Virus record (IMG/VR): IMGVR_UViG_3300045995_000108
Coordinates: 1-64,000 of that record
DNA length: 64,000 bases
Reading direction: 5' to 3' (one strand)
Source of the DNA: a virus
The position numbers and the translations under genes were made by a program. The notes under the pieces were generated by a model. It made no database searches, was not told the origin of the DNA, and saw only the letters and a program-made list of their open reading frames with translations. Each line of letters begins with the position of its first letter. Position 1 is the first letter of the stretch. Of this stretch, positions 1-64,000 are shown piece by piece.

Positions 1-1500
1 TGTGCGATTTTAGGTTTAGGTGAAATATTTTTTACTTTGTACACTACTATGGTAGGTGGGTATACTACACTAGGACATATTTATAAGGTGTTAGGTTATT
101 TGTTTATATACAAGGCGTTAGTATCGCAAGCATTTGAAGAGCCATATGATGAGCTTGCAGACTCTCACTTGCGTATATCACAGTTGGTAAACTATGACGA
201 GTTAACAGGAATACCAAATAAACAATTGTTCAGGGAACGTGTAGAGCAGGCTATAAAATTGTCAGAACGAACTGAGCAAAGCTTTGCGTTATTTTTCTTA
301 GATCTTGACAATTTTAAGAACGTAAATGACACAATGGGGCATTATGCTGGAGACATTTTGCTGAAGGAAATTAGCAATCGGCTGCAAAATACTATTCGTG
401 ACTGCGACACCGTAGCCAGGGTTGGGGGTGATGAGTTTGTATTATTGGTCCAAAATGTAAACCATGCTGGTGCCACTGTAGTTGCAAAAAATATTATAGA
501 AGCTGTATCTGCACCGTTTACTGTAAACAACAATATCCTACTAAGTACCCCGTCAATAGGAATTTCAATATTTTGGAACGACGGCAGAGATTTTGACACG
601 TTATATCAACACGCAGACACCGCAATGTACACTGCTAAGAATCTTGGCAAGAATAATTATGCATTTTTTACGCAGGCAGTCCAAGACAAGATAGAACGAT
701 CCATGTCTATCGAATCGCATCTTCGAAATGCCATTGCTAACAATGAATTAAGTTTACATTACCAGCCACAGATATCATTGACTACCAATGAGTTAGTCGG
801 TGCAGAAGCTTTATTACGTTGGAACAGTCCTGTACTTGGTATCATGTCACCAGGCGATTTTATTCCTATTGCTGAAAAAACAGGTTTAATAGCTTCAATT
901 GGAAGTTGGGTAATAAGTACAGCTATAGCGCAGATTAAACAATGGGAAGACATAGGCCTTAAAACTGGTAATATTTCAATTAACATCTCAGCAGTGCAAT
1001 TTAACGATCCTAAACTTGCCGAGAAAATATTACAAGAGATAGCAGACTCGAATATAAAACTAACTACGCTAAGTGTTGAACTGACAGAAAGCGTGGCAAT
1101 GAACTTAGGGTCTAATGTTTTTAACATTATGGACAAGCTGCACCGAAATGACATTATGATTAGCATTGACGACTTTGGCACGGGATACTCATCATTGAGC
1201 GTACTTAAGAAGTTTAACATTTCTAAGATAAAGATTGACCAATCTTTTGTACGTGATCTTACAGTAGGTGAAAATGATTCTGCGATAGTTGCCGCAATTA
1301 TTAATATGGCTACAAGCTTAGGGTTCTCCACTATCGCAGAAGGAGTAGAGACATTAGAGCAAGCTACAATACTTAAACAGCTAGGGTGTGCTGAAATTCA
1401 AGGGTACCTAGTCAGTAGAGCTGTGACTGCTGCCAAATTTGAACAATTGGCTAGATATTATGAATCCACCAGTGGGGATACGATTAGTGGTCTTTTGTGA
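1..1500 (+). CDS. MASE3-like / GGDEF / EAL cyclic-di-GMP enzyme (5' partial)
   Basis: The frame is open to the window edge, so the true start lies upstream; ATG 49 is internal. The first ~50 residues (ending in LGHIYKVLGYLFIYKAL) resemble the end of a MASE3 membrane sensor domain. A GGDEF domain follows with an intact VGGDEF (421-438), then an EAL domain with EAL (805-813), ELTES, IDDFGTGYSS and AEGVET. The known roles are diguanylate cyclase and c-di-GMP phosphodiesterase at the inner membrane; both active sites look intact, so either or both activities are possible. c-di-GMP enzymes are very unusual in phages. The gene faces a BLUF photosensor gene, which suggests but does not prove a shared signalling role. 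It reads as more AT-rich than most neighbours, consistent with recent acquisition. Confidence 0.9.
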   Translation, partial: CAILGLGEIFFTLYTTMVGGYTTLGHIYKVLGYLFIYKALVSQAFEEPYDELADSHLRISQLVNYDELTGIPNKQLFRERVEQAIKLSERTEQSFALFFLDLDNFKNVNDTMGHYAGDILLKEISNRLQNTIRDCDTVARVGGDEFVLLVQNVNHAGATVVAKNIIEAVSAPFTVNNNILLSTPSIGISIFWNDGRDFDTLYQHADTAMYTAKNLGKNNYAFFTQAVQDKIERSMSIESHLRNAIANNELSLHYQPQISLTTNELVGAEALLRWNSPVLGIMSPGDFIPIAEKTGLIASIGSWVISTAIAQIKQWEDIGLKTGNISINISAVQFNDPKLAEKILQEIADSNIKLTTLSVELTESVAMNLGSNVFNIMDKLHRNDIMISIDDFGTGYSSLSVLKKFNISKIKIDQSFVRDLTVGENDSAIVAAIINMATSLGFSTIAEGVETLEQATILKQLGCAEIQGYLVSRAVTAAKFEQLARYYESTSGDTISGLL

Positions 1501-1535
1501 CAATCCCATCTCCAATAACATTACAAAAGTTAGTT

Positions 1536-1543
1536 GTAAATAC
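1536..1543 (+). promoter_or_regulatory. Putative late promoter motif GTAAATAC
   Basis: This matches the (N)TAAATAC motif that recurs before late-type genes in this window and resembles T4 TATAAATA. It lies 4 nt before the small membrane gene at 1548. Confidence 0.4.
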
Positions 1544-1547
1544 TGAT

Positions 1548-1658
1548 ATGATGAAAATATTAAAAACAATTATAGATATGGCACTGCCGATTGCTATTGC
1601 AGCGGGAATGATCACGCTATTAGTCGCAGTGATCCAAAGCATTCAGTCGCTACTTTAA
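1548..1658 (+). CDS. Tiny single-pass membrane protein
   Basis: This 36-residue reading frame starts with a double ATG (1548/1551) and encodes a short basic N-terminus followed by one hydrophobic segment (LPIAIAAGMITLLVAVI). A late-type TAAATAC motif sits just upstream, and its stop codon overlaps the stop of the convergent BLUF gene by 4 nt, as is typical of the tight packing here. No family is recognised. No clear Shine-Dalgarno site is visible, so the call is tentative. Confidence 0.45.
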   Translation: MMKILKTIIDMALPIAIAAGMITLLVAVIQSIQSLL

Positions 1659-2107
1659 CGAGCGTCTGGCCAGTCTTTTAAATACTTACGTATAACGAGA
1701 TCAGAGCGTATTAGCTGAATCATCTTCTTGGACGCAATGTCCAATGAAGGAGACTTCAAATCAGTCTCCTTAGAGTTAGCTAATGTAAGCAGTTTTTCCT
1801 CTGGCTCAAAATTTGGAGGTAATGTCATTGCTGCTAGGTCCCACATTGGAAACTGCAAATCAGTAACAATTTCATACTCCACTATGTTGCACTCTGTGTG
1901 ACGTTTGTCATTGACAATTTTCTTGTACAGTGCGTTTACATTTGCGTGATTGCCTTCTATCGTTTGGAAGTAGAATCCGTGTGTAATAACGAGAAAGGCC
2001 GACAGCTGATGCGTATGATTGTACGTTACCGCAGGCTGTACAAACTCACGGACCGCAGTCATGATGTCTATTGTAGGTTTAGAGATATAAGTCAATCGAA
2101 CTAGCAT
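1655..2107 (-). CDS. BLUF-domain blue-light sensor protein
   Basis: The first ~95 residues form a BLUF flavin photoreceptor domain. Starting at ATG 2107, all key residues are present: Tyr7 (RLTYIS), Asn30, Gln48 (GFYFQTIEG) and Trp89 (PMWD). BLUF domains bind FAD and rearrange the Tyr-Gln hydrogen bonding under blue light. About 55 C-terminal residues of unknown function follow, with no output enzyme. Short BLUF proteins usually act through partners, and the convergent GGDEF-EAL gene is an obvious candidate by analogy with BLUF-EAL proteins. An in-frame ATG at 2194 would add 29 residues that do not belong to the BLUF fold, so 2107 is preferred. Confidence 0.85.
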   Translation of the reverse strand: MLVRLTYISKPTIDIMTAVREFVQPAVTYNHTHQLSAFLVITHGFYFQTIEGNHANVNALYKKIVNDKRHTECNIVEYEIVTDLQFPMWDLAAMTLPPNFEPEEKLLTLANSKETDLKSPSLDIASKKMIQLIRSDLVIRKYLKDWPDAR

Positions 2108-2145
2108 TTCGTACTTATAGCGTAAACCATTATTGCAAACAGCGC

Positions 2146-2153
2146 ATAAATAC
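2146..2153 (+). promoter_or_regulatory. Putative late promoter motif ATAAATAC
   Basis: A perfect ATAAATAC lies 3 nt before the ATG at 2157. If it works like a T4 late promoter, transcription would begin at or next to the start codon. Confidence 0.45.
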
Positions 2154-2156
2154 CTG

Positions 2157-2744
2157 ATGCTTATTAAAGAATTACTAGTAGAACGAGTCATCAATGCTTT
2201 TGATGAAAAGACAAAGCTTCACTACGGACAAGAGGTGTGGGATATTTTACAAAAATCCTATGCCAAAGTCCCAGGTGGCTTTGGTTCCGCGGACGACATT
2301 CTTGACCTAATTCAAAAGGGTGACCTCTGGAAGCTTATAACCCGTAACGGTAAGGTTACCGCAGTAGGCATTTATCGTGATCAGTATGGACGCAAAGCTA
2401 TTGCATCTGGAACTGACGGATCTCGCCAAGGACTGATGGACTATAAGATGATTAAAGGCGAAGATCAAAAGTTTCAGCGCTCATGGGCTGAAGTCTCGGG
2501 CAAGCCCGAGGCCGCGATGGTTAAAGCAGGGTTCAAACCACTACCGCATAAGTTCGCAGCAATACTATGCAAGAAGCCAATCATTGAGTTGAACCCAGAT
2601 GGTTATCACTATTCTCGTATGATTGCTGGCGGATTGCACGAAAAGATCATTTATGGCTCAGTTAAAGTTACGCCAGAACTAGCGCATCAGTTAGCTGCTA
2701 TGGGCATTCATTTGCACGAATTGCCATTACAGTTTAAGTCGTAA
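2157..2744 (+). CDS. Conserved phage protein, possible acyltransferase-like fold
   Basis: This is a 195-residue soluble protein starting MLIKELL, a common start for phage proteins of this type. It has a strand-rich centre (WKLITRNGKVTAVGIYRDQYGRK) and an ELNPDGYHYSRMIAGG stretch. It resembles uncharacterised proteins of T4-type phages; the first half has a GNAT-like look, but no acetyl-CoA motif can be pointed to, so no enzyme activity is claimed. ATG 2157 is chosen because an upstream ATG (2133) would place the late-type promoter inside the gene. Confidence 0.8.
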   Translation: MLIKELLVERVINAFDEKTKLHYGQEVWDILQKSYAKVPGGFGSADDILDLIQKGDLWKLITRNGKVTAVGIYRDQYGRKAIASGTDGSRQGLMDYKMIKGEDQKFQRSWAEVSGKPEAAMVKAGFKPLPHKFAAILCKKPIIELNPDGYHYSRMIAGGLHEKIIYGSVKVTPELAHQLAAMGIHLHELPLQFKS

Positions 2745-3336
2745 CTATCCATTAAGCCCAATTAGCGTAGTTACCGTTTTAAGTTGAGCTTAACGCTCAA
2801 CTGCTCTTCGCTTGCGCTCGAGCCCTATTCTCCATACAGTGATATCTATTCTAGAGACTATGTTTCTATGGTAACCTGATGAATAACATTCCCATAGATT
2901 CAGTCATAATTTGCCTGGGCAAGGCAAATGTATGTGAAAACTTCCCATGAGTTCTTTGGACCATACTGTATAAAAGAGATTCGTTATCGGAACGACGGAG
3001 GCGGTTGACCGGTACCCCCTACTCTAGATTTGACTGTCAGCGGTGGCCATCATAATCCCCTACAGCGAAACTATGACGACGTGTGGTTGTAACTGTTTCA
3101 ACAGAGCCACATCTTTTAGATACTTACGTTGTATCCTGCCGAGTACCACCCAAGAATCCGTAGGCATGCGAAAGCAGAGGCCGCCTCAATGGGGTATAGC
3201 CAAGACGCTATACACTTAGATACTATGTTTTATGTATCCCAGTATGCACTGTAGGCCAAAATAAGTCATTCATTTTGAAATGAATAAATGGTTGATTTGT
3301 TCTAAACAACTTTACATTATAGTCGTACCATAGTGC
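2745..3336. other. Gene-free region with perfect hairpins, candidate structured RNA
   Basis: This is the only gene-free stretch over 300 bases in the window. It holds no convincing reading frame but several perfect hairpins: 2782-2789/2795-2802 (8 bp), 2909-2916/2922-2929 (8 bp), 3194-3200/3207-3213 (7 bp) and 3268-3275/3278-3285 (8 bp). Longer-range 7-base complements also exist, such as GAGGCGG (2998-3004) with CCGCCTC (3181-3187), and CCTACAG (3059-3065) with CTGTAGG (3249-3255). A large non-coding RNA is possible. No tRNA could be folded by eye and no function is assigned. Confidence 0.4.
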
Positions 3337-3366
3337 GTGACATTACTGACTGTCTTGTTGTATAAT
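3337..3366 (+). promoter_or_regulatory. Sigma70-like promoter of the prkA operon
   Basis: GTGACA and a perfect TATAAT are separated by 18 nt. A late-type CTAAATAT motif follows at 3369-3376, so the operon could be read both early and late. The leader contains an AAAGGAG ribosome site before ATG 3400. Confidence 0.6.
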
Positions 3367-3399
3367 AACTAAATATTAGTACATAAAGGAGCGTACCCG

Positions 3400-5343
3400 A
3401 TGACGATTGCCAATTTGTTCAAGAAGAACTTCGACAAAACAGTTTCTAAGTCAATGACTATTGATGAATACTTGGAACTATGTAAGACAGATAAAATGGC
3501 CTATGCTACAGCCAGTGAACGAATGGTAGCAGCAATCGGTGAGCCGACACTGGTGGATACATCAAAAGATGCAAGATTGTCTCGCATTTTCAGTAATCGC
3601 ACTGTTCGTATCTACCCAGGTTTCAAAGACTTTTACGGCATGGAAGATGCAGTTGAGCGCATCGTTGGCTACTTCCGCCAAAGCGCACAAGGACTAGAAG
3701 AACGCAAGCAGATTTTGTATTTGCTTGGTCCAGTAGGCGGCGGTAAATCGTCCCTTGCAGAAAAGCTAAAAGAATTGATTGAGAAGAATCCTATCTATGT
3801 GCTCGCCACAGAAGCAGGCGAATTGTCTCCTGTGTTCGAATCCCCATTGGGATTGTTCGCGACACCAGAGTACGTTGCAATGATTGGCACTGAGTACGGA
3901 ATCGACAAGCGTTATCTCGAAAGCATCATTTCGCCTTGGGCAATGAAACGCCTTGACGAATACGGTGGCGACATTTCCAAGTTCCGTGTCGTTCGTGTTA
4001 TGCCAAACAAGCTGCGCCAAATCGGTGTAATGAAGACCGAACCAGGCGACGAAAACAATCAGGATATCTCCACCCTAGTAGGCAAGGTTGACATCCGCAA
4101 GTTAGAGGATTTTTCCCAAAATGACACAGACGCATATAGCTACTCGGGTGGTCTCAATCGTTCCAACCAAGGCTTACTCGAGTTCGTTGAGATGTTTAAA
4201 GCGCCGATCAAAGTGCTTCACCCTTTACTTACAGCCACACAAGAAGGCAACTACGTCGGCACCGAAGCAATATCGGCAATTCCTTTCCAAGGAATCGTCC
4301 TCGCACACAGTAACGAGTCCGAGTGGACAACGTTTAGAAATAACAAGAACAACGAAGCTTTCCTGGATCGCATATGCGTCATTAAAGTCCCATATAGCCT
4401 TCGTGTTACGGAAGAACAAAAGATTTACGAAAAAATGATCACCGGCTCGGGGTTATCTGCTGCACCCTGCGCTCCACAGACGATTGAGATGATGGCACAA
4501 TTCTCGGTTCTAACACGTTTGTACGACCATGAAAACAGCAATTTGTACAGTAAGATGCGAGTATACGATGGACAAAACATCCGTGAACAAGATCCAAAAG
4601 CAAAGAGCATTCAAGAATATCGTGACGTAGCAGGCGTAAACGAGGGCATGGAAGGAATTTCAACACGCTTTGCGTATAAGATTCTGTCCAAAGTATTCAA
4701 CTACACACCAGAAGAGATCGCAGCTGATCCCGTCCATCTAATGGTGATACTTGAAGACTCCATCAAGCGTGAACAGTTTGGTGACGACCGTGAATCAAAG
4801 TACCTTGGCTTCATTAAGAGCGACCTCGCTCCTAAGTACGCAGAGTTCCTTGGTAACGAGATTCAAAAGGCATATTTGGAATCCTATGGCGAGTACGGAC
4901 AAAACTTGTTCGACCGTTACGTAGACTTTGCTGATTCGTGGATTCAAGACATTGAGTTCAAGGACCCAGACACTGGCTTGATGATGGATCGCAAGATGCT
5001 GAACGAAGAACTTGAGAAGATTGAAAAGCCAGCAGGCATTGCCAATCCTAAGGACTTCCGCAATGAGATCGTTACGTTCTGTCTACGTGCCCGTGCCAAG
5101 GTAGAGAACGCAGGTAAGAACCCAGCATGGACAAGTTATGCTATCCTGCGCGACGTAATTGAAAAGAAGATGTTCTCCCAAGTTGAGGACTTACTTCCTG
5201 TCATCTCCTTTGAAGGTAAGAAGGACAAGGACCTTGAGAAGAAACACAACGACTTTATAGCACGTATGTCCGAGCGTGGATACACACCTAAACAAATTCG
5301 TAGACTGTGCGATTGGTATCAACGAGTTCGTAAGAGCAGCTAA
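3400..5343 (+). CDS. prkA: PrkA serine protein kinase (AAA+ type)
   Basis: This 647-residue protein matches the full length of bacterial PrkA/YeaG. It has an N-terminal AAA+ module with a Walker A loop near residues 108-120 (LLGPVGGGKSS) and the characteristic PrkA C-terminal region. In enterobacteria YeaG acts with YeaH in nutrient-stress and nitrogen-starvation responses; in Bacillus PrkA affects sporulation. Here it heads an operon with the yeaH and spoVR homologues, 12 nt and 1 nt apart, the order found in bacteria. The start has a strong AAAGGAG site. No truncation is seen, so a working kinase is likely. Its targets during infection are unknown. Confidence 0.95.
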   Translation: MTIANLFKKNFDKTVSKSMTIDEYLELCKTDKMAYATASERMVAAIGEPTLVDTSKDARLSRIFSNRTVRIYPGFKDFYGMEDAVERIVGYFRQSAQGLEERKQILYLLGPVGGGKSSLAEKLKELIEKNPIYVLATEAGELSPVFESPLGLFATPEYVAMIGTEYGIDKRYLESIISPWAMKRLDEYGGDISKFRVVRVMPNKLRQIGVMKTEPGDENNQDISTLVGKVDIRKLEDFSQNDTDAYSYSGGLNRSNQGLLEFVEMFKAPIKVLHPLLTATQEGNYVGTEAISAIPFQGIVLAHSNESEWTTFRNNKNNEAFLDRICVIKVPYSLRVTEEQKIYEKMITGSGLSAAPCAPQTIEMMAQFSVLTRLYDHENSNLYSKMRVYDGQNIREQDPKAKSIQEYRDVAGVNEGMEGISTRFAYKILSKVFNYTPEEIAADPVHLMVILEDSIKREQFGDDRESKYLGFIKSDLAPKYAEFLGNEIQKAYLESYGEYGQNLFDRYVDFADSWIQDIEFKDPDTGLMMDRKMLNEELEKIEKPAGIANPKDFRNEIVTFCLRARAKVENAGKNPAWTSYAILRDVIEKKMFSQVEDLLPVISFEGKKDKDLEKKHNDFIARMSERGYTPKQIRRLCDWYQRVRKSS

Positions 5344-5355
5344 CAAAGGCGGCAC

Positions 5356-6639
5356 ATGGCAAATATAATTGACCGCCGCCTTAACCCAAAAGACAAACAG
5401 ATCAAGAATCGTCAGAAGTTTGTCCAGCGGTCCCGCGAGCAGATTAAAAAAGCTGTAAAGGATTCCATTGACTCTGGTAACATAGCTGACATTGAAGATG
5501 GTAAAGCTAAGATCAAAGTCAAAGGCATTGGAGAGCCAACTTTTGGTACAGACCCTAAAACAGGCGACAAGAAATATGTCATGCCTGGTAATAAGGAGTT
5601 TGTGCAAGGTGACAAACAAGACAAGCCACCAGAGGAAGAAGGCGGTGGTGGCACTGCCGGAGGACTAGGCACAAGTGAAGACGATTTTGAGTTTGTACTT
5701 AATCCTGAAGAGTATCTTAACTTCATCTTTGACGACCTTGAGCTGCCTGATCTAATCAAGAAGCAAATGAAGGACGTTACCAAGGTAAAGCCTAAACGTG
5801 CTGGCTTCTCCAACGCAGGCAACCCAGCTCAGCTTGATGTCGTTCGCTCCCTAAAGAACAGCATGGGACGCCGCATTGGCTTATCGCGCCCCAAGAAGAA
5901 AGACATTGAAGCACTAGAAGCAGAGATTCTTGAACTTGAAGCTGTAATGAGTGGTAACCCATTCAACAGTGCCGCTAATGCTCGTTGGAAGATAGCGACA
6001 GAAGAACTTGCTGCAATGCGTAAGCGTATGCACGCCGTGCCTTGGATGGACCCGTTTGATATCCGCTACCGTGCGTTCACTATGCAGCCACAGCCAATGA
6101 CCAAAGCAGTAATGTTCTGTGTCATGGACGTATCTGGTTCTATGGGACAACGCGAGAAGGATCTTGCTAAACGCTTTTTCTTCTTCTTGCATATGTTCCT
6201 CCGCCGCAAGTACGAGAAGGTAGAGATCATCTTCATTAAGCACCACGAAACAGCATACGAAGTTTCTGAAGACGACTTCTTCCACAGTAAAGACAGCGGT
6301 GGTACGGTTGTGTCTGGTGCGCTGGAACTAACAACTAACATTCTCAAAGAGCGTTACAATCTAAACGATTGGAACATCTATGTTGCTCAAGCAAGCGACG
6401 GCGACAACTATGCCGCAGACCACGACAAGTCCCTTAACTGTATGCACGCCTTATTGCCTCTTGTGCAATATTTTGCGTATGTAGAGATTGGTCGTGCATA
6501 CGGTACAGCAAGGGCGACAGACTTGTGGGATACTTATCAGCAGTTGCGCGAAGAGTATCACCAGCTTAACATGCGGGTTGTGCAGGATAAGAAAGATATC
6601 TGGAAAGTATTTAAAGAGCTATTCTCTAAGGAACATTAA
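5356..6639 (+). CDS. yeaH: YeaH/YhbH family protein (DUF444, vWA domain)
   Basis: The 427 residues equal the length of E. coli YeaH. The N-terminus is basic (IIDRRLNPKDKQIKNRQKF is the family signature), a Gly-rich linker follows near residues 93-106, and a von Willebrand A fold begins near residue 256 with the metal-site motif VMDVSGSMG. YeaH proteins act with the PrkA kinase; the biochemical role is not settled. The gene has an AAAGGCGG ribosome site and its stop overlaps the next start by one base (TAATG), which points to translational coupling with spoVR. Confidence 0.95.
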   Translation: MANIIDRRLNPKDKQIKNRQKFVQRSREQIKKAVKDSIDSGNIADIEDGKAKIKVKGIGEPTFGTDPKTGDKKYVMPGNKEFVQGDKQDKPPEEEGGGGTAGGLGTSEDDFEFVLNPEEYLNFIFDDLELPDLIKKQMKDVTKVKPKRAGFSNAGNPAQLDVVRSLKNSMGRRIGLSRPKKKDIEALEAEILELEAVMSGNPFNSAANARWKIATEELAAMRKRMHAVPWMDPFDIRYRAFTMQPQPMTKAVMFCVMDVSGSMGQREKDLAKRFFFFLHMFLRRKYEKVEIIFIKHHETAYEVSEDDFFHSKDSGGTVVSGALELTTNILKERYNLNDWNIYVAQASDGDNYAADHDKSLNCMHALLPLVQYFAYVEIGRAYGTARATDLWDTYQQLREEYHQLNMRVVQDKKDIWKVFKELFSKEH

Positions 6640-8087
6640 TGTCCAAATTACTATATGATAGCGACGACTGGTCGTTTGAACGTCTAGGCATTGTAGAAGA
6701 TGCAATTAAAGAGATAGCATACGACGAGTTGAACCTTGACGTCTATCCTAACCAGATTGAGATCATCTCCTCTGACCAAATGCTTGAGGCATACGCAAGC
6801 ATTGGTCTCCCACTGATGTACGATCACTGGAGTTTTGGTAAATCGTTCATCCAGCAAGAGCAATCGTATCGCAAAGGCCACCAAGGGCTTGCATACGAGA
6901 TTGTTATTAACAGTTCGCCTTGCATCTCCTACTTGATGGAGGAAAATTCCATGACAATGCAAGCATTGGTTATTGCTCATGCTTGTTACGGACACAATCA
7001 CTTCTTCAAGAACAACTACTTGTTCAAGCAATGGACTGATGCAGAGGGCATCCTTGACTACTTACAGTTTGCAAAGAACTATGTTGCAAAATGCGAAGAG
7101 AAGCATGGACGTCAAGCAGTAGAGGATACACTGGATGCCTGCCACGCTATTATGGACTACGGCGTTGATCGTTACAAGCGCCCAAGTAAGTTGAGCAAAG
7201 CTGCTGAAATGGAAGCACAAGAGCAACGTGCAGAGCGTGTACAACGCGAGGCAAATGAATTGTGGTCCACGATACCCAAGAAAGACAAAAAGGATGAGAA
7301 GGTTGTTAAGACATTTCCGTCTGAGCCACAAGAGAACCTTATGTACTTCATTGAGAAGCACAGTCCTGTTCTTGAATCGTGGCAACGTGAGTTGGTGCGT
7401 ATTGTACGTAAGACAGCACAATACTTTTATCCGCAACGGCAAACACAAGTGATGAACGAAGGTTGGGCCAGCTTTACACATTACTTTATTATGAACCGTC
7501 TGTGGGAAAAAGGACAAATCAGTGATGGCAACATGATGGAGTTCTTGCACTCGCACTCTGGGGTGTTGACGCAAAGGAAATTCAATGACAAACACTACTC
7601 CGGATTTAATCCTTATGCTATTGGGTTTGATCTCTATACTGATATTCGCCGTATATGCTCCGAACCCACCAAAGAAGATGAAGAGTTCTTTCCGCACCTG
7701 GTGGGTCAACCTTGGCTTCCCACTTGTCTTGACGCTGTGCGTAATTATCGTGATGAAAGCTTCATTTCACAGTTTCTGAGCCCACACCTAATTCGCAAGT
7801 GGGGATTGTTTGAGATTACAAACAAGGCTGCTGACAAGCATGTAACCATCTCCAACATTCAAGATGCTCGTGGGTACAATGCAGTACGCCAAAGCCTTGC
7901 ACAACAATATTCCGCAACATCACGCCAGCCGGACATTCAAGTCGTGGATGCTAACTTGCGTGGCAACCGCGAGTTGAAGCTGCAATACACATCACGCAAT
8001 GGCGCAAAGCTAAACAAGGACAAGGACAAAGTATTGTCCCACATTGGTAAGCTTTGGGGACACACTGTAACGATGTCTGACAAGTGA
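6639..8087 (+). CDS. spoVR: SpoVR family protein (YcgB-like)
   Basis: The 482-residue product carries the SpoVR signature near residues 50-65 (GLPLMYDHWSFGKSF) and family blocks such as HACYGHNHFFKNN and MNEGWASFTHYFIMNRL. In Bacillus SpoVR is needed for spore cortex formation; in proteobacteria YcgB is co-inherited with YeaG/YeaH and is a general-stress protein of unknown mechanism. It completes a three-gene operon that looks intact. Its presence in a phage suggests control of host stress or dormancy physiology during infection, which is an inference. Confidence 0.95.
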   Translation: MSKLLYDSDDWSFERLGIVEDAIKEIAYDELNLDVYPNQIEIISSDQMLEAYASIGLPLMYDHWSFGKSFIQQEQSYRKGHQGLAYEIVINSSPCISYLMEENSMTMQALVIAHACYGHNHFFKNNYLFKQWTDAEGILDYLQFAKNYVAKCEEKHGRQAVEDTLDACHAIMDYGVDRYKRPSKLSKAAEMEAQEQRAERVQREANELWSTIPKKDKKDEKVVKTFPSEPQENLMYFIEKHSPVLESWQRELVRIVRKTAQYFYPQRQTQVMNEGWASFTHYFIMNRLWEKGQISDGNMMEFLHSHSGVLTQRKFNDKHYSGFNPYAIGFDLYTDIRRICSEPTKEDEEFFPHLVGQPWLPTCLDAVRNYRDESFISQFLSPHLIRKWGLFEITNKAADKHVTISNIQDARGYNAVRQSLAQQYSATSRQPDIQVVDANLRGNRELKLQYTSRNGAKLNKDKDKVLSHIGKLWGHTVTMSDK

Positions 8088-8088
8088 T

Positions 8089-8117
8089 TTGACACTTAAT
8101 TCACCTTAATGTACACT
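8089..8117 (+). promoter_or_regulatory. Sigma70-like promoter TTGACA-17-TACACT
   Basis: A consensus -35 box overlaps the tail of spoVR and a TACACT -10 box lies 24 nt before ATG 8142. The leader has an AGAAGGAG ribosome site. Confidence 0.75.
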
Positions 8118-8141
8118 GTAGCTATAGAAGGAGTAACGGTT

Positions 8142-8657
8142 ATGAAAAAAGGTGAAATGCTTGCAAAGATGTTGGTAATTGCTACCAACGCCCACGCTGG
8201 TCAGTTTGATAAGGGTGGAAATCCGTATATTTTGCACCCCTTGAAAGTGATGCACTATCTCAAGAGTGATGACGAGGAACTGCAATGTATTGCACTGGGA
8301 CACGATGTAATTGAAGATTGCAGCGGCAAGAAGATCTTTGTTGATGGGGAAGAAAAAGAAATCAGCTACTCAATGTTCCGCGAAGAAGGCATTAGCGAAC
8401 GGGTTATTGACGGCATTAAGGGAATGACAAAGGTTCCTGGACAAACGTACGAAGAATACAAAGAAGGCGTGTTTGACAATGTTGACAGCATGAAGGGCAA
8501 AATGGCTGACTTGCGTCACAACAGCGATATCCGCCGTCTCAAGGGTGTTACTGAAAAGGACGTTGCCCGTATTGCAAAGTACATGAAGTTTTACAGCGAA
8601 ATTCAAGCAAAGCTGGCAGAAACTGCAACTGTTTTGAAATCCAAAAAAGTACATTGA
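8142..8657 (+). CDS. SpoT/MESH1-like HD-domain (p)ppGpp hydrolase
   Basis: The 171-residue protein is a stand-alone HD domain of the RelA/SpoT hydrolase type. It shows AHAGQFDKGGNPYILHP (residues 16-32), the metal HD in ALGHDVIED (~52-60) and MADLRHNSD (~123-131). Small alarmone hydrolases of this kind cleave (p)ppGpp with Mn2+, so the phage may blunt the stringent response; substrate choice cannot be read from sequence alone. ATG 8142 follows a good AGAAGGAG site; an ATG at 8109 lies inside the promoter and is rejected. Confidence 0.85.
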   Translation: MKKGEMLAKMLVIATNAHAGQFDKGGNPYILHPLKVMHYLKSDDEELQCIALGHDVIEDCSGKKIFVDGEEKEISYSMFREEGISERVIDGIKGMTKVPGQTYEEYKEGVFDNVDSMKGKMADLRHNSDIRRLKGVTEKDVARIAKYMKFYSEIQAKLAETATVLKSKKVH

Positions 8658-8658
8658 G

Positions 8659-8687
8659 TTGACCCTAAAATCCACTTATTGTACAAT
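8659..8687 (+). promoter_or_regulatory. Sigma70-like promoter TTGACC-17-TACAAT
   Basis: This is a strong member of the repeated promoter family. The leader begins AGTGGCTTAGTAA, a sequence shared with the promoters at 9439, 10665 (variant), 51581 and 51804. Confidence 0.8.
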
Positions 8688-8714
8688 AGTGGCTTAGTAA
8701 ATAGGAGTTTGAAC

Positions 8715-8891
8715 ATGTCTGAAGCCCGTACTTATCATGTGTTTTACAATGGCACGAAGCGTGAACTCGTTGCCTCGTCCTCGTACAATGCGCAAAAACT
8801 TGCTGCACAATTGCTCAAGGTTCCTGCCAAAAAGCAGTATATGATCTCTGTCGTTCTTGCTGACGTCCCCGTGTCAACCGCGAGCCTTTAA
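8715..8891 (+). CDS. Small hypothetical protein
   Basis: This 58-residue soluble protein (MSEARTYHVFYNGTKREL...) starts at ATG 8715 behind an ATAGGAG ribosome site. It has an alpha/beta look but no recognised domain. It is co-transcribed with the esterase-like gene, whose start overlaps its stop (TAATG). Confidence 0.7.
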   Translation: MSEARTYHVFYNGTKRELVASSSYNAQKLAAQLLKVPAKKQYMISVVLADVPVSTASL

Positions 8892-9442
8892 TGACGACGA
8901 TTGTTTACTTGCATGGTTTTGCGAGCACTGGTGATTCTGATAAGTCCCGCGCTATTCGTGAGCGTTTTCCGGACTGTACGGTTCTTGCCCCTGACCTTTC
9001 GCCCAACTGCGGCGCTGAGATCATAAAGCTTTTGAGCGACAACCCATCAAAAAAGTACGTTTTCGTTGGGACATCGCTGGGCGGATTTTGGGCCAATGTG
9101 TTTGCCCACGTGACTGGATTCAGTGCAGTGTTGGTCAATCCATCCATCACCCCATCCGTGTCACTTAAAGGGGCAGTGGCAAAAAATTACAAAACTGGCG
9201 ATCTTGTAACCGTCACTGACACAGACATCAATGACATCAAAGCTGCTGAGCACCTTATTTCACATTTGTACACGGGCAAGCTTGTCTCGCTATTCCTTGC
9301 GACGGATGACGATGTCATTCCCTGGGAACCAACTTTAAAAGCACTAAAAGGCTACGACTCCGTATTAATCACTAAGGATGGCGGACACCGTTATGCACTG
9401 CACTGGGACAAAGTCCTGGATAAAGTAGCTGAGCTCATTTGA
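8891..9442 (+). CDS. YqiA-like alpha/beta-hydrolase esterase
   Basis: The 183-residue product resembles the YqiA/UPF0227 esterases. It has the oxyanion-strand motif YLHGFASTG at the N-terminus, a nucleophile elbow GTSLGGF near residues 59-65, an acid region near ATDDDVIPW and a catalytic His in GGHRY close to the C-terminus. YqiA hydrolyses short acyl esters and CoA thioesters in vitro; the substrate here is unknown. Its start is coupled to the preceding small gene. Confidence 0.8.
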   Translation: MTTIVYLHGFASTGDSDKSRAIRERFPDCTVLAPDLSPNCGAEIIKLLSDNPSKKYVFVGTSLGGFWANVFAHVTGFSAVLVNPSITPSVSLKGAVAKNYKTGDLVTVTDTDINDIKAAEHLISHLYTGKLVSLFLATDDDVIPWEPTLKALKGYDSVLITKDGGHRYALHWDKVLDKVAELI

Positions 9443-9467
9443 CCATTAAATGGTTTTATTGTACAAT
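9439..9467 (+). promoter_or_regulatory. Sigma70-like promoter TTGACC-17-TACAAT
   Basis: The -35 box overlaps the stop codon of the esterase gene. The leader begins AGTGGCTTAGTAAGTAG and has an ACGGAG ribosome site before ATG 9500. Confidence 0.8.
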
Positions 9468-9499
9468 AGTGGCTTAGTAAGTAGTTAACGGAGTCAAAA

Positions 9500-9865
9500 A
9501 TGTTTGCAGTTAAAGTTGGTGATGAAGTTGGTTTTGGTCGTTGCTCGCGCTACACTGGTTACCAGTCCGCTGGCTTCAGCACTGTTATCAAAGTTAACGG
9601 CCACGGTCACATCACCCTTGCAGACGGTAAGGTTTTTGACAAGTATGGCGATGAGCGCAAGAAGACTTACGGTGTGCATCTGATCCCTGCTGATGACCTG
9701 CGTACCTCGCAAGCATTGGTGAAAGCAGAGCGCGACCAAGCGCACGCCGTCCGCACAATCGAGCAAAAGATCAAGGATCTGTGGTCCTACTCTGGCACTG
9801 TGCACGTTACCCCTGAGCGCAAGGCAGAACTGTTGGCACTGGTGGGGCACTGTAATGTTTATTGA
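9500..9865 (+). CDS. Conserved phage hypothetical protein
   Basis: A 121-residue protein with a beta-rich N-terminus (VGDEVGFGRCSRYTGYQSAG) that looks like a small KOW/SH3-type barrel, followed by a charged helical C-terminal half. Its function is not known. It leads a run of very small membrane-protein genes transcribed from the promoter at 9439. Confidence 0.75.
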   Translation: MFAVKVGDEVGFGRCSRYTGYQSAGFSTVIKVNGHGHITLADGKVFDKYGDERKKTYGVHLIPADDLRTSQALVKAERDQAHAVRTIEQKIKDLWSYSGTVHVTPERKAELLALVGHCNVY

Positions 9866-10001
9866 CATGATGATTATGTCCGTGGTTCTCGTGTTGTTTG
9901 CGTTCACTTACATCTACGGCGAACTGGCTTGCTACAAGCGTGGTGGCGATGTTTGGCCCTGGACTGTTAAGTTGGCAATGTTTTTGAAAGGTCGAAAATG
10001 A
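9855..10001 (+). CDS. Small membrane protein
   Basis: A 48-residue protein with one hydrophobic helix (MMIMSVVLVLFAFTYIYG) and a basic C-terminal tail (FLKGRK). It overlaps the preceding gene by 11 nt and the next start by 4 nt (ATGA). No family recognised. Confidence 0.6.
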   Translation: MFIDMMIMSVVLVLFAFTYIYGELACYKRGGDVWPWTVKLAMFLKGRK

Positions 10002-10171
10002 CTGAACTTATAGTAGCGGTGGTACTGCTTTTCCTGGGATTTATGTGCGGTATTATGGCTGAGACAAACGACGTCCAAGAACGGTGTGTCGCAAAGTATG
10101 CATCAATGCCGCACAATGAAGTGGGCGATTACTGCAAGACGATTCTGAAATTTCAAAAGGAAGCAAAGTGA
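9998..10171 (+). CDS. Small membrane or exported protein
   Basis: A 57-residue protein with an N-terminal hydrophobic segment (LIVAVVLLFLGFMCGIMA) and a polar tail with two Cys. The segment could be a signal anchor. The start lies in an ATGA overlap and the stop overlaps a GTG start (GTGA). Confidence 0.6.
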   Translation: MTELIVAVVLLFLGFMCGIMAETNDVQERCVAKYASMPHNEVGDYCKTILKFQKEAK

Positions 10172-10281
10172 AATTTCCTTTGAAGCACGACACAGTTCGC
10201 CAACGGTTCGTTATCTTTTTGATCGGCTACGCAATTTTTGTTGCATTGACATTTCTTTTTTCACTCTGGATGGTAAAATGA
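10168..10281 (+). CDS. Tiny membrane protein, GTG start
   Basis: A 37-residue product with a basic N-terminus and one hydrophobic helix (FVIFLIGYAIFVALTFLF). GTG 10168 overlaps the previous stop, and the stop overlaps the next start (ATGA). It follows the coupling pattern of its neighbours. Confidence 0.5.
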   Translation: MKFPLKHDTVRQRFVIFLIGYAIFVALTFLFSLWMVK

Positions 10282-10457
10282 GCAAGTATACATATGGTGT
10301 TTGGTTTGTTGCAGTGTCTGTCGCTGTAATGGTTGGCTACAATGCCAACATCGTGTCTGGCATCGCAAGCCTGTTCACAGTGTGGGGCATTGCTTACATG
10401 ATTACTGGTACGCTGGAAAGTGTGCTGAAAGCAATTTTTGCCCGCATGGGTAAGTAA
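10278..10457 (+). CDS. Small two-helix membrane protein
   Basis: A 59-residue protein with two likely membrane helices separated by a short turn (VWFVAVSVAVMVGYNANI and SLFTVWGIAYMITGTL). Start in an ATGA overlap. Function unknown. Confidence 0.6.
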   Translation: MSKYTYGVWFVAVSVAVMVGYNANIVSGIASLFTVWGIAYMITGTLESVLKAIFARMGK

Positions 10458-10461
10458 CATC

Positions 10462-10587
10462 ATGGTATTTACAGACAACGAAACTAAATTTATCAAATGG
10501 TACGACTACCTTTGGTTGATAATTCCTATCGCGGGAATCGCGATGATGGTGGCTTGTGTCCTAGACCGTAAAGAGAGATCAAAATGA
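10462..10587 (+). CDS. Tiny membrane protein
   Basis: A 41-residue product with one hydrophobic segment (WLIIPIAGIAMMVACVL) and a basic C-terminal end. Its stop overlaps the next start (ATGA). Confidence 0.5.
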   Translation: MVFTDNETKFIKWYDYLWLIIPIAGIAMMVACVLDRKERSK

Positions 10588-10685
10588 ACGACGTTTTCCT
10601 GCTTATGGTTGTTGCCTTGATTACACACAAGGTCAAAATGTCTCCCCGCCCCGCTAAACCAGATTTGCCCATTAAATCGTTTTAA
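10584..10685 (+). CDS. Tiny membrane protein
   Basis: A 33-residue reading frame with an N-terminal hydrophobic stretch (VFLLMVVALI), started by an ATGA overlap. Its last codons lie within the promoter at 10665. It is supported only by coupling and position. Confidence 0.4.
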   Translation: MNDVFLLMVVALITHKVKMSPRPAKPDLPIKSF

Positions 10686-10693
10686 TGTACAAT
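10665..10693 (+). promoter_or_regulatory. Sigma70-like promoter TTGCCC-17-TACAAT
   Basis: The -10 box and following AGTGGCTTATTAA match the shared leader family; the -35 box is weaker than in its sisters. Confidence 0.65.
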
Positions 10694-10713
10694 AGTGGCT
10701 TATTAAGGCACAT

Positions 10714-11064
10714 ATGAAATTCCTGCAAGAAACGACAGAGTGGAAAGACACTGCACCCAATCACTTGTATGTGATGGATGACAGCAAAGAGCGTATGCTT
10801 GCATACCGCCCTGTTGGCAAGACGGATTTCATGATCTTTAAAAAGCCTATCCGCATTGACACCCGTGGTCGCAAGTTTGCAGAAGTCAAGAACACTTTTG
10901 GCTTCAAGCTGGAAGAAGAAGTGCCTGAAGGTAAAGCGCACAAGGTGATTGGCACCAAGGGTGAGCTGTACACTGTGACAGAACTGCGCGGCGAATTTAG
11001 CTGCACTTGCTCGGGATTCAAGTTCCGCGGTATGTGCAAACACATTACAAACTTAGGACAATGA
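10714..11064 (+). CDS. SWIM-type zinc-finger protein
   Basis: A 116-residue protein whose C-terminus has a CxC...CxH zinc-finger signature (CTCSGFKFRGMCKHI), the core of SWIM domains, which bind DNA or protein. The N-terminal part is beta-rich and unrecognised. It starts a string of overlapping small genes that runs to 12700. Confidence 0.7.
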   Translation: MKFLQETTEWKDTAPNHLYVMDDSKERMLAYRPVGKTDFMIFKKPIRIDTRGRKFAEVKNTFGFKLEEEVPEGKAHKVIGTKGELYTVTELRGEFSCTCSGFKFRGMCKHITNLGQ

Positions 11065-11065
11065 A

Positions 11066-11269
11066 ATGACTGCAATTTTGAATATTCTCTGGTTTCTTGG
11101 ATTGATTCTGTCGATGATCCTGGTGTTCCATTTCATTGGCTTTGCGGGACTAACGCGAATGTTTCCAGAGGGACAACGAGCTTGGCATTTTCCCGCACAG
11201 CTGGCGACGCTGGCGTTCTTTGCAGCCATGGTGCTGTGCAACCCCTTTATTACTTGGAGCCTGACATGA
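11066..11269 (+). CDS. Small membrane protein
   Basis: A 67-residue protein with two hydrophobic segments (ILWFLGLILSMILVFHFIG and LATLAFFAAMVL). It starts 1 nt after the SWIM gene stop (TGAAATG). Its stop overlaps the next start (ATGA). Confidence 0.65.
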   Translation: MTAILNILWFLGLILSMILVFHFIGFAGLTRMFPEGQRAWHFPAQLATLAFFAAMVLCNPFITWSLT

Positions 11270-11442
11270 TGGAAACAGCAATGGCAATTTTGAAGCTCGC
11301 TCCGCTTGAGCAAGCTGGAACGATTACTCCTGCCCAACAACACGAGTTGGATCGCTTGCGTACACAGATGTTTAACATTGTACGCGGTACGCCAATCAAA
11401 GTTGAAGATCCGTTTGGTCTGCTTGATGAGGTGAATGAATGA
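11266..11442 (+). CDS. Small hypothetical protein
   Basis: A 58-residue mostly helical, charged protein (METAMAILKLAPLEQAG...). ATG 11266 lies in an ATGA overlap and is preferred over an in-frame ATG at 11182, which would overlap the previous gene by nearly 90 nt. Confidence 0.65.
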   Translation: MMETAMAILKLAPLEQAGTITPAQQHELDRLRTQMFNIVRGTPIKVEDPFGLLDEVNE

Positions 11443-11660
11443 GCCTCACATTTGAATGCAACTGGGAAGAGTTCAAGCATCGCGTGAAGGAATTCGCTGA
11501 TGCTGCACCCACGTTGAACCAAGCAGAGCTGGACAATGCGTACAAAGCAGTGGGCCTGTCTTACTTGGCAATGAATGAACCAATGTGGCAAAGCAGCGCA
11601 GCTATTGTGCTGAACATGGCGTCCCGTACTTTTATGCAACGTGAAATGGAATTGTCATGA
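11439..11660 (+). CDS. Small hypothetical protein
   Basis: A 73-residue helical protein (MSLTFECNWEEFKHRVKEFA...) coupled to both neighbours by ATGA overlaps. No known domain. Confidence 0.65.
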   Translation: MSLTFECNWEEFKHRVKEFADAAPTLNQAELDNAYKAVGLSYLAMNEPMWQSSAAIVLNMASRTFMQREMELS

Positions 11661-11911
11661 ACTACAAAAGCAAATACATTATCGTTGACAACAAAGACGG
11701 TATCATACCTGTGGTGTTTACTGAACTCGCTGTCCACAAAGAAGTGGCCCGTGGGTTCATGCCGGGAAAGATTCTTGGTGCAGGCTTTTGCTGGATCAAC
11801 GGCGATGGCAGGTATGAGTGCTACGGTGAAAGCACAAGCCTCAACGTTAAGTCCAACGACGAAGATGACGCAAAAATTCTCAACAAATTTCTTGGAGTAA
11901 ACTACGAATGA
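11657..11911 (+). CDS. Small hypothetical protein
   Basis: An 84-residue alpha/beta protein (MNYKSKYIIVDNKDGIIPVV...). The central AGFCWINGDGRYECYGES resembles a beta-hairpin. Coupled by ATGA at both ends; function unknown. Confidence 0.7.
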   Translation: MNYKSKYIIVDNKDGIIPVVFTELAVHKEVARGFMPGKILGAGFCWINGDGRYECYGESTSLNVKSNDEDDAKILNKFLGVNYE

Positions 11912-12138
11912 ACCCGCATGAATACGGCAAAGACTTTAACGGTACTGAGCTACAGCTTGGTGACACAGTGGCATTCATTTCGCCCTACGTTAAGGGTTTA
12001 GTGGTTGGCACAGTGACAGGCTTCACTCCCAAAATGATTGAAATTGAGTGGATTTCCAATCGCACTTGGGGCAAGGATGTGGGACTGCCGGAAAAACTCT
12101 TCCGCAAAATTAGTTGGGTGGTAAAGGTGCCAGCATGA
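11908..12138 (+). CDS. Small SH3-like hypothetical protein
   Basis: A 76-residue beta-rich protein; LGDTVAFISPYVKGLVVGTV followed by EIEWISNRTWG looks like a small SH3/KOW barrel, a fold common in phage regulators. No further assignment is possible. Confidence 0.65.
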   Translation: MNPHEYGKDFNGTELQLGDTVAFISPYVKGLVVGTVTGFTPKMIEIEWISNRTWGKDVGLPEKLFRKISWVVKVPA

Positions 12139-12350
12139 CTGCAACACTAAAGGTCATCACCAACTCGCTTGGCTCAGGCGATTACGTCGTAGTGTATGAA
12201 ACAAACTGCGGCGAAGTGGTTTATGAAGGGCACAGTGTCAGCCCATACATGCTGCATAAAATTTTGAATGACACGAATGGTATGTGCGATTATGTCACGT
12301 ACCACGAATTGACTGACGAGCAAATGTTAGACTGGGGAGAGCACACATGA
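12135..12350 (+). CDS. Small hypothetical protein
   Basis: A 71-residue protein (MTATLKVITNSLGSGDYVVV...). ATG 12135 overlaps the previous stop (ATGA) and an AAAGGTG ribosome site precedes it. Coupled to the next gene by ATGA. Confidence 0.65.
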   Translation: MTATLKVITNSLGSGDYVVVYETNCGEVVYEGHSVSPYMLHKILNDTNGMCDYVTYHELTDEQMLDWGEHT

Positions 12351-12700
12351 TCAATTACGGCAAACTCATTGACTTCACGACAGACAACTACAACTCTGAC
12401 GGGTTGTCTGATATCATGCAGTCCACACTTGAGAACTATTTCTGTCACGGACTGGAACCTGGTGGATTTACGACTGCTGTACTTGAGGGTAACCTCTTTG
12501 CCGCAGCACAAAGGGCAGATCACTGGAACAAGGAAAACCTTGCAAAAATTGCAAACTGGATCTTCCAAAATGCTCCAGGTGGATCTTATGGCTCCAAGGA
12601 AGCAGTGCGAGATTGGCTGCATGACAAGGATTATCGTCGTACTATTTACCATGATGAAATGGAAAAGCGGTACGTTTGGAAAACGCTCAACGAAGCTTGA
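12347..12700 (+). CDS. Conserved phage hypothetical protein
   Basis: A 117-residue soluble helical protein rich in aromatic residues (WNKENLAKIANWIFQNAPGG, AVRDWLHDKDYRR). It is the last member of the ATGA-coupled string that starts at 10714. Function unknown. Confidence 0.7.
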   Translation: MINYGKLIDFTTDNYNSDGLSDIMQSTLENYFCHGLEPGGFTTAVLEGNLFAAAQRADHWNKENLAKIANWIFQNAPGGSYGSKEAVRDWLHDKDYRRTIYHDEMEKRYVWKTLNEA

Positions 12701-12725
12701 CTTGCTAACATTGTCGCTGTACAAT
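12697..12725 (+). promoter_or_regulatory. Sigma70-like promoter, leaderless class
   Basis: TTGACT-17-TACAAT with only 5 nt between the -10 box and ATG 12731, so the transcript should start at about the start codon. No ribosome-binding site exists. Confidence 0.75.
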
Positions 12726-12730
12726 GTTAC

Positions 12731-13612
12731 ATGACTACTTTACCCTTTGCTGGTTCAGCATCAATCAATGATGCAAGTACACTGGCATTATTGGATGCCA
12801 TTAAATTAAATGTAACCCCACCACCCATCTCTGCGTTTTTAACAGATTACCGGAAATGGGTGGCTTCGTCATCATCCAATACTATGGATGGATTTGACCT
12901 CTTTTCTGTTGCTGAATACTGCAATGGGTCCACAGAGGCATTTGACAAATTCTACATTAGAAATCATTCTCGCAGATTTAGAATATTCCGTGGTGAATAT
13001 CTGTATCATGCAATGACATGGCTTGATTGCAAACACGATTGGAAGTATGTTGAGGATGGCCCACTTGAAGAAAATGATGCATTGCTGGTGAGTGTGCCTT
13101 TTGCTGGTACAGGTAATGTTCACGAACAATTTGACGAAGTAATGGAGGAATGCGGGAGATTGTATATCCCTGTTTTAGTAGACTGCACATACTTTGGTAT
13201 TTGCTCTAACGTCCATTTTAACTTTGACCATAGTGCAATTAAAGAAGTGGTGTTTAGTTTGTCTAAAGTATTTCCCATTTCTAAGATGCGAGTTGCAATG
13301 CGACTTTCTGCTGGTGATTTTGATGATGGCATTAGCGCTTACAACAAAATTGGGTATGTTAATGAATATAGTGCCGCAATTGGCCATCAGTTCATTCAGG
13401 CATTTGGCCCTGATTATATTCCCACTAAATACAAAGACGCTCAACAAGAGTTTTGTGCGTTTCTAAATGTTGCACCAAGCAATACAGTAATTTACGGAAT
13501 TGGCGACGATAACTGGGCCGCGTATAAGCGTGGGATTCGAGAGAACGACACTAACCGCCTAAGCTTCCACCGCTTCCTGCACGACAAACAAAAATTTTAC
13601 GATGCTATATAA
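12731..13612 (+). CDS. PLP-dependent aminotransferase-fold protein
   Basis: The 293-residue protein has features of fold-type I aminotransferases: VLVDCTYFGI (~148-157) fits the Asp that holds the PLP ring nitrogen, and SLSKVFPISKMRVAMRL (~176-192) fits the Schiff-base lysine loop. It is shorter than normal class I/II enzymes (about 400 aa), so the small domain may be reduced. The gene is predicted to be leaderless and overlaps the radical SAM gene by 11 nt, so the two likely work together. The family call rests on these two blocks only; substrate unknown. Confidence 0.6.
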   Translation: MTTLPFAGSASINDASTLALLDAIKLNVTPPPISAFLTDYRKWVASSSSNTMDGFDLFSVAEYCNGSTEAFDKFYIRNHSRRFRIFRGEYLYHAMTWLDCKHDWKYVEDGPLEENDALLVSVPFAGTGNVHEQFDEVMEECGRLYIPVLVDCTYFGICSNVHFNFDHSAIKEVVFSLSKVFPISKMRVAMRLSAGDFDDGISAYNKIGYVNEYSAAIGHQFIQAFGPDYIPTKYKDAQQEFCAFLNVAPSNTVIYGIGDDNWAAYKRGIRENDTNRLSFHRFLHDKQKFYDAI

Positions 13613-14654
13613 CGCGACCTTTTTAGAATGGGAAATCACATCTGCATGTAATGCATCGTGCCCACAATGCCCACGTAATTACTATGGTGGCAAAACGTGG
13701 CATACGCTACCAATAGTGCAAGTTGACAGACAATGGGCAGAAGAACATCTGTCAATTGGGTTCATTGAGTCACTAACACATATTGATTTCTGTGGTACTT
13801 ACGGTGACCCTATCATGAATAACAACTTGATAGACATAGTTGAGTGGTTACAATCAGTTAACCCATCAGTGTACATAACAATAAAAACAAATGGTGGCAT
13901 TCGCAATGCCAATTGGTGGGCAAAATTAGGAAGTATCTTAAATGGTGCAGTTTATTTTGCATTGGATGGATTAGCAGACACTAATCATTTATACCGTCGT
14001 GGTGTAATTTTTGATGACGTGATCGTAAATGCACAAGCTTTCATGGCGGCAGGCGGTACTGCGCATTGGGCATACATCGTATTCAAGCACAACCAGCATC
14101 AAGTTGAAGAAGCAAGAGCAATGGCAGCTACCCTTGGGTTCACAGACTTCAATGTAAAGCTGACTAGCAGATTTTTTGATAAAAAGCATGTACTCACTGA
14201 TTCACTTGAAGTCAATGATGCAATTCCGTATACGATTTCAATTCCTGACAATGTAATGTATGTAAACAAGTCATACCAAAAAATCAACTTGGTGGGCAAA
14301 GACTATGCAGCCACCTCAACCATTAATTGCAAATTTAAACAGTTGAATCGTGTGTACTTATCTGCAGAAGGTTATGTTTTTCCGTGCGGGTGGTTGCATG
14401 ACAGGATGTACGGATTTGAAGCAGAGCAGCATCCAGATCACGAAAAACTATTTGCATTATTTGACATCGCTGGTGGCAAAGAGATGTCAAATGTTAACCA
14501 CACACCAATTGAGCAAATCGTTCATGGCAAGTGGTTTGAAACGCTGGAAGCAAGTTGGACAAACGACAATCGCTTGCACCGCTGCGGAATGATGTGCGGG
14601 GAAAAAGTGGATATCATAAAGGACCAAAACAAGCATATACGATTTGACAGTTAA
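13602..14654 (+). CDS. Radical SAM enzyme with SPASM-like C-terminus
   Basis: A 350-residue radical SAM protein. The cluster motif CNASCPQC (Cys16, Cys20, Cys23) binds a 4Fe-4S cluster that cleaves S-adenosylmethionine; CGTYGDP and KTNGG fit the SAM-binding strands. Further Cys (CKFKQ, FPCGW, HRCGMMC) suggest a SPASM/twitch auxiliary cluster, as in peptide- or nucleoside-modifying members. It overlaps the PLP-fold gene by 11 nt. The substrate cannot be deduced; a small-molecule or peptide modification route is an inference. Confidence 0.85.
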   Translation: MLYNATFLEWEITSACNASCPQCPRNYYGGKTWHTLPIVQVDRQWAEEHLSIGFIESLTHIDFCGTYGDPIMNNNLIDIVEWLQSVNPSVYITIKTNGGIRNANWWAKLGSILNGAVYFALDGLADTNHLYRRGVIFDDVIVNAQAFMAAGGTAHWAYIVFKHNQHQVEEARAMAATLGFTDFNVKLTSRFFDKKHVLTDSLEVNDAIPYTISIPDNVMYVNKSYQKINLVGKDYAATSTINCKFKQLNRVYLSAEGYVFPCGWLHDRMYGFEAEQHPDHEKLFALFDIAGGKEMSNVNHTPIEQIVHGKWFETLEASWTNDNRLHRCGMMCGEKVDIIKDQNKHIRFDS

Positions 14655-14672
14655 TTGGCTTTAATGTACAAT
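14644..14672 (+). promoter_or_regulatory. Sigma70-like promoter TTGACA-17-TACAAT
   Basis: Consensus -35 and -10 boxes give DNA ligase its own promoter, with a 25-nt leader carrying an AAGGA ribosome site. Confidence 0.8.
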
Positions 14673-14697
14673 CATGACTAGTTAATAAGGAATACGA

Positions 14698-16104
14698 ATG
14701 AACGTCCCGTTTAAGATTTTGGCAGAGATTGCTGCAACAGACAGCAAAAACGAAAAGCAAGCAATTATCAAGCGCGAAGCAGTAGCGGGGAACGACGAGT
14801 TCTTCCGCGGTTTGCTTGGCACTTTTGACCCTATGATTACATACGGCGTCAAGAAGATTGAAGAAGCAGTTAAGGACGGCCCAGGCCTCCTACCCAACAC
14901 ATTTTGGGGTCTTGCAAAGGACCTCGCAGACCGCAAGCTGACAGGTAATGCTGCTCAACTCGCAATCAACCACGCCCGTATCAAATCCACCGTTGCAGAA
15001 TGGAACGGCTGGTATCGTCGCATTTTGATGAAGGACTTGAAGGCAGACTTCAGTGAGTCCACAGTCAACAAAGTTTGCGAAAAAGACTTCCCCAAGTACG
15101 TTGTCCCAGTGTTCAAGTGCCAGTTAGCAACTGACTGCGTTGACGACGAAGGCAACGTTGCAGAAGATCTGCTGACTGGCAAAAAGCAAATTGACGTCAA
15201 ATTGGACGGTATGCGTGTTCTCACTATCGTGAGCCCAGACGGGCAAGTGGATCAATTCTCCCGCAATGGCAAGGAACTGCTTAACTTTGGTCTGGTCAAA
15301 GAACAGATTGCAAAGCACGCCGTTTTCTTCAAGGAAGTAATGGTGCTGGACGGCGAGATTATGTCCGCCTCCTTCCAAGACTTGATGAAGCAAGCACGCC
15401 GCAAGACAGACGTGCAAGCTGACGACTCCGTGTTGAACCTGTTTGATATCATCCCTCTCCGTGAGTTCAAGTTGGGCAAGGGCACTGTCCCGCAAGAAAT
15501 GCGCACCGTGATACTTAACCAATGGTTTGCTCCGCTTGAAGAAAAGATGCCCAATGTTACTGTAGTTGGCACAGAACTTGTGGACCTTGACACAGTTGAA
15601 GGTCAAAACCGTTTGTCTGAGATCAACAAGGCTGCACTGCTTGGCAAGTACGAAGGCATCATGCTCAAGGACCCAAAAGCTGTATACGAGTGCAAGCGAG
15701 CAATGAACTGGTTGAAGATGAAGCCGTTCATTGAAGAGTCGCTTACCGTTGTGGATGTAGAAGAAGGCAAGGCAGGCTCCAAGTTTGAAGGTACTATGGG
15801 TGCGCTGGTTTGCCAAGATATGGTAGGCGACAAGCTGGTCCGTGTCAACGTTGGCGGTGGCTACTCCATCCGTCTCCGTGCTCAACTTTGGGCACGCCAC
15901 ACAGGCAAGGAAGTTTCCTGGAAGAAGAAAGTGGGCAAGGAATGGGTTACACTGGTTGAGCGTCCCGTTGGTGGCCCAGTGCTTGGACTGATTGCTGAAG
16001 TTCGTGCTGATGCACTTACAAAGAGCGAATCCAACGATACTTGGTCCATGCGTTTCCCGCGCTTCAAAACATTCCGTGGCACTGTAGCAGGTGAAAAACT
16101 GTAA
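14698..16104 (+). CDS. ATP-dependent DNA ligase (T4 gp30-like)
   Basis: A 468-residue nucleotidyltransferase, close to T4 gp30 (487 aa). The adenylation motif KLDGMR (~167-172) contains the nucleophilic Lys; later motifs include EVMVLDGEIM, EGIMLKDP and NWLKMKP. It seals nicks in DNA during replication and repair. It starts at ATG 14698, 25 nt after the -10 box, with AAGGA upstream, and is followed by coupled tiny membrane-protein genes. Confidence 0.95.
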   Translation: MNVPFKILAEIAATDSKNEKQAIIKREAVAGNDEFFRGLLGTFDPMITYGVKKIEEAVKDGPGLLPNTFWGLAKDLADRKLTGNAAQLAINHARIKSTVAEWNGWYRRILMKDLKADFSESTVNKVCEKDFPKYVVPVFKCQLATDCVDDEGNVAEDLLTGKKQIDVKLDGMRVLTIVSPDGQVDQFSRNGKELLNFGLVKEQIAKHAVFFKEVMVLDGEIMSASFQDLMKQARRKTDVQADDSVLNLFDIIPLREFKLGKGTVPQEMRTVILNQWFAPLEEKMPNVTVVGTELVDLDTVEGQNRLSEINKAALLGKYEGIMLKDPKAVYECKRAMNWLKMKPFIEESLTVVDVEEGKAGSKFEGTMGALVCQDMVGDKLVRVNVGGGYSIRLRAQLWARHTGKEVSWKKKVGKEWVTLVERPVGGPVLGLIAEVRADALTKSESNDTWSMRFPRFKTFRGTVAGEKL

Positions 16105-16262
16105 TGTTTATTATTGTTTGGGGATTTGTAATGGGTGCAGTATTAAGCGAGGCAGGGCTTAATATAATTGATAACCCCATCTGGTTTTTGGCGGTATCCA
16201 TTCCGCTAGTTATGGTGTGCGTAAACGTACAAGCCCTGTTCAAGCAAGGTAGGAAACAGTAA
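16104..16262 (+). CDS. Small membrane protein
   Basis: A 52-residue protein with two hydrophobic segments (MFIIVWGFVMGAVL and IWFLAVSIPLVMVCVNV) and a basic tail. Its ATG shares a base with the ligase stop (TAATG), and its own stop overlaps the next start in the same way. Confidence 0.6.
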   Translation: MFIIVWGFVMGAVLSEAGLNIIDNPIWFLAVSIPLVMVCVNVQALFKQGRKQ

Positions 16263-16363
16263 TGTGGTGGTACTGCATGATGTTTGTGGTGATATTTTTA
16301 TTGGCGGCATTAATGCCGCTGTACTGTACAGCGGCATTGCCGCTGTACAAAGGTAAGAAATGA
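16262..16363 (+). CDS. Tiny membrane protein containing a DNA palindrome
   Basis: A 33-residue hydrophobic product (MWWYCMMFVVIFLLAALMPL...). Its coding sequence holds a perfect 13-bp inverted repeat at 16312-16338, which makes the repeated LMPLYCTAALPLY. Coupled at both ends by TAATG and ATGA. Confidence 0.5.
   Translation: MWWYCMMFVVIFLLAALMPLYCTAALPLYKGKK
16312..16338. repeat. Perfect 13-bp inverted repeat with 1-nt centre
   Basis: AATGCCGCTGTAC (16312-16324), a single T, then GTACAGCGGCATT (16326-16338). Partial copies of the arms flank it on both sides (GCGGCATT at 16304-16311 and CCGCTGTAC at 16340-16348). In DNA it could be an operator; in RNA it could form a hairpin just before the next gene. 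Confidence 0.8.
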
Positions 16364-16692
16364 CTCAAGACGAAAAGGAAATGTGGGCAGTGTTGACAAA
16401 CGACGCTGCTTACTTTGCAGTCAATTATGCAAAGCGTTTGGTGGCAATTGAGGATAAGGAATTGCGGTCAAAAGCCTTTGACTATTACCTCACGTATGTC
16501 ATGGACAATGTGAAAGATTTTGAACAGGTTGTCCGCATTGCATCTACGTGGATGAAAAGTTCTATTAACTGCGCAATAAATGATTTACCTGCAATGGAAC
16601 GATTCCGTAATGAATACGGGTACCAAATGCTCAGAAACAACACACGAATCGTCGAATACACTGAAGACGATATTTTAATGGAAGTAGCTTAA
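16360..16692 (+). CDS. Hypothetical protein
   Basis: A 110-residue helical protein (MTQDEKEMWAVLTNDAAYFAV...) coupled to the preceding gene by ATGA, with AAGGTAAG upstream as ribosome site. No recognised domain. Confidence 0.7.
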   Translation: MTQDEKEMWAVLTNDAAYFAVNYAKRLVAIEDKELRSKAFDYYLTYVMDNVKDFEQVVRIASTWMKSSINCAINDLPAMERFRNEYGYQMLRNNTRIVEYTEDDILMEVA

Positions 16693-16693
16693 C

Positions 16694-18028
16694 ATGGCAG
16701 CAACAATAGCCTCTAAACTTTATGTCACTATTCAATACCGCAAAGACGCAGGCAACGACGACGGGCATCTTGGGTTTGCTTCACCGTACACTAAAGATGC
16801 GGCATTCCAGAAACGCAAGTCTACCCAAGATCAGTGGGCCTATGGATACGGGACCACGATTGAAATTGACGACGAGGACGGCGTTACCTTCACTGCAAGC
16901 GAACGGTCCACTGTGGATGCAGCGTCTGCGTTCATTGGTGGCTGGTATCCGCAGATCGTAAAGAACGAGCCTGTTGAAGGATTTGAGATTGCCAAGTCAG
17001 TCCGCCGTTATGGCTGGTCTGGATCTGGCAATGTAGTATGGCGCATCACTGACCCACGCGGCTTTGACCTTGAAATCAGCTCTGACAACTTTGCATCTAT
17101 CATCGCTTGCGTTGATATGGAGAAAGGCGCGATTAAGGGGAAGTGTGTTTGGGGACGCGAAGGCGCAAAGAATGTGCTGCTACCTGAGGCATCTGAACCA
17201 TTCCAAGAAGCGCTCGCACGTACAAAGAAGGTAAACGCCAAGGTAAGTCTCAAGGATATCCAAATTGGCGACACTGTGGATCTGCTTACAACCAAGTTAA
17301 GCGACGACGATTCTATTGCGATTTACTACGGCAAGATGTACTTCTTGTGCGTTGAGAACGGCACAACCGATCAACCACGCGGCAGCAACGGCTACCACTA
17401 TTCTTCGTACCCAGTGTTTAACGGTATGTACTACCTTAACCGTGAGGTAAAAGAATCGTACTTGTTCAAGTCTGTTAAGACTGGAGAGTTTATTACGCTG
17501 GGGTCACCTAAGGTGTCAGCCATTGTAAACAAGCTGGCAACGCCCATTGACAAACATGCAATGGCACTCCAAGCTAACGCAGAGTACCAAGCAAACGGCA
17601 AGCGTGTGGGTGACATTTACAGTGTGATTTTGATCTCTGACACAAAGATTGATGTCACAAAGCTTGAGCTGCATACAATGCCAGTGCTTATGGGCGATAC
17701 TAATGATTGGCCGTTGGTCGAGGATTACTACTCGCGCACGTTCCTTGCACAGTTGGGCGAGAAGTTGTATCTCACCAACTACCCAGGCAAGTATGACCGC
17801 GCTCGTGACAAGAAGCTTACGCTGAGCGAAGTAGTGATGTCTCCAAATGAATGTGTAATCCAACACATCCGTTCTTTTGTTAAAGGCAGTGGTAGCTACT
17901 ACGGCGGAACGCGAGATTCTTACAATAACAATGAATTGACAACATTTGATTTTGCAGATGTAAAACTGTTTGAGATCAACATGCACTACGGCGACATCGT
18001 TGGCACAGTGAAATACCTGCGAGGTTAA
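16694..18028 (+). CDS. Large conserved phage protein of unknown function
   Basis: A 444-residue soluble protein, beta-rich, with no signal peptide or membrane segment. Two features stand out: an aromatic/Gly-rich block near residues 98-118 (RRYGWSGSGNVVWRITDPRG) and a C-terminal half with ILISDTKIDVTKLELHTMP. No catalytic motif could be identified. Starts 1 nt after the previous stop and is followed 1 nt later by the next gene, so it is part of the operon downstream of DNA ligase. Confidence 0.8.
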   Translation: MAATIASKLYVTIQYRKDAGNDDGHLGFASPYTKDAAFQKRKSTQDQWAYGYGTTIEIDDEDGVTFTASERSTVDAASAFIGGWYPQIVKNEPVEGFEIAKSVRRYGWSGSGNVVWRITDPRGFDLEISSDNFASIIACVDMEKGAIKGKCVWGREGAKNVLLPEASEPFQEALARTKKVNAKVSLKDIQIGDTVDLLTTKLSDDDSIAIYYGKMYFLCVENGTTDQPRGSNGYHYSSYPVFNGMYYLNREVKESYLFKSVKTGEFITLGSPKVSAIVNKLATPIDKHAMALQANAEYQANGKRVGDIYSVILISDTKIDVTKLELHTMPVLMGDTNDWPLVEDYYSRTFLAQLGEKLYLTNYPGKYDRARDKKLTLSEVVMSPNECVIQHIRSFVKGSGSYYGGTRDSYNNNELTTFDFADVKLFEINMHYGDIVGTVKYLRG

Positions 18029-18029
18029 C

Positions 18030-18302
18030 ATGGGAGCGTTTGACGGATATTGGGGCGGGTACGGTGGATACGGTGGATATGGCGGCGTTAGCAAGCGCGA
18101 GACTTATCCCTACTTTAGCAATCAATCATCGTTTGAATTCTTCAAAGGATTTGAGATGCCTGAGTTGAAAGCACTGTTAGTAGAAGCAGAGCGAGATGGC
18201 GATGACACTGTGTGGGTCCCACAGGAACGGCCAGGTGAAGGACGCAAGGGATTGAAGACTTGGTATGTAAGAGCATTAATTAAGGAATATGATCATGAAT
18301 AA
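18030..18302 (+). CDS. Small protein with Gly-Tyr repeat N-terminus
   Basis: A 90-residue protein whose N-terminus is GYWGGYGGYGGYGG, encoded by three near-identical 9-nt units (18056-18085), followed by an unrelated charged part (MPELKALLVEAERDGDDTVWV). Gly-Tyr tracts tend to be disordered. Function unknown. Confidence 0.65.
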   Translation: MGAFDGYWGGYGGYGGYGGVSKRETYPYFSNQSSFEFFKGFEMPELKALLVEAERDGDDTVWVPQERPGEGRKGLKTWYVRALIKEYDHE

Positions 18303-18549
18303 AGACGAAATCAAAGCACAACTGCAAACTGGCATTTTTGAAGTGACGTTCACGAAAGTGGATGGAAGCGAGCGTGTAATGCCCTGCACACTAAAGGAAG
18401 ATTTGCTTCCTGCGGCTGCGCCAAGGTCTGATGAGAACACAAAGGTGCGGAAGGTAAACGACACTAACCTATCGGTGTGGTGCACAGACAAAGCTGAATG
18501 GCGTTCCTTCAAGGTGGCCAATGTTACTAACATTAAAGCTGTATCGTGA
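18295..18549 (+). CDS. SH3-fold phage protein (DUF2693-like)
   Basis: An 84-residue protein in which TGIFEVTFTKVDGSERVMPC and NLSVWCTDKAEWRSFKVANV match a small family of phage and plasmid SH3-like barrel proteins. ATG 18295 follows TAAGGAATAT and overlaps the previous stop by 8 nt. Confidence 0.75.
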   Translation: MNKDEIKAQLQTGIFEVTFTKVDGSERVMPCTLKEDLLPAAAPRSDENTKVRKVNDTNLSVWCTDKAEWRSFKVANVTNIKAVS

Positions 18550-18719
18550 AAGCCTTACTAGAGTTTTTGTGGACTGGCCATTGGCCTTGCAATCACCACT
18601 GGGTAGAAACACATCGCAATCCAGTGGTGTATAATGGCACACCAGTTGGACAAGCAGTGTTCTGCACTTGTGACAAATGCGGCGAACCAAAACGATTTAA
18701 CTTATATGACGACAACTAA
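18546..18719 (+). CDS. Small zinc-ribbon-like protein, GTG start
   Basis: A 57-residue product starting at GTG in a GTGA overlap. It contains CNHH and CTCDKCGEPKRF, suggesting a small metal-binding site. Function unknown. Confidence 0.6.
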   Translation: MKALLEFLWTGHWPCNHHWVETHRNPVVYNGTPVGQAVFCTCDKCGEPKRFNLYDDN

Positions 18720-18894
18720 ACCAACAACATGGATACTGGACGTCCAAGAAGATCCAGAAACCGGAGACCTTTTCCTTGAATTTCCTGCTGACTTGCTTGA
18801 GTCGCAAGGATGGAAAGAAGGCACTGTCCTGCAATGGGACATTAGCCCTGGCGGTGATGTTACACTAAAGAAGTCAGAAGAAAAGGGCACTTAA
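18706..18894 (+). CDS. AbrB/SpoVT-like small DNA-binding protein
   Basis: A 62-residue protein with the swapped-hairpin AbrB look (LFLEFPADLLESQGWKEG then LQWDISPGGDVTL). Such domains bind DNA as transition-state regulators or antitoxins. No toxin gene is adjacent, so a regulator is more likely. ATG 18706 overlaps the preceding gene by 14 nt. A terminator follows. Confidence 0.7.
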   Translation: MTTTKPTTWILDVQEDPETGDLFLEFPADLLESQGWKEGTVLQWDISPGGDVTLKKSEEKGT

Positions 18895-18901
18895 GCCCTT
18901 T
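18882..18901. terminator. Bidirectional terminator-like hairpin
   Basis: AAAGGGC-ACTTAA-GCCCTTT lies exactly between convergent genes. The T tract is short, so strength is uncertain. Confidence 0.65.
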
Positions 18902-19127
18902 CTCCCCAAACTTGTCTATGTTTGTCTAGTGCGTTAGCCCTAGCAAGCTCTAAGCGCATAGCGACATAATCACTTACACTATCGTCCTCGGACTGTTTGC
19001 GTTTAGCAGACACCCGAGGATTTCTGTATGCGACTGATGCGACGAAATCAAAATCGTCTTCGTCCTCATCGTCCTCTGCGTCTATTGCTTTACTTTGCTG
19101 GAGCGACCTTAACAGCAGGTGCGGCAA
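18891..19127 (-). CDS. Acidic hypothetical protein (start uncertain)
   Basis: An open frame of up to 78 codons with a very acidic stretch (AEDDEDEDDFDF) and a helical C-terminus (SDYVAMRLELARANALDK). No ATG start is present; TTG 19127 is the longest choice and overlaps the upstream gene by 38 nt. It follows an exported-protein gene on the same strand and ends at a shared terminator, which supports coding. Start and reality are both uncertain. Confidence 0.4.
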   Translation of the reverse strand: MPHLLLRSLQQSKAIDAEDDEDEDDFDFVASVAYRNPRVSAKRKQSEDDSVSDYVAMRLELARANALDKHRQVWGERA

Positions 19128-19314
19128 CGGCTTTAGGCTTGTGGCTTTTGTTGTGCTTTACCGCCTTAGCCTTTAACTTAGTTGCGTTCACTTGTGCTTG
19201 CACTGGTGGTTGAGCAGTCTTAACTGGCTCAGCTGCGTAAGCGAATCCCATTGTCGCCACTGCGCCGCAAGCGATGAATTGACCAAGCTTCTTTGTAAAT
19301 TTATCTGATCCCAT
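19090..19314 (-). CDS. Small exported Ala/Lys/Pro-rich protein
   Basis: A 74-residue product with a Sec signal peptide (MGSDKFTKKLGQFIACGAVATMGFAYA, cut probably after AYA) and a low-complexity basic tail rich in Lys, Ala, Pro and Val. The start has an AAAGGAAA ribosome site. A periplasmic, nucleic-acid- or envelope-binding role is conceivable but unproven. This two-gene minus-strand island interrupts a long plus-strand region. Confidence 0.65.
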   Translation of the reverse strand: MGSDKFTKKLGQFIACGAVATMGFAYAAEPVKTAQPPVQAQVNATKLKAKAVKHNKSHKPKAVAAPAVKVAPAK

Positions 19315-19376
19315 GATAGTTTCCTTTAGGTTAATGTAGCAAAATATTCAGGCTACTAATATATAACGCGGCAGAC

Positions 19377-19406
19377 TTGACTTCCGTTGACACATTGTTG
19401 TAAAAT
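19377..19406 (+). promoter_or_regulatory. Sigma70-like promoter, leaderless class
   Basis: TTGACT-18-TAAAAT with 6 nt to ATG 19413. No ribosome-binding site can fit. Confidence 0.65.
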
Positions 19407-19412
19407 AGTGTT

Positions 19413-20009
19413 ATGACAGACATAGCCAAATCTCCGCATCAAAACGAAATATCGCATTCCGAAGAACGCCATACTTTTCAGCGGGATGCGTATATTAAGC
19501 GATGCGAAAAAGAAGGCGTAGAGCCAGACCCTGATCAAGTTGCGAAGTACAATGAGTGGAAGGAAAATGACACTCTTAAGCATCAAGACCCAGAATGGCA
19601 GAAAGATAATCTGGAATACGTTCTTAGAACGACTGGATGGATTCTGGAAAAGGCACGAGGCGACAAAATCTACGCTCAGCACATTTACGCCGCGCTATGT
19701 AATACTAACTGGCAAATGACTGAACCGTGGCCCATTTTAAAGAACCAAACTTGGTCTTGCTCTTGGCGCCACGCAGGTGGCATTGTGGCAGACATGCTGG
19801 GCGAAGGTGACTACATTGATTGGCACTGTTCTGGTATTGTCCAAACTTATCAGGACGATGACGAATGGTTCAAAACGGCCACAGAAGAACAACTTGAAAG
19901 ATACAAAAAAGGTCAAGCGCACGTTGGCGAAGGTATTGTCACTGACGAAATCAGAGAAGACTTTTTGAAATTAGGCTGGCAATTAGTTTGGGAATACGTC
20001 CCAGACTAA
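19413..20009 (+). CDS. Hypothetical protein, predicted leaderless
   Basis: A 198-residue soluble acidic protein with a conserved-looking centre (SWRHAGGIVADMLGEGDYIDWHCSG) that recalls phage proteins of unknown role. The start lies 6 nt after the -10 box. No catalytic motif recognised. Confidence 0.75.
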   Translation: MTDIAKSPHQNEISHSEERHTFQRDAYIKRCEKEGVEPDPDQVAKYNEWKENDTLKHQDPEWQKDNLEYVLRTTGWILEKARGDKIYAQHIYAALCNTNWQMTEPWPILKNQTWSCSWRHAGGIVADMLGEGDYIDWHCSGIVQTYQDDDEWFKTATEEQLERYKKGQAHVGEGIVTDEIREDFLKLGWQLVWEYVPD

Positions 20010-20023
20010 TCTTACCACTTTAG

Positions 20024-20052
20024 TTGCTTAATTGCTACACATTTGCTACAAT
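20024..20052 (+). promoter_or_regulatory. Sigma70-like promoter TTGCTT-17-TACAAT
   Basis: Perfect spacing and -10 box; the -35 box is a variant. The leader is 43 nt with TTTAAGGAAA as ribosome site before ATG 20096. Confidence 0.65.
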
Positions 20053-20095
20053 AACCTTAGCGGCACAGGATGTCGCACTTTTTAAGGAAATCAAA

Positions 20096-20368
20096 ATGAC
20101 TACACTCAATATCAACCAAAACTCCAAGACTGGTAAGGTCTTTACAAAGCTCGTTCTGAACGGCGAAACACTGACTGAAGCACAAGCTCGTAAGTTGGGC
20201 GTTGGCAATCTTCGCGCTGAAGTATCCCGCATTCGCCAAACCGGCACTGCGATTTACGCTAACAAGCGTGTCGCTGCAAATGGTATCACAGTAACTGAAT
20301 ATCGCCATGGAAAGCCGAGTCGCGCTCTCATCGCGGCGGGATATAGGGCACTCGCAGCCGGAATTTAA
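20096..20368 (+). CDS. Helix-turn-helix-like phage protein
   Basis: A 90-residue basic protein. LTEAQARKLGVGNLRAEVSR reads as a helix-turn-helix and is followed by a winged-like part (IYANKRVAANGITVTEYRHG). Similar small proteins occur in large phages and may be DNA-binding regulators. ATG 20096 has AAGGAAA upstream; an ATG at 20024 lies inside the promoter and is rejected. A terminator follows. Confidence 0.7.
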   Translation: MTTLNINQNSKTGKVFTKLVLNGETLTEAQARKLGVGNLRAEVSRIRQTGTAIYANKRVAANGITVTEYRHGKPSRALIAAGYRALAAGI

Positions 20369-20393
20369 TCTACTAACACGTAGATACTATGGA

Positions 20394-20411
20394 AAGGGCA
20401 GCAATGCCCTT
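20394..20411 (+). terminator. Rho-independent terminator-like hairpin
   Basis: AAGGGCA-GCAA-TGCCCTT followed by CTCCTTT. The T tract is imperfect. It separates the HTH gene from the next promoter. Confidence 0.6.
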
Positions 20412-20416
20412 CTCCT

Positions 20417-20445
20417 TTGACTGAATATTCCATTTAATGTACAAT
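20417..20445 (+). promoter_or_regulatory. Sigma70-like promoter, leaderless class
   Basis: TTGACT-17-TACAAT with 6 nt to ATG 20452. Confidence 0.75.
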
Positions 20446-20451
20446 GGTATC

Positions 20452-21312
20452 ATGAAAATACAATTAGTCTCCGATCTTCACTTAGATATGTACGATATGT
20501 CGCTCCCGGGCGGCGATGTGCTGATTTTGGCTGGCGACATTTGTGAAGCCCGCGAGTATGGCAAGGGCAATTACAACAAAGACTGGGTAATGAAGCCAGG
20601 CGACAATCCTGGTAGACGGGAAGATCGCTACCTCCGCTTTATGCACGAGGAAGTCACAAAGTACAATAAAGTGTTCTACATTGCTGGTAATCACGAGCAT
20701 TGGGGCACAAAAATGTACAAAACCCACCAGTTTATGCGCGAAAATGCCCCAGCTAATACTACAGTGCTGGAAAACGAAATCTGCGTACACGAAGGCGTTT
20801 TATTTCTAGGTGCTACATACTGGACAGACTTTAACAAAGGTGATGGTCTGACAATGTACAATGCTGGCGCAGGTGCCAGTGCTAACAGCCAAATTGGAAT
20901 GAATGACTACAGGCACATCAAGCACCTGTCGCATGGAATTTACCGCAAGCTGCTTCCAAAAGACATTCTGGAAATCCATTACAAGTCGCGGCAATACTTT
21001 AACCATATTCTGAGCGAGAATCGTCAGAAAGAAAATCCTCTGCCTGTTGTAGTGATGACGCATCATGCACCTACTGCACTTAGTATTCCTGAGTGGTACA
21101 AAAACGATTACCTGATGAATGGTTGCTACTACAGCGACCAAAGTGATATGATACTTGACAACCCACAAATCAAATACTGGGTTCACGGACATACTCACCA
21201 ACCATTTAGGTACAATGTGGGCGACGATACTGAAGTTATCTGCAACCCACGGGGCTATTATGGGTACGAATCGTCTGCCAATAGTTATACCCCACTTGAG
21301 TTGGAGATCTAA
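20452..21312 (+). CDS. Calcineurin-like metallophosphoesterase
   Basis: A 286-residue protein with the full metallophosphoesterase set: SDLHLD, LAGDIC, AGNHEHWG, MTHHAP and HGHTHQP. These residues hold two metal ions and hydrolyse phosphomonoesters or diesters. The substrate is unknown. ATG 20452 is 6 nt after the -10 box, so the mRNA should be leaderless; an in-frame ATG at 20437 lies inside the promoter. Its stop shares a base with the next start (TAATG). Confidence 0.9.
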   Translation: MKIQLVSDLHLDMYDMSLPGGDVLILAGDICEAREYGKGNYNKDWVMKPGDNPGRREDRYLRFMHEEVTKYNKVFYIAGNHEHWGTKMYKTHQFMRENAPANTTVLENEICVHEGVLFLGATYWTDFNKGDGLTMYNAGAGASANSQIGMNDYRHIKHLSHGIYRKLLPKDILEIHYKSRQYFNHILSENRQKENPLPVVVMTHHAPTALSIPEWYKNDYLMNGCYYSDQSDMILDNPQIKYWVHGHTHQPFRYNVGDDTEVICNPRGYYGYESSANSYTPLELEI

Positions 21313-21806
21313 TGTCAAATAACAATACAGCCGGCACAGTTGGCCAAGCTGGTGCTCAAGCAATCTTGGATATGCTTAAGCAAACGCCGTTGCATAATCA
21401 AAACTGGAATGCAATCGCAGGTGTCGGTGCAGCGGGACCAATTGGATCAACTATCCCTGGCAGCATTGTTACTGGTGGGCTGACAACGGGGAGCGTTATT
21501 TCGTCAGGCGCTGCGTCAAGCGGCTACGCTGCGAGCTTCCAGATTGCACCGACGGGCACATTGACGGCATCGAACTACAATGCTGGGCTTGACCTTAGGG
21601 GTGACGCTGACATCTTGATTGCAGGAATGAGTCTCAAAGATTTTATGAAGCAGGTAACGCTACGTCTTAACTTGATGGTTCCTAACCCAGAGATTGAAAA
21701 GCAGTGGGATGAGTTGCGAACGTTGGGTGAAGCATATCGTGCAGTAGAGAAGGAATGCTTAGAGAAGGCCAAAGTTTGGGACATTCTCAAACGGGACAAC
21801 ATCTAA
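21312..21806 (+). CDS. Conserved phage protein with helical C-terminus
   Basis: A 164-residue protein: a Gly/Ala/Ser/Thr-rich, probably disordered N-terminal 85 residues, then a conserved part (GMSLKDFMKQVTLRLNLMVP, followed by NPEIEKQWDELRTLGEAY) seen in many T4-type phage proteins of unknown function. TAATG coupling on both sides links it to the phosphoesterase and to the first gene of the tandem array. Confidence 0.8.
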   Translation: MSNNNTAGTVGQAGAQAILDMLKQTPLHNQNWNAIAGVGAAGPIGSTIPGSIVTGGLTTGSVISSGAASSGYAASFQIAPTGTLTASNYNAGLDLRGDADILIAGMSLKDFMKQVTLRLNLMVPNPEIEKQWDELRTLGEAYRAVEKECLEKAKVWDILKRDNI

Positions 21807-21991
21807 TGATTACTGTAACCCTCCCTGCAGATGTGCTGCTGGTAGCAGACGCTATTAAGTGGTGTGCTCTCAATATCCCAGACAAAGAAGGATGGGATAT
21901 GCAAGCAGACTTTAGTGCTAAGACGAAATACAGATTTGAGTTTGACGATGCGAGATATGCTACGTTATTTGCCTTGAAGTGGGTACATTAA
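21806..21991 (+). CDS. LRW-array protein 1
   Basis: A 61-residue protein and the first member of the array of small paralogues ending in an acidic-x-A-x-x-F-x-L-R/K-W signature; this one ends ARYATLFALKWVH. ATG 21806 overlaps the previous stop (TAATG). Function unknown. Confidence 0.75.
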   Translation: MITVTLPADVLLVADAIKWCALNIPDKEGWDMQADFSAKTKYRFEFDDARYATLFALKWVH

Positions 21992-21998
21992 ATAATGA

Positions 21999-22286
21999 AT
22001 GCCCATACCATTACACCACATTAACCTATACAAACATGGAACAATTGCATACTATAATGGCAATCCATACTTCATTGATTACGTTACAATTCGTGGCCAT
22101 GAACTATTTGTTCGTCTCGAGGGCTTACGTGATACCGTTGCGCCTCACGACATTAGCGTGGAGGTAACAGTAATTGACTTCAACAGAGAAAACGGCGGAC
22201 CAAGGGCATGGGTTGACAGCAATGCGAGTCCTAATGAACCAGTACCCATTCAAAGTCCAGGCCTACCAGACGACTGGGTCTTCTAG
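21999..22286 (+). CDS. Hypothetical protein within the array
   Basis: A 95-residue protein (IAYYNGNPYFIDYVTIRG, then LRDTVAPHDISVEVTVIDF) without the LRW ending. Start codon uncertain: ATG 21999 has no good ribosome site. It is one of only a few array genes of another type. Confidence 0.55.
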   Translation: MPIPLHHINLYKHGTIAYYNGNPYFIDYVTIRGHELFVRLEGLRDTVAPHDISVEVTVIDFNRENGGPRAWVDSNASPNEPVPIQSPGLPDDWVF

Positions 22287-22584
22287 CTGGGGCGATGCTG
22301 ATCTGATCAGCTTGCGGAAATACTGCATGGACGATGCAGCGTTTACAATGAAGGTAATGAAGAATCTTCAATACGGTCCCATTGCTACAGTGCCTAACAT
22401 TATTCAGGTTACTGGCCCGCACACAGTTGACGGCGAACCTTGGTATCAAATTGACCTTGACTATGAAGCTGCGCAATGGTTACGTGAGCTCGGTGATAAT
22501 CGAGTTATTGAGATAAAAGACATTGATCGCTGCTTCAACATCCCAGAAGATATTTACATCATGACTAAACTGAAGTGGGCTTAA
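22234..22584 (+). CDS. LRW-array protein 2
   Basis: A 116-residue array member ending EDIYIMTKLKWA. ATG 22234 is chosen; ATG 22222 or 22174 in the same frame would overlap the preceding gene more. It contains VTGPHTVDGEPWYQIDLDYE. Confidence 0.65.
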   Translation: MNQYPFKVQAYQTTGSSSWGDADLISLRKYCMDDAAFTMKVMKNLQYGPIATVPNIIQVTGPHTVDGEPWYQIDLDYEAAQWLRELGDNRVIEIKDIDRCFNIPEDIYIMTKLKWA

Positions 22585-22585
22585 T

Positions 22586-22957
22586 ATGGCACTGGAATCA
22601 TTTGATACACTGTACTGCAAGATAAAAGCCAATGGCGGATGGAAGCCTGGCAAGTTGATAACTTTTACTGGACGGCAATCAGGTAAGTCGACGTTCATGC
22701 AACAGTATATGACACAATGGGTCATGGAGCCTATACAGCCGTTTGCAAGAGTGCAGCTCGGCGCACCACTGCGCGATATGGTTGTGTGCGATGTGAACCA
22801 AGAGATTCAAGACTGGTTAATGGCAAACTTTGAGCCAGGTAAACTGTGGAAATACTTTACGACAAAAGACATTCACGGTGATTACCCTGGGCAGGGCAGG
22901 GATCGCGTTGCTATGCGTCAAGATGTTTATACTGCCCTTGTGTTGAGGTGGTCATGA
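22586..22957 (+). CDS. LRW-array protein 3 with P-loop-like motif
   Basis: A 123-residue member ending VYTALVLRWS. The N-terminal half has a Walker A-like loop, TFTGRQSGKSTF (residues ~26-37), but no Walker B can be seen, so nucleotide binding is only possible. The AGG TGG codons of its C-terminus form a GAGGTGG ribosome site just before the next ATG. Confidence 0.7.
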   Translation: MALESFDTLYCKIKANGGWKPGKLITFTGRQSGKSTFMQQYMTQWVMEPIQPFARVQLGAPLRDMVVCDVNQEIQDWLMANFEPGKLWKYFTTKDIHGDYPGQGRDRVAMRQDVYTALVLRWS

Positions 22958-23145
22958 GTTACGAGTATTACGTTCAACGCAAGTCAGGTATTGACAGACT
23001 TGAAAGCGAAGAAGCTTGGTTAGAACGAATGGAAGATATGCGGCAGTGGTGCTATGACAGATTTGAAAAATGGGGCAGATCGCAAGAAATATTTTGGTTC
23101 CAGAAAGAAGAAGATTACGCAATGTTTATGCTGAGGTGGGCATGA
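22954..23145 (+). CDS. LRW-array protein 4
   Basis: A 63-residue member (MSYEYYVQRKSGIDRLES...) ending EEDYAMFMLRWA. It has the family's central W-C cluster (RQWCYDRFEKWG). ATGA overlaps link it to both neighbours, with GAGGTGG upstream of each start. Confidence 0.75.
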   Translation: MSYEYYVQRKSGIDRLESEEAWLERMEDMRQWCYDRFEKWGRSQEIFWFQKEEDYAMFMLRWA

Positions 23146-23330
23146 GCAAGTTTATTAAAGTCACAATAGACAAGGACAAGTTCTTTGAGGCTAAGAAGTG
23201 GGCTAAGAAAACATTTGGGAGAGCAAACCCAAATAAAGGACCGTGGAGCGACATGGTGTGGTATGCACATCATCACTTTTACTTCTCTGTCCCTGAACAC
23301 GCAACGATGTTTATGTTGAGGTGGATGTAA
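23142..23330 (+). CDS. LRW-array protein 5
   Basis: A 62-residue member with the central KKTFGRANPNKGPW block and the ending EHATMFMLRWM. ATG 23142 is preceded by CTGAGGTGGGC from the C-terminal codons of protein 4. Confidence 0.75.
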   Translation: MSKFIKVTIDKDKFFEAKKWAKKTFGRANPNKGPWSDMVWYAHHHFYFSVPEHATMFMLRWM

Positions 23331-23548
23331 TGGCAAAAGTATTGTTAACTGATGCAAAGTTTGAGTACAGGTATGCTCAACAGATTTTTAAAGAGCGTGA
23401 GTCGTGGGCACGGGAACATTGCCCGTCGTTTATGCAAATGGACATAGTTGATGTGAGTGACTATACTTACGAGTACGACCAAATTGCAACATACGAGTTT
23501 GGCGACGAGAAAGATGCGTTCTGGTTTACGACTGCGTGGCAATCATGA
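23330..23548 (+). CDS. LRW-array protein 6 (degenerate end)
   Basis: A 72-residue member whose end, EKDAFWFTTAWQS, keeps the acidic-Ala-Phe spacing but lacks Leu-Arg. The start shares a base with the previous stop (TAATG), again downstream of GAGGTGG. Confidence 0.65.
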   Translation: MAKVLLTDAKFEYRYAQQIFKERESWAREHCPSFMQMDIVDVSDYTYEYDQIATYEFGDEKDAFWFTTAWQS

Positions 23549-23766
23549 TGCGAGTAAGACTTAAAGACAGGATGAAGATACACGCCGAGGGCGGAAACTC
23601 GCAAGCATATCTTGAAGAGGTGTATGCTTGGTTGGAAGAAGTGATACCTAACCCGCCCCTGCCAGAGGAACAGAATTTTACATTTGGTAACGGTGAATAT
23701 TTTGGACACATAGAGTTTAAAGACGATGACTACGCTACGTTGTTTGCGCTCAAATACGGGTACTGA
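23545..23766 (+). CDS. LRW-array protein 7
   Basis: A 73-residue member ending DDDYATLFALKYGY, with Tyr replacing Trp. It has the pattern of a helical first half (LEEVYAWLEEVIP). ATG 23545 or 23548. Confidence 0.7.
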   Translation: MMRVRLKDRMKIHAEGGNSQAYLEEVYAWLEEVIPNPPLPEEQNFTFGNGEYFGHIEFKDDDYATLFALKYGY

Positions 23767-23776
23767 GGAACAAGGA

Positions 23777-24031
23777 ATGATTAAGACAGTAATCAGGTTT
23801 ACGCCGGATATGTACGCTGACCAAAAGACACAACTTAAAGTTGATGTTGAAGCTTGGCTGGTTGAAATGTTTGGACCAGCAGTACCACGCAATAACAATA
23901 AGACACGCAGGCGCAAAAAGTGGTCGATAAAGACAAGCTACTGGGATACTAATAATCCGTCAGGAACAGTCGAAGTGTTCACTCGCTCTCCACAAGATGC
24001 GACGCTGGTGGCACTAAGGTGGGCAAAATGA
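23777..24031 (+). CDS. LRW-array protein 8
   Basis: An 84-residue member with VEAWLVEMFGPAVPR and a basic loop, ending PQDATLVALRWAK. ATG 23777 has its own GAGGAACAAGG ribosome site, because the preceding gene does not end in AGG TGG next to it. Confidence 0.75.
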   Translation: MIKTVIRFTPDMYADQKTQLKVDVEAWLVEMFGPAVPRNNNKTRRRKKWSIKTSYWDTNNPSGTVEVFTRSPQDATLVALRWAK

Positions 24032-24246
24032 CAGCATACGAATCAGCAGCACAGTTTACCCGTGTGTTTCCGTACTGTGTTTCCTTTCCTCGCACTGACG
24101 ATTGGTGGAACGGAGAGTGGCGAGATATAAGCAACTGGTGCTCCGAGACAATAGGTGGTGTTGTGACACATTGGGAATACATGGACAAGTGTTTTTGGTT
24201 TAAGAGGGAAGAGGACAAAACTCTGTTTTTACTAAAATGGAAATAA
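24028..24246 (+). CDS. LRW-array protein 9
   Basis: A 72-residue member with DISNWCSETIGGVV, a KCFWFKREED segment and the ending EEDKTLFLLKWK. The start is an ATGA overlap preceded by TAAGGTGGGC. Confidence 0.75.
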   Translation: MTAYESAAQFTRVFPYCVSFPRTDDWWNGEWRDISNWCSETIGGVVTHWEYMDKCFWFKREEDKTLFLLKWK

Positions 24247-24431
24247 GCGACATGATTGGCGTGGCAGTTGAGCGTTGGGATTACACCCACAGGGCGTGGG
24301 TGTGCACTTGGCTTACTGAAACATTTGGCGAACGTGGCAAGGAGACTTGGTTATTAGATCAAGACTACGATTTGCTTACGCTATGCATGACACCGGAGAT
24401 ATACACTCTGTATAAACTAAAATGGGAATAA
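24237..24431 (+). CDS. LRW-array protein 10
   Basis: A 64-residue member (WVCTWLTETFGERGKETW) ending PEIYTLYKLKWE. Its ATG lies inside AAATGG, the Lys-Trp codons of protein 9, so the family motif itself supplies the start codon. ATG 24252 is an alternative. Confidence 0.65.
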   Translation: MEISDMIGVAVERWDYTHRAWVCTWLTETFGERGKETWLLDQDYDLLTLCMTPEIYTLYKLKWE

Positions 24432-24622
24432 CTTTTGATCATCGGCCTGATCGCCAGTATCATTATGAGACAGTGATAAATTATAGGCCATTGCGACATA
24501 GTATGCTTGCTTGGTTGCTAGAAACATACGGGCCACCGGGTACTGAATGGGACGGCTACGGCTCTTGGATTAAAATTAGAAGCGAGGAAGATGCAACATT
24601 CTTCTTACTAAAATGGAGTTAA
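24422..24622 (+). CDS. LRW-array protein 11
   Basis: A 66-residue member (SMLAWLLETYGPPGTEWDG) ending EEDATFFLLKWS. Its ATG is again formed by the AAATGG codons of the preceding gene. Confidence 0.7.
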   Translation: MGITFDHRPDRQYHYETVINYRPLRHSMLAWLLETYGPPGTEWDGYGSWIKIRSEEDATFFLLKWS

Positions 24623-24858
24623 CAACAGTAAGTCCAGAGACGTTGGACAAAGTGTGGCAAAAGTGGCGAACGGAGCATAGTGCACCAAATGATGTGTGGG
24701 AGCGAAGCTATCAAAGAGTTACTCGGCGCTTTGGTGGCAAGCAGTTTGAAGAATGGTTGTTTACTGAAGGCGCAGTAGTGCAACAGATTAACGGCAAACG
24801 CCACTTACAGTTTATGGATGAAGAACAAGCATCTTACTTTTTATTGAGGTACGCATGA
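24613..24858 (+). CDS. LRW-array protein 12
   Basis: An 81-residue member ending EEQASYFLLRYA, started from the AAATGG of protein 11. Its own TTG AGG TAC end forms GAGGT just before the next ATGA. Confidence 0.7.
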   Translation: MELTTVSPETLDKVWQKWRTEHSAPNDVWERSYQRVTRRFGGKQFEEWLFTEGAVVQQINGKRHLQFMDEEQASYFLLRYA

Positions 24859-25073
24859 TACCCAGACTACCATACTTGCAAAATGCAGTAAGTGGATATC
24901 ACAAACTACACCCAAGTAGTATTTGGTACCCAAATGCTTATAACTCGTATATCCAGTGGATGCAAGAACAAGGAGTCATTATGCCGATAAAGATGGAGGG
25001 CGATATAGATAGCGTCCGTATAGAATTTACTGATCCAGAATCAGAAACATTGTTTGTATTGAGGTGGGCATGA
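24855..25073 (+). CDS. LRW-array protein 13
   Basis: A 72-residue member ending PESETLFVLRWA. ATGA overlaps on both sides; GAGGTGGGC precedes the next start. Confidence 0.75.
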   Translation: MIPRLPYLQNAVSGYHKLHPSSIWYPNAYNSYIQWMQEQGVIMPIKMEGDIDSVRIEFTDPESETLFVLRWA

Positions 25074-25291
25074 TGAATTGGAACTACTTTGTTAGGGACA
25101 CATGTGACTCCCCATTGGAGAACCCGTACTTTGAATGGGCACGAGAACAGTTTGGTAACATAGGCCCACGGTGGGATGCAAACTTCCAGGGATACTGGTT
25201 TATGAACAAGGAGGATGTCACTCTGTTCATGTTGCGTTGGTCAGGGCACCCACATTTAGGAGAGGTTGAAACAGATGAGTCACACAATTAA
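25070..25291 (+). CDS. LRW-array protein 14 (extended C-terminus)
   Basis: A 73-residue member with FEWAREQFGNIGPRW and KEDVTLFMLRW, followed by a 17-residue tail. Its Arg codon is CGT, not AGG, and the next gene instead uses an AGGAGAGG site inside the tail. ATG 25070 or 25073. Confidence 0.75.
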   Translation: MMNWNYFVRDTCDSPLENPYFEWAREQFGNIGPRWDANFQGYWFMNKEDVTLFMLRWSGHPHLGEVETDESHN

Positions 25292-25502
25292 AGGCGATTG
25301 CAGTGCAAGCGAGCATGCCGCCCGATTTACGCGGGACAAATATAGTATTCCGTTTGATGAAACCATTGTCCCTAAGTTTGAGGCAGAGTTTAACTGCATA
25401 CTTGATTTTGGCAAGGACAAGCCAGATGCATATATGTATCCAGATTGGATTCAGTTTGAGACTGAGCAGGAAATGATGATGTTTCTGCTGCGATTTGCAT
25501 AG
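25275..25502 (+). CDS. LRW-array protein 15
   Basis: A 75-residue member (MSHTIKGDCSASEHAARFTR...) ending EQEMMMFLLRFA. ATG 25275 follows AGGAGAGGTTGAAACAG. Its last codons are part of the next promoter. Confidence 0.7.
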   Translation: MSHTIKGDCSASEHAARFTRDKYSIPFDETIVPKFEAEFNCILDFGKDKPDAYMYPDWIQFETEQEMMMFLLRFA

Positions 25503-25523
25503 TAAATAATCTTATTGTATAAT
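25495..25523 (+). promoter_or_regulatory. Sigma70-like promoter, leaderless class, inside the array
   Basis: TTGCAT-17-TATAAT, 6 nt before ATG 25530. It splits the array into transcription units. Confidence 0.65.
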
Positions 25524-25529
25524 GTTAAT

Positions 25530-25937
25530 ATGGTAAAACCTACACGCCCTTGGCCCAATCCGCATCGCAATGCTGCTGAACTAGCATTGTATTCGGCACA
25601 GATAAAAGTGATGAACGCTACGAAAAGCATAGCAGCTAAAGTGCTGTGGAAGTTTGGATCTGGACCAGAAGTAGTGGTTAAGTGGCCTGTTGGTTGGGTA
25701 TTGCTACATCAGAACGATGATGGTAGCGCAGTTAGCGCAGACTCAGCTGATCCAAACGATCACTATCGCCCATGGCTTGAAGCCAACGTAGGGAATCAGG
25801 GTTGGGACTGGGATTGGAAGATTAGTGGTATAGCTGCTGATAACGGTTTTGGAACAACAGGCGTTGATACAATATGTATCAAGCTGCGGAAGAAACAGGA
25901 ACATTTCGCAAGCGTAATTGCGTTAAAATGGGCATAG
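25530..25937 (+). CDS. LRW-array protein 16
   Basis: A 135-residue, longer member with a basic/Pro-rich N-terminus and the ending EHFASVIALKWA. Predicted leaderless start at ATG 25530. Confidence 0.7.
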   Translation: MVKPTRPWPNPHRNAAELALYSAQIKVMNATKSIAAKVLWKFGSGPEVVVKWPVGWVLLHQNDDGSAVSADSADPNDHYRPWLEANVGNQGWDWDWKISGIAADNGFGTTGVDTICIKLRKKQEHFASVIALKWA

Positions 25938-25958
25938 TACAAGAGTACAGTATTTTAT

Positions 25959-25989
25959 CCTTAAATCAGTTATACATATTCATTTAAGG
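25959..25989. promoter_or_regulatory. Inverted repeat upstream of array gene 17
   Basis: CCTTAAAT (25959-25966) and ATTTAAGG (25982-25989) flank 15 nt. It sits in one of the few gaps of the array and its right arm provides part of the AAGGTG ribosome site, so it could be an operator or a translation-controlling hairpin. Confidence 0.4.
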
Positions 25990-25997
25990 TGAACACA

Positions 25998-26408
25998 ATG
26001 AGATTAATGACAGCAGTTAAAGCGTTTTTTGATAAACGCGAGCAAGCTAAAAAAGCAGAGGCCAGAGCAGCATTGATATGGCCGCAAGCGTCACGAGTAG
26101 TGGATTTTTACAAAGGGTATCCGTATGTATTTGCTGTCCCTTGGCAGTGCTATGATAATGAATATTGGTCTCAGTTTTCTGATTCTTACGAAGGGATGGG
26201 AGAACTCATGGACTGGTGTCGCGAACACGATTTCAAAGAATTTCGCAGCGATGTACATAGAGTAAGTTTGTCAAATACGTACAATTCTCACAATGCGTCT
26301 GAATATATATTTGACGAGATGGGTGGCGGCGATGTAAAGTTCTTTGCTTTTACGTCATCTGAGGATTTTTGTTTCTTTGCACTACGCTGGGGTTACATTG
26401 CCAGTTAA
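25998..26408 (+). CDS. LRW-array protein 17
   Basis: A 136-residue member with a basic helical N-terminus, the MDWCREHDFKEF block and SEDFCFFALRWGYIAS at the end. ATG 25998 follows TTAAGGTGAACACA; GTG 25989 is an alternative. The Arg codon is CGC and no start follows immediately. Confidence 0.7.
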   Translation: MRLMTAVKAFFDKREQAKKAEARAALIWPQASRVVDFYKGYPYVFAVPWQCYDNEYWSQFSDSYEGMGELMDWCREHDFKEFRSDVHRVSLSNTYNSHNASEYIFDEMGGGDVKFFAFTSSEDFCFFALRWGYIAS

Positions 26409-26466
26409 CATAGGAAGCATTTCCTACTCTGAAGGCGGATTTGATGAGTTTCCTGCGGGTAGCGTT

Positions 26467-26703
26467 ATGTCTAAAGTAGATTACATAGCATACCCTACTG
26501 GAAAAATACCAAGGCCGCCAAAAGGTTACCACTTTCAGATTCAATGCGTGGGTGCTGCCAATTGGGAGTTAGTTAGTCAAAGGCTTGCACAATGCAGATC
26601 AATGATGGAGTTTAATTTTAGATATAACGGTGGCAATAGCTACTTTGATGTTCATTTAACAGACGAGAAAGATATCACATGGTTGAGACTTGCCCTGGCA
26701 TAA
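26467..26703 (+). CDS. LRW-array protein 18 (degenerate end)
   Basis: A member of about 78 residues whose end, EKDITWLRLALA, is a diverged form of the signature. The start is uncertain: ATG 26467 gives the usual length, while TTG 26398 would follow the overlap pattern of the array. Confidence 0.55.
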   Translation: MSKVDYIAYPTGKIPRPPKGYHFQIQCVGAANWELVSQRLAQCRSMMEFNFRYNGGNSYFDVHLTDEKDITWLRLALA

Positions 26704-26915
26704 AGCGCACAGTACACTTGAAAGAGTATCCTAAGTTTTGGGAACGGCTGCGTATTTCCGTATTGAAGTCCAGCTATCAAACAACCGCAGCAGGTGCAGA
26801 GCAAGTGATGAAAGAAGAGTTTGGTATTGACGTGGATATACGATCAGCAGACAAGTTAGGCACAGTAATGATGGATGAGGGAACCTATTCTTGGTTCATA
26901 CTACAATGGAGTTGA
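26679..26915 (+). CDS. LRW-array protein 19
   Basis: A 78-residue member (VETCPGIKRTVHLKEYPKFW) ending EGTYSWFILQWS. The start is the ATG in ACATGG within the preceding gene's diverged motif. Confidence 0.65.
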   Translation: MVETCPGIKRTVHLKEYPKFWERLRISVLKSSYQTTAAGAEQVMKEEFGIDVDIRSADKLGTVMMDEGTYSWFILQWS

Positions 26916-27142
26916 AAAAAGTAACACGCTCTAAGTTCAAGGTAACTATTGAGTGGCCTGAGTTTGATCGCGAAATGCTGTCATGGGCTGAGACTATTTT
27001 TGGCACAGGTGGTGGTCGCGGCACTTGGCGGTATGGGTGGGGTCACTGGATCAAAAGCCAAGACTCTACTCACCGCTTTTTCTTCCGGCGCGAGGAAGAT
27101 GCAACAATGTTTATGCTAAGGTGGGCAAACAATGGAAGATAA
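26906..27142 (+). CDS. LRW-array protein 20
   Basis: A 78-residue archetypal member: LSWAETIFGTGGGRGTW, RFFFRREED and ATMFMLRWANNGR. ATG 26906 is formed by CAATGG (Gln-Trp codons) of protein 19. Confidence 0.75.
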   Translation: MELKKVTRSKFKVTIEWPEFDREMLSWAETIFGTGGGRGTWRYGWGHWIKSQDSTHRFFFRREEDATMFMLRWANNGR

Positions 27143-27536
27143 AGACGCAGATGCAGTGTCAGTAATAGGCAAGATTATCATGCCTGTGATGCGCAAACTC
27201 GCACCTGGATTGATAGCACAACAGATCGTAGGTGTGCAACCAATGACATCCGTGATTACTACCAACGGAGAGTTAGTGTTGGGCACTGCATTTCTTGGCG
27301 GCTCTAAGGAAGGTGAATGGTTTACTGTATCTATTTCTAAGCCCTTCTCCTTTTACTTTGGTAAGGTAGAGAAGAAAACAGACGAGTACAGGAACTGGTG
27401 CATTACAACGTTTGGCGAGTCTTACAATCACCTAACTGACCAATGCTTTTGGTTTGAGCGCGACGATAGGTTCTACTTCCGTAATGAGGCGGATAGAATG
27501 TTGTTCGTATTGAAATGGACACCCAATGGACAGTAA
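27132..27536 (+). CDS. LRW-array protein 21
   Basis: A 134-residue member with an extra N-terminal 65 residues, then YRNWCITTFGE, RFYFRNEAD and LFVLKWTPNGQ. Start lies within AACAATGG near the end of protein 20, 11 nt after TAAGGTGG. Confidence 0.75.
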   Translation: MEDKDADAVSVIGKIIMPVMRKLAPGLIAQQIVGVQPMTSVITTNGELVLGTAFLGGSKEGEWFTVSISKPFSFYFGKVEKKTDEYRNWCITTFGESYNHLTDQCFWFERDDRFYFRNEADRMLFVLKWTPNGQ

Positions 27537-27816
27537 AGAAGCAATGTGGTTCCACGCGAACTACAACATACAAGAGTTTACAATACAAGATGACATTCGT
27601 TCCTTTGACGATGGACCAATGACCTACCAAATTCGCGGCGACAGAGGAACAGCAACAATAAAGCTGCCTACTCTTGCAGTGGAACGTCTTGTGCAAAATG
27701 CTAAGATTGGATTTGATGAACTTGAACGAGCAAGGGCAAGGGCAGATCATCCTAATGTGCAGGAAGCGTATGACGCATATATCACGCTACTTGCACTAAG
27801 TACAAAATATGACTAA
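27526..27816 (+). CDS. Hypothetical protein within the array
   Basis: A 96-residue protein without the LRW signature; its second half is a long charged helix (VERLVQNAKIGFDELERARA). Its start, CCCAATGG, lies near the end of protein 21, like its neighbours. Confidence 0.65.
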   Translation: MDSKEAMWFHANYNIQEFTIQDDIRSFDDGPMTYQIRGDRGTATIKLPTLAVERLVQNAKIGFDELERARARADHPNVQEAYDAYITLLALSTKYD

Positions 27817-28096
27817 CAAAGATGACGAAGAAATGGCCCGTGCGATGAGTGATTTCCTGGTCCCATGGGATTGGAACGATGTCATTTTGCACGAATACAA
27901 AGACGAGCACCTTGATTGGTGCCGTAGTAATGGATTGGTGTTTGGTAAGGACTTTTACATGCACATAGCAGAAGGTACTGAGCCCTCATACAACCCAAAG
28001 CAGAAATGGCCTTTCCCAGAATACAAAAAGATCCATCATTATCTGTTTAAAGACGCAGAAATGGCAACAGCATTTACACTAACATTTTTGACTTAA
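27809..28096 (+). CDS. LRW-array protein 23 (degenerate end)
   Basis: A 95-residue member with HLDWCRSNGLVFG and the diverged ending DAEMATAFTLTFLT. It is the last gene before a second internal promoter. Confidence 0.65.
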   Translation: MTNKDDEEMARAMSDFLVPWDWNDVILHEYKDEHLDWCRSNGLVFGKDFYMHIAEGTEPSYNPKQKWPFPEYKKIHHYLFKDAEMATAFTLTFLT

Positions 28097-28116
28097 AAAC
28101 AATCTTATTGTACAAT
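28088..28116 (+). promoter_or_regulatory. Sigma70-like promoter, leaderless class, inside the array
   Basis: TTGACT-17-TACAAT, 5 nt before ATG 28122. Confidence 0.75.
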
Positions 28117-28121
28117 GCAAC

Positions 28122-28424
28122 ATGGAAATAATGTCGCGTGAAGAATTCAAGGATAGGTTTAGTGTTGACTTTAACGAAGTAATACGTGCAGACCATCCAC
28201 TTTGGATTCCTGAAAATGATTTTGCACCTAAGACTAAGTGCATAAAGTTTGTACTGACTACGAAGCTTAACTTTACGAGTGAAGCAAAGTATGAATATTG
28301 GGAATGGTGCAACAGTACGCTGAACGGCATCGTGCGTTGCTTTTCTTCTGGTGACGAAAATGAATGGTGGGGTTTTTCTGACCCTGATGACGTTGTTATT
28401 TGGACTCTTAAGTGGGCAAAATGA
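28122..28424 (+). CDS. LRW-array protein 24
   Basis: A 100-residue member with YWEWCNSTLNG, a WWGFSDPDD segment and the ending VVIWTLKWAK. Predicted leaderless start. Ends in an ATGA overlap. Confidence 0.7.
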   Translation: MEIMSREEFKDRFSVDFNEVIRADHPLWIPENDFAPKTKCIKFVLTTKLNFTSEAKYEYWEWCNSTLNGIVRCFSSGDENEWWGFSDPDDVVIWTLKWAK

Positions 28425-28735
28425 AATACTTTTTACAGTGGTTAGTGAATGATATTAAGACGAGCTGGGCAGTAGATGCAGAGTCTCGTGCGAGAATGTG
28501 GGGTCATTTTTTAGACGTGGCTAAGTTTTTAGTTAGAATTTTTTCTGCGATAACGTTGATTGTCTCGGCAATATCAATTATTTTAATAACGGCAGAAGAT
28601 GGTCGCATTAACTGGGTCCGCGTTAGTGGTGTTATGATTGCATTACTGGTATTGAACGGTTCTATTTTCCTTGCTGGCAAGCTACGTAAATTTCGCAGCG
28701 AAAAAGATCAGCTAGTGCAAATGCTCAAAGAATAA
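28421..28735 (+). CDS. Membrane protein within the array
   Basis: A 104-residue protein with two hydrophobic segments (IFSAITLIVSAISIILIT and GVMIALLVLNGSIFLAG) and no LRW ending. It is the only clear membrane protein of the array and may anchor or export other members, which is speculation from position. Confidence 0.7.
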   Translation: MKYFLQWLVNDIKTSWAVDAESRARMWGHFLDVAKFLVRIFSAITLIVSAISIILITAEDGRINWVRVSGVMIALLVLNGSIFLAGKLRKFRSEKDQLVQMLKE

Positions 28736-28736
28736 A

Positions 28737-28982
28737 ATGAAAAAGCTGGTGTCACGTATCAAGGAACGTAAGGGCAACGACCACTATGTGGAAGTGCTGC
28801 TCTACGAACAAGCTACGCACCCAGACGAGTTTAACGATTACTACGACATAGACGAGGCTGATCTCATTGCTATTGCTGATTGGGTTACAGCGCACGAACT
28901 TGGTAAGCGTACATCACATAACCATTGGAAGCTAAACAGCAAAGAAGCTGTGACAATGTTTTTACTACGGTGGAACCAATGA
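28737..28982 (+). CDS. LRW-array protein 26
   Basis: An 81-residue member (LIAIADWVTAHELGKRTSHN) ending KEAVTMFLLRWNQ. ATGA overlap with the next gene, preceded by ACGGTGG. Confidence 0.75.
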   Translation: MKKLVSRIKERKGNDHYVEVLLYEQATHPDEFNDYYDIDEADLIAIADWVTAHELGKRTSHNHWKLNSKEAVTMFLLRWNQ

Positions 28983-29185
28983 TAAAGCAAGCGTGGAAAA
29001 ACTATAAGCACATAGCAGAGGACTACAAAACCAAGGACGAGTTTGGAATATCATTTGATGGTGCTCGTTTTTGGAGCGACCTTCACGAACAGTTTGGTGC
29101 ACACGCTGACGGATTAGGTGGAATTTACTTTGACACAGAAGAAGGTGAACTGTGCTTCATCTTGAAGTACACAAAAGCAAAATGA
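28979..29185 (+). CDS. LRW-array protein 27
   Basis: A 68-residue member (RFWSDLHEQFGAHADGLG) ending EGELCFILKYTKAK. ATGA overlap with the next gene. Confidence 0.7.
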   Translation: MIKQAWKNYKHIAEDYKTKDEFGISFDGARFWSDLHEQFGAHADGLGGIYFDTEEGELCFILKYTKAK

Positions 29186-29385
29186 TAACGTTCTCTGAGC
29201 GCGAGTGGGATGCAGTAAAAGAAACGTTGGCAGAAGACCACGGACCAACGATTATGCTGCTCCGTAATAGGTGCAAAGAGACGTTGGGATTTACTGTACG
29301 TTACGGCGTTTACGCCGCTCAAGAAGTGCATTTAGACTTCTTTGATGACACCAAGGAGACTTGGTTTAGGCTTCGTTACCTTTAG
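29182..29385 (+). CDS. LRW-array protein 28, last member
   Basis: A 67-residue member ending TKETWFRLRYL. Its 3' end overlaps the convergent homing endonuclease gene by 20 nt. The Arg codon is CGT, as expected where no array gene follows. Confidence 0.7.
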   Translation: MITFSEREWDAVKETLAEDHGPTIMLLRNRCKETLGFTVRYGVYAAQEVHLDFFDDTKETWFRLRYL

Positions 29386-30088
29386 ATCTACATTTTTCAA
29401 AGTGCCATTGCTTCATTACACCGCCCCCGCCACTTTTTCCGCAATGCGGACAGGTGACTATTATCTTTTGTTTTCCCCTATTAGCTTGCGCAATTTTTTC
29501 AATGTGCTCTGCCGTCCGTGGAGGCTTCTTTCGGCCTCGCTGGAAATCCGCAATTTTTTGGTTGTGCTCGGCTGTATGAACCTTACCTATATTTTTGGCC
29601 CCGCATTTAGCTTTAGTAGATTCCGAGTGTGTCTGTCCAAGTCTGGATTCTCTTATTTTTTGGATGTGTTCGGGCGAATTAGTGAGGCCTTTTCTGTTTT
29701 GATTTCCTTTACTGGAATTAGAAATTTTTTCCCTAACTTCGGGCGGCCGTTCGCGTCCCAAACTTCCACCGTATAATCCATCTTCAATTACTAAGTTTGC
29801 CCATTGTTTTGAAATAACAATATCGTTATCTTCAGAGAATTTAAGAGCATAGCTCACTAAAGAATGTATGTCAGTAAACAATTCACACCAAATAGTTTCT
29901 ACGTTGGATTTTCCGTGTTTAGCTAAATGAGCTTTCCAAATTTTCCCAGAGCCAGAATATTTGTAGGGATCTGGCCTGGTCGTTTTTCCGAAGTATTTCA
30001 ACCCAGTGATGGTATGCTGCTTTATATAAAGCCAAGTTGGCTTAAAAGTAGCTTGCTTTATATTTAAATTTTTAGTATAATGGTACAT
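29366..30088 (-). CDS. GIY-YIG homing endonuclease with NUMOD3 repeats
   Basis: A 240-residue Seg-type endonuclease. The N-terminus has WLYIKQHTITGLKYFGKTT, the diverged GIY-YIG core, followed by KYSGSG and the helix around WANLVIEDGLYGG. Repeated DNA-binding NUMOD3-like units follow (SPEHIQKIRESRLGQTHSES, TAEHNQKIADFQRGRK, TAEHIEKIAQANRGK) and a C-terminal zinc finger (CPHCGKSGGGG...HFEKC). Such free-standing genes spread by cutting related phages that lack them. It lies antisense to all neighbours at the end of the tandem array, which suggests insertion there. Confidence 0.9.
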   Translation of the reverse strand: MYHYTKNLNIKQATFKPTWLYIKQHTITGLKYFGKTTRPDPYKYSGSGKIWKAHLAKHGKSNVETIWCELFTDIHSLVSYALKFSEDNDIVISKQWANLVIEDGLYGGSLGRERPPEVREKISNSSKGNQNRKGLTNSPEHIQKIRESRLGQTHSESTKAKCGAKNIGKVHTAEHNQKIADFQRGRKKPPRTAEHIEKIAQANRGKQKIIVTCPHCGKSGGGGVMKQWHFEKCRSKGNEA

Positions 30089-30092
30089 AGTA

Positions 30093-30100
30093 ATATTTAT
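30093..30100 (-). promoter_or_regulatory. Putative late promoter motif ATAAATAT
   Basis: On the minus strand this motif lies 4 nt before the endonuclease ATG. T4 homing endonuclease genes also often have late promoters. Confidence 0.4.
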
Positions 30101-30147
30101 GCAAATGATGCTAAAGAAACCTTTTATTGACCTCAGAAAAGAACAAT

Positions 30148-30462
30148 ATGATTGATGATGCAGTTTTAGAATATGGGAAGCAAGTCAACGAGCTGATGGG
30201 CCCAATGGGCATCACAGCAGATGTGCACGAGCACGAGTCTTGCTACTACTTAACAGTGGACGGAAGCAAGCTGTATCCAACTGATGCAGAGTGGGTGGCA
30301 AACATTGGTAAAGGCTTTGTTGAATTCGTGCATGTCTTTGTGCCCAAGATGTTTACTGAGATGGAAGCAGCAACGATCAACGAGACTCGCGTTGAGTTTC
30401 GCATTGGTACACTGTTTGACATGATGGTACGGATTAAAGAATATGGCACCGAAGAGGATTAA
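30148..30462 (+). CDS. Hypothetical protein
   Basis: A 104-residue soluble acidic protein (MIDDAVLEYGKQVNELMGPM...). An upstream TTG (30127) is less likely than ATG 30148. No domain recognised. Confidence 0.7.
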   Translation: MIDDAVLEYGKQVNELMGPMGITADVHEHESCYYLTVDGSKLYPTDAEWVANIGKGFVEFVHVFVPKMFTEMEAATINETRVEFRIGTLFDMMVRIKEYGTEED

Positions 30463-30463
30463 T

Positions 30464-31420
30464 ATGGCGATCTCGCCCGTCATACAAGCCCGCATTGACT
30501 ACCTTAGGGAACTGCGGACCAATAACCCAATGTGGCTTCGCACTGCGATACAAACCATTCTGCGTGTGCCCAAGCGCCCAATGCGCCCTATACCGCAGCG
30601 GCCCACACCAACAACAGTTAGGAACTATGCTGCGAATCGTGCTGCACGAATGGCGCACCAACAGACTTACAAAGAGTGGAAGGAGGAGTTTAAAACCAAC
30701 CGCCCTATTACTTACTGGCTAACAGAGATACTGCCTAAATACTACTCATTTCTATTAGACAAAGTTGATGACAAGTGGTACGATGTGAAAGACAAGCTTG
30801 GTAACTTCCTGATCCATCGTGCAGACAGATGGAAGACTGGCGTAAGCCGTTGGGACTACGAGACGGCTGACGAGTTGATGCTGCAAGTGAACTTTGAGCA
30901 GTATGTAGAGTTTGTTGAATCTGTGTACTCACATCGTTACATCAACACAATGGTGCACCGCAACCGCAAAGCTGATCCTGGTGGTGTAGAAGAAAAGAAG
31001 TGGGTAAAAATAGACAAAGCAGCAGATCGCTATCCGTGGCTGCACTGGAAAAAGTATCGCAATAGTGAGTATGCTCTGCAATACTTACACTTGCAAATGG
31101 CTATTCCACACGATGATTACACTCCGCGGGACGAGATCCAGCGTCTCTGCCGTGCAATGTGTCTCTATGTGTGGTGGACGCAAGTTAGGCCAAACCGTGG
31201 CTCATCAGAAGAGAAATCAGGGCTGAAGGCATTCCGTGACCGTATTACTGCACAGTACGGCGAAGAAGATAAATGGTCCTACTCTGCGCTCACAAAAGAG
31301 CAGCAAGAAGAGTACAGCAAACTGATGCACGCCGACGATGATTTAGAACGGAAATGGTTAAATGAGGACACTGATATGCTGGTCCTTTTGGTAAAAGAAC
31401 GCCTAAACCTTTGGCAATAA
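30464..31420 (+). CDS. Conserved phage protein of unknown function
   Basis: A 318-residue basic, Trp- and Tyr-rich protein, mostly helical (FKTNRPITYWLTEILPKYYS, ADELMLQVNFEQYVEFVESV). No membrane segment or catalytic motif. ATG 30464 follows GAAGAGGATTAAT; an in-frame ATG at 30443 overlaps the previous gene. Confidence 0.75.
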   Translation: MAISPVIQARIDYLRELRTNNPMWLRTAIQTILRVPKRPMRPIPQRPTPTTVRNYAANRAARMAHQQTYKEWKEEFKTNRPITYWLTEILPKYYSFLLDKVDDKWYDVKDKLGNFLIHRADRWKTGVSRWDYETADELMLQVNFEQYVEFVESVYSHRYINTMVHRNRKADPGGVEEKKWVKIDKAADRYPWLHWKKYRNSEYALQYLHLQMAIPHDDYTPRDEIQRLCRAMCLYVWWTQVRPNRGSSEEKSGLKAFRDRITAQYGEEDKWSYSALTKEQQEEYSKLMHADDDLERKWLNEDTDMLVLLVKERLNLWQ

Positions 31421-31439
31421 ATCAACTTTAATGTACAAT
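31411..31439 (+). promoter_or_regulatory. Sigma70-like promoter, leaderless class
   Basis: TTGGCA-17-TACAAT, 5 nt before ATG 31445. Confidence 0.7.
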
Positions 31440-31444
31440 GTAAT

Positions 31445-31810
31445 ATGACTACTGATGAACTAATCCTTTATGTAATTTTGGTGGGTTGCGTATTGCTATT
31501 TCTGGTACGCTTCTTGAAAGCAAAGGCCATAATGAATGAGGCCATGTCGCATGTTGTCGCAAAACACGTACATGAGATCAAAACGGAGATGCATGGCGAA
31601 ATGTTTTATTGGTTTGACCAAACAACTGACCAGTTTTACGCACAAGGCAAGACGATGGAAGAATGTGTTGTGCAACTTAAACAGGTTTATCCAGGGCATG
31701 TCTTTTTATATACAACTGTAGCAAACCAACAGTATTTGCTGGTTGGTCCAGATTTCGAGCCCATCCTGGTCGATGATGGCAGGACTCTTACTAAGAAGGA
31801 TTTTGAATGA
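31445..31810 (+). CDS. Membrane-anchored hypothetical protein, predicted leaderless
   Basis: A 121-residue protein with an N-terminal membrane helix (LILYVILVGCVLLFLVRFL) and a soluble domain (EMFYWFDQTTDQFYAQGKTM, VYPGHVFLYTT). Coupled to the next gene by ATGA. Confidence 0.7.
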   Translation: MTTDELILYVILVGCVLLFLVRFLKAKAIMNEAMSHVVAKHVHEIKTEMHGEMFYWFDQTTDQFYAQGKTMEECVVQLKQVYPGHVFLYTTVANQQYLLVGPDFEPILVDDGRTLTKKDFE

Positions 31811-32082
31811 GCGACGAGAAGAAAAAGGTATATCTCAGAACTGAGGAAGAGCGAGTTGCCTTCCTAGCTGAGCAACGTACTAAATGCAGGGAGTCAGAAA
31901 GCGCAGTTTTTGAAACTGAAGTTTTGTTTAAATACAATGCACGGACATTTTGGTGGGAGTATCTAGAAAAAGCACAAAAAATTGCACCAACAATTATGAC
32001 ATTCTGTGAATTTTGGGACGACAAAAACTCGTACCCGAGGACTATAGCGATTGATAATGCACCTGTTAGCTTGGCTAAGTGA
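31807..32082 (+). CDS. Hypothetical protein
   Basis: A 91-residue charged protein (EERVAFLAEQRTKCRESES) coupled to its upstream neighbour by ATGA. Function unknown. Confidence 0.65.
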   Translation: MSDEKKKVYLRTEEERVAFLAEQRTKCRESESAVFETEVLFKYNARTFWWEYLEKAQKIAPTIMTFCEFWDDKNSYPRTIAIDNAPVSLAK

Positions 32083-32164
32083 CGGAAATTGGTACAACTT
32101 AAAATTTTGGTCAGCTTGGATTGTGATATGTTATGTACTTTACTTACTAATGGATTTTGAATGA
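32057..32164 (+). CDS. Tiny membrane protein
   Basis: A 35-residue reading frame with a Trp-rich start and a hydrophobic segment (FWSAWIVICYVLYLLM). It fills the space between two genes and its stop overlaps the next start (ATGA). Confidence 0.5.
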   Translation: MHLLAWLSDGNWYNLKFWSAWIVICYVLYLLMDFE

Positions 32165-32778
32165 AAGACGAACTCGAACAGGATCTTTGCAAAAAGTATC
32201 CAAAGATTTTCAAAGACAATCGTCATCCTGACGCTCGCGTTTCTGGAATGCATTGGGGCATTTCCGTGGGTGATGGCTGGTATCATGCCATCAACAACGG
32301 CTGCTCGCTAGTGCAGAATCACATTGACCACTCACGCAAGCAACGTGTGCAAGCACTGCGATACAACCGCGCGATTAAACGTGCAAAAGGTGGGGACTCG
32401 TCCAGTCTACGCAAGACTTTTGCAATGAAAGACGGCACACTGACTCAGTGGCAAGAAAACGCTTTGCAAAAAGTATTTGATGAAGGGATGCAATTCAAGC
32501 CAGTGCCTGACGCTTGTGAACAAGTGATTGCAACGCAAGTCAAGGAAAAGTTTGGCGACCTGCGCTTCTACTACCAAGGTGGCGACAGCTTCTGCGGCGG
32601 CGTCATTGACATGATGGAAGCAATGACCTCTACTACTTGCGAAGACTGCGGCAACGTAGGTGCCAAGCTTGGCGGCGGGTGGATCAAGGTTCGCTGCGCA
32701 CCGTGCATACTTGGCTTCAAGCAATCAATGGCTGACTACGAAGTTGCAGATGACGAGCTAAGTGATCGTAATACCTAA
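32161..32778 (+). CDS. Conserved phage protein with C-terminal zinc ribbon
   Basis: A 205-residue protein. The N-terminal part (ISVGDGWYHAINNGCSLVQN) and KEKFGDLRFYY are features of a widespread phage family of unknown role; the C-terminus has CEDCGNVGAKLGGGW...CAPC, a four-Cys zinc ribbon. TAATG coupling to the next gene. Confidence 0.75.
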   Translation: MKDELEQDLCKKYPKIFKDNRHPDARVSGMHWGISVGDGWYHAINNGCSLVQNHIDHSRKQRVQALRYNRAIKRAKGGDSSSLRKTFAMKDGTLTQWQENALQKVFDEGMQFKPVPDACEQVIATQVKEKFGDLRFYYQGGDSFCGGVIDMMEAMTSTTCEDCGNVGAKLGGGWIKVRCAPCILGFKQSMADYEVADDELSDRNT

Positions 32779-33257
32779 TGAATAAGATTTACTACGAAAA
32801 AGTGGGTCGCAAGTACGTGCCAGTGGCAGAGTACGACTCTATGTTTATGGATTCGTTTGCTAAAGGCAATCACCTGGTGATGTGCTATCCAGGCGGAACG
32901 TCACGCCGCTTTAACATTGAGCCTGCACTTGCTCCTATGATTGCAGCGGGTAGGTTTGCAGAAGACGAAATGTGTAGGATTATGGTTCTGAAAGCGACTG
33001 AGATGCGCCCGCAGTCAACCCCCGTCACTCCTGCGCAAAAAGACGCCTGGCAAAAACTCAGCGAAGCATTTGGTGACACTTCAACTGTGCTGCAAGGTGC
33101 GGCGATTCGAGACATTGTTGACGAAGGGTTAAAAGCATTGCAAGTAGAAGCTGAAAAGCTATTGCGAAATGAAGCAGTTAAACAAGCGTATGAGCAATTT
33201 CTGTTTATTGCTGCGCTAACAAAGGAACACAATGACAATGCATCTACATCATCCTAG
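32778..33257 (+). CDS. Conserved phage hypothetical protein
   Basis: A 159-residue protein: a beta-rich N-terminal part (YYEKVGRKYVPVAEYD, GNHLVMCYPGGTSRRFNIEP) and a long helical C-terminus. Common in large phages; role unknown. Confidence 0.75.
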   Translation: MNKIYYEKVGRKYVPVAEYDSMFMDSFAKGNHLVMCYPGGTSRRFNIEPALAPMIAAGRFAEDEMCRIMVLKATEMRPQSTPVTPAQKDAWQKLSEAFGDTSTVLQGAAIRDIVDEGLKALQVEAEKLLRNEAVKQAYEQFLFIAALTKEHNDNASTSS

Positions 33258-33624
33258 TTTGTCGATGTCAGGTAAGAAAAAGGGCAAGCAAAAGTTTGCC
33301 AGTGCTGAAGCAAAACAACGCCACATGCAGCTCGAGCAAGAATGGGCTATACTTAAAAAGCAACATGGTGCTGACCTAGAAGAAAAGAAACGTTCTCGTG
33401 CAATGGGTGCTGACAATTTGTCATCTTATAGCCTCCAAGCACCACCAGGTCGTGAAACAAAGCATGTACCGTCACGTGGTGATGGTTTAGGATCTGCGGC
33501 ACTGGCACCCGCTAAAGTGTACACAGGCACAGAAATGCTGGGCATTGGGCAATTGCACAAGAGTAATGCAGTTCCAGTGTTCAGATCAGAGGATGCAGCA
33601 GACATTGCACGTATGCGGCGCTAA
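33232..33624 (+). CDS. Conserved basic phage protein
   Basis: A 130-residue basic protein with SGKKKGKQKFASAEAKQRH near the start and MLGIGQLHKSNAVPVF near the end, the two blocks of a widespread phage family. It lacks a signal peptide. It overlaps the previous gene by 26 nt and has an AAAGGAAC ribosome site. Confidence 0.8.
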   Translation: MTMHLHHPSLSMSGKKKGKQKFASAEAKQRHMQLEQEWAILKKQHGADLEEKKRSRAMGADNLSSYSLQAPPGRETKHVPSRGDGLGSAALAPAKVYTGTEMLGIGQLHKSNAVPVFRSEDAADIARMRR

Positions 33625-33628
33625 ATAT
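33621..33628 (+). promoter_or_regulatory. Putative late promoter motif CTAAATAT
   Basis: A late-type motif at the end of the preceding gene, 32 nt before the IF-1 gene, whose leader has a CGAAAGGAT ribosome site. Confidence 0.4.
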
Positions 33629-33660
33629 ATTGTCTAACGAAAGGATAACACAGACAACAC

Positions 33661-33879
33661 ATGGCTAAATCAGATTTAATGAAATTCGCAGGTAAGGTAG
33701 CCGAAGTCCTTCCTGGCGCAATGTTCCGAATCGTACTAGAGAACGAACACAAGATTCTTGCAACATTGGGCGGTAAACTTCGACAAAACAAGATCCAAAT
33801 TTTACTTGGTGACAACGTGGACATTGAAATGAGTCCATATGACCTATCTCGTGGGCGAGTAATTTACAGACACCGATGA
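33661..33879 (+). CDS. infA: Translation initiation factor IF-1
   Basis: The 72 residues equal the length of bacterial IF-1 and form an S1-type OB fold: VAEVLPGAMFRIVLENEHKI (compare bacterial VxExLPNAxFRVxLENGHxV), then GDNVDIEMSPYDLSRGRVIY at the C-terminus. IF-1 binds the 30S A site and helps IF-2 and IF-3 select start codons. A phage copy is rare. Its stop overlaps the Fe-S carrier start (ATGA), so both are translated together. It may adapt host ribosomes to this phage's leaderless or overlapping genes, which is an inference. Confidence 0.92.
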   Translation: MAKSDLMKFAGKVAEVLPGAMFRIVLENEHKILATLGGKLRQNKIQILLGDNVDIEMSPYDLSRGRVIYRHR

Positions 33880-34199
33880 TTAACTTAACTGAAAACGCTG
33901 TAACTAAGATCAAAGACATCTTAGCAGAGGAAAACAACCCGCTCACAAAACTGCGCATATTTGTGCAAGGTGGCGGATGCTCAGGATTCTCGCATGGTTT
34001 CACCCTGGAAACTGAAGCTAACGAAGATGATTTCCAAGTTACTGACTACGGCTTTACTCTCCTGATTGACTCAATCAGCGCACAATACTTAACTGGTGCT
34101 AAAGTGGACTACAAAGAGTCACTAATGGGATCAAATTTCGCCATAGACGTACCTAACTCTACTGGATCTTGCGGCTGCGGCTCTTCTTTCTCAATGTAA
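33876..34199 (+). CDS. A-type iron-sulfur carrier (ErpA/IscA/HesB family)
   Basis: A 107-residue protein with the three ligand cysteines of the family: Cys35 in GGGCSGFSHGF and Cys99/Cys101 in SCGCGSS. These proteins deliver 2Fe-2S or 4Fe-4S clusters to target enzymes. It may mature the radical SAM enzyme or host Fe-S proteins. Similar genes occur in some aquatic T4-type phages. Coupled to IF-1. Confidence 0.93.
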   Translation: MINLTENAVTKIKDILAEENNPLTKLRIFVQGGGCSGFSHGFTLETEANEDDFQVTDYGFTLLIDSISAQYLTGAKVDYKESLMGSNFAIDVPNSTGSCGCGSSFSM

Positions 34200-34216
34200 C
34201 CATAGTTGTTCTTTTG

Positions 34217-34224
34217 CTAAATAC
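34217..34224 (+). promoter_or_regulatory. Putative late promoter motif CTAAATAC
   Basis: Lies 23 nt before the tail-fibre gene in a short intergenic gap, the position expected for a late promoter. Confidence 0.5.
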
Positions 34225-34247
34225 TACATTAGCAATGGAACAAACTC

Positions 34248-37200
34248 ATGAGTGTAAACTTAACAACGGTCAACATAGGAACTGAACCAAATAAGGGTGA
34301 TGGCGATCCAATTCGCACGGCTTTTGACCTCGTCAATAACAATTTCACTGAGGTTAAAAGCAAGATTGAGGGATTATCCAACGGTGTCATCAACAACGCG
34401 GGATACATAGATACTCAAGTTTTAGTTGCCAACACCAGTACAATCAATGCGTTAACGGTCAGCAACATTGCATATTTTAGTAGCAATGTCATTGCGGATA
34501 GCCTTTATGTAAACACTGCGATCACTGCTAATACAGTATCAAGCATTGGAAACATTACAGTAGGCGATAGCCTAAACGTAACTAATGATGTGATTATTAA
34601 TGGTAGCTTAACCGTGTTAGGCGCAGCGTCAGTAATCAGCTCTACTGATTTAACAGTACATGATTCGTTAATATCGCTGCATACTCCGTCCACTGGTACA
34701 CTAACGTCAGACGACACCAAAGATATAGGTGTATTATTTAATTACTACAAAAGTGGTGCAACAAATGCAGCATTAATATGGTCTAATACCACTGGGTCAT
34801 TGGAGTATTATTCTGAAGGCACGCAAGCATCAGGTAGAATCACTGGTGTGTACGGAGATATAAAGGCTGGTAGCTTTTTTGCAGCCAATACAAGTGCAAA
34901 CTCCATTGGAACAAATGGCGGAATAGCAGCGGCAGGCACAATAACAGCAACTTCATTAGTCAGTACAGATATTTCAGTGACTAACGCTGCAATTTCTGGA
35001 AACTTGACAATAGCAGTTCCATTGGCTGGTAAAAATATTCATGGAAGTTTATACTTAACTGGTACTGACAACGTATACATTAACGGTGAACCAGTAACTA
35101 CTTCTATGTCGCACTTTACTGGCGGCATGGTTCCTAACTTAGCATGGTTTGTTAACGGAGTAACGGCAAACAGTCAAGTTACCTCTACTAGCACTACAAG
35201 TGGTGCGATGACAGTAGACGGCGGGTTAGGTGTTACTGGTAACATCTACGCCGGCGCTATCCGTAATACTCCTATATCAGGTAGCACGGGTGACTTCACT
35301 GCATTGTCAGTAGCATCTACTTTTGCTGCATCATCTGTGTCGTTCTTGGGTGGCTACATTACTAACGTCCACGGCGATGCTACTCAATGGGCGGTAACTG
35401 ATTTTGTTTCTGGTAATGTTAAAATTACTGGCGGAACTATTACTGGTTTGACTGGCTTAGGTGCAGCCAATGCTACTATTACTTCTGGTACTATCACAGG
35501 CTTATCTAACTTAACATCCAGTGCAGCAACTATTACTTCAGGGTCATTGACAGGGCTGTCACAAGTTACAACAACTAACTTGACATCTGCTAATGGACTA
35601 GTAACCAATGCAAATGGTGCACGTATTGCTGGTGACTTCACTAACGCAACAGTAGCTAACAGGTTGATGTTCCAAACAACTGTTACTAACGGTGCGACTA
35701 ACATATCCGCTATCCCACGTGGTACTATCGTGACAACGGCGTTAACGGGTGCGTTTCGCATTGAGGATGCATCATCAATCATAACAGGCAATGGGTCAAG
35801 TGGTGGAATAGAGTTATATCAAGATACAGAACTTCGCTTAGTTTCCTCAACTCGTGGTACTGGTACGTATTTACCAATAACTGTGCACACGAACGGCAGC
35901 AAAGCTGCTCAATTCTCCACTGGTCATGATTTTACAGTTTACAATACTGGCGGCACTGCTGGTGTTATCACGCTGGGTGCAAATGGTGTTGTAACAGCAA
36001 CATCATTTACTGGGCGTTTAATAGGTCTTGCAGATACTGCGACCTTGGCAAACGGCGTAACTTGGGGTAATGTAACAAGTAAGCCAACATTTGCGACTGT
36101 GGCGACTAGCGGTTTGTACACTGATCTAAGTGGCACCCCAATTATTCCAGCAGCACAAGTGCAGTCCGACTGGACAGCAGCATCTGGTGTTACAGCTATA
36201 CTCAACAAACCATCCCTGGCGGCAGTAGCTACCAGTGGTTCATACACTGACTTAACTAGCAAGCCAACTATTCCTACTGTTCCTACAGCAGTGTCGGCGT
36301 TTACAAATGATTCAGGTTACATTACTTCTGCGACCCTTGGTACGTATGGTGTAAGTCAAATTATCGCTGGCACGAATATTGTTATCAGTCCTGCTGGTGG
36401 CACAGGCAATGTAACTATCAGCACTACTGCAACAGCTAATGCATCGTTATTAACAAGTAGCACATTATCGTCTAATGTAACTGCATCGTCATTAACCAGT
36501 GTTGGCACATTAACCAGCTTAACGACAAGTGGCAGTATTACAGTTGGCGGTAACTTGATTGTTAACGGTACAACTACCACAATTAATGCAACGACATTAG
36601 ACGTAGCAGACTTAAATATTACTGTAGCTAAGAATGCGGCGACAGCGGCGGCAGCGAATGGTGCTGGCATTACAGTTGCAGGTTCCAACGCAACGTTTAC
36701 TTATACAAGTGCAGATGATCGCTGGAACGCAAACAAGACTATTAACGGTACAATTACTAATGCTACACTAGCAGCTGGTGTAGATTGGGCCAATGTAACT
36801 AGCAAGCCAACTATTCCAGCGGCACAAGTGCAAACTGATTGGAATGCTGTATCTGGTTTAGGTGTATTACTAAACAAGCCAACACTAGCAACAGTCGCAA
36901 CAAGTGGGTCATACATTGACTTAACTAACAAGCCAACTATTCCAGCAGCACAGGTACAAACTGATTGGAATGCTGTATCTGGTTTAGGTGTATTACTAAA
37001 CAAGCCAACTATTCCAGCAGCACAAGTACAGTCCGATTGGAATGCAGTGTCTGGCATTGGTGTCATCCTTAATAAGCCAACATCGCTACCTGGTGCAAAG
37101 TATACAGAAAGTGCATCCGCACCAAGCGGTCCAACAGCAGGCGATCGTTGGTATAATACTGCATCTGACATCTTGTATCAATACATTGGTACATCGTGGG

Positions 37201-37817
37201 TAGACGTTTTCACTGCGGGCATTACTGCTACGTCAACAGCAACAGCAAACGCTATTGCACAACGTGATGCGACAGGTGGATCAGCATTTAGCACAATGAC
37301 AGCAGCCAATGTATTCGTTACAGGTACCGTAACAACATCCGGTGCAGGCACTGTTAACATTGGTACGAACACGAACAAGTTTGGTACTATCTACGGTACA
37401 GCAACAACAGCGCAATATGCTGACTTGGCTGAGATTTACATGTCAGACAAGAACTACTTACCAGGCACTGTGGTTGTATTTGGTGGCAGAGACGAAATCA
37501 CAGTGAACGACCACGAATACGATACAAGAATTGCAGGTGTCGTATCCACTATGCCTGCGTACTTGATGAACGACGTGGCGGCAGGCTTACAAGAAACTGG
37601 TGCTTATGCAATTCCAGTGGCATTAACTGGTCGTGTACCTTGCCGTGTGCTTGGTCCGATTAAGAAGGGTGACTTGCTAGTAGCATCTAAGTTTGCAGGT
37701 GTAGCAAAAGCTATAAACAACGCACAATGGTTACCTGGATGCGTTATTGGTAAAGCATTATCTGACTTACCTAACGTAGAGATAACAATAATTGAAGTAG
37801 TAATAGGGAGATTTTAA
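34248..37817 (+). CDS. Large tail-fibre-like structural protein
   Basis: A 1189-residue protein, Ser/Thr/Ala/Gly/Asn-rich and beta-repetitive as in fibres. The N-terminus (TVNIGTEPNKGDGDPIRTAF DLVNNNF region) resembles T4-type cyanophage fibre proteins. Short repeats run through the middle, notably IPAAQVQTDWNAVSGLGVLL units (36.1-37.1 kb). The last ~140 residues form a conserved domain starting YADLAEIYMSDKNYLPGTVV with STMPAYLMN and ALTGRVPCRV. That domain is duplicated in the next gene. It likely contacts the host surface; attachment to the baseplate by the N-terminus is inferred. Confidence 0.88.
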   Translation: MSVNLTTVNIGTEPNKGDGDPIRTAFDLVNNNFTEVKSKIEGLSNGVINNAGYIDTQVLVANTSTINALTVSNIAYFSSNVIADSLYVNTAITANTVSSIGNITVGDSLNVTNDVIINGSLTVLGAASVISSTDLTVHDSLISLHTPSTGTLTSDDTKDIGVLFNYYKSGATNAALIWSNTTGSLEYYSEGTQASGRITGVYGDIKAGSFFAANTSANSIGTNGGIAAAGTITATSLVSTDISVTNAAISGNLTIAVPLAGKNIHGSLYLTGTDNVYINGEPVTTSMSHFTGGMVPNLAWFVNGVTANSQVTSTSTTSGAMTVDGGLGVTGNIYAGAIRNTPISGSTGDFTALSVASTFAASSVSFLGGYITNVHGDATQWAVTDFVSGNVKITGGTITGLTGLGAANATITSGTITGLSNLTSSAATITSGSLTGLSQVTTTNLTSANGLVTNANGARIAGDFTNATVANRLMFQTTVTNGATNISAIPRGTIVTTALTGAFRIEDASSIITGNGSSGGIELYQDTELRLVSSTRGTGTYLPITVHTNGSKAAQFSTGHDFTVYNTGGTAGVITLGANGVVTATSFTGRLIGLADTATLANGVTWGNVTSKPTFATVATSGLYTDLSGTPIIPAAQVQSDWTAASGVTAILNKPSLAAVATSGSYTDLTSKPTIPTVPTAVSAFTNDSGYITSATLGTYGVSQIIAGTNIVISPAGGTGNVTISTTATANASLLTSSTLSSNVTASSLTSVGTLTSLTTSGSITVGGNLIVNGTTTTINATTLDVADLNITVAKNAATAAAANGAGITVAGSNATFTYTSADDRWNANKTINGTITNATLAAGVDWANVTSKPTIPAAQVQTDWNAVSGLGVLLNKPTLATVATSGSYIDLTNKPTIPAAQVQTDWNAVSGLGVLLNKPTIPAAQVQSDWNAVSGIGVILNKPTSLPGAKYTESASAPSGPTAGDRWYNTASDILYQYIGTSWVDVFTAGITATSTATANAIAQRDATGGSAFSTMTAANVFVTGTVTTSGAGTVNIGTNTNKFGTIYGTATTAQYADLAEIYMSDKNYLPGTVVVFGGRDEITVNDHEYDTRIAGVVSTMPAYLMNDVAAGLQETGAYAIPVALTGRVPCRVLGPIKKGDLLVASKFAGVAKAINNAQWLPGCVIGKALSDLPNVEITIIEVVIGRF
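36061..37090 (+). repeat. Internal tandem repeats of the tail-fibre gene
   Basis: Units encoding KPT-IPAAQVQ-(S/T)DW-NAVSG-(L/I)GV-(L/I)LNKPT recur at about 36.13, 36.81, 36.94 and 37.01 kb. Two copies near 36.81 and 36.94 kb are nearly identical at the DNA level over about 70 nt, which invites recombination. Confidence 0.75.
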
Positions 37818-38452
37818 TGGCGTTTCCAGCAAGTCCGACAAACGGGCAAACAACAACCATAAACAGCGTAACATATACTTTTGCCAGTGCATCTAATTCC
37901 TGGACGAGAACTGGAGTCGTCGTAACTGTTGGTACAGTTTCATCTGCAGGACCAATTACACTTAATGGTGACCAAAACTTAGGTGCAGCAGGTGCGTATA
38001 ATTCTGGGTCTGTAACCAATGGCTGGGCAACAGTATACGCGACTAACTTTGCGGGCACAGCAAGCACCGCAAAGTACGCTGACTTGGCTGAAATGTACAA
38101 GGCAGATAAAGAATACGGTCCTGGCACTGTGCTAGTGCTTGGTGGTAGAGCAGAGGTTACTGAAACTAACATGCCAGCGGACTATAGGGTTGTTGGTGTG
38201 GTATCCACTGAGCCAGCTTACTTAATGAACTCACATTGTGGCGGTATCTCAGTACCAATTGCATTACGTGGGCGTGTTCCCCTTAAGGTAGTAGGATTGG
38301 TGTCGTCAGGTGACTTGCTTATTACATCCGAAGTACAAGGCTATGCTAAGAGCATTGGTGGCGATACGTCGTATGGGCCGGCAATTTTTGCTAAAGCAAT
38401 CACATCACACGCAGGACAATATTTAGGTTCAATTGAAGCAGTTATTTTATAA
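37817..38452 (+). CDS. Fibre-associated protein with duplicated C-terminal domain
   Basis: A 211-residue protein whose last ~140 residues (YADLAEMYKADKEYGPGTVL, STEPAYLMN, ALRGRVPLKV) parallel the end of the preceding fibre. The short N-terminus starts MAFPASPTNGQTTTINSVTY, a common phage structural start. It probably assembles with, or substitutes for, the long fibre's tip. Start overlaps the previous stop (TAATG). Confidence 0.85.
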   Translation: MAFPASPTNGQTTTINSVTYTFASASNSWTRTGVVVTVGTVSSAGPITLNGDQNLGAAGAYNSGSVTNGWATVYATNFAGTASTAKYADLAEMYKADKEYGPGTVLVLGGRAEVTETNMPADYRVVGVVSTEPAYLMNSHCGGISVPIALRGRVPLKVVGLVSSGDLLITSEVQGYAKSIGGDTSYGPAIFAKAITSHAGQYLGSIEAVIL

Positions 38453-41001
38453 TGTCATATATTACTTGGAACACTAAATCTGGTTTACTGGGTGCTATTG
38501 CGCAGTCGCAATACTACGAGTTCCCGTTAAGTGCAATTGATTCAAATTCAATGGCGTTACAATTTACGCACATTGCTGGTACTATGCCTATAGGTATGCG
38601 TATTGATAGTACCACTGGTATAGTTAAAGGTGTACCAGTCATTCAAGCTACTGGGCTATCCAAGACAGTGTCTAATATGTTCACTATACGAGCAAGCAAT
38701 GCTAACGGTGTAGTCGCAGATAGGTCATTTACTATAACTGTGAACAACTTTAGTTCTGTCAAAATCAGCATCAACAGTGGCGTGCTTGGCACGTATGATG
38801 ATGGTAAGTTATTATCATACCAATTTACAGCCACGTCAGACAATCCAGCACCACAGTTAACGTGGAGCATCGTTGACGGTGAGTTACCAATGGATATGGT
38901 TACTGGCAAACCCATCACTCTTGATTCAACTGGCCTATTGCATGGACACATTAGCAGACTAGTTGACTCAACTGGAGTTCCGATTGGTTACGATCAGACT
39001 AACGAGGATACATTCCCATATGACTTTCCTGCTGAAGGGCAAGATAGGTCTTATACGTTTACGTTAATGGTGTCTGATGGCGCAAATTTTGATACTGCAT
39101 CCATTAACATTAATGTTGTGGCTAAAGGTCACTTAACCGCTGATAACGCAATTACATTAATCAATAATACATTTCTGACAGTGGATACTGATAACAATTA
39201 TCCACCTGTTATTATCACAGATCCATCCACTATCCCTGTCTTAACAGTGGGCGACAATTTTACGTTTAAATTTGATGCAATTGATCCAGACGATGGTAAT
39301 CACGGCGCGACCAGATGGGGAACGTCTGCAAACATTAGTGCAGCAGGGATGACAATTAGTAACATTACTGGATGGATGAGTGGAACAGTGCCACAGCAAT
39401 CAGAAGCACAAAAAGAGTACACATTTGGTGTGTATGCATATCATGAGACTAACCCAACAGTCCTAAGTGTTATTGTACCAGTAACCATAACCACAGTTAA
39501 AGATAGCTCTAACTATATTACGTGGACCACACTAGCTAAATTGGGCACACTGGTTAACGGAACAATAAGCGAGTACAAGATAACAGCTATCAACAATGCA
39601 GGAAGAGATCTTACGTATTCATTACTGCCACGTTATGCAGTTACCATTAACGGTACCACAGTTAAAGTAGATGCTGCGGATGTATTTGCTGCGATTGCAA
39701 TGGTACGTGAAAAATTACAAATCAACCAGTCAGTTCCAGACAGCGCATTTACAATAACCCCCATTGCGGCTAATATGCCATCTAATTTGTCATTGATGCC
39801 CAATGGTGAAATTGTGGGCCGCTGCGGTTTTGAATACTTCTCAATTGACAATCACTCTGCCAATATCACCGTGGACAATACATCGGGCATTACAACTGGA
39901 ATGAATGTTACGGGACCAGGTGTTGCTGCTGGTTGTCACGTTATAGGTGTTTATGGGCCAAATACAGTCAAGATTCAGCCGTCAGTGTTCATCACTGAGG
40001 GTTCGGAAATCAATTTCATTAACCTAATCACTAACGTAAGCGTAACGAAAGCACTAACTAGCCTAAGTACAACTACTCTAATAGATGGTGGCAAAACGAC
40101 GTTTGATAACTCTTACAACTTCACCGTTAAAGCATCGTCAGTGGATGGTTCAGTGTCAGACACAAAAGTATTCACTATTGCTAAAGAAAATTACAATAGA
40201 GCGCCATATGTTGATGTTTGGTTACGTGCATTATTACTTAAAGAACAACGTGACTTGTATTACAGCATAGTCACTAACACTGACATATTCCCAACTGAAT
40301 TAATTTACCGTATAGATGATCCGTACTTTGGCGTAGCGGACACACTAAAAATGTTATTTGCTCCAGGACTAACTTCTAGCGAATTATCAGTATATGCGTC
40401 TGCCGCAGTGCTAAACCACTACAACAAAACCATCAAGTTTGGTAGCATCAAGACTGCTCGTGCACTAGACGACAAGTTTAACGTGCAATATGAAGTGGTG
40501 TATATTGATGTGGCTGACGACAAAGAATCTAAAGGAAAGTCAGCGGGATTGTCGCAAGAGCCCGGAGTAAATCCATTCTTGTACAATCGCTATCCTGACG
40601 ATAATAATCCTTATGCTTACGTTGCTGACGAGTTTACAACGTTGTACCCAAACAGTTATACTAACATGCGTTACCGCTTGAGCAGTGGCGTTGGGTACGC
40701 TAACCGCGGAGCCCTTCCACGCTGGATGACATCACGCCAAGAAGATGGTAAAGAACTTGGGTTGGTTCGTGCGATTGTCTTGGCTTATACTGTGCCAGGT
40801 GCGAGTAAGCTAATTGCATACAGACTTAAAGACAGTGGAATTGTGTTTAGTGACATACATTTTGTGACTGATAGATATTATGTTGGTACCAGTGCATCAT
40901 CTAATTACAATCCAGTAACAAACGACTTCTTTGTTCCTACTGAGGACACTGATCTAACAGATAAATACATACATTACAAACAATACGGAGTTTACCGATA
41001 A
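38452..41001 (+). CDS. Large structural protein with putative Ig-like domains
   Basis: An 849-residue protein with several Ig-like (He_PIG type) modules, recognised by GTMPIGMRIDSTTGIVKGVP, DGELPMDMVTGKPITLDSTG LLHG and a later MPSNLSLMPNGEIVGRC. The C-terminal ~230 residues are different (VWLRALLLKEQRDLYYSIVT, NPFLYNRYPDDNNPY), probably an assembly domain. It sits between fibre genes with TAATG coupling, so a virion surface or baseplate role is likely. Confidence 0.82.
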   Translation: MSYITWNTKSGLLGAIAQSQYYEFPLSAIDSNSMALQFTHIAGTMPIGMRIDSTTGIVKGVPVIQATGLSKTVSNMFTIRASNANGVVADRSFTITVNNFSSVKISINSGVLGTYDDGKLLSYQFTATSDNPAPQLTWSIVDGELPMDMVTGKPITLDSTGLLHGHISRLVDSTGVPIGYDQTNEDTFPYDFPAEGQDRSYTFTLMVSDGANFDTASININVVAKGHLTADNAITLINNTFLTVDTDNNYPPVIITDPSTIPVLTVGDNFTFKFDAIDPDDGNHGATRWGTSANISAAGMTISNITGWMSGTVPQQSEAQKEYTFGVYAYHETNPTVLSVIVPVTITTVKDSSNYITWTTLAKLGTLVNGTISEYKITAINNAGRDLTYSLLPRYAVTINGTTVKVDAADVFAAIAMVREKLQINQSVPDSAFTITPIAANMPSNLSLMPNGEIVGRCGFEYFSIDNHSANITVDNTSGITTGMNVTGPGVAAGCHVIGVYGPNTVKIQPSVFITEGSEINFINLITNVSVTKALTSLSTTTLIDGGKTTFDNSYNFTVKASSVDGSVSDTKVFTIAKENYNRAPYVDVWLRALLLKEQRDLYYSIVTNTDIFPTELIYRIDDPYFGVADTLKMLFAPGLTSSELSVYASAAVLNHYNKTIKFGSIKTARALDDKFNVQYEVVYIDVADDKESKGKSAGLSQEPGVNPFLYNRYPDDNNPYAYVADEFTTLYPNSYTNMRYRLSSGVGYANRGALPRWMTSRQEDGKELGLVRAIVLAYTVPGASKLIAYRLKDSGIVFSDIHFVTDRYYVGTSASSNYNPVTNDFFVPTEDTDLTDKYIHYKQYGVYR

Positions 41002-41477
41002 TGACAAGCTTAATTAACCCATCTAACATTGACATCACGTATCCAATTGCAGGCCAAGACAATGATAGCCAAGGGTTTCGTGACAATTTTAAAAACATCC
41101 AGACAGGGTTAGAAACTGCCCGCTCGGAAATCACTATATTACAATCTGACCTTACTTCGGCAATTGCTGATATTGCGGTAAAAGGATTGGAGACCTTGCA
41201 ATACGAAATTCCAGCAACGGGCGCAACGATAACAGTATCTGGCATCACTTCTGTTTTAGTCGTTAAACCTGCCAGCACTATCGCTTCAGCAACCATCGTA
41301 TTCCCAACAACTCCCACAAACGGGAAAACATTAAATATTTCGTTTGGTGCCGACATCACTGCATTGACATTGAGCAGTACTGACACCATCAGTGGTACAG
41401 TCACATCAGCCATAACCAATTCTTATGCTAAATGGGTATATAGCACAATTGGAACAACTTGGTTTAGAATAGGTTAA
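41001..41477 (+). CDS. Small tail-fibre-associated structural protein
   Basis: A 158-residue protein beginning SLINPSNIDITYPIAGQDND then GFRDNFKNIQTGL, a start shared by structural proteins of T4-type aquatic phages. The rest is beta-rich and repetitive. Coupled to the Ig-like gene by TAATG. Confidence 0.8.
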   Translation: MTSLINPSNIDITYPIAGQDNDSQGFRDNFKNIQTGLETARSEITILQSDLTSAIADIAVKGLETLQYEIPATGATITVSGITSVLVVKPASTIASATIVFPTTPTNGKTLNISFGADITALTLSSTDTISGTVTSAITNSYAKWVYSTIGTTWFRIG

Positions 41478-41486
41478 TCAAACTCA

Positions 41487-41516
41487 TTGACTCCTGTGTC
41501 CTGATTAGCTTACAAT
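41487..41516 (+). promoter_or_regulatory. Sigma70-like promoter TTGACT-18-TACAAT
   Basis: Starts a new unit after the structural genes, with a 21-nt leader and an ATAGGAG ribosome site. Confidence 0.7.
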
Positions 41517-41537
41517 AGCTAACACATAGGAGTTTTC

Positions 41538-41933
41538 ATGGATAACAAACAATATTTGGAATTGAGCGACCGTACTTGCAAGCATGTCGAAACATTGACA
41601 ATGGATGCAAAGAAATATGATTTGATGCACGCCACTTTGGGCATTGCAGGCGAGTCTGGCGAGATCGTTGACGCAGTTAAGAAGAGCGTCATTTATGGCA
41701 AGGAACTTGACGTTGCCAATATGCGCGAAGAAATTGGCGACATTATGTGGTATATTGCACTCGCTTGCCGCACGTTGGATTTTGATCTGAACGAGATTTT
41801 GGACGAGAACATTGCAAAGCTGCAAAAGCGTTACCCAGACAAGTACAGTGACTTCCACGCTGGCGCACGTTTGGACAAAGTAGAAGATGCCATTGTGGCA
41901 GCAGTAGCACAGTCTACGTGGATCGAGCCCTAA
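41538..41933 (+). CDS. MazG-like nucleotide pyrophosphohydrolase
   Basis: A 131-residue all-helical NTP pyrophosphohydrolase. Metal-site residues appear in GIAGESGEIVDAVKK and MREEIGDIMWYIA, the EExxE...ExxD pattern of MazG. Such enzymes hydrolyse (d)NTPs and are common in aquatic phages, where effects on nucleotide pools or alarmones have been proposed. Confidence 0.9.
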   Translation: MDNKQYLELSDRTCKHVETLTMDAKKYDLMHATLGIAGESGEIVDAVKKSVIYGKELDVANMREEIGDIMWYIALACRTLDFDLNEILDENIAKLQKRYPDKYSDFHAGARLDKVEDAIVAAVAQSTWIEP

Positions 41934-42055
41934 TGCAACTATTAGATCGCGATAAGTTGCTTGAGATTTACGCAATTTTAGTCTCTGGTCGCACTCACGA
42001 AGCGAGATTATTGTTAGCTAAATACTTGAAAATCGAAGAACATTTGACGAAATGA
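41933..42055 (+). CDS. Small hypothetical protein
   Basis: A 40-residue helical product (MQLLDRDKLLEIYAILVSGR...) coupled by TAATG upstream and ATGA downstream. Function unknown. Confidence 0.6.
   Translation: MQLLDRDKLLEIYAILVSGRTHEARLLLAKYLKIEEHLTK
42018..42025 (+). promoter_or_regulatory. Putative late promoter motif CTAAATAC
   Basis: Lies inside the small upstream gene, 26 nt before the lipoprotein ATG. Being within coding sequence lowers confidence. Confidence 0.3.
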
Positions 42056-42609
42056 TTAAACTTGCGGCACTCTTAATTACAGTATTTTTAGTAGGATGTA
42101 GTTCTGTGCCGCACGTTGAGTCAGTGGCTGAAGCACCAATAATCGAATACAAAGGTGGTGGGGATGGTTCAGTACCACCGCCACCAATGCCTGCGCCAGT
42201 AGCCGAGAATTGCTGTCACACCAGTAGTCAGTTGTTGTCACAAGCATTTGGTCAAACACCAGAGCCAGTGTACACCGAGGGTGAGGGAATGAGTGCCCCA
42301 ACTGCAAGCAAGCCAAAAGCTCAGCACAAGGCAGCAAAGATTGCCACCGCAGTAGTTGGGACCATAATGTCAGCAGCACAAGCAGCGACTGATTCGGTAG
42401 AAACAAAGATAGAGCGTGACGCAACTGGCAGTATTGTTAAACAAGAAGAAGTGATCAAGCACGATTCGATATTAGGAACACTAACCAAAGTTGTTGGCCT
42501 GATAACAGGTATGTTCGGACTATATGTCGGAGCAAAGAACTTCAAAGAGAAATATTATGCATCCACTAGCACCAAGCCTAAAAGACGTACCGGACCAAGA
42601 GTTATATAA
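42052..42609 (+). CDS. Lipoprotein with C-terminal membrane segment
   Basis: A 185-residue protein with a lipoprotein signal (AALLITVFLVGCSS, lipidation at Cys16), a Pro/Ala-rich linker and a second hydrophobic segment (LTKVVGLITGMFGLYVG) before a basic tail. It could link outer and inner membranes, as spanins do, or alter the envelope against superinfection. Neither is shown by sequence. Confidence 0.75.
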   Translation: MIKLAALLITVFLVGCSSVPHVESVAEAPIIEYKGGGDGSVPPPPMPAPVAENCCHTSSQLLSQAFGQTPEPVYTEGEGMSAPTASKPKAQHKAAKIATAVVGTIMSAAQAATDSVETKIERDATGSIVKQEEVIKHDSILGTLTKVVGLITGMFGLYVGAKNFKEKYYASTSTKPKRRTGPRVI

Positions 42610-42817
42610 AAAGTATAACGACTTGCTCGCAAGGTTGAACCAAGCATGGCGTTACGGTCCTCATGGTCTTGTCCCACAAATTCAAATGATGATGGAACAC
42701 TACAAGACCGAAATCTCAGAGCGTATGATCAAACAACAGCAAGACATGGCTGAACGTGCAGCCAAAGGTAAAACTAAAGATGGCAAGGGTTATACTGGAG
42801 TCATTGACATTGTCTAG
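42557..42817 (+). CDS. Conserved T4-type phage protein
   Basis: An 86-residue helical protein (MHPLAPSLKDVPDQELYKKY...) with a basic tail, similar in style to short conserved proteins of T4-type phages. ATG 42557 overlaps the lipoprotein gene by 53 nt; no better start exists. Confidence 0.7.
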   Translation: MHPLAPSLKDVPDQELYKKYNDLLARLNQAWRYGPHGLVPQIQMMMEHYKTEISERMIKQQQDMAERAAKGKTKDGKGYTGVIDIV

Positions 42818-43097
42818 CATTCCGTTTAACATTGTTAGGGAAGCGGTGGGCAAAACGCACAGGCTACAAGCAAAATGGACAATACAACAGATGCCTGAAG
42901 AACCAACTTGGTACGAGGAATACGAACTCACCGACGAGGAAAAAGAAGGATTGGGTCCCGTAGAGCAGGAGGTGTGGAAAGCTCTTAAAACATCAAAGAT
43001 GCTCGACTTAGAGTCCGAGATTATGGATATGCTGTCTGCAGAAATATGTAAAGAGATGGATGCGCAAATTCTTAAGGAAATGTTACGTGGAACATAA
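42810..43097 (+). CDS. Acidic hypothetical protein, TTG start likely
   Basis: A product of about 95 residues. SSIPFNIVREAVGKTHRLQA KWT is followed by a very acidic helical part (EIMDMLSAEICKEMDAQIL), faintly like the N-terminal region of T4-type capsid proteins. TTG 42810 has TGGAG 9 nt upstream and only 8 nt of overlap; ATG 42780 is the alternative. Confidence 0.65.
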   Translation: MSSIPFNIVREAVGKTHRLQAKWTIQQMPEEPTWYEEYELTDEEKEGLGPVEQEVWKALKTSKMLDLESEIMDMLSAEICKEMDAQILKEMLRGT

Positions 43098-43242
43098 GCT
43101 AAATGAAGATGAGCAAAAGGTGTGGGAGATTTTGTCTACTCCATATGTCCCGCCGTATGACATGAATGATCCTGCTTACATTCAAAAGTTGATTGACGAA
43201 GTTAAAGCATCATTTCTAGCAAAGCAAAATGAGATACGATAA
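43087..43242 (+). CDS. Small hypothetical protein, GTG start
   Basis: A 51-residue acidic protein (EHKLNEDEQKVWEILSTPYV...). GTG 43087 follows AAGGAAATGTTAC. The PVEQEVWKAL stretch of the previous gene and DEQKVWEIL here hint at a shared origin. Confidence 0.6.
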   Translation: MEHKLNEDEQKVWEILSTPYVPPYDMNDPAYIQKLIDEVKASFLAKQNEIR

Positions 43243-43747
43243 ATTCGGACAAGGTTACGCCACACAAGACGAGCTCTGTGATTTATTGTACAGAGATCCA
43301 GCACTAAAGCTGGAACAGTTTAAGGTAGAGGATTGGGACGAGTATAACTATCATGTCAAATCGACATACGCCCCCTTCCCCCTAGTACAAGAGTACCACC
43401 CACTGCCACCAGATTACGACATTGCTTCTTACGATAGAGCACAGCAAGAGAACTGGTATATGCCAGACGAATATAAAACATTGGATATAGCGGCATACGT
43501 TTTAGGACTATGCAAGACAGAAGAAGAGTTACAGAGAGTGGGACAAGAGCTACTGTTATTTTATGACCGTAACCTTGAGAACCTGCTAAGATATATGAAG
43601 TACATGGTAGATACCATGCGTAAGAACAATGTCGTGATGGGGTTAGGTCGTGGGTCAAGTACAGCAAGCTATGTGCTCTACTTGTTAGGGGTGCACAAAA
43701 TCAATTCGATCTACTTCGACCTGCCAATTGAGGAATTTTTGAAGTGA
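43229..43747 (+). CDS. DNA polymerase III alpha-like fragment
   Basis: A 172-residue protein whose C-terminal 50 residues match the DnaE segment around the catalytic palm: NNVVMGLGRGSSTASYVLYL, then LGVHKINSIYFDLPIEEFLK (bacterial form GPGRGSAAGSLVAYxLGIT). The catalytic Asp triad lies just beyond this point in DnaE and is missing, so it cannot be a polymerase. Comparable fragments are known in T4-type aquatic phages. It may bind DNA, the clamp or host replication proteins. Confidence 0.8.
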   Translation: MRYDKFGQGYATQDELCDLLYRDPALKLEQFKVEDWDEYNYHVKSTYAPFPLVQEYHPLPPDYDIASYDRAQQENWYMPDEYKTLDIAAYVLGLCKTEEELQRVGQELLLFYDRNLENLLRYMKYMVDTMRKNNVVMGLGRGSSTASYVLYLLGVHKINSIYFDLPIEEFLK

Positions 43748-44040
43748 CAGATGTTATATACATTGATGCTGGGTATTACGACTACGATTTTAAACTGGAC
43801 AAGCACTGTGCTGATGTAATCCGTATTAAAGAAGGGATTGACGGAAAAGTAACGTTTATTTGCAATTCCGCAGCAAAGTTCAGTGTTGGTGATGTATATC
43901 AAATAGCTTTTAATCACCCACAAGATGAAGGCGATATGTTATTCTTTAAACTAAAGTACCCACATTTGCAAATCATCGACCGTGAAAAAGCGGTAGCATA
44001 TATTTCTAAGTCGACACATTTACAGTTAAATACACTATAG
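43744..44040 (+). CDS. Hypothetical protein, GTG start
   Basis: A 98-residue alpha/beta protein (VIYIDAGYYDYDFKLDKHCA...) starting at GTG in a GTGA overlap. Beta-rich centre (VTFICNSAAKFSVGDVYQIA). No family recognised. Confidence 0.65.
   Translation: MTDVIYIDAGYYDYDFKLDKHCADVIRIKEGIDGKVTFICNSAAKFSVGDVYQIAFNHPQDEGDMLFFKLKYPHLQIIDREKAVAYISKSTHLQLNTL
44026..44033 (+). promoter_or_regulatory. Putative late promoter motif TTAAATAC
   Basis: Overlaps the end of the previous gene and lies 16 nt before ATG 44050, which has a TATAGGAG ribosome site. Confidence 0.4.
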
Positions 44041-44049
44041 GAGATACAG

Positions 44050-44532
44050 ATGGCTCAAGCAACACACAGATCAGCAAACGGTAAAATGATAGCAATGGAA
44101 ACATTGCGTCTAGAGAATGAAAAAACAATTGCAGTGGGTAACATGAAAGTTAACGCTCGCGGTGATACATTAGGTCCGGGTGGTCGCCCAATGGCAACAA
44201 AGCAAGAAACGGTAAACGAGTATTACAACTTACATACGCCCACCATTGGTGGCAATCAGGTTGTACCTGCGCAAGCAGTATTACGCGAGCAGCAATTTGA
44301 TGCACCATCTGCAGACCCATTGATTGAAGAACAAGACGCATTTGACGTAGAAGCTACACCAGCGCCAGCCCCACAAAAGCCAAATCCACACAATGTATCT
44401 GCACCAGCTGGTCAAAAGCCAGTTCGCGGTTCGTTAGCTGCAAGCGTGGCACAGAAGCCAATTGACATCAAGCAAGAGTTAATGAAGTCAGCTAAACAGC
44501 AACATAAAGCAAAAGGTCCAGCACGGTTCTAA
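44050..44532 (+). CDS. Conserved phage protein, possibly structural
   Basis: A 160-residue protein: an ordered start (MAQATHRSANGKMIAMETLR) then a Pro/Gln/Ala-rich disordered part. The start resembles small T4-type head or core-associated proteins in style, but no named homologue is claimed. A late-type promoter precedes it. Confidence 0.7.
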   Translation: MAQATHRSANGKMIAMETLRLENEKTIAVGNMKVNARGDTLGPGGRPMATKQETVNEYYNLHTPTIGGNQVVPAQAVLREQQFDAPSADPLIEEQDAFDVEATPAPAPQKPNPHNVSAPAGQKPVRGSLAASVAQKPIDIKQELMKSAKQQHKAKGPARF

Positions 44533-44533
44533 T

Positions 44534-44722
44534 ATGAAAGTTATCACATCATTATTCGAAAAAGACGACCGTCTTTACGGTAAGTCTGAGTTTGACGGTA
44601 CCGGTTTTAATATATACAATTTGCTGAACCGCCCACTCACCGAATGGGATTTCAGTCAAGTCGTAGCCGGCAAGGAATTGCTAGACAAATATCTACCTCA
44701 GAAAAAAGAATCAAATGCGTAA
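44534..44722 (+). CDS. Small hypothetical protein
   Basis: A 62-residue protein (MKVITSLFEKDDRLYGKSEF...). It starts 1 nt after the previous stop and overlaps the GroES gene by 8 nt. Confidence 0.65.
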   Translation: MKVITSLFEKDDRLYGKSEFDGTGFNIYNLLNRPLTEWDFSQVVAGKELLDKYLPQKKESNA

Positions 44723-45125
44723 AGAAGAACAGTTATTTCAAACAAGTGGCAAACTGCAAGCCACTAACTCAATCAAAGGCCTCAAGCCAATTAAAGACCA
44801 TGTAATAGTAACTGACATGGACTTTGGTAATCGCAAATTGTCCTCGGGCATTGTGCTACTTAACGACGATGGGAAGTCTGAAGGCATCCGTCCACGTTGG
44901 GCAAAAGTATACAAAGTAGGACCAGAGCAGCGCGATGTTAAAGAAGGTCAATGGATCTTTATTGAGCACGGTCGTTGGACACGTGGTCTAAAGGTGGAAA
45001 TCGACGGGTCGGAATTTACAGTGCGCAGAGTGGACGCTGCCGCTATTATTGGAGTTCAAGATGAAGAGCCTACAGAAGATGACACCATCAGCACAGCAGT
45101 TGTTGGCGACAGCAAGAAACGATAA
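44715..45125 (+). CDS. GroES-type co-chaperonin (T4 gp31-like)
   Basis: A 136-residue phage co-chaperonin. IKGLKPIKDHVIVTDMDFGN begins the GroES barrel, LSSGIVLLNDDGKSEG is the mobile-loop region, and GQWIFIEHGRWTRGLKVEID forms the later strands. In T4, gp31 replaces GroES so that GroEL can fold the capsid protein. A similar role is likely here. Confidence 0.9.
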   Translation: MRKEEQLFQTSGKLQATNSIKGLKPIKDHVIVTDMDFGNRKLSSGIVLLNDDGKSEGIRPRWAKVYKVGPEQRDVKEGQWIFIEHGRWTRGLKVEIDGSEFTVRRVDAAAIIGVQDEEPTEDDTISTAVVGDSKKR

Positions 45126-45375
45126 AAGCATAACCTTCAAAGGCATCACTTTGTTTTGCGGTGTAGAACCAAAAGAAGCAGTAGGTAAGAGCAGGGAGGT
45201 TAAAGGCAGTGAGCGTGATGAGATATTAACCTATCTCACTCTCAAAGAGGAACAATCCGTTCCCTATCAAACAAACATAATGGAGATACATCGCGTTGGC
45301 GATAAGATCTATTCCATTTCGTATTACAACGATTCTGAACCATTTGTAGAAGAACTACAGCCATTTAAAAAATGA
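45061..45375 (+). CDS. Hypothetical protein
   Basis: A 104-residue protein (SITFKGITLFCGVEPKEAVG, MEIHRVGDKIYSISYYN). ATG 45061 has TTGGAG upstream; it overlaps the GroES gene by 65 nt, which is long for this genome, so a later start is possible. Confidence 0.65.
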   Translation: MKSLQKMTPSAQQLLATARNDKSITFKGITLFCGVEPKEAVGKSREVKGSERDEILTYLTLKEEQSVPYQTNIMEIHRVGDKIYSISYYNDSEPFVEELQPFKK

Positions 45376-45539
45376 ACATTCAACCAAAAGACACATCAAA
45401 GAATCACTTCCGTGTTTCTATGGCCAAAAGCTTGCTCCGCGTTTTTGCTGGTGCTGCACTTATGTCCCAAATGTTTTACACCACAGGACTTTTAATCATT
45501 CTAGCAGAGGTGCTAGGTATTGTAGAGGAACTAGTATGA
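45372..45539 (+). CDS. Small membrane protein
   Basis: A 55-residue product with a hydrophobic segment (LRVFAGAALMSQMFYTTGLL). Coupled by ATGA at both ends. Confidence 0.6.
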   Translation: MNIQPKDTSKNHFRVSMAKSLLRVFAGAALMSQMFYTTGLLIILAEVLGIVEELV

Positions 45540-45727
45540 GTGGAAAAGGTTCGGCACCGCGTCCGTTTAGCGTATCACAGCACGAGTATGACACACGCTG
45601 GGATGCAATCTTCGGCAAAGACAAACACCATTGTGAGCATTGTGGCAAGACTGATTGCCCACATGCTATTGATCCTGCCAAGGAATGCTGCTATAATGTA
45701 GATACACATTCGCAACAAGGCAGCTAA
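45536..45727 (+). CDS. Small conserved phage zinc-binding protein
   Basis: A 63-residue protein starting SGKGSAPRPFSVSQHEYDTR WDAIFGK, typical of a family found next to replication genes in T4-type phages, with a CEHCGKTDCPH zinc motif near the end. It lies directly before the clamp loader. Function unknown. Confidence 0.75.
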   Translation: MSGKGSAPRPFSVSQHEYDTRWDAIFGKDKHHCEHCGKTDCPHAIDPAKECCYNVDTHSQQGS

Positions 45728-46654
45728 ATGAAACAATTATGGGTAGAAACGTATAGACCGAATACGGTAGACGGGTACGTCTTTCAAGACGACAACCAAA
45801 AGCAGCAAGTAATGTATTGGATCAAAGAAGGTTCAATTCCACATTTGCTATTGTCTGGCAGTGCTGGTACAGGTAAGACCACTTTGGCCAAGATGCTTAT
45901 CAATGAATTGAAAATTGATGAGTATGACATTATGATTGCTAACGGCTCTAAAGAAGCACGTAAGGTCGAATGGGTAGACAAGCTTATTAACTTCTGCCAA
46001 ACTATGCCTTTTGGTAAGTTTAAGGTTGTGCTGATTGACGAAGCAGACTACATGAACATTAACTCAGTGCAACCTGCACTCCGTAATTTGATGGAAGACT
46101 ATTCTGCTAACGTTCGATTCATCCTCACTTGCAACTACCCAAACAAGATCATGCCTGCTATCCACAGCAGGTGCCAAGGCTTCCACATTGACAAGACTGA
46201 CCTCACAGAGTTTACTGCTCGTGTTGCAACAGTGTTGGCAACAGAAGGAATGGACTTTGATCTGGATACATTGGATAGCTATGTTAAGGCTACATACCCA
46301 GACTTGCGTAAGTGCTTGAACTTGCTACAAGCCAACAGCACAACTGGTACGCTGGTTGCTCCTTCTTCCAGCGATGCAAGCATGAAGGACTGGAAGCTTG
46401 AGGCAGTTGACATGTTTAAACGTGGTAAAATCCGCGAAGGTCGTCAGATCATCTGTACACAAGGAAGTGTGGATGACATTGATGGTGTGTTCCGTTGGAT
46501 GTACGACAATCTTGAACTGTGGTCTAAGACTGAAGCAGGGCAGGACGAAGCTATCCTTGCAATTCGCAAAGGGCTAGTAAATCACTCTATGATTGCTGAT
46601 CCAGAAATCAACTTATCCGCTACGTTAGTAGAACTAACTCAAATTGAGGTATGA
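45728..46654 (+). CDS. Sliding-clamp loader ATPase subunit (T4 gp44-like)
   Basis: A 308-residue AAA+ protein with VETYRPNTVDGYVFQDDNQK at the start, Walker A GSAGTGKTTLAK (~44-55), Walker B VLIDEADYMN (~100-109) and the SRC arginine-finger motif (~146-148). It loads the DNA polymerase processivity clamp. Length is close to T4 gp44 (319 aa). The partner gp62-like subunit is not certain nearby; the 47349 gene is a weak candidate by position only. Confidence 0.94.
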   Translation: MKQLWVETYRPNTVDGYVFQDDNQKQQVMYWIKEGSIPHLLLSGSAGTGKTTLAKMLINELKIDEYDIMIANGSKEARKVEWVDKLINFCQTMPFGKFKVVLIDEADYMNINSVQPALRNLMEDYSANVRFILTCNYPNKIMPAIHSRCQGFHIDKTDLTEFTARVATVLATEGMDFDLDTLDSYVKATYPDLRKCLNLLQANSTTGTLVAPSSSDASMKDWKLEAVDMFKRGKIREGRQIICTQGSVDDIDGVFRWMYDNLELWSKTEAGQDEAILAIRKGLVNHSMIADPEINLSATLVELTQIEV

Positions 46655-47349
46655 AAATAGGAGTGTTCGGGGATAGCTATTGTCAAGCAGTTGACTATAA
46701 CTCTGCTGGATACAGTAGCTGGTTCGAACTTCTCGGTACATATGGTCACAATGTGACAAGTTATGGAGTTGGTGGTGCAAGCGTAACGTATGCTGCTCAA
46801 CAGATCTTGAAGCACGGCGACGAATATGATTTTATAATATGGTGTGTCACATCTCCTAGTAGGATATCAGTACCAGTAGATGAGGGTCCGCAATTACTAC
46901 CATTCACTGCACCGGACTCCTTTGATAATTGGGAATTTCCGTTTAAAAAATTTGATACTTTACAAAAGATTGCCGCAGTGCGTTCTTGGTATATGTGGCT
47001 ATTTGATATGGATACTGCGATACTTACGGACACCGCGTTAACGCATTATGTGAGTAGCAAGTTCGCAAACGTAATGATTTTACCTTGCTTCTCTGATCCG
47101 TTGGGAGAAAAATTTAATTTGTATTCAGTGTGTGAAATCGAAATGTTGCACTATTTCAACAACAAGAATATCAAAAGCATTTATGAGAAATTTAACGACA
47201 TTCGGCGCTGTCACTTCTCAGTAGAGAATAACAAAATTTTAGCCGAGTTAATTGCTAATAATTTACGTCCAGGAATATTTGACACAAGTTATGATAATTT
47301 CTGCCATACTCCGCAAGCACCATTAGAAACATATTTTAGGAAAAAATAA
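46651..47349 (+). CDS. SGNH/GDSL-like hydrolase
   Basis: A 232-residue protein with block I FGDSYC (Ser nucleophile), a GVGGASVTY block II-like segment and RRCHFSVENNKILAE near the end, where the catalytic His is expected. SGNH enzymes cleave esters of lipids or acetylated sugars. It is inserted between the clamp-loader gene and a conserved gene with ATGA/TAATG coupling, an odd place for such an enzyme. It is more AT-rich than its neighbours, suggesting later acquisition. Confidence 0.75.
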   Translation: MKIGVFGDSYCQAVDYNSAGYSSWFELLGTYGHNVTSYGVGGASVTYAAQQILKHGDEYDFIIWCVTSPSRISVPVDEGPQLLPFTAPDSFDNWEFPFKKFDTLQKIAAVRSWYMWLFDMDTAILTDTALTHYVSSKFANVMILPCFSDPLGEKFNLYSVCEIEMLHYFNNKNIKSIYEKFNDIRRCHFSVENNKILAELIANNLRPGIFDTSYDNFCHTPQAPLETYFRKK

Positions 47350-47798
47350 TGAAACAAAAAGACATTTACCTCGTTGGCTTTTACAGCATGAAGCCACGAC
47401 CAGGCGTGCGTACAACTGTTAAAGGTTGGATGAACGATCAAGCTAACCTACAGTACGACGAGAAGGTAGAGATTACTCGCGGCGTTAAAAACTCTGCAAT
47501 GACTGCGAAGATTGTTCTTAACTTGTCCAAGAAGACAGTTGAGCGCAATGGCTTCAATGCTGACCGTGAGTTCAAGTCGCTATTCAAATACTTCTTTGGC
47601 GGCTACCATCAGTACATTACTGAGGTAATGAAACAACTTGACCCAGCTTATCTTACAACTGTGTTGGATGAATTGCAAGCTGAGATGGAAGCTGCACAAG
47701 CTGCACAAGCTGCGACGATCAAAGAGATCTATGCAACAGCAGTGGCTGATCCTGCACCGCTTCCGCAGGACCCAACGCCTGCGCTAATGGGATACTAA
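47349..47798 (+). CDS. Conserved phage protein near the clamp loader
   Basis: A 149-residue protein (DIYLVGFYSMKPRPGVRTTV) with a helical C-terminal half. In T4 the clamp-loader genes are followed or preceded by gp62 and the RegA translational repressor; no clear match to either can be seen, so it is left unnamed. Confidence 0.7.
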   Translation: MKQKDIYLVGFYSMKPRPGVRTTVKGWMNDQANLQYDEKVEITRGVKNSAMTAKIVLNLSKKTVERNGFNADREFKSLFKYFFGGYHQYITEVMKQLDPAYLTTVLDELQAEMEAAQAAQAATIKEIYATAVADPAPLPQDPTPALMGY

Positions 47799-47802
47799 AT
47801 AC
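47795..47802 (+). promoter_or_regulatory. Putative late promoter motif CTAAATAC
   Basis: Overlaps the previous stop and lies 3 nt before ATG 47806, the same spacing as the motif before the 2157 gene. Confidence 0.4.
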
Positions 47803-47805
47803 AGT

Positions 47806-48042
47806 ATGAATCCCGCAATGCTCAAGTTAATGAAGGCTAAAAAGAAGCGTCCTGTTGACCCAAACGCTCCGCCTCGCCCTAATTTGATGTCTCACGACAA
47901 AGTCATTCGCGGGCAAAAAGCGACAATTGATCAACTGCAATACGAGATCATGGCGCTGAAGCAGCAAATGGAGGCAGTGGCTACTAAACTGCATTACCAA
48001 ACGCAATACCTACAACAATTGCATTCACAAATCAAACGTTAA
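47806..48042 (+). CDS. Small coiled-coil protein
   Basis: A 78-residue protein: a basic N-terminus (LMKAKKKRPVDPNAPPRPN) and a coiled-coil tail (IDQLQYEIMALKQQMEAVAT). A late-type motif suggests a late, possibly structural or scaffold role. Converges with the next gene with a 4-nt overlap. Confidence 0.65.
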   Translation: MNPAMLKLMKAKKKRPVDPNAPPRPNLMSHDKVIRGQKATIDQLQYEIMALKQQMEAVATKLHYQTQYLQQLHSQIKR

Positions 48043-48401
48043 TCGCAATGCGATCCAGTAGGGTCAAATTCATCAAGTAAATTTTCACACACGTAGACAG
48101 CCATTCGCTTCTGACGTGTGTTTTTACGAGTCCTTTTCCAACGTGATAGTCTGCGTGTCACAAGCCATTCTTTTGGTAACTCTACAAAGAAAAATGGCGC
48201 TATAAAAAGGTTAGCAAGTACGTCTACTATAAAGCCCACCACAAGCCACGGAAACGCCAAAACGAACCTCACTCCTACGAGTTTCTTCTTCAAATGGACG
48301 CGATAAAGGCCCATAACGAGCACGAAAAGCCCCCAAAACACCCAAAGGTAAATCATCAGCCCAAGGACAGTGTATAGCAGTGCAAAAAGTGCGGTGATCA
48401 T
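48039..48401 (-). CDS. Conserved phage membrane protein
   Basis: A 120-residue minus-strand protein with two membrane helices (LFALLYTVLGLMIYLWVFWG, FVLAFPWLVVGFIVDVLANL), a FVELPKEWLVTRRLSR segment and a C-terminal LLDEFDPTGSHC. This pattern recurs in many large phages. A late-type ATAAATAC lies 7 nt before its ATG on the minus strand. Confidence 0.78.
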   Translation of the reverse strand: MITALFALLYTVLGLMIYLWVFWGLFVLVMGLYRVHLKKKLVGVRFVLAFPWLVVGFIVDVLANLFIAPFFFVELPKEWLVTRRLSRWKRTRKNTRQKRMAVYVCENLLDEFDPTGSHCD

Positions 48402-48408
48402 TATATGT

Positions 48409-48416
48409 GTATTTAT
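48409..48416 (-). promoter_or_regulatory. Putative late promoter motif ATAAATAC, minus strand
   Basis: A perfect motif on the minus strand, adjoining the -35 box of the divergent promoter at 48417. Confidence 0.5.
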
Positions 48417-48445
48417 TTGACTAATAATGTGCTTTAATATACAAT
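48417..48445 (+). promoter_or_regulatory. Sigma70-like promoter, leaderless class
   Basis: TTGACT-17-TACAAT, 6 nt before ATG 48452. Confidence 0.75.
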
Positions 48446-48451
48446 ACGTGT

Positions 48452-49003
48452 ATGAAAACTTTTATTACATCTGACCTGCACTTTGGGCACAAGAACATCA
48501 TGTCGTTCTGCCCTAAGTCCCGTGCACGATTCCGAAACGACGTTGACTACATGAATGAAGCAATGGTGCGCGAATGGAACGAACTGATCTCCCCTGGGGA
48601 CCTGGTTTACATTCTGGGCGACGTTGCATTTTGCAATGCTGCTCAAGCAACTGCTTACATGCGGCGCTGTAATGGTCGCAAGATCCTGATTGAGGGTAAC
48701 CACGATAAGAAGCTGGTGCAGGACAAGGCCTTCTCCGCAGAATTTGAATCTATCCACAAGTATCTGGACATCAACTACGACGGAAACAAGATCGTCATGT
48801 TCCACTATCCAATTTTTGAATGGGACCAAGCACACCGCGGCGCTATCCACTTCTACGGACACAAGCACGGTGGTGAATGTCCTGAGATGACAAAGTACCG
48901 CGCACGTGACATGGGAATGGATGCTACTGGCGTTATTGCTATGACAATGGAAGACGCAATCAAAGACGCACTGAAAGGTGCAATTAAAGGACATCATGTT
49001 TAA
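48452..49003 (+). CDS. Calcineurin-like phosphoesterase
   Basis: A 183-residue metallophosphoesterase with SDLHFGHKN, ILGDVAF, EGNHDKK, FHYPIFEW and YGHKHGG. This short form is widespread in phages and bacteria; the substrate is unknown. It is unrelated in length to the longer phosphoesterase at 20452, so the phage has two. Predicted leaderless. Confidence 0.9.
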   Translation: MKTFITSDLHFGHKNIMSFCPKSRARFRNDVDYMNEAMVREWNELISPGDLVYILGDVAFCNAAQATAYMRRCNGRKILIEGNHDKKLVQDKAFSAEFESIHKYLDINYDGNKIVMFHYPIFEWDQAHRGAIHFYGHKHGGECPEMTKYRARDMGMDATGVIAMTMEDAIKDALKGAIKGHHV

Positions 49004-49151
49004 GATTTTTGTTGTAACGTTTGCAACTGGCGTGGTAGTTGACACTAAGGTGCTTGAGTATAGCATCAAGGCTGATGCTGACCGTGCATACCTGTTACTC
49101 AATGATGCGTCAGGCAAATCGTTCAATGTGGTGCTGACGAAGCTGTACTAA
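48996..49151 (+). CDS. Small hypothetical protein
   Basis: A 51-residue protein (FKIFVVTFATGVVVDTKVLE...). It overlaps the phosphoesterase gene by 8 nt and the next start by one base (TAATG). Confidence 0.6.
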   Translation: MFKIFVVTFATGVVVDTKVLEYSIKADADRAYLLLNDASGKSFNVVLTKLY

Positions 49152-49417
49152 TGATTACGCATGTCGCAATTAAGTACGATGGCAAGATTTATTCTCTGCC
49201 ATCCCCTAATCGTCACCATCACGTTATCCGTATGATTGCGAAAGAGAATGGTGTTGGTATTAAGGGACCTGATGTGCAAGGATTCTTGGACAATGAAGGC
49301 AACTTCCTAAACCGTCGGGAAGCATACATTCACGCAAAGGAATGTGTTCAGGTTATACGCAAAGTAGGACCTGGCATGTATGATGGCAATTCACTTTTTT
49401 CTGAGGACTTGTGGTAA
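49151..49417 (+). CDS. Conserved phage hypothetical protein
   Basis: An 88-residue protein (AIKYDGKIYSLPSPNRHHHV, GPDVQGFLDNEGNFLNRREA) resembling small phage proteins of unknown role. TAATG coupling on both sides. Confidence 0.7.
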   Translation: MITHVAIKYDGKIYSLPSPNRHHHVIRMIAKENGVGIKGPDVQGFLDNEGNFLNRREAYIHAKECVQVIRKVGPGMYDGNSLFSEDLW

Positions 49418-49617
49418 TGGCTGAAATCGAAACTGGAATTACAATTAACGTTTACGCTGACCCTGAATATGGGTATGCTGTGAACGTTGCGGAAGACGAA
49501 CTGTCTATTGCTTATACTGACAGTAAAGGCAACGTGGACGGAACTGCAATCACATTTGGCTCAAAGGCTGAAATGGAAGCAGTGGCGCTGGCCATGCTCA
49601 AGGCCTGCAAAATCTAA
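49417..49617 (+). CDS. Small hypothetical protein
   Basis: A 66-residue beta-rich acidic protein (AEIETGITINVYADPEYGYA...). Start chosen in the TAATG overlap. Confidence 0.65.
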   Translation: MAEIETGITINVYADPEYGYAVNVAEDELSIAYTDSKGNVDGTAITFGSKAEMEAVALAMLKACKI

Positions 49618-49618
49618 T

Positions 49619-49647
49619 TTGCAGTTTTATTCACCTTAATATACAAT
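49619..49647 (+). promoter_or_regulatory. Sigma70-like promoter TTGCAG-17-TACAAT
   Basis: Good -10 box and spacing. The 33-nt leader has CTAAGGAA as ribosome site before ATG 49681. Confidence 0.65.
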
Positions 49648-49680
49648 GCATGTATCGTTAACTAACCCTAAGGAAATTTT

Positions 49681-50457
49681 ATGAACGAGATGGAAATTAA
49701 AAAAGAGCAACTTGCCAAGATGGTCAAATATGGCCTGATTGGATTGTTCTGTGCGGTCGCGGCACCTGTAGCGTGGCTCGCAGTGACTGGTATTGCAGGA
49801 ATGCTTGCTGCACTTGGTGTCGCGGCAGTTGGCTACAATCTCGCACCCGTGGTTGCGCTGAAGCTTGCCAATTACAAGTACCGTGCATTGGACGCTGAGC
49901 GAGTTGAGCACCTTGAAAAAGTGCAAGCTGCCGCAGCAGAGAATCCAATTGAAACGATCCAGCTATCGTATAACGGGCGTGTGCAGGATGCTGCAAAGTT
50001 TGCAGACTCCATTACAGAGTTCCGAACTGAGATTAAGAACTACGAAGGCACAGTGAAGGAATTCGAAGCAGAATACCCTGACGACGCCAAAGCGGGACGC
50101 GAACAACTTGCATTTATGCGAGAAAATTTGAAGGAACGCGAAAACCGTTACCAAGCGGTACAAGCTGAACTGGCAAATCTTGCTGCAACAATCAAGAAAA
50201 TGCGAGCTCTCTGGAAGCTGGCTTTGGCTACGCAACGGATGAACAAGCTTGCTGGAATGAACACTGGCGACGAGTTTGCTCGTATTAAAAACGAAGCTGC
50301 CGTGGATAGCGTTATGTCCAACCTCAACAAAGCGTTTGCCCAAATGGAAACTGCTACAATGGTGAATCGCAAGCCAGCAGCGCAGCAAGCGATTGCGAAT
50401 GATCCCTCCCCTGTCCTAATTGTGGACGCAACTGTAACCCAGAAAGTGAGTGCTTAA
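49681..50457 (+). CDS. Membrane protein with long coiled coil
   Basis: A 258-residue protein with two adjacent N-terminal hydrophobic segments (YGLIGLFCAVAAPVAWLAVT, GMLAALGVAAVGYNLAPVVA) and a coiled coil of about 150 residues, recalling PspA-like architecture without clear family identity. It is co-transcribed with the solute-binding/LysM gene, so the two may form an envelope complex. Confidence 0.75.
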   Translation: MNEMEIKKEQLAKMVKYGLIGLFCAVAAPVAWLAVTGIAGMLAALGVAAVGYNLAPVVALKLANYKYRALDAERVEHLEKVQAAAAENPIETIQLSYNGRVQDAAKFADSITEFRTEIKNYEGTVKEFEAEYPDDAKAGREQLAFMRENLKERENRYQAVQAELANLAATIKKMRALWKLALATQRMNKLAGMNTGDEFARIKNEAAVDSVMSNLNKAFAQMETATMVNRKPAAQQAIANDPSPVLIVDATVTQKVSA

Positions 50458-50458
50458 T

Positions 50459-51532
50459 ATGGTAAAAGTAATTGGTTCCGTAGTATTTTTGATTGTGATG
50501 TTGCTGGGCGGCTACTTTGCTGACGCGAAGTTCAAGGCGCAAATTGACGGCATGTTGGGCAAGGGCAACGCTACCGCAACTGAAGCAGTAAGCAAGGCAG
50601 TGCCTGATCGAGTTGAAGCAAAGGCGGGTGGACGACTTGCTACAATTCAGGAAAGTGGCGTGGTAACGGCAAGTGTGCAAAATCCGTCCAAGCCGTTCTA
50701 TAGCAACGATGGCGGACGAGCAAAAGGCTTTAACGTTGACTTCATGAAGATCTTGTTTGATCAGAGTGAGTTTAAGGGCAAGATCAAAGTTGAAGCAAGC
50801 GCAGTTGAGACATATGCTGATGTGCCCAAGCAATTGCTGGATAACAAGAAAGTGGATATCGCGATTGACGGCCTGACGTTTAACGACGAAGACTTGAATG
50901 GCGTTGTGTACACTATCCCTTACGTGAAGGACTTTGGCTACAGTTTGATTATGGCCAAGGGTGACTCTCCTGGCGCTGGTATGCGAATTGGTGTGCTGCA
51001 AGGCGACCCTGATGCAAAGGCTGCGGCTGAGAGTGCTTTCCCTGACGCTAAGATCATCGAAGTAAGCGACAAAGCTGATGCAAATGGTAAGTGGATCGTG
51101 GGCCATATTAAGTCCAAGAAGGTTGATGCAGTGATGTATGACTATCCGTTCGCCGTAGCAGAAGTCGAAGGAACTGACCTCCAGTTCGCAATCGCTAAGA
51201 TCAAGGGTACTGACATTAAGTACAGCATTGGTGTGCGCAAGGATGACAAGGATTTGCTGGCTGCGTTGAACAGCGCAATTCGCAAGGCAATGGACACGCC
51301 AGAGTATCCTGACATGCTGAAGACGTACTTCATGAGCACAAGTGTTGCCGCAGTGCGCCGCGCAAGCTCTGGTGAAGTTAGCTACATCGTTGTCAAGGGC
51401 GATACGTTGAGCACTATTGCACAAGCGCAACTTGGCGACATCAAGCGTTACACTGACATCCAGGCACGTAATAACTTGGCTAACCCCAACTTTATTGCAG
51501 TGGGCCAGAAGCTGGTTATGCCTGCTAAGTAA
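50459..51532 (+). CDS. Membrane-anchored solute-binding protein fused to LysM
   Basis: A 357-residue protein. Residues 1-20 form a signal anchor (VIGSVVFLIVMLLGGYFA). Residues ~60-285 are a family-3 periplasmic binding domain (GFNVDFMKILFDQSEF, VDIAIDGLTFNDEDL, IPYVKDFGYSLIM, VDAVMYDYPFAVAEV). The last ~50 residues are a LysM peptidoglycan-binding module (YIVVKGDTLSTIAQAQLGD, FIAVGQKLVMPA). The fusion would hold an amino-acid-type binding domain at the cell wall. No ABC transporter genes are near, so a role in sensing or in blocking entry is as likely as uptake. ATG 50459 is preferred to 50450. Confidence 0.85.
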   Translation: MVKVIGSVVFLIVMLLGGYFADAKFKAQIDGMLGKGNATATEAVSKAVPDRVEAKAGGRLATIQESGVVTASVQNPSKPFYSNDGGRAKGFNVDFMKILFDQSEFKGKIKVEASAVETYADVPKQLLDNKKVDIAIDGLTFNDEDLNGVVYTIPYVKDFGYSLIMAKGDSPGAGMRIGVLQGDPDAKAAAESAFPDAKIIEVSDKADANGKWIVGHIKSKKVDAVMYDYPFAVAEVEGTDLQFAIAKIKGTDIKYSIGVRKDDKDLLAALNSAIRKAMDTPEYPDMLKTYFMSTSVAAVRRASSGEVSYIVVKGDTLSTIAQAQLGDIKRYTDIQARNNLANPNFIAVGQKLVMPAK

Positions 51533-51548
51533 GCTGGTTTAACGCAGA

Positions 51549-51572
51549 GAAAGGGCTGAAATATGCCCTTTC
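51549..51572 (+). terminator. Terminator-like hairpin
   Basis: GAAAGGGC-TGAAATAT-GCCCTTTC follows the LysM gene. The T run after the stem is absent, so it may need other factors. Confidence 0.6.
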
Positions 51573-51580
51573 GTCACGAT

Positions 51581-51609
51581 TTGACGATTAAATCCACTTA
51601 ATGTACAAT
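51581..51609 (+). promoter_or_regulatory. Sigma70-like promoter TTGACG-17-TACAAT
   Basis: Its -10 box and leader (51604-51643) are repeated at 51827-51866. Confidence 0.8.
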
Positions 51610-51643
51610 AGTGGCTTAGTAAGTAAACAAGGCGATAGAGATG
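51604..51643 (+). repeat. Duplicated -10/leader cassette, copy 1
   Basis: About 40 nt from TACAAT to the ATG are identical to 51827-51866, including AGTGGCTTAGTAAGTAAACA and the AAGGCGATAGAG ribosome region. Confidence 0.85.
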
Positions 51644-51802
51644 AACAAAGCACTGTACTACATTAACCTGCCACTCCTGCCTGCGTTCTTTGCAGTATCG
51701 TTTGCGCTGAACATGTATAAACTCACAAAGCAAGCTTTCCGCTGGTCAGTAAGCGAGACAAAAGACACTTATCGTTCCAATCGCCGCCACTACAATGTCT
51801 GA
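51641..51802 (+). CDS. Small hypothetical protein
   Basis: A 53-residue protein with a hydrophobic start (YYINLPLLPAFFAVSFALNM) and a basic C-terminus, possibly membrane-associated. It lies between the two copies of the duplicated leader. Confidence 0.6.
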   Translation: MNKALYYINLPLLPAFFAVSFALNMYKLTKQAFRWSVSETKDTYRSNRRHYNV

Positions 51803-51803
51803 T

Positions 51804-51832
51804 TTGACCATTTAATGGTTTTATTGTACAAT
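51804..51832 (+). promoter_or_regulatory. Sigma70-like promoter TTGACC-17-TACAAT
   Basis: Nearly identical to the promoter at 9439, including the spacer end GGTTTTATTG. Confidence 0.8.
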
Positions 51833-51866
51833 AGTGGCTTAGTAAGTAAACAAGGCGATAGAGATG
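51827..51866 (+). repeat. Duplicated -10/leader cassette, copy 2
   Basis: Second copy of the 40-nt sequence at 51604-51643. Confidence 0.85.
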
Positions 51867-52061
51867 CAAATTTTTAAAAACACAGTTATCCAGTCCACTT
51901 TGCGTTTCGCTAAGGACTTCACTGTTGTCCAGATTCTGGGTTGCGGCTTTGTTGTCATCCATTCTGCCTTTGCGTTGAATGCTGCTAAAGAGACAGGACA
52001 CAAGGTGCGCACTATCTGTGGCAAGAGCTTTGGTCTCTCCCTGTTCACCCGCGCCGTTTGA
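51864..52061 (+). CDS. Small hypothetical protein
   Basis: A 65-residue protein with a hydrophobic central segment (VVQILGCGFVVIHSAFAL) and a basic end. Its start shares the duplicated leader. Confidence 0.6.
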   Translation: MQIFKNTVIQSTLRFAKDFTVVQILGCGFVVIHSAFALNAAKETGHKVRTICGKSFGLSLFTRAV

Positions 52062-52086
52062 CACTTTAATAGGTTTAATGTAGAAT
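52058..52086 (+). promoter_or_regulatory. Sigma70-like promoter, leaderless class
   Basis: TTGACA-17-TAGAAT, 6 nt before the ATGATG of the RNA ligase gene. Confidence 0.7.
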
Positions 52087-52092
52087 ACTTAC

Positions 52093-53004
52093 ATGATGCA
52101 AAAGCGACTAAAACAATTTGTTCAAGACAATCCTAAGCTGGTTACCATGCGCGAGTGTGGCGACGGCATTTTTGTCTTGAAGTACAAGAAGACTGTCTTC
52201 TTTGACAATCTGTGGAACGAGTATTTGGAAGAATGCCGTGGCACGATTGTGGATGCTGACTTCAATGTCGTGTCCCGTCCCTTCACCAAAATCTACAATT
52301 ACGGAGTGGAAGCTAAGGCTCCTGTTCTGTCTGACGACACCCCTGTTACTGCTTACCGCAAGGTAAACGGTTTTATGGTAGCAATGACTTGGTACAAGGG
52401 TGACATCCTTGTGTCCACTACTGGCTCCACTGACAACGACTACACTGCTATGGCAAAAGAGTTGATGTTGAAGCACCAGTGCTGGGAAGATTGGCAATTT
52501 GAGTTGCGGGCTGCTGAAGGCGTGACTCTGATGTTTGAATGCTGCCACAAAAACGATCCGCACATTGTTGTGGAAAACGAAGGTCTGTACTTTTTGGGAC
52601 TGCGCGAAAACTCGTGGGATTCCAAAGTAAAGATGTTTGGTCCTGAGATGACTGAGTGGGCACGTGATTACGCTCTGTCGCATTTGAAGTGTGGATATTC
52701 CGAAGCTTTCCATGTAACAATGGGTGAGCTGAAGGAAATGTCTGCTAAAGTGCAACATGAAGGCTTCGTGCTTTATACTAAGGATGGCGTATCTTCCAAG
52801 ATCAAGTCTCCTTACTACCTAACATCAAAGTGGGTAGCACGTAACCCTCGCACTGACAAGTTGGTTAACCCTGACTTCAAGAAGCAAATCGACGAGGAAT
52901 ATTACCCACTCGTGGATGCAATCAACGCCAACATCGTTGAATATACTGCAATGGACGAGCAAGGTCGCCTTGCTTGGGTACGTAAATTTTTGGGAGTAGT
53001 GTAA
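52093..53004 (+). CDS. T4 Rnl1-type RNA ligase
   Basis: A 303-residue nucleotidyltransferase. The adenylation motif is YRKVNGF (Lys near residue 89), preceded by RPFTKIYNYGV as in Rnl1; later motifs include TLMFECCHKN, EGFVLYTKDG and SKIKSPYYLTSK. Rnl1 reseals tRNAs cut by host defence nucleases. It is shorter than T4 Rnl1 (374 aa), with a reduced C-terminal domain. TAATG coupling to a kinase gene supports RNA repair. Predicted leaderless. Confidence 0.92.
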   Translation: MMQKRLKQFVQDNPKLVTMRECGDGIFVLKYKKTVFFDNLWNEYLEECRGTIVDADFNVVSRPFTKIYNYGVEAKAPVLSDDTPVTAYRKVNGFMVAMTWYKGDILVSTTGSTDNDYTAMAKELMLKHQCWEDWQFELRAAEGVTLMFECCHKNDPHIVVENEGLYFLGLRENSWDSKVKMFGPEMTEWARDYALSHLKCGYSEAFHVTMGELKEMSAKVQHEGFVLYTKDGVSSKIKSPYYLTSKWVARNPRTDKLVNPDFKKQIDEEYYPLVDAINANIVEYTAMDEQGRLAWVRKFLGVV

Positions 53005-53471
53005 TGCCAACTTTATACATGCTTATTGGTGTTCCTGGTTCAGGCAAGTCTACCTGGATCAAAGCGCAAAACTTTGATATGTCTAAGACATTGATCGCGT
53101 CCACTGACGACCAAATCGAGCGACTTGCAGCCGCAGCAGGCAAGACTTACAGCGAGGTGATTAATGACCTCATTAAGCCTGCCACTAAGGTTATGAATCA
53201 ACAGGTCCTTGAAGCCATTCAAGTGGGTGCAGATGTTGTGTGGGATCAAACCAACATAAGCGTTAAAAGTCGTGCACCCAAGCTGGCAGTGTTTCCAAAA
53301 GAATACAAAAAGGTAGCAGTAGTATTTCCTACGCCAGGCGCAGTTGAACTGGGCCGTCGTCTCGCAAGCCGTGCAGGGAAGAACATTCCCGACTATGTTA
53401 TGCGCAGCATGATTGCTAACTTGCAACCTCCTTCCGCAAGGGAAGGCTTTGACAAGATTATAACGGCATGA
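53004..53471 (+). CDS. P-loop polynucleotide kinase-like protein
   Basis: A 155-residue kinase domain with Walker A IGVPGSGKSTW (~8-18), STDDQIER and VWDQTNISVKSR, typical of the 5'-kinase half of T4 Pnkp. The phosphatase half is absent. Next to RNA ligase it likely prepares RNA ends for sealing; a separate HAD protein at 56686 or the phosphoesterases might supply end phosphatase activity, which is speculative. Confidence 0.88.
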   Translation: MPTLYMLIGVPGSGKSTWIKAQNFDMSKTLIASTDDQIERLAAAAGKTYSEVINDLIKPATKVMNQQVLEAIQVGADVVWDQTNISVKSRAPKLAVFPKEYKKVAVVFPTPGAVELGRRLASRAGKNIPDYVMRSMIANLQPPSAREGFDKIITA

Positions 53472-53710
53472 CAAACCCGGTTGACATTATTGGGCGTGAA
53501 CTCAACATAGGCGACTTTGTTGTGTTTACGAACAGCGTATATGAAGTAAAGGGATTGGGCAAGGCCAACCCAAGCTATCACGGTTATGGCACTGTGCAAA
53601 TTATGTTGGCAAACCCGTCCAAGACTACACGACCGCAAAAGAAAAACAGCGGGGATATGTGCCTTATTCCCAAAGAAGAATACTTGATTTACTTACTGAA
53701 AAAGAAATAA
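53468..53710 (+). CDS. Small hypothetical protein
   Basis: An 80-residue beta-rich protein (NIGDFVVFTNSVYEVKGLGK...), possibly an SH3-like barrel. ATGA coupling to the kinase gene. Confidence 0.65.
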   Translation: MTNPVDIIGRELNIGDFVVFTNSVYEVKGLGKANPSYHGYGTVQIMLANPSKTTRPQKKNSGDMCLIPKEEYLIYLLKKK

Positions 53711-53711
53711 C

Positions 53712-53879
53712 ATGACAAAAACAGTTTATATTGTATTGGCAATCTTAGTAGTGGTTGCTGGTGTAAAGCTTTCCGACAACAAGGAAAAAGCCAATGAGCA
53801 ACTGGCGCAATGTATTGCATCCGGCGGCACCGCATTGCGCGGTAGTACGTGCGTAAATTTTTCAACTCAACCCAAGTAA
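53712..53879 (+). CDS. Small exported or membrane protein
   Basis: A 55-residue product with an N-terminal hydrophobic segment (TVYIVLAILVVVAGVKL) and a tail with two Cys that could form a disulfide in the periplasm. It starts 1 nt after the previous stop. Confidence 0.6.
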   Translation: MTKTVYIVLAILVVVAGVKLSDNKEKANEQLAQCIASGGTALRGSTCVNFSTQPK

Positions 53880-53884
53880 CAAAT

Positions 53885-54232
53885 ATGGAACAAGTATCAG
53901 GATTTATGGTTTTTTGGACGCATCAGCCACACGGCGCTGATTGTATGCAACCAAGCGCAAGCCATTTTGAAATGAACGAAATGAGCGCAGCACTTGCGTT
54001 CATGGAATCACTGCGCAAGGAAGGCCTCGCCCAGTTTGTGACGATGGTTTCCCAAAATTCCAACTCAGTTGGTAAGGCTGGTGTCGCTTCCATTGTTGAC
54101 GGCAAGACTCCTGACGGATTTGCCTATGAATGGTCTAAGGCTGGTCGCGCAGGCAAGATGAAGCGTTCTGAGCGTACAGTGTCTGCACTGCAAGGCACTG
54201 ATGCTGTGGAAGTGAAACAGGACGACGAATAA
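53885..54232 (+). CDS. Hypothetical protein
   Basis: A 115-residue soluble protein (VSGFMVFWTHQPHGADCMQP...). ATG 53885 follows the previous stop closely. No domain recognised. Confidence 0.7.
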   Translation: MEQVSGFMVFWTHQPHGADCMQPSASHFEMNEMSAALAFMESLRKEGLAQFVTMVSQNSNSVGKAGVASIVDGKTPDGFAYEWSKAGRAGKMKRSERTVSALQGTDAVEVKQDDE

Positions 54233-54351
54233 TGTACGGCAATCCTTACATTGCCATTGCCATTGTAGTGGTACTTTTTGTGCCATGCCTTGTGGTGGCA
54301 ATGTTGTGGCTTGCAAAAATGACGAATCACAATGCATTGGATAAAGAATGA
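54232..54351 (+). CDS. Tiny membrane protein
   Basis: A 39-residue product with one helix (IAIAIVVVLFVPCLVVAMLW). TAATG at the start, ATGA at the end. Confidence 0.55.
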   Translation: MYGNPYIAIAIVVVLFVPCLVVAMLWLAKMTNHNALDKE

Positions 54352-54569
54352 CTTGCACCCACACAAGAGAACACAGCCGCTGGGTCACAAAAGTAGACGA
54401 CTGGTACGGACACGATACAAGCGAGTGGGAATACACGACAGAAAACACCACTGTTGACATTGACTTGCATAGATATAAATGTACGCAATGTAATCAAATA
54501 ATGTATTACTCTGGTGCGGCAAGAGAATACTACGAAACTGGTGTGGACCGCAAGGGACTATTTAAATGA
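54348..54569 (+). CDS. Small Cys/His protein
   Basis: A 73-residue acidic protein with CTHTREH near the start and YKCTQCNQIMYY near the end, a plausible zinc site. ATGA coupling on both sides. Confidence 0.65.
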   Translation: MTCTHTREHSRWVTKVDDWYGHDTSEWEYTTENTTVDIDLHRYKCTQCNQIMYYSGAAREYYETGVDRKGLFK

Positions 54570-54763
54570 TTAATGAGCAAGACCTCGTCTACCGTCTGCG
54601 CAAACGTGCAGAGATACGCCGACAGATTCCCGGGCGGCGAAGTGTGGAAGAAGGCACTCCTGACCGCATTGCGGATATTCTGGAAGAAGCGGCAAACGAA
54701 ATTGAAAAGTTGCGTAACGACATTGAACATTGTTGGCAAGACGCCGCAGGAGCAAGTTTATGA
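54566..54763 (+). CDS. Small helical protein
   Basis: A 65-residue charged protein (IADILEEAANEIEKLRNDIE) like short helical proteins common in phages and prophages. Coupled by ATGA upstream. Confidence 0.65.
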   Translation: MINEQDLVYRLRKRAEIRRQIPGRRSVEEGTPDRIADILEEAANEIEKLRNDIEHCWQDAAGASL

Positions 54764-54878
54764 AAGAATCTAAGAATATGCTTTATCGGGGGCATATAGA
54801 CTTGGCTATGAAGTTGGTTTTACATTGCGAGCAATCGCAGCGTTTGTCGACTTCATGATGTTTCCGTTTCCTCGGTAA
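54760..54878 (+). pseudogene. Possible frameshifted small gene
   Basis: ATG 54760, in an ATGA overlap, opens MKESKNM and then runs 25 more codons of unconvincing sequence to a stop at 54856. In the +2 frame, the stretch from about 54783 to 54878 reads SGAYRLGYEVGFTLRAIAAF and ends VDFMMFPFPR, which looks like real protein but has no start codon. One missing base near 54780 would join the two into a ~39-residue protein. A sequencing error or true frameshift is possible. Confidence 0.4.
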
Positions 54879-54896
54879 TCAACTTTAAGGGATATT

Positions 54897-55205
54897 ATGG
54901 CAACCGCAGTACAAATGACAAACCAGAAGACTGGTATTGTTAAGCAGGGATTTTTTGGATTTAGCTGGACTTACTTATTCTTCGGATGGTTCGTTCCATT
55001 GCTCCGTGGCCATTATGCCATGGCTGGCATTCACTTTATGATCGCAATTGTGTCAGCGTTTACGTTTGGCATTCCACAGTTGATCCTGGCATTTATGTTT
55101 AACAAGTTTTACACATTGCGCCTGCTTGAAGACGGATACACTTTCAGTGATCCAGACGAAGCACTGGTACAACGTGCAAAGCGTACTTTGGGTCTTGTTC
55201 TTTAA
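54897..55205 (+). CDS. Small membrane protein (HrgC/DUF2628-like)
   Basis: A 102-residue protein with FFGFSWTYLFFGWFVPLLRG and two further hydrophobic segments, the pattern of small HrgC-type membrane proteins found in phages and bacteria. It has an AAGGGAT ribosome site. Function unknown. Confidence 0.75.
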   Translation: MATAVQMTNQKTGIVKQGFFGFSWTYLFFGWFVPLLRGHYAMAGIHFMIAIVSAFTFGIPQLILAFMFNKFYTLRLLEDGYTFSDPDEALVQRAKRTLGLVL

Positions 55206-55217
55206 CAGGTAATTATC

Positions 55218-55604
55218 ATGCGCAAACTATTGATTGCTCTCCTGGCGTTTTCTGCTATCACTGCAACTGCACAAGTGGTTGATCAACGTGGTACTTACAA
55301 CTACATTCCAAACGCGGGCGACCGTGTACCAGACGGCGCAAGCGGTCCAGGGATTGTTTACACTCAACGCACAACAGGCACGATCATTTCAGTAGGCATG
55401 CCCGTGTACAAGAACGTGGTCAATGGACAGCAATGTGAAGGGCAACCTGTCCAGTGCACTCCCACGTTTGAACAACGCCTGGTTGGCTATCCGTTTACAG
55501 TGCAGTACAACCACTTGCAGATGCTGGGCTTTATGACTCGTCGTCCACAGATTGGCGAAACCGCGGAAGTCATTATCCGCAGCACGTTCTACGCCGCACA
55601 GTGA
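55218..55604 (+). CDS. Secreted hypothetical protein
   Basis: A 128-residue protein with a Sec signal peptide (MRKLLIALLAFSAITATAQ). The mature part is beta-rich with two Cys (QQCEGQPVQCTP) that may form a disulfide. A periplasmic role is likely; family unknown. Confidence 0.75.
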   Translation: MRKLLIALLAFSAITATAQVVDQRGTYNYIPNAGDRVPDGASGPGIVYTQRTTGTIISVGMPVYKNVVNGQQCEGQPVQCTPTFEQRLVGYPFTVQYNHLQMLGFMTRRPQIGETAEVIIRSTFYAAQ

Positions 55605-55605
55605 T

Positions 55606-55634
55606 TTGACAGTGAATGCACTTTAATGTACAAT
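55606..55634 (+). promoter_or_regulatory. Sigma70-like promoter, leaderless class
   Basis: TTGACA-17-TACAAT, 5 nt before ATG 55640. Confidence 0.8.
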
Positions 55635-55639
55635 GTATT

Positions 55640-55870
55640 ATGACAGAGCAAAAAACATTTTACATTAACGATCACCCTTTCCTGAAGTGGACTTGCGAAA
55701 GCGTGGAAGTCGTGCTAACCGGACTGCGCGGTTTCGTGCAGGACGGTCATTGGCACATGGACTACATCGAAGCAGAAAAAGTGGTCAACGTATGTATCGG
55801 ACGGATGGGCTCGGTTGATTGGGATCACCCCATCAACGTGATGAAAGTAAAGACACTGAGGCGCGAATGA
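55640..55870 (+). CDS. Hypothetical protein, predicted leaderless
   Basis: A 76-residue protein (TEQKTFYINDHPFLKWTCES...). An in-frame ATG at 55616 lies inside the promoter. ATGA coupling to the next gene. Confidence 0.7.
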   Translation: MTEQKTFYINDHPFLKWTCESVEVVLTGLRGFVQDGHWHMDYIEAEKVVNVCIGRMGSVDWDHPINVMKVKTLRRE

Positions 55871-56055
55871 TCCGAAGTTTGACAAGAAAACAGGTTGACG
55901 CCGTTCATGCTCTTATGCTAGAGTATGATGACGCTAGAGAAGTAACCTTTAGTACCGAAAGCAACAGCGGAATTGGCACTAACATTTACGCAACCATAAA
56001 GTATCTTGGCTATCGTGAAGTTACAATTGACATAACAGACTACGAGAATTGGTAA
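55867..56055 (+). CDS. Small hypothetical protein
   Basis: A 62-residue protein (IRSLTRKQVDAVHALMLEYD...). ATGA start, TAATG end. Confidence 0.65.
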   Translation: MIRSLTRKQVDAVHALMLEYDDAREVTFSTESNSGIGTNIYATIKYLGYREVTIDITDYENW

Positions 56056-56531
56056 TGCCATTTATTGAGAACATAGCAGCAAGTGATGTGCCTCGTGGGT
56101 TACACCGTGACCCAGGGCCAAATTCTATGCTGATCCAAATTACAGATCCAGGTGGATGGAAGCCTGATCCAAAGCACGTATTCAAGGAGCGTCACTTTTT
56201 TGAGTTCCTTGACGTTGAGAAGGACACTGAGGTGGACGACGAAGAAATGCGTTGCTCACAGGAACAGGCGTCTCAACTTGCTGCTTTGTTAAAGAAGGCT
56301 CTCGCTGAAGACATGAACGTTATTGTGCACTGCTATGCCGGCGTAGCACGTTCTGGTGCAGTAGCAGAGGTAGGTGTGATGATGGGGTTCGACGATACCT
56401 ATACATACCGTGCACCTAACTTGCATGTCAAGCACAGGATGCTGCATTACTTAGGTATGCAGTATGATCCAGACGAGGTGCTGGACGAGGAATTTTGCTG
56501 GAAACATACTAAAATAGGATGGGAACGATGA
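56055..56531 (+). CDS. Dual-specificity protein phosphatase-like
   Basis: A 158-residue protein with the PTP loop HCYAGVARSG (~91-100, matching HCx5R) and a preceding acidic region that may hold the general acid. Phage members of this family could act on phosphoproteins or on RNA 5' phosphates. TAATG coupling upstream. Confidence 0.82.
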   Translation: MPFIENIAASDVPRGLHRDPGPNSMLIQITDPGGWKPDPKHVFKERHFFEFLDVEKDTEVDDEEMRCSQEQASQLAALLKKALAEDMNVIVHCYAGVARSGAVAEVGVMMGFDDTYTYRAPNLHVKHRMLHYLGMQYDPDEVLDEEFCWKHTKIGWER

Positions 56532-56689
56532 AACTTAAACGAGATACCAAAGACGCATTGAAGCTGGGTGGCATAGTAATTGCCGTGGTTGCATTTTTTG
56601 CAATTGGCATTTACTACGAGATGGCCGTGTGGCAGGAATGCCGCCAAACCAACTCTTGGTTTTATTGCATGAGGGTACTAAGCAAATGA
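56528..56689 (+). CDS. Small membrane protein
   Basis: A 53-residue product with a basic N-terminus, one helix (LGGIVIAVVAFFAIGIYY) and two Cys outside (WQECRQTNSWFYC). ATGA coupling at both ends. Confidence 0.6.
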   Translation: MKLKRDTKDALKLGGIVIAVVAFFAIGIYYEMAVWQECRQTNSWFYCMRVLSK

Positions 56690-57282
56690 AGCGCAAATTT
56701 AAAAATCTAATCCTTACTGACGCGGATGGCGTGCTACTAGATTGGGAGTGGGCCTTCTCAGTATGGATGCAGGAAAAAGGTTATAAGCTGGCAGAGGGCC
56801 ATAAAAAAACATACGCACTGCATCACTGGTTTACTGACCTTGAATTACCTGACGCACGGAAGCTGATTATCCAATTCAATGAATCCGCAGCGATTGGCTT
56901 TTTGCCTGCGTTCCGTGACAGTATGTTCTACGTTAAGCGGTTGTATGAGGAACACGGATTTAGATTCCACGTAATCACAAGCCTTAGCCTGGATGCCAAT
57001 GCGGGCAGATTGCGTGAGATGAATCTACATAAACTGTTTGGTGACGCGATTGAAACTGTTACATGCCTTGACACCGGTGCTGACAAAGATGAAGCACTAG
57101 AACCCTTCAAGGGGAGTGGGTTGTATTGGATTGAAGATAAGCCAAGCAATGCTGACCTGGGTCTTGAACTTGGGCTAAAGAGTTTGCTTGTTGAACACGG
57201 GCACAACATGGGACACGACAATCCTCACTTGCCAGTTGTCAAAAGCTGGAAAGAAATTTACGACATAATTACCAAGAAGTAA
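56686..57282 (+). CDS. HAD-superfamily nucleotidase-like protein
   Basis: A 198-residue HAD protein: motif I LTDADGVLLDWEWAF, motif II region FHVITSLS, and YWIEDKPSNADLGLELGLKS for the acidic motif. It resembles 5'(3')-deoxyribonucleotidases, which dephosphorylate dNMPs. The first Asp is DADGV instead of DxDGV with the usual second Asp present. ATG 56686 overlaps the previous stop. Confidence 0.8.
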   Translation: MKRKFKNLILTDADGVLLDWEWAFSVWMQEKGYKLAEGHKKTYALHHWFTDLELPDARKLIIQFNESAAIGFLPAFRDSMFYVKRLYEEHGFRFHVITSLSLDANAGRLREMNLHKLFGDAIETVTCLDTGADKDEALEPFKGSGLYWIEDKPSNADLGLELGLKSLLVEHGHNMGHDNPHLPVVKSWKEIYDIITKK

Positions 57283-57299
57283 TTTATTGAACTCATGAC

Positions 57300-57322
57300 A
57301 AAGCGGGCTCGGGCCCGCTTTT
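57300..57322. terminator. Strong bidirectional terminator
   Basis: AAAGCGGGC-TCGG-GCCCGCTTT followed by T, between convergent genes. With A tracts on one side and T on the other it can stop transcription both ways. Confidence 0.9.
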
Positions 57323-57350
57323 CATTGTGTTATTGCAATGTAATCAAATA

Positions 57351-58229
57351 TTAATTCTCCCCGTAAAGTCTTAATACTTCACGCATTGCGACACTACGTT
57401 GTGCGTCTTTTGCAGCAAACTTCGTGTAGCCGAAGATGTCTGAACCATCCGCTACGATCTTGTCAATGAAATCCAACAGTCCATTGTCGCGGGCAAACTG
57501 ATTATCCGTTTGGTTCAGGTCACCTGTTACAACCATCTTCGAGTTCTCACCGAGGCGTGTTAAAATCATCTTCATCTGATTAATGGAAGAATTTTGGGCT
57601 TCATCAAAGATGATCCAAGCATTCTTAAAGGTACGTCCTCTCATAAAAGCTAGGGGAGCGAGCTCAATTTGTTGTTCTTCTAGCATTTTAGTGACCTCGA
57701 TTGGTCTGTAGTATTCCAAGACATAATCCATAATTGGCTTAGTCCATGGCTCCATTTTCGCATTCAAGTCTCCTGGTAGGAAACCATGCTTCTCATCGTC
57801 TACGCCGACGGCTGGTCGTGTAATGATGATCTTCTTGCAAGTGCCGTCTCTGAATGCTTGTAGAGCTGCGAGCACTGCAATCATAGTCTTACCTGTACCT
57901 GCTGGGCCTGTGGCAAAGACTACGTGTTTGTCTGGGTTTTGTAAATCGTCAATGTAATCCTCTTGTGCGCGAGATTTAGGAGTAAGGTTAATCGGGCGTT
58001 GGCGTTGAGGTCTATAGTTATCAATATCTATCGTATTATTCGCGTTTGTTTGTGTTGCGTTGTGGCGGTTGTATGTGTTGCTACGGGATTGAGTTTGGAA
58101 CTCAGGTTGGGCTAGAGCCCTATTCTTACGCTTGGACAAATGTAACTCCTTAGTTGTTATAACTTTGTGCATTTCGATTACAAGCTCAGTTTGTTTGCTT
58201 GTACTATTATTTAAAGATAGGGTTAACAT
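57351..58229 (-). CDS. phoH: PhoH-like ATPase
   Basis: A 292-residue protein with a variable, Asn/Gln-rich N-terminus and a PhoH core: KSRAQEDYIDDLQNPDKHVV, Walker A GPAGTGKT (108-115), TRPAVGVDDEKHGFLPGDL, Walker B WIIFDEAQN and MVVTGDLNQTD. PhoH is very common in aquatic phages; RNA-related helicase or nuclease roles have been proposed. The start may be ATG 58229 or ATG 58172. Confidence 0.93.
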   Translation of the reverse strand: MLTLSLNNSTSKQTELVIEMHKVITTKELHLSKRKNRALAQPEFQTQSRSNTYNRHNATQTNANNTIDIDNYRPQRQRPINLTPKSRAQEDYIDDLQNPDKHVVFATGPAGTGKTMIAVLAALQAFRDGTCKKIIITRPAVGVDDEKHGFLPGDLNAKMEPWTKPIMDYVLEYYRPIEVTKMLEEQQIELAPLAFMRGRTFKNAWIIFDEAQNSSINQMKMILTRLGENSKMVVTGDLNQTDNQFARDNGLLDFIDKIVADGSDIFGYTKFAAKDAQRSVAMREVLRLYGEN

Positions 58230-58290
58230 AGTTTAAACATAGTACATAACTTTGTCGTCGCAGCATAAGTATTAAGCTAAGTGCGACGTG

Positions 58291-58821
58291 TTAGCGTTTC
58301 CATTCAGCGTAGATTCTATTGTTTGTGTCCCATACACATTCTACTAACTTAAACCCAAACTTGTCAGATAATCGCACATGCTCTTCCACAGTCCAAGGAT
58401 AGAAGTTGATGTCTTGACATTCAACGTTTAGGTGATCCTTGCTACCTGGGTTGCAGCGCCAATAGATTCTAGCTTTGTCGGTTAACAGTGATACTACTTT
58501 AGTAGTTTGTCTTTCAACATCCTCTACTGTGCCAAAATTGATAGAGCCTAAGCAAAATGCAACATCAAACTTCTTGTTCGTTTGGAGGTCGTCGATTCCT
58601 ACTTTCATATCAGCTTGGTCAAATGCAGGGTCAATGCCAAATAGATTTGGTATCAAACCTTTGAACGGATTTGCTCCGCAGCCAACGTCAATTACGGACT
58701 CACCGTAGTTAACTTTTTTAACCAGCGCGAGGCCAGATTTTTCGTATTGCGCTAGTGAGCCGTTTTTACGGTACCAGATGGTACCAAAGTAATGGTTGAG
58801 ATATTCTTGATTTACAGTCAT
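58291..58821 (-). CDS. Class I SAM-dependent methyltransferase
   Basis: A 176-residue methyltransferase with the SAM-binding motif VIDVGCGANPF, an acidic residue in LFGIDPAF, and FDVAFCLGSINF as motif IV. The substrate is unknown. It is divergent from tctA, 40 nt away. Confidence 0.88.
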   Translation of the reverse strand: MTVNQEYLNHYFGTIWYRKNGSLAQYEKSGLALVKKVNYGESVIDVGCGANPFKGLIPNLFGIDPAFDQADMKVGIDDLQTNKKFDVAFCLGSINFGTVEDVERQTTKVVSLLTDKARIYWRCNPGSKDHLNVECQDINFYPWTVEEHVRLSDKFGFKLVECVWDTNNRIYAEWKR

Positions 58822-58836
58822 GATTTAGTGTATAAT
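58807..58836 (+). promoter_or_regulatory. Sigma70-like promoter of tctA
   Basis: TTGATT-18-TATAAT, 24 nt before ATG 58861. It overlaps the start of the divergent methyltransferase gene. Confidence 0.55.
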
Positions 58837-58848
58837 GTAATTAACTAT

Positions 58849-58856
58849 GTATTTAT
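58849..58856 (-). promoter_or_regulatory. Putative late promoter motif ATAAATAC, minus strand
   Basis: Lies 27 nt before the methyltransferase ATG on the minus strand. Confidence 0.45.
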
Positions 58857-58860
58857 TTCT

Positions 58861-60318
58861 ATGGACATCTACTTAAACTATCTTCCCTACGTGCTTGCTG
58901 GTACGTTGTACGGATTCATATTCGGGCTCATTCCTGTAGCAGGTGCACTAACTGGGCTAATCACCATTTACGGATTCATTGACGTATTTCATAACTCACC
59001 CTACGGATTGGTTGTGTTTACCACCGCCCTAGTTGTCAGTTGTAGCATAGGTGACTTATTCTCGTCTATCGTTATGAACATTCCCGGTGCTGCGGGCAGT
59101 GCAGCAACAATGGTAGATGGGTTTCCAATGTCTAAGAAAGGACAAGCGGCAAGGGCACTTAGCGCAGGTATCTTCTCTAGCGTGGGGCAAGGTGCAATCT
59201 GGGGCATACTCGTTTTTGCTTTCCTTCCGTACTATGCGCCTGTGGTGTTAAGTTTTGGTATACCAGAAATGCTGTGCTTCCTAATACTTGCAATGACTTG
59301 CGTTACCTTTATCAACAGTCATTATTGGGTGCGTGGACTTATTGCATTGGCCGCAGGCATCTTTGTTGGGCTAATTGGTATGGACCCAAACACAGGTGCA
59401 GCACGATTTACGGGTGGCTGGTACTACTTACAAGATGGTGTTCAGATTGTCCCTATTTTGGCAGGCTTCCTGGCTATACCAGAATTGCTAGAAGCACTGT
59501 ACTTTCAAGTCAAACACATCCCACCACCAAAGGATACATGGGAACAGATTAAGCAAGGTATGCGTGATGCGTGGCGTTACAGAAATGACAGTGCAAGGGC
59601 AGGATTGATTGGTGGTGTGATTGGTTTACTGCCTGGCATTGGTGGTAGCATTGTGGATTGGCTAGCGTATGGGCAAACATGTGCACTAGCGAAGAACGAC
59701 AAGATTCCGTTTGGCGAAGGTAATGTGCGTGGTGTAGTGGGAGCAGAGGGTGCGGGTATGGCACAGAAGGCAACTGCTTATGTCCCCACAGTTTTGTTTG
59801 GTGTCCCAGCAGCGCCGTTTGAAGTTATCATCATGTCACTGTTCATGATGGTAGGGTTGGAAATGGGATCAGTGCAGTTACTCACTGATAGGACGTTCTT
59901 TAATGCGCTAAGTTATGGTTACATGGTAAGCCTTGTACTTACATTCTTCATATCTATCGTGTTCATTAAGTATGCGTCAGGCATAACAAAAGTGCCCATG
60001 AAGTATTATTTCATCCCTATCCTGGGCGTAATTGTGTGGTCGTCCGTGCAGTACACAGGTGGGTGGGAAGACTATGTCATCCTTGCAATTTGCTCTGCCC
60101 TGGGTATGTTATTCAAGCACTTTAAATTTAGCCGTGCATGTCTTATCGTGGGTGTTGTATTGGCAGGTAGATTGGAAAAGACATCAATTCAGTTTAATAC
60201 ACTGTACACCTGGCAAGAAGTTATTACTCGTCCTATTGCAATGGGCTTGCTTGCATTTACTTTGGTTGCCATAGTCTATGGGATATTTTTCAGTAAGTCT
60301 AAGATAAGCTACACATAA
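58861..60318 (+). CDS. tctA: TctA family permease (tripartite tricarboxylate transporter)
   Basis: A 485-residue polytopic membrane protein, close to the usual ~500. Family motifs include FIFGLIPVAGALTGLITIYG near the start and LIGGVIGLLPGIGGSIVDWL, then YGQ, near residue 260, plus GMAQKATAYVPTVLFGVPAA. TctA is the large membrane subunit that works with the small subunit TctB and the periplasmic binder TctC to take up tricarboxylates or other acids. TctC follows; no tctB is seen. Earlier in-frame ATG 58792 would overlap the divergent gene, so 58861 is used. Confidence 0.93.
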   Translation: MDIYLNYLPYVLAGTLYGFIFGLIPVAGALTGLITIYGFIDVFHNSPYGLVVFTTALVVSCSIGDLFSSIVMNIPGAAGSAATMVDGFPMSKKGQAARALSAGIFSSVGQGAIWGILVFAFLPYYAPVVLSFGIPEMLCFLILAMTCVTFINSHYWVRGLIALAAGIFVGLIGMDPNTGAARFTGGWYYLQDGVQIVPILAGFLAIPELLEALYFQVKHIPPPKDTWEQIKQGMRDAWRYRNDSARAGLIGGVIGLLPGIGGSIVDWLAYGQTCALAKNDKIPFGEGNVRGVVGAEGAGMAQKATAYVPTVLFGVPAAPFEVIIMSLFMMVGLEMGSVQLLTDRTFFNALSYGYMVSLVLTFFISIVFIKYASGITKVPMKYYFIPILGVIVWSSVQYTGGWEDYVILAICSALGMLFKHFKFSRACLIVGVVLAGRLEKTSIQFNTLYTWQEVITRPIAMGLLAFTLVAIVYGIFFSKSKISYT

Positions 60319-60322
60319 ATAC
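60315..60322 (+). promoter_or_regulatory. Putative late promoter motif ATAAATAC
   Basis: Sits at the stop codon of tctA, 83 nt before the tctC start. Confidence 0.4.
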
Positions 60323-60405
60323 TTGGCTTGCACAGTAAGTACACTCAACACCAAGGTTGCGAGAGTACAGTTATTAACCAAGCTGACACTTCAAAAGGAA
60401 AAATC

Positions 60406-61473
60406 ATGTCATTATTTAAACGTGCCATTCTGGCACTCGCGGTCTTTACGGCTGCACTTTCTGCTCACGCGGATTATCGTTTCATCGTACCACAAGAACC
60501 CGGAAACGGAACAGACATTTGGGCACGTATCATTGCTAGAGAAATGGAAAAGAAGCTAGGTGAGAAAATCATCGTAGACAACATTCCAGGCGCTAACGAT
60601 GTACCGGGCTTTAACAAGTTCCACAATACACTGCGCAAAGATCCAAAGACAGTTATGGTCGCACACGGTGGCAACGCTGAATCGTTCTTGTACCAAAACG
60701 TAGATTACAACTATGCAGAGTACGACCCAATTGGTCTGCAAAACTTAACTATTATGGTTGGTCGTCGTAACGACTCTGATCCATTCAAAGATGTAGTAAA
60801 GTTTCCTAATGCGTCAGGAACCAATCCTGACATCATTGCAATGACGTTGCTTGTATGTGGACCAGGCAAGACAATGAAAGAGTATGCTGCTTGCTTCCAC
60901 GAACATTTCAAATATGTTAAAGGCATGACAGGCAATGAGCGTAAACTGTCTTACATGCGCGGTGAAGTTAACGCTATCCGCGAAACTCCATCTGCGTACT
61001 TAAAGAACATTCGGCCACAGCCTGCCAACATTGATTGGTTTAGTGCAGGTGTCCTTGATCTGAAGACTGGAAAGGTTGTAGCAGATGTTAATTTTCCAGG
61101 AGTAGACTTCCAATCAGTTTACAAAAAGAAGTGGGGCGTTGCTCCTTCTGGTGACTTATACGATGCATGGTCGTTAATTAAGAACTATCGTGACGTATTG
61201 CAAAAGGCGCTGTACGTTGACAAAGGCAATCCTAACAAGGAAGTATTGCGCAAGGCATTGCGTGATACATTAGCTGATCCAGTGTCGCTTGCTATCATCG
61301 AAAAAGAAACTGGCAAGTACGAATGGTTCATTGGCGACGATGTGGCTAAGGCACACAAAGCACTTGAAGCATTGACTACCCGTAAGGCACTAAAGGATCT
61401 AGTATGGTGGGTTTCCACTGTGCTTAACCAAGAAGCTATCTACAAAGACAACATCGCTAAAGTAGCGCACTAA
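60406..61473 (+). CDS. tctC: TctC-like periplasmic substrate-binding protein
   Basis: A 355-residue protein with a Sec signal peptide (MSLFKRAILALAVFTAALSAHA) and a Bug/TctC fold start: YRFIVPQEPGNGTDIWARII (bacterial form VPFxPGGxTDxxAR), then GEKIIVDNIPGANDVPG. It is somewhat longer than typical TctC (~325 aa). ATG 60406 follows AAAAGGAAAAATC. It would capture an organic acid for the TctA permease. Most members of the family are in Burkholderiales-type hosts. Confidence 0.88.
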   Translation: MSLFKRAILALAVFTAALSAHADYRFIVPQEPGNGTDIWARIIAREMEKKLGEKIIVDNIPGANDVPGFNKFHNTLRKDPKTVMVAHGGNAESFLYQNVDYNYAEYDPIGLQNLTIMVGRRNDSDPFKDVVKFPNASGTNPDIIAMTLLVCGPGKTMKEYAACFHEHFKYVKGMTGNERKLSYMRGEVNAIRETPSAYLKNIRPQPANIDWFSAGVLDLKTGKVVADVNFPGVDFQSVYKKKWGVAPSGDLYDAWSLIKNYRDVLQKALYVDKGNPNKEVLRKALRDTLADPVSLAIIEKETGKYEWFIGDDVAKAHKALEALTTRKALKDLVWWVSTVLNQEAIYKDNIAKVAH

Positions 61474-61474
61474 C

Positions 61475-62101
61475 ATGCCCGCCTACAAATATATTTTCAT
61501 TGTAGGTGCTCCTGGTAGCAAGTGGAGTGGGGTCAGTAAAAATATTTACTATTCAAAGGATATTGATCGCAGCGATTACAGCGAGGAGCGAGAATATTGG
61601 CGTAACGGGCAACTCATGCACTCAGGCGCATATTTTGACCCGGGTATGGAGTTTGGCGAGTTTTTTGATGTGCTTCACATGCACACAAAAGAAGAATGCG
61701 AAGCAGAGTTTGATCGTCCGTTCTCAGGAGAGGGTGTTCGCATCATTAAGTCGCATTGCTTTGCTAATCACATTGACTTTATCAAGGAAACATGGCCTGA
61801 GTGCCCTGTTGTGCTAGTGTACAGGGATGATGATCAATGTTTGGGCTGGTGGGTGAAGAGTGGGCATTTTGATATTACCTATCCGCTATATAATAAATAT
61901 TATGTGAACCTGCATGAAATGGGCGTGATTATTTCGCAACAAAACGCAGGCATCCTTGAGGCTGAGCGCAAGTATTTTAAGTTTGAGTTTATGGATCTTC
62001 GTAATAATCTTCAACTATGCGATGCGTTGGACATCGCTACCCCACCAGTTGAGTACATGCAGCAATACTCGGAATCAGATGTAAAGGTATATGTAATATG
62101 A
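61475..62101 (+). CDS. Sulfotransferase-like P-loop protein
   Basis: A 208-residue protein. IFIVGAPGSKWSGVSKNIYY resembles the PAPS-binding loop of sulfotransferases, and RIIKSHCF and PVVLVYRDDDQCLGWWVKSG are blocks shared with proteins of T4-type aquatic phages. The catalytic role is not proven. It follows tctC by 1 nt. Confidence 0.72.
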   Translation: MPAYKYIFIVGAPGSKWSGVSKNIYYSKDIDRSDYSEEREYWRNGQLMHSGAYFDPGMEFGEFFDVLHMHTKEECEAEFDRPFSGEGVRIIKSHCFANHIDFIKETWPECPVVLVYRDDDQCLGWWVKSGHFDITYPLYNKYYVNLHEMGVIISQQNAGILEAERKYFKFEFMDLRNNLQLCDALDIATPPVEYMQQYSESDVKVYVI

Positions 62102-62141
62102 CAACAAAAAGAATGCATTCCACTTGACCCCATAGTCCAAG

Positions 62142-62149
62142 CTAAATAA
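62142..62149 (+). promoter_or_regulatory. Putative late promoter motif CTAAATAA
   Basis: In the 68-nt gap before the 62170 gene. Confidence 0.35.
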
Positions 62150-62169
62150 CATATAACTGAATTAAAACT

Positions 62170-62760
62170 ATGGCACAGGACATTACAGACGTAATCAACA
62201 ACGTAAAAACGCTAACTATGACGGATAGCGCCATCAATACCATGATGGACTTTGAACGTGTGATTGATGAATTAGATTTATACGCATTTGCTAACTGGAA
62301 AAAGGGCGAACTAGTAGAAGGTCCCATTTACGAAAAGTATTTCGTAACATGCACATTTATGTGGCCTTACAAGTTTATGCCCGATCCACGTGCAGCAGAG
62401 CGTTTAACTGACTATGGCTGCGAAGTAGGTTACAAGCGTGACCACTTAGAATATCCTGTTAAGATTAAGCAATCAACAGATTTTAAGCCTGGCACTAAGT
62501 TTCCCAAATCAGCTAAGGCACCTGTTTGGTTAGTAAAGATTGTTATGCCTAAGACGTTAATGCAAGAGATTCACCAAGGTTCTATGGAACTTGAAGCTGG
62601 CGACGTTGACATGGAAGACATTGAACAAGCATACGAAACTGGACAGGACGACAAACAATATAAGACCGGCACTGCCGCACCAGTAGGTGGGCAACCGGCA
62701 CCAGGCGGCGCTCCGGGCGCACCTGCACCAGGTGGAGCACCAAATGCACAGCAAGCTTAA
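62170..62760 (+). CDS. Conserved T4-type phage protein, possibly structural
   Basis: A 196-residue protein: a conserved body (YFVTCTFMWPYKFMPDPRAA, YPVKIKQSTDFKPGTKFPKS) and a Pro/Gly/Ala-rich disordered tail. Similar proteins occur among the late genes of aquatic T4-type phages. Function unknown; virion or baseplate association is inferred. Confidence 0.75.
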   Translation: MAQDITDVINNVKTLTMTDSAINTMMDFERVIDELDLYAFANWKKGELVEGPIYEKYFVTCTFMWPYKFMPDPRAAERLTDYGCEVGYKRDHLEYPVKIKQSTDFKPGTKFPKSAKAPVWLVKIVMPKTLMQEIHQGSMELEAGDVDMEDIEQAYETGQDDKQYKTGTAAPVGGQPAPGGAPGAPAPGGAPNAQQA

Positions 62761-63292
62761 TGAAGGTTTAGAGCAAAACGACTTGAAGCGCCTTGTGCAC
62801 TCCGAGTTGCACATTGACGAGTTTAAGAGCAAGCTAGGTCGTGACGAAGATGTTATTGTCACAAGCTTCAAGCTAAAGGGTAAAGAACCAGCTAAAGACT
62901 TGATGAGCTTCTGCGAAAAGGGCTATACTTGGGTATTAGACGCTGATGTTTCCTCTGGTGAAATGGACGATGGTGACTATGTTGTGTTCGTTGAATGCGA
63001 GCGTAACGAGCAGTACCCAGAGAATCTAATGCAATTGATGTTTGACTTGATGAACTTGACTGAGCAAAAGATTGAAGACTGGCGCTTTCGCTACCACAAG
63101 TCCCACGAAGATCACGAAGTTGATACAGACGTACTTCGCGAGATTGTTCCGTTAAGCACTAGCGCATACGAGAAGAAGTTCGGTCATACAGAGATAGACA
63201 AACTCAAAGCATCAGCTGGTGTTAAAGTAACAACCAAGGCTCCAGTCAACGCTCATACTGAATCCCTTCGTCGTGCAGCGGGCTTAATTTAA
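62744..63292 (+). CDS. Conserved T4-type phage protein
   Basis: A 182-residue protein (LNEGLEQNDLKRLVHSELHI, SKLGRDEDVIVTSFKLKGKE) with a helical C-terminus. ATG 62744 has GGTGGAG upstream and overlaps the preceding gene by 17 nt, so the two are co-translated. Function unknown. Confidence 0.78.
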   Translation: MHSKLNEGLEQNDLKRLVHSELHIDEFKSKLGRDEDVIVTSFKLKGKEPAKDLMSFCEKGYTWVLDADVSSGEMDDGDYVVFVECERNEQYPENLMQLMFDLMNLTEQKIEDWRFRYHKSHEDHEVDTDVLREIVPLSTSAYEKKFGHTEIDKLKASAGVKVTTKAPVNAHTESLRRAAGLI

Positions 63293-63302
63293 CCGAAAAT
63301 CC

Positions 63303-63310
63303 ATAAATAC
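63303..63310 (+). promoter_or_regulatory. Putative late promoter motif ATAAATAC
   Basis: Directly before the endolysin gene, whose leader has a CAAGGAGATATCGT ribosome site. Lysis genes are late, which fits. Confidence 0.55.
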
Positions 63311-63329
63311 GGTATCAAGGAGATATCGT

Positions 63330-63971
63330 ATGGATTTCACAAAAGAGCAATTAGAGCAAATTATCGTTGGTAACGATCACGTAGACGAGTGGTACACCGC
63401 GTTGCAAACGGTAATCGAGAAGTACGAGTTAAACACTCCTAATCGTTTAGCAGGATTCCTTGCGCAATGTGCACACGAATCCAATGGATTCAAAGTAATC
63501 CGCGAGAACCTAAATTACAAGTGGGAATCGCTACGCCGTGTGTTCCCTAAGTATTTCCCAACAGACGACTTAGCAAAGCTATACGCACACAATCAAGAGA
63601 AAATTGCTAATCGCGTATATGGCGGGCGTATGGGCAACGGACCAGAAACAACAGGTGACGGTTGGAAGTACTCTGGTCGCGGATTAATCCAACTTACAGG
63701 TCACGACAATTACAAAAATTTTGCTGACAGCATTGGCATGACGCTGGACGAAGTAGTAGCACATTTAGGTACATTTGAAGGTGCTGCTGACTCTGCAGGT
63801 TGGTTCTGGAACTCACGCAATTTAAATGATTGCGCTGATGCGGATGACATTCTCACAATGACTAAGAAGATCAATGGCGGCACAATTGGATTAGAAGAGC
63901 GTACTAAAAATTACGAACACGCCAAGGAAGTATTAACTCCTAAGGAAGAACAAAATGCTGTGGATTCTTAA
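63330..63971 (+). CDS. GH19 chitinase-type endolysin
   Basis: A 213-residue glycoside hydrolase of family 19. The catalytic Glu is in AHESNGF (Glu50), followed by NRVYGGRMGNG, GRGLIQLTGHDNYKNFAD and CADADDILTMTKKINGG. Phage GH19 enzymes cut the peptidoglycan glycan chain at lysis. There is no signal peptide, so a holin is expected; the overlapping hydrophobic frame at 63955 is a candidate. Confidence 0.93.
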   Translation: MDFTKEQLEQIIVGNDHVDEWYTALQTVIEKYELNTPNRLAGFLAQCAHESNGFKVIRENLNYKWESLRRVFPKYFPTDDLAKLYAHNQEKIANRVYGGRMGNGPETTGDGWKYSGRGLIQLTGHDNYKNFADSIGMTLDEVVAHLGTFEGAADSAGWFWNSRNLNDCADADDILTMTKKINGGTIGLEERTKNYEHAKEVLTPKEEQNAVDS

Positions 63972-64000
63972 TTTTTTCCCTGACTGGTTCTTTCACTTAA
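63955..64000 (+). CDS. Start of hydrophobic protein, possible holin (3' partial)
   Basis: ATG 63955 opens MLWILNFFPDWFFHL before the window ends. AAGGAAGAA lies upstream and it overlaps the endolysin gene. Its hydrophobic start next to the lysin suggests a holin or other lysis protein. Confidence 0.45.
   Translation, partial: MLWILNFFPDWFFHL

Follow-up and report, generated by a model that had tools for sequence, protein, structure and literature searches.

A chain of small genes built on a phage-specific LRW domain in a giant T4-type phage, with capsid-protein segments in some members

What kind of locus is a long chain of small genes on one strand whose products end in nearly the same residues? 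We addressed this question for a window of 64,000 nucleotides (positions 1 to 64,000 of IMG/VR virus record IMGVR_UViG_3300045995_000108), in which 29 consecutive small ORFs of about 61-139 aa occupy 21806-29385 on the + strand, most of them joined by overlaps of the type ATGA or TAATG. The array belongs to a giant T4-type phage and lies in an accessory region. Of the 29 array genes, 21 carry a strict C-terminal pattern, [FYWLVIM]-x-L-[RKQ]-[WYF], among their last residues; so do 2 of the 136 remaining genes predicted on the + strand of the 115 kb record (Fisher p = 5e-18), and the frequency of the pattern in shuffled tails is 0.7%. The array and its C-terminal signature are thus real at the place and on the strand where the sequence-only reading had put them, and the signature does not occur at an equal rate in the other predicted genes.

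Membership was assessed with a profile HMM built from 114 members from other phages only, the window being left out, and a call required E < 0.01 together with a bit score higher than that of any of 2,900 shuffled sequences. Nineteen array genes pass. Six more give weak matches (g24, g19, g20, g04, g17 and g25), g03 is recognized by its LKWA end only, and the LRW domain is absent from g02 (21999-22286), g23 (27526-27816) and g26 (28421-28735). The earlier count of about 26 paralogues is therefore correct if marginal members are included, while the solid members number 19-21. Comparisons among array paralogues by tblastn gave E values down to about 1e-7. We regard the anatomy of the array as well supported. 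The genes and neighboring elements are given below; MCP denotes the major capsid protein, and the N-termini of several listed genes are uncertain, the first in-frame start often lying inside the upstream gene.

21806..21991, +, g01, LRW-domain gene (outside-phage HMM E 7e-10)
21999..22286, +, g02, small gene within the array without LRW domain (no motif, no HMM match)
22222..22584, +, g03, LKWA end, subfamily akin to Walker-A fused members elsewhere (motif only; HMM E 4.9)
22586..22957, +, g04, Walker-A fragment (GRQSGKSTF) and weak LRW C-terminus (HMM E 0.16)
22954..23145, +, g05, LRW-domain gene (HMM E 3.6e-9)
23142..23330, +, g06, LRW-domain gene (HMM E 7e-12)
23330..23548, +, g07, LRW-domain gene, degenerate end TTAWQS (HMM E 2.6e-6)
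23548..23766, +, g08, LRW-domain gene (HMM E 6.7e-8)
23777..24031, +, g09, LRW-domain gene (HMM E 3.2e-7)
24028..24246, +, g10, LRW-domain gene, fold-predicted member (HMM E 8e-9; AlphaFold2 pLDDT 85.5)
24237..24431, +, g11, LRW-domain gene (HMM E 0.0017)
24422..24622, +, g12, LRW-domain gene (HMM E 3.5e-12)
24613..24858, +, g13, LRW-domain gene, LRYA (HMM E 2.6e-4)
24855..25073, +, g14, LRW-domain gene (HMM E 3.1e-6)
25070..25291, +, g15, LRW-domain gene with extra C-terminal tail (HMM E 4.5e-11)
25275..25502, +, g16, LRW-domain gene, next gene uncoupled, Arg codon CGA (HMM E 3.4e-6; codons)
25509..25524, +, promoter-like motif ATCTTATTGTATAATG in an array gap (exact match)
25530..25937, +, g17, ALKWA end, weak LRW match (HMM E 0.17)
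25998..26408, +, g18, LRW-domain gene with long N-terminal module FDEMGGGDVKFFAF (HMM E 1.6e-4)
26398..26703, +, g19, degenerate LRW-like end (HMM E 0.11)
26679..26915, +, g20, ILQWS end, weak LRW match (HMM E 0.11)
26906..27142, +, g21, LRW-domain gene (HMM E 2.2e-10)
27132..27536, +, g22, MCP N-segment fused to LRW domain (MCP HMM 2e-9; LRW HMM 1e-9)
27526..27816, +, g23, small gene without LRW domain (HMM E 2.2)
27809..28096, +, g24, degenerate LRW-like end (HMM E 0.03)
28102..28117, +, promoter-like motif ATCTTATTGTACAATG in an array gap (exact match)
28122..28424, +, g25, LKWAK end (outside HMM E 0.17; window-inclusive HMM 6.8e-6)
28421..28735, +, g26, small gene with hydrophobic membrane-like stretch, without LRW domain (sequence)
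28737..28982, +, g27, LRW-domain gene (HMM E 4e-5)
28979..29185, +, g28, LRW-domain gene (HMM E 0.0021)
29182..29385, +, g29, last LRW gene (LRYL), Arg codon CGT, nothing coupled downstream (HMM E 6.6e-4; codons)
42756..43097, +, stand-alone small ORF with MCP middle (spine-helix) segment, without LRW (PF07068 162-197, E 4.3e-5 and 9.4e-4; MCP HMM 1.5e-5)

The promoter-like motif matches at 13 places in the window, where 1.8 would be expected. Several members have counterparts in other phage contigs: the Walker-A and LRW fusion of g04 occurs in L061, L011 and L064, the N-terminal module of g18 is kept in L059, L060, L061, L062, L063 and L064, and the sequence of an L093 gene (3901-4125) marks it as ortholog-like to g15. 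A NUMOD3-bearing endonuclease-like gene adjoins the array; such a gene was seen in this position in the window and one other record only, and a homing endonuclease is unconvincing as the usual neighbor of these arrays.

The LRW domain is confidently predicted to adopt a beta-alpha-beta-beta-alpha fold (g10, AlphaFold2, pLDDT 85.5), in which the LRW end forms the last helix. This placement within a folded domain disfavors the idea that LRW is a C-terminal tag or degron. The domain's predicted fold resembles that of BFVD entries for small proteins from uncultured phages (for example A0A6J5T1G0) and of Atu_ph07 A0A2L0UZY0, with a Foldseek probability of 1.00 for the first ten structural matches; these proteins are uncharacterized, with neither name nor function. 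The predicted fold had no PDB match, no Pfam or PHROG profile matched the C-terminal domain, and PADLOC returned scattered weak hits to single members but no defense profile common to several. The family is found in many IMG/VR giant-phage contigs and in the cultured Sinorhizobium phage Phosso and Agrobacterium phage Atu_ph07, relatives that came to light with a profile, a tblastn search of cultured phages with one member having given no hit. One scan of bacterial genomes found no LRW relatives, and the 640 kb phages W01-W03 carry none. We conclude that LRW is a phage-specific small domain multiplied into a gene chain arranged for translational coupling. A literature search for such arrays, or for capsid fragments as decoys, returned nothing relevant, and no described system fits the array, in agreement with the sequence-only reading, for which profile, structure and defense-database comparisons likewise supplied no candidate.

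The signature is written in codons that do double duty. In the form TTG AGG TGG nnA TGA, the LRW codons are also a Shine-Dalgarno sequence (AGGTGG) and the start of the next gene, a feature that, like the helical nature of the signature and the single-gene turnover and MCP pieces described below, had escaped the first inspection of the sequence. AGG is used in 74 of 92 coupled LRW ends, compared with 27 of 457 Arg codons of other genes, and ATG follows AGG by exactly 5 or 8 nt in 78 of the 92. AGGTGG followed by ATG at fixed spacing is what would be expected if the shared end were a nucleotide signal only, a ribosome-binding site and next start translated by chance. Yet LRW is retained with CGA, CGC, CGT or AGA where no gene is coupled, Phosso LRW ends use other codons and keep LRW throughout, and the motif runs over a whole folded domain. 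Because LRW is kept where no gene follows, it is also selected in the protein; a pure nucleotide signal is so improbable that we treat it as ruled out, and dual coding stands.

Comparisons between arrays point to the way in which they change. Arrays of different phages share 17 matches at the DNA level; each covers one gene only, 13 end no more than 15 nt from the gene end, and gene order differs between arrays of related phages. Matches stop at gene ends partly since the neighbors differ, so that they show turnover and not its mechanism. Genes thus turn over between phages as single-gene cassettes: each can be lost, gained or exchanged singly, so that related phages have individual genes in common but in a shuffled order. 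One LRW subtype carries swapped N-termini, with an MCP segment in L057 and L093, Walker-A in L064, and others in L060, L090 and L092. Integron gene cassettes are similar in their single-gene units, shuffled order and common junctions, although the junction here is coding and ribosome-binding sequence, with unit boundaries at stop/start overlaps. The proposal that one small domain had been duplicated and had diverged rapidly is borne out by a single fold (pLDDT 85.5), a motif far above chance and this single-gene turnover; we did not find unrelated folds sharing a chance C-terminal match. Anti-defense, superinfection exclusion and inhibition of host targets, the arms-race roles suggested in the sequence-only reading, are candidate functions of the array.

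Among known protein families, only Gp23, the major head protein, is hit by more than one of 109 LRW proteins. PF07068 matches 8 of the 109, the best at 3.9e-12, and the MCP pieces all fall within the same three HMM intervals (profile 3-32, 162-197 or 305-327), corresponding to an N-terminal segment, a middle helix and a C-terminal strand region; matches to the middle segment are individually weak in several members. In the window, g22 is the only clear MCP and LRW fusion. Its N-segment spans aa about 9-39 (27156-27248), with PF07068 E 1.2e-5, above the curated cut-off, and phrog_138 7.8e-6, and its structural model is confident for the LRW part but not for the MCP part. Fusions of this type occur in several other contigs, and the N-segment (IVGVQPMT) is the best-conserved module in LRW fusions, far more conserved between them than the rest of the same proteins. 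The three short conserved segments are thus shared with the Gp23 MCP (PF07068, phrog_138), as LRW N-terminal modules or small stand-alone ORFs, whereas each of these small proteins (65-226 aa) carries a single segment and not the complete HK97 fold. Among the MCP-piece matches, which are proteins of 105-134 aa, we found no full-length HK97-fold protein (about 400-570 aa).

MCP pieces without LRW are present in the window (42756-43097), in L033, at 182 kb in Phosso and in W01-W03, the 640 kb phages; mimicry would therefore be separable from the LRW scaffold. Phosso combines a full MCP, an MCP-C and LRW fusion (113923-114303), and an ORF with an MCP-N piece. In eight other T4-type phages we found a single MCP apiece, no MCP pieces and no LRW domain, which rules out that such pieces are common across T4-type phages. 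That the pieces are one MCP gene split up is disfavored by Phosso and W01-W03, which hold intact MCPs and scattered pieces; for the phage of the window, known from a 115 kb fragment that contains no full MCP, a split gene could still account for them. At 25-50 residues the pieces are too short to distinguish the phage's own MCP from a foreign one as their source.

We tentatively propose, as a possibility somewhat short of probable, that the locus is a cassette array encoding small binding proteins that share a scaffold, and that some of these are capsid-protein mimics whose target is a sensor of the host or a competing phage. The LRW domain would be a rapidly evolving binding scaffold whose members are each aimed at a different partner and delivered together as a set. 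Variable N-terminal modules, among which MCP segments recur and a Walker-A fragment is another, would sit on the constant domain, and MCP-bearing members may occupy a partner that recognizes MCP. That partner could be an immune sensor of the host, a host factor (EF-Tu or a chaperone, for example), or the MCP of a competitor, in which case assembly of the competing phage would be poisoned. Against this mimic reading, MCP pieces are a minority (8 of 109 LRW proteins by Pfam), and a mimic containing Gol, an EF-Tu-binding stretch of T4 gp23, could activate a Lit-like sensor instead of blocking it. A fuller version seems to us unlikely, if worth stating: a shuffled, operon-linked library of one-scaffold binders, in which pieces of core proteins, chiefly the three MCP segments, might serve as baits that blind host sensors or poison capsid assembly of rival T4-type phages, and the constant C-terminus might act as a ribosome-binding junction allowing cassette insertion anywhere.

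Other explanations are less probable. LRW proteins could be virion or prohead proteins, docked in or on the capsid by their MCP segments, with the array supplying injected internal proteins. MCP is indeed the sole recurrent known module, and giant T4-type phages are rich in uncharacterized virion proteins: Atu_ph07, which has LRW genes such as AUZ95014, AUZ95016, AUZ95034, AUZ95037 and AUZ95077, contains 131 virion proteins, 78% of them without function (PMC6102473). The main text of that report, however, does not assign LRW genes to the virion, most LRW members bear no MCP segment, and the three segments are parts of the core fold and not known targeting signals; we consider this improbable. 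Similarly doubtful is a recombination nursery in which duplication and fragment capture generate open reading frames, leaving most MCP and Walker-A pieces as functionless debris. Debris would not be expected to keep its frames intact, to conserve the N-segment far better than the remaining protein, or to contain the same three segments in unrelated lineages and none in the eight control phages, even though single genes turn over fast, the donor pieces come from a core gene, and the NUMOD3-bearing gene lies next to the array.

A narrower role would make the N-segment members EF-Tu ligands that tune translation or protect EF-Tu against proteases of the Lit type. The N-segment may correspond to the Gol region of T4 gp23. 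Gol, 29 residues long and located within the first quarter of gp23, is a ligand of EF-Tu domains II/III and is reported to be more conserved than any other part of gp23 (PMC3014915), and the best-conserved segment here agrees with that account in region and conservation. The module may span that stretch of MCP, a conserved site that a host suicide system is known to recognize, although Gol sits in a full MCP and its putative counterpart is on a separate small protein. Since the overlap is drawn from position, and EF-Tu binding leaves the middle and C-terminal segments and the Walker-A pieces unexplained, we rate this role as quite improbable.

The array has partial parallels in the amplified anti-defense loci of T-even phages (tifA, gp49.2, SegB-driven tandem amplification; PMC13096335), which are likewise tandem accessory genes of T4-type phages; an endonuclease-like gene adjoins the array, the link to SegB being conjectural. 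Published T-even amplifications are recent, near-identical repeats (PMC13096335), whereas the array paralogues are old, diverged and exchanged singly. Even without the mimic reading, the locus reveals a domain family that had not been described and that several giant phages carry in many copies. If the mimic reading is correct, phages would use capsid fragments of their own kind as interchangeable mimics, with the gene ends of the scaffold serving as plug-in junctions. The arrays would then point directly to new readers of capsid protein, whether host sensors or targets in rival phages, and would offer a ready list of candidate inhibitors; the idea lends itself to testing in the cultured Sinorhizobium phage Phosso.

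The 29 consecutive plus-strand ORFs at window 21806-29385, most of which overlap their neighbours by a few bases, form an array built largely on one small domain ending in an L-R-W signature (LRW domain). The sequence-only reading had proposed a run of small genes with a common C-terminal end, and this proved real: the strict C-terminal pattern is found in 21/29 array genes versus 2/136 of the remaining plus-strand predicted genes of the record (p = 5e-18). When members from other phages alone were used to build an HMM, it matched 19 array genes at E < 0.01 and six more weakly; the best of 2,900 shuffled control sequences scored 11.3 bits. Three ORFs, g02, g23 and g26 in array order, are not members of the family. 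On the minus strand, an endonuclease-like gene (29366-30088) abuts the last array gene; it contains a NUMOD3 motif, and its GIY-YIG match (0.0087) is below threshold.

An AlphaFold2 model of array member g10, built from a 49-member alignment (mean pLDDT 85.5), predicts the order helix, strand, helix, strand, strand, helix, and in this model the last helix ends with the LRW residues. Foldseek searches with it gave no PDB match; in BFVD they returned dozens of unnamed uncultured-phage proteins and one protein of Agrobacterium phage Atu_ph07, with probability 1.00 for the top ten. Pfam, PHROGs and PADLOC contain no family for the domain.

Members typically finish TTG AGG TGG nnA TGA, in which AGGTGG is Shine-Dalgarno-like and the following gene's ATG sits within the stop overlap. 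The arginine of LRW is AGG in 74/92 coupled members, versus 27/457 arginine codons of other window genes; the next ATG lies exactly 5 or 8 nt after that codon in 78/92, an ATGA overlap occurs in 62/92, and in several seeming exceptions (TCGTGA) the coupled gene starts with GTG. Because uncoupled members retain LRW with mostly CGA, CGC, CGT or AGA for arginine, the motif, read directly from sequence, is selected as protein and seems to be re-used as a translation signal. A second recurrent motif, (A/G)(T/C)CTTA(T/A)TGTA(T/C)AATG, is promoter-like in sequence and has 13 window sites versus 1.8 expected, with exact copies in two array gaps (25509 and 28102). Nine of the 13 sites are:
3352, 8673, 9453, 25509, 28102, 31425, 49633, 51818, 55620: matches to the promoter-like motif

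The source of the window is a 115,428 bp IMG/VR virus record whose nearest DNA polymerase relatives are the giant T4-superfamily phages Sinorhizobium phage Phosso and Atu_ph07 and Rak2-like phages. Its YeaG homologue is 58-63% identical to counterparts in three ~640 kb uncultured phages (LR756502, LR745206 and LR756504). This YeaG-like kinase, in the stretch 3400-8087, also shares 65% identity with a gene from the record of Enterobacter phage LAU1 (~60% in the 640 kb phages), and the two genes after it could be YeaH and SpoVR, judged by order. IMG/VR scans yielded >10 contigs with LRW arrays, the largest having 29 genes (L010; L-numbers denote phage sequences) and 25 (L062). LRW profile searches found 34 places in Phosso, seven in Atu_ph07 and none in the three 640 kb phages, and the domain is absent from eight other T4-type phages searched. 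The Phosso genes, annotated as hypothetical proteins, lie in several scattered clusters, mostly without coupling through LRW.

Arrays of different phages share 17 DNA-level matches, each spanning one gene, and 13 of these stop ≤15 nt from the gene end in both arrays. Neighbouring genes of L009 (7947, 8270, 8500) have counterparts in L010 at 8129, 6068 and 3008, and L060 2569-2844 is 92% identical to L010 8467-8733 with different neighbours. N-termini are exchanged as well: the subtype YKFSR...FGPHPK...DAWSRWWH bears a segment from the N-terminal part of the T4-type major capsid protein (MCP; Gp23, PF07068) in L057 and L093, a Walker-A piece in L064, and others in L060, L090 and L092. Walker-A fragments (GRQxGKST type) form N-terminal modules on LRW proteins at:
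window 22586-22957
L011 8606-8923
L061 8686-9036
L064 6767-7183

When 109 LRW proteins were scanned against 24,736 Pfam and 38,880 PHROG models, the only families matched by more than one protein were Gp23 and two major head protein families. In array member g22, a match to PF07068 positions 3-32 (E 1.2e-5, over the curated cut-off; phrog_138, 7.8e-6) precedes the LRW domain; the structure predicted for g22 has good confidence only in its LRW region, and its MCP region resembles an added-on segment. The same fusion occurs in L008/L057, L009, L010, L012/L059, L016 and L093, and a fusion with the middle MCP segment in L008/L057, L058, L059, L060, L061, L064, L016 and L093; the two genes adjoin in L057, L059 and L016. 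In Phosso, a C-terminal MCP segment is fused to LRW at ~114 kb, and at ~182 kb a 226 aa ORF begins with the N-segment outside the annotated start of gene 276, which was probably annotated from a downstream start. All pieces fall within three MCP HMM intervals (~61-107, 200-262 and 385-446), conserved segments being easier to detect, so that variable-region pieces could be missed. A full MCP is absent from the 115 kb record. In the 640 kb phages, full MCPs coexist with the same segments, which sit in 65-75 aa ORFs bearing a different basic tail, and eight control T4-type phages have their own MCP only, with no pieces. Coordinates of MCP-segment ORFs are:
window 42756-43097: small ORF with Gp23 middle segment (E 9e-4)
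record 95759-96076 (L003 16759-17076): small ORF with weak Gp23 C-terminal segment (E 0.05)
PV764938.1 182175-182855 (L077 1396-2076): Phosso gene 276, longer frame, MCP N-segment then collagen-like stretch
L050 1429-1656 and 1634-1786 (-); L054 1462-1674; L055 1495-1692; L056 1453-1656: ORFs of the three 640 kb phages

The ORF at 95759-96076 ends in FQLKR, loosely LRW-like, and those of the 640 kb phages (50-79 aa) share the tail type [KR]RxKIxxIFK. A 126 aa protein (L033 7743-8123) carries the MCP N-segment at its C-terminus; by eye only, its front resembles window 30127-30462, just behind the array, in an IGT-x-FD-like stretch.

One fold, an overlapping gene chain, cassette turnover, module swapping and recurrent MCP segments are established anatomy. 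Within the literature and databases searched, no described family, fold or paper matches the domain, array or fusions. Tandem accessory genes are known in T4-type phages, including amplified anti-defence loci (PMC13096335), but no cassette library that has captured pieces of capsid protein is known. The novelty lies in the anatomy; function could still prove to be of a known kind.

A scaffold that stays constant while its surfaces diverge suggests many binding partners, and conserved MCP segments on that scaffold suggest MCP mimicry, which may be aimed at a host factor recognising MCP or at the MCP of rival phages. Host reading of a conserved MCP segment has a precedent in T4, with Gol, EF-Tu and Lit (PMC3014915), and a second in CapRel, which is reported to be directly activated by a capsid protein (PMC9712102). 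We consider it rather unlikely that the MCP-bearing members are mimics in the strong sense. The combined proposal, that this anatomy serves a binding scaffold part of which would mimic MCP, is a tentative one to which we give somewhat less than an even chance.
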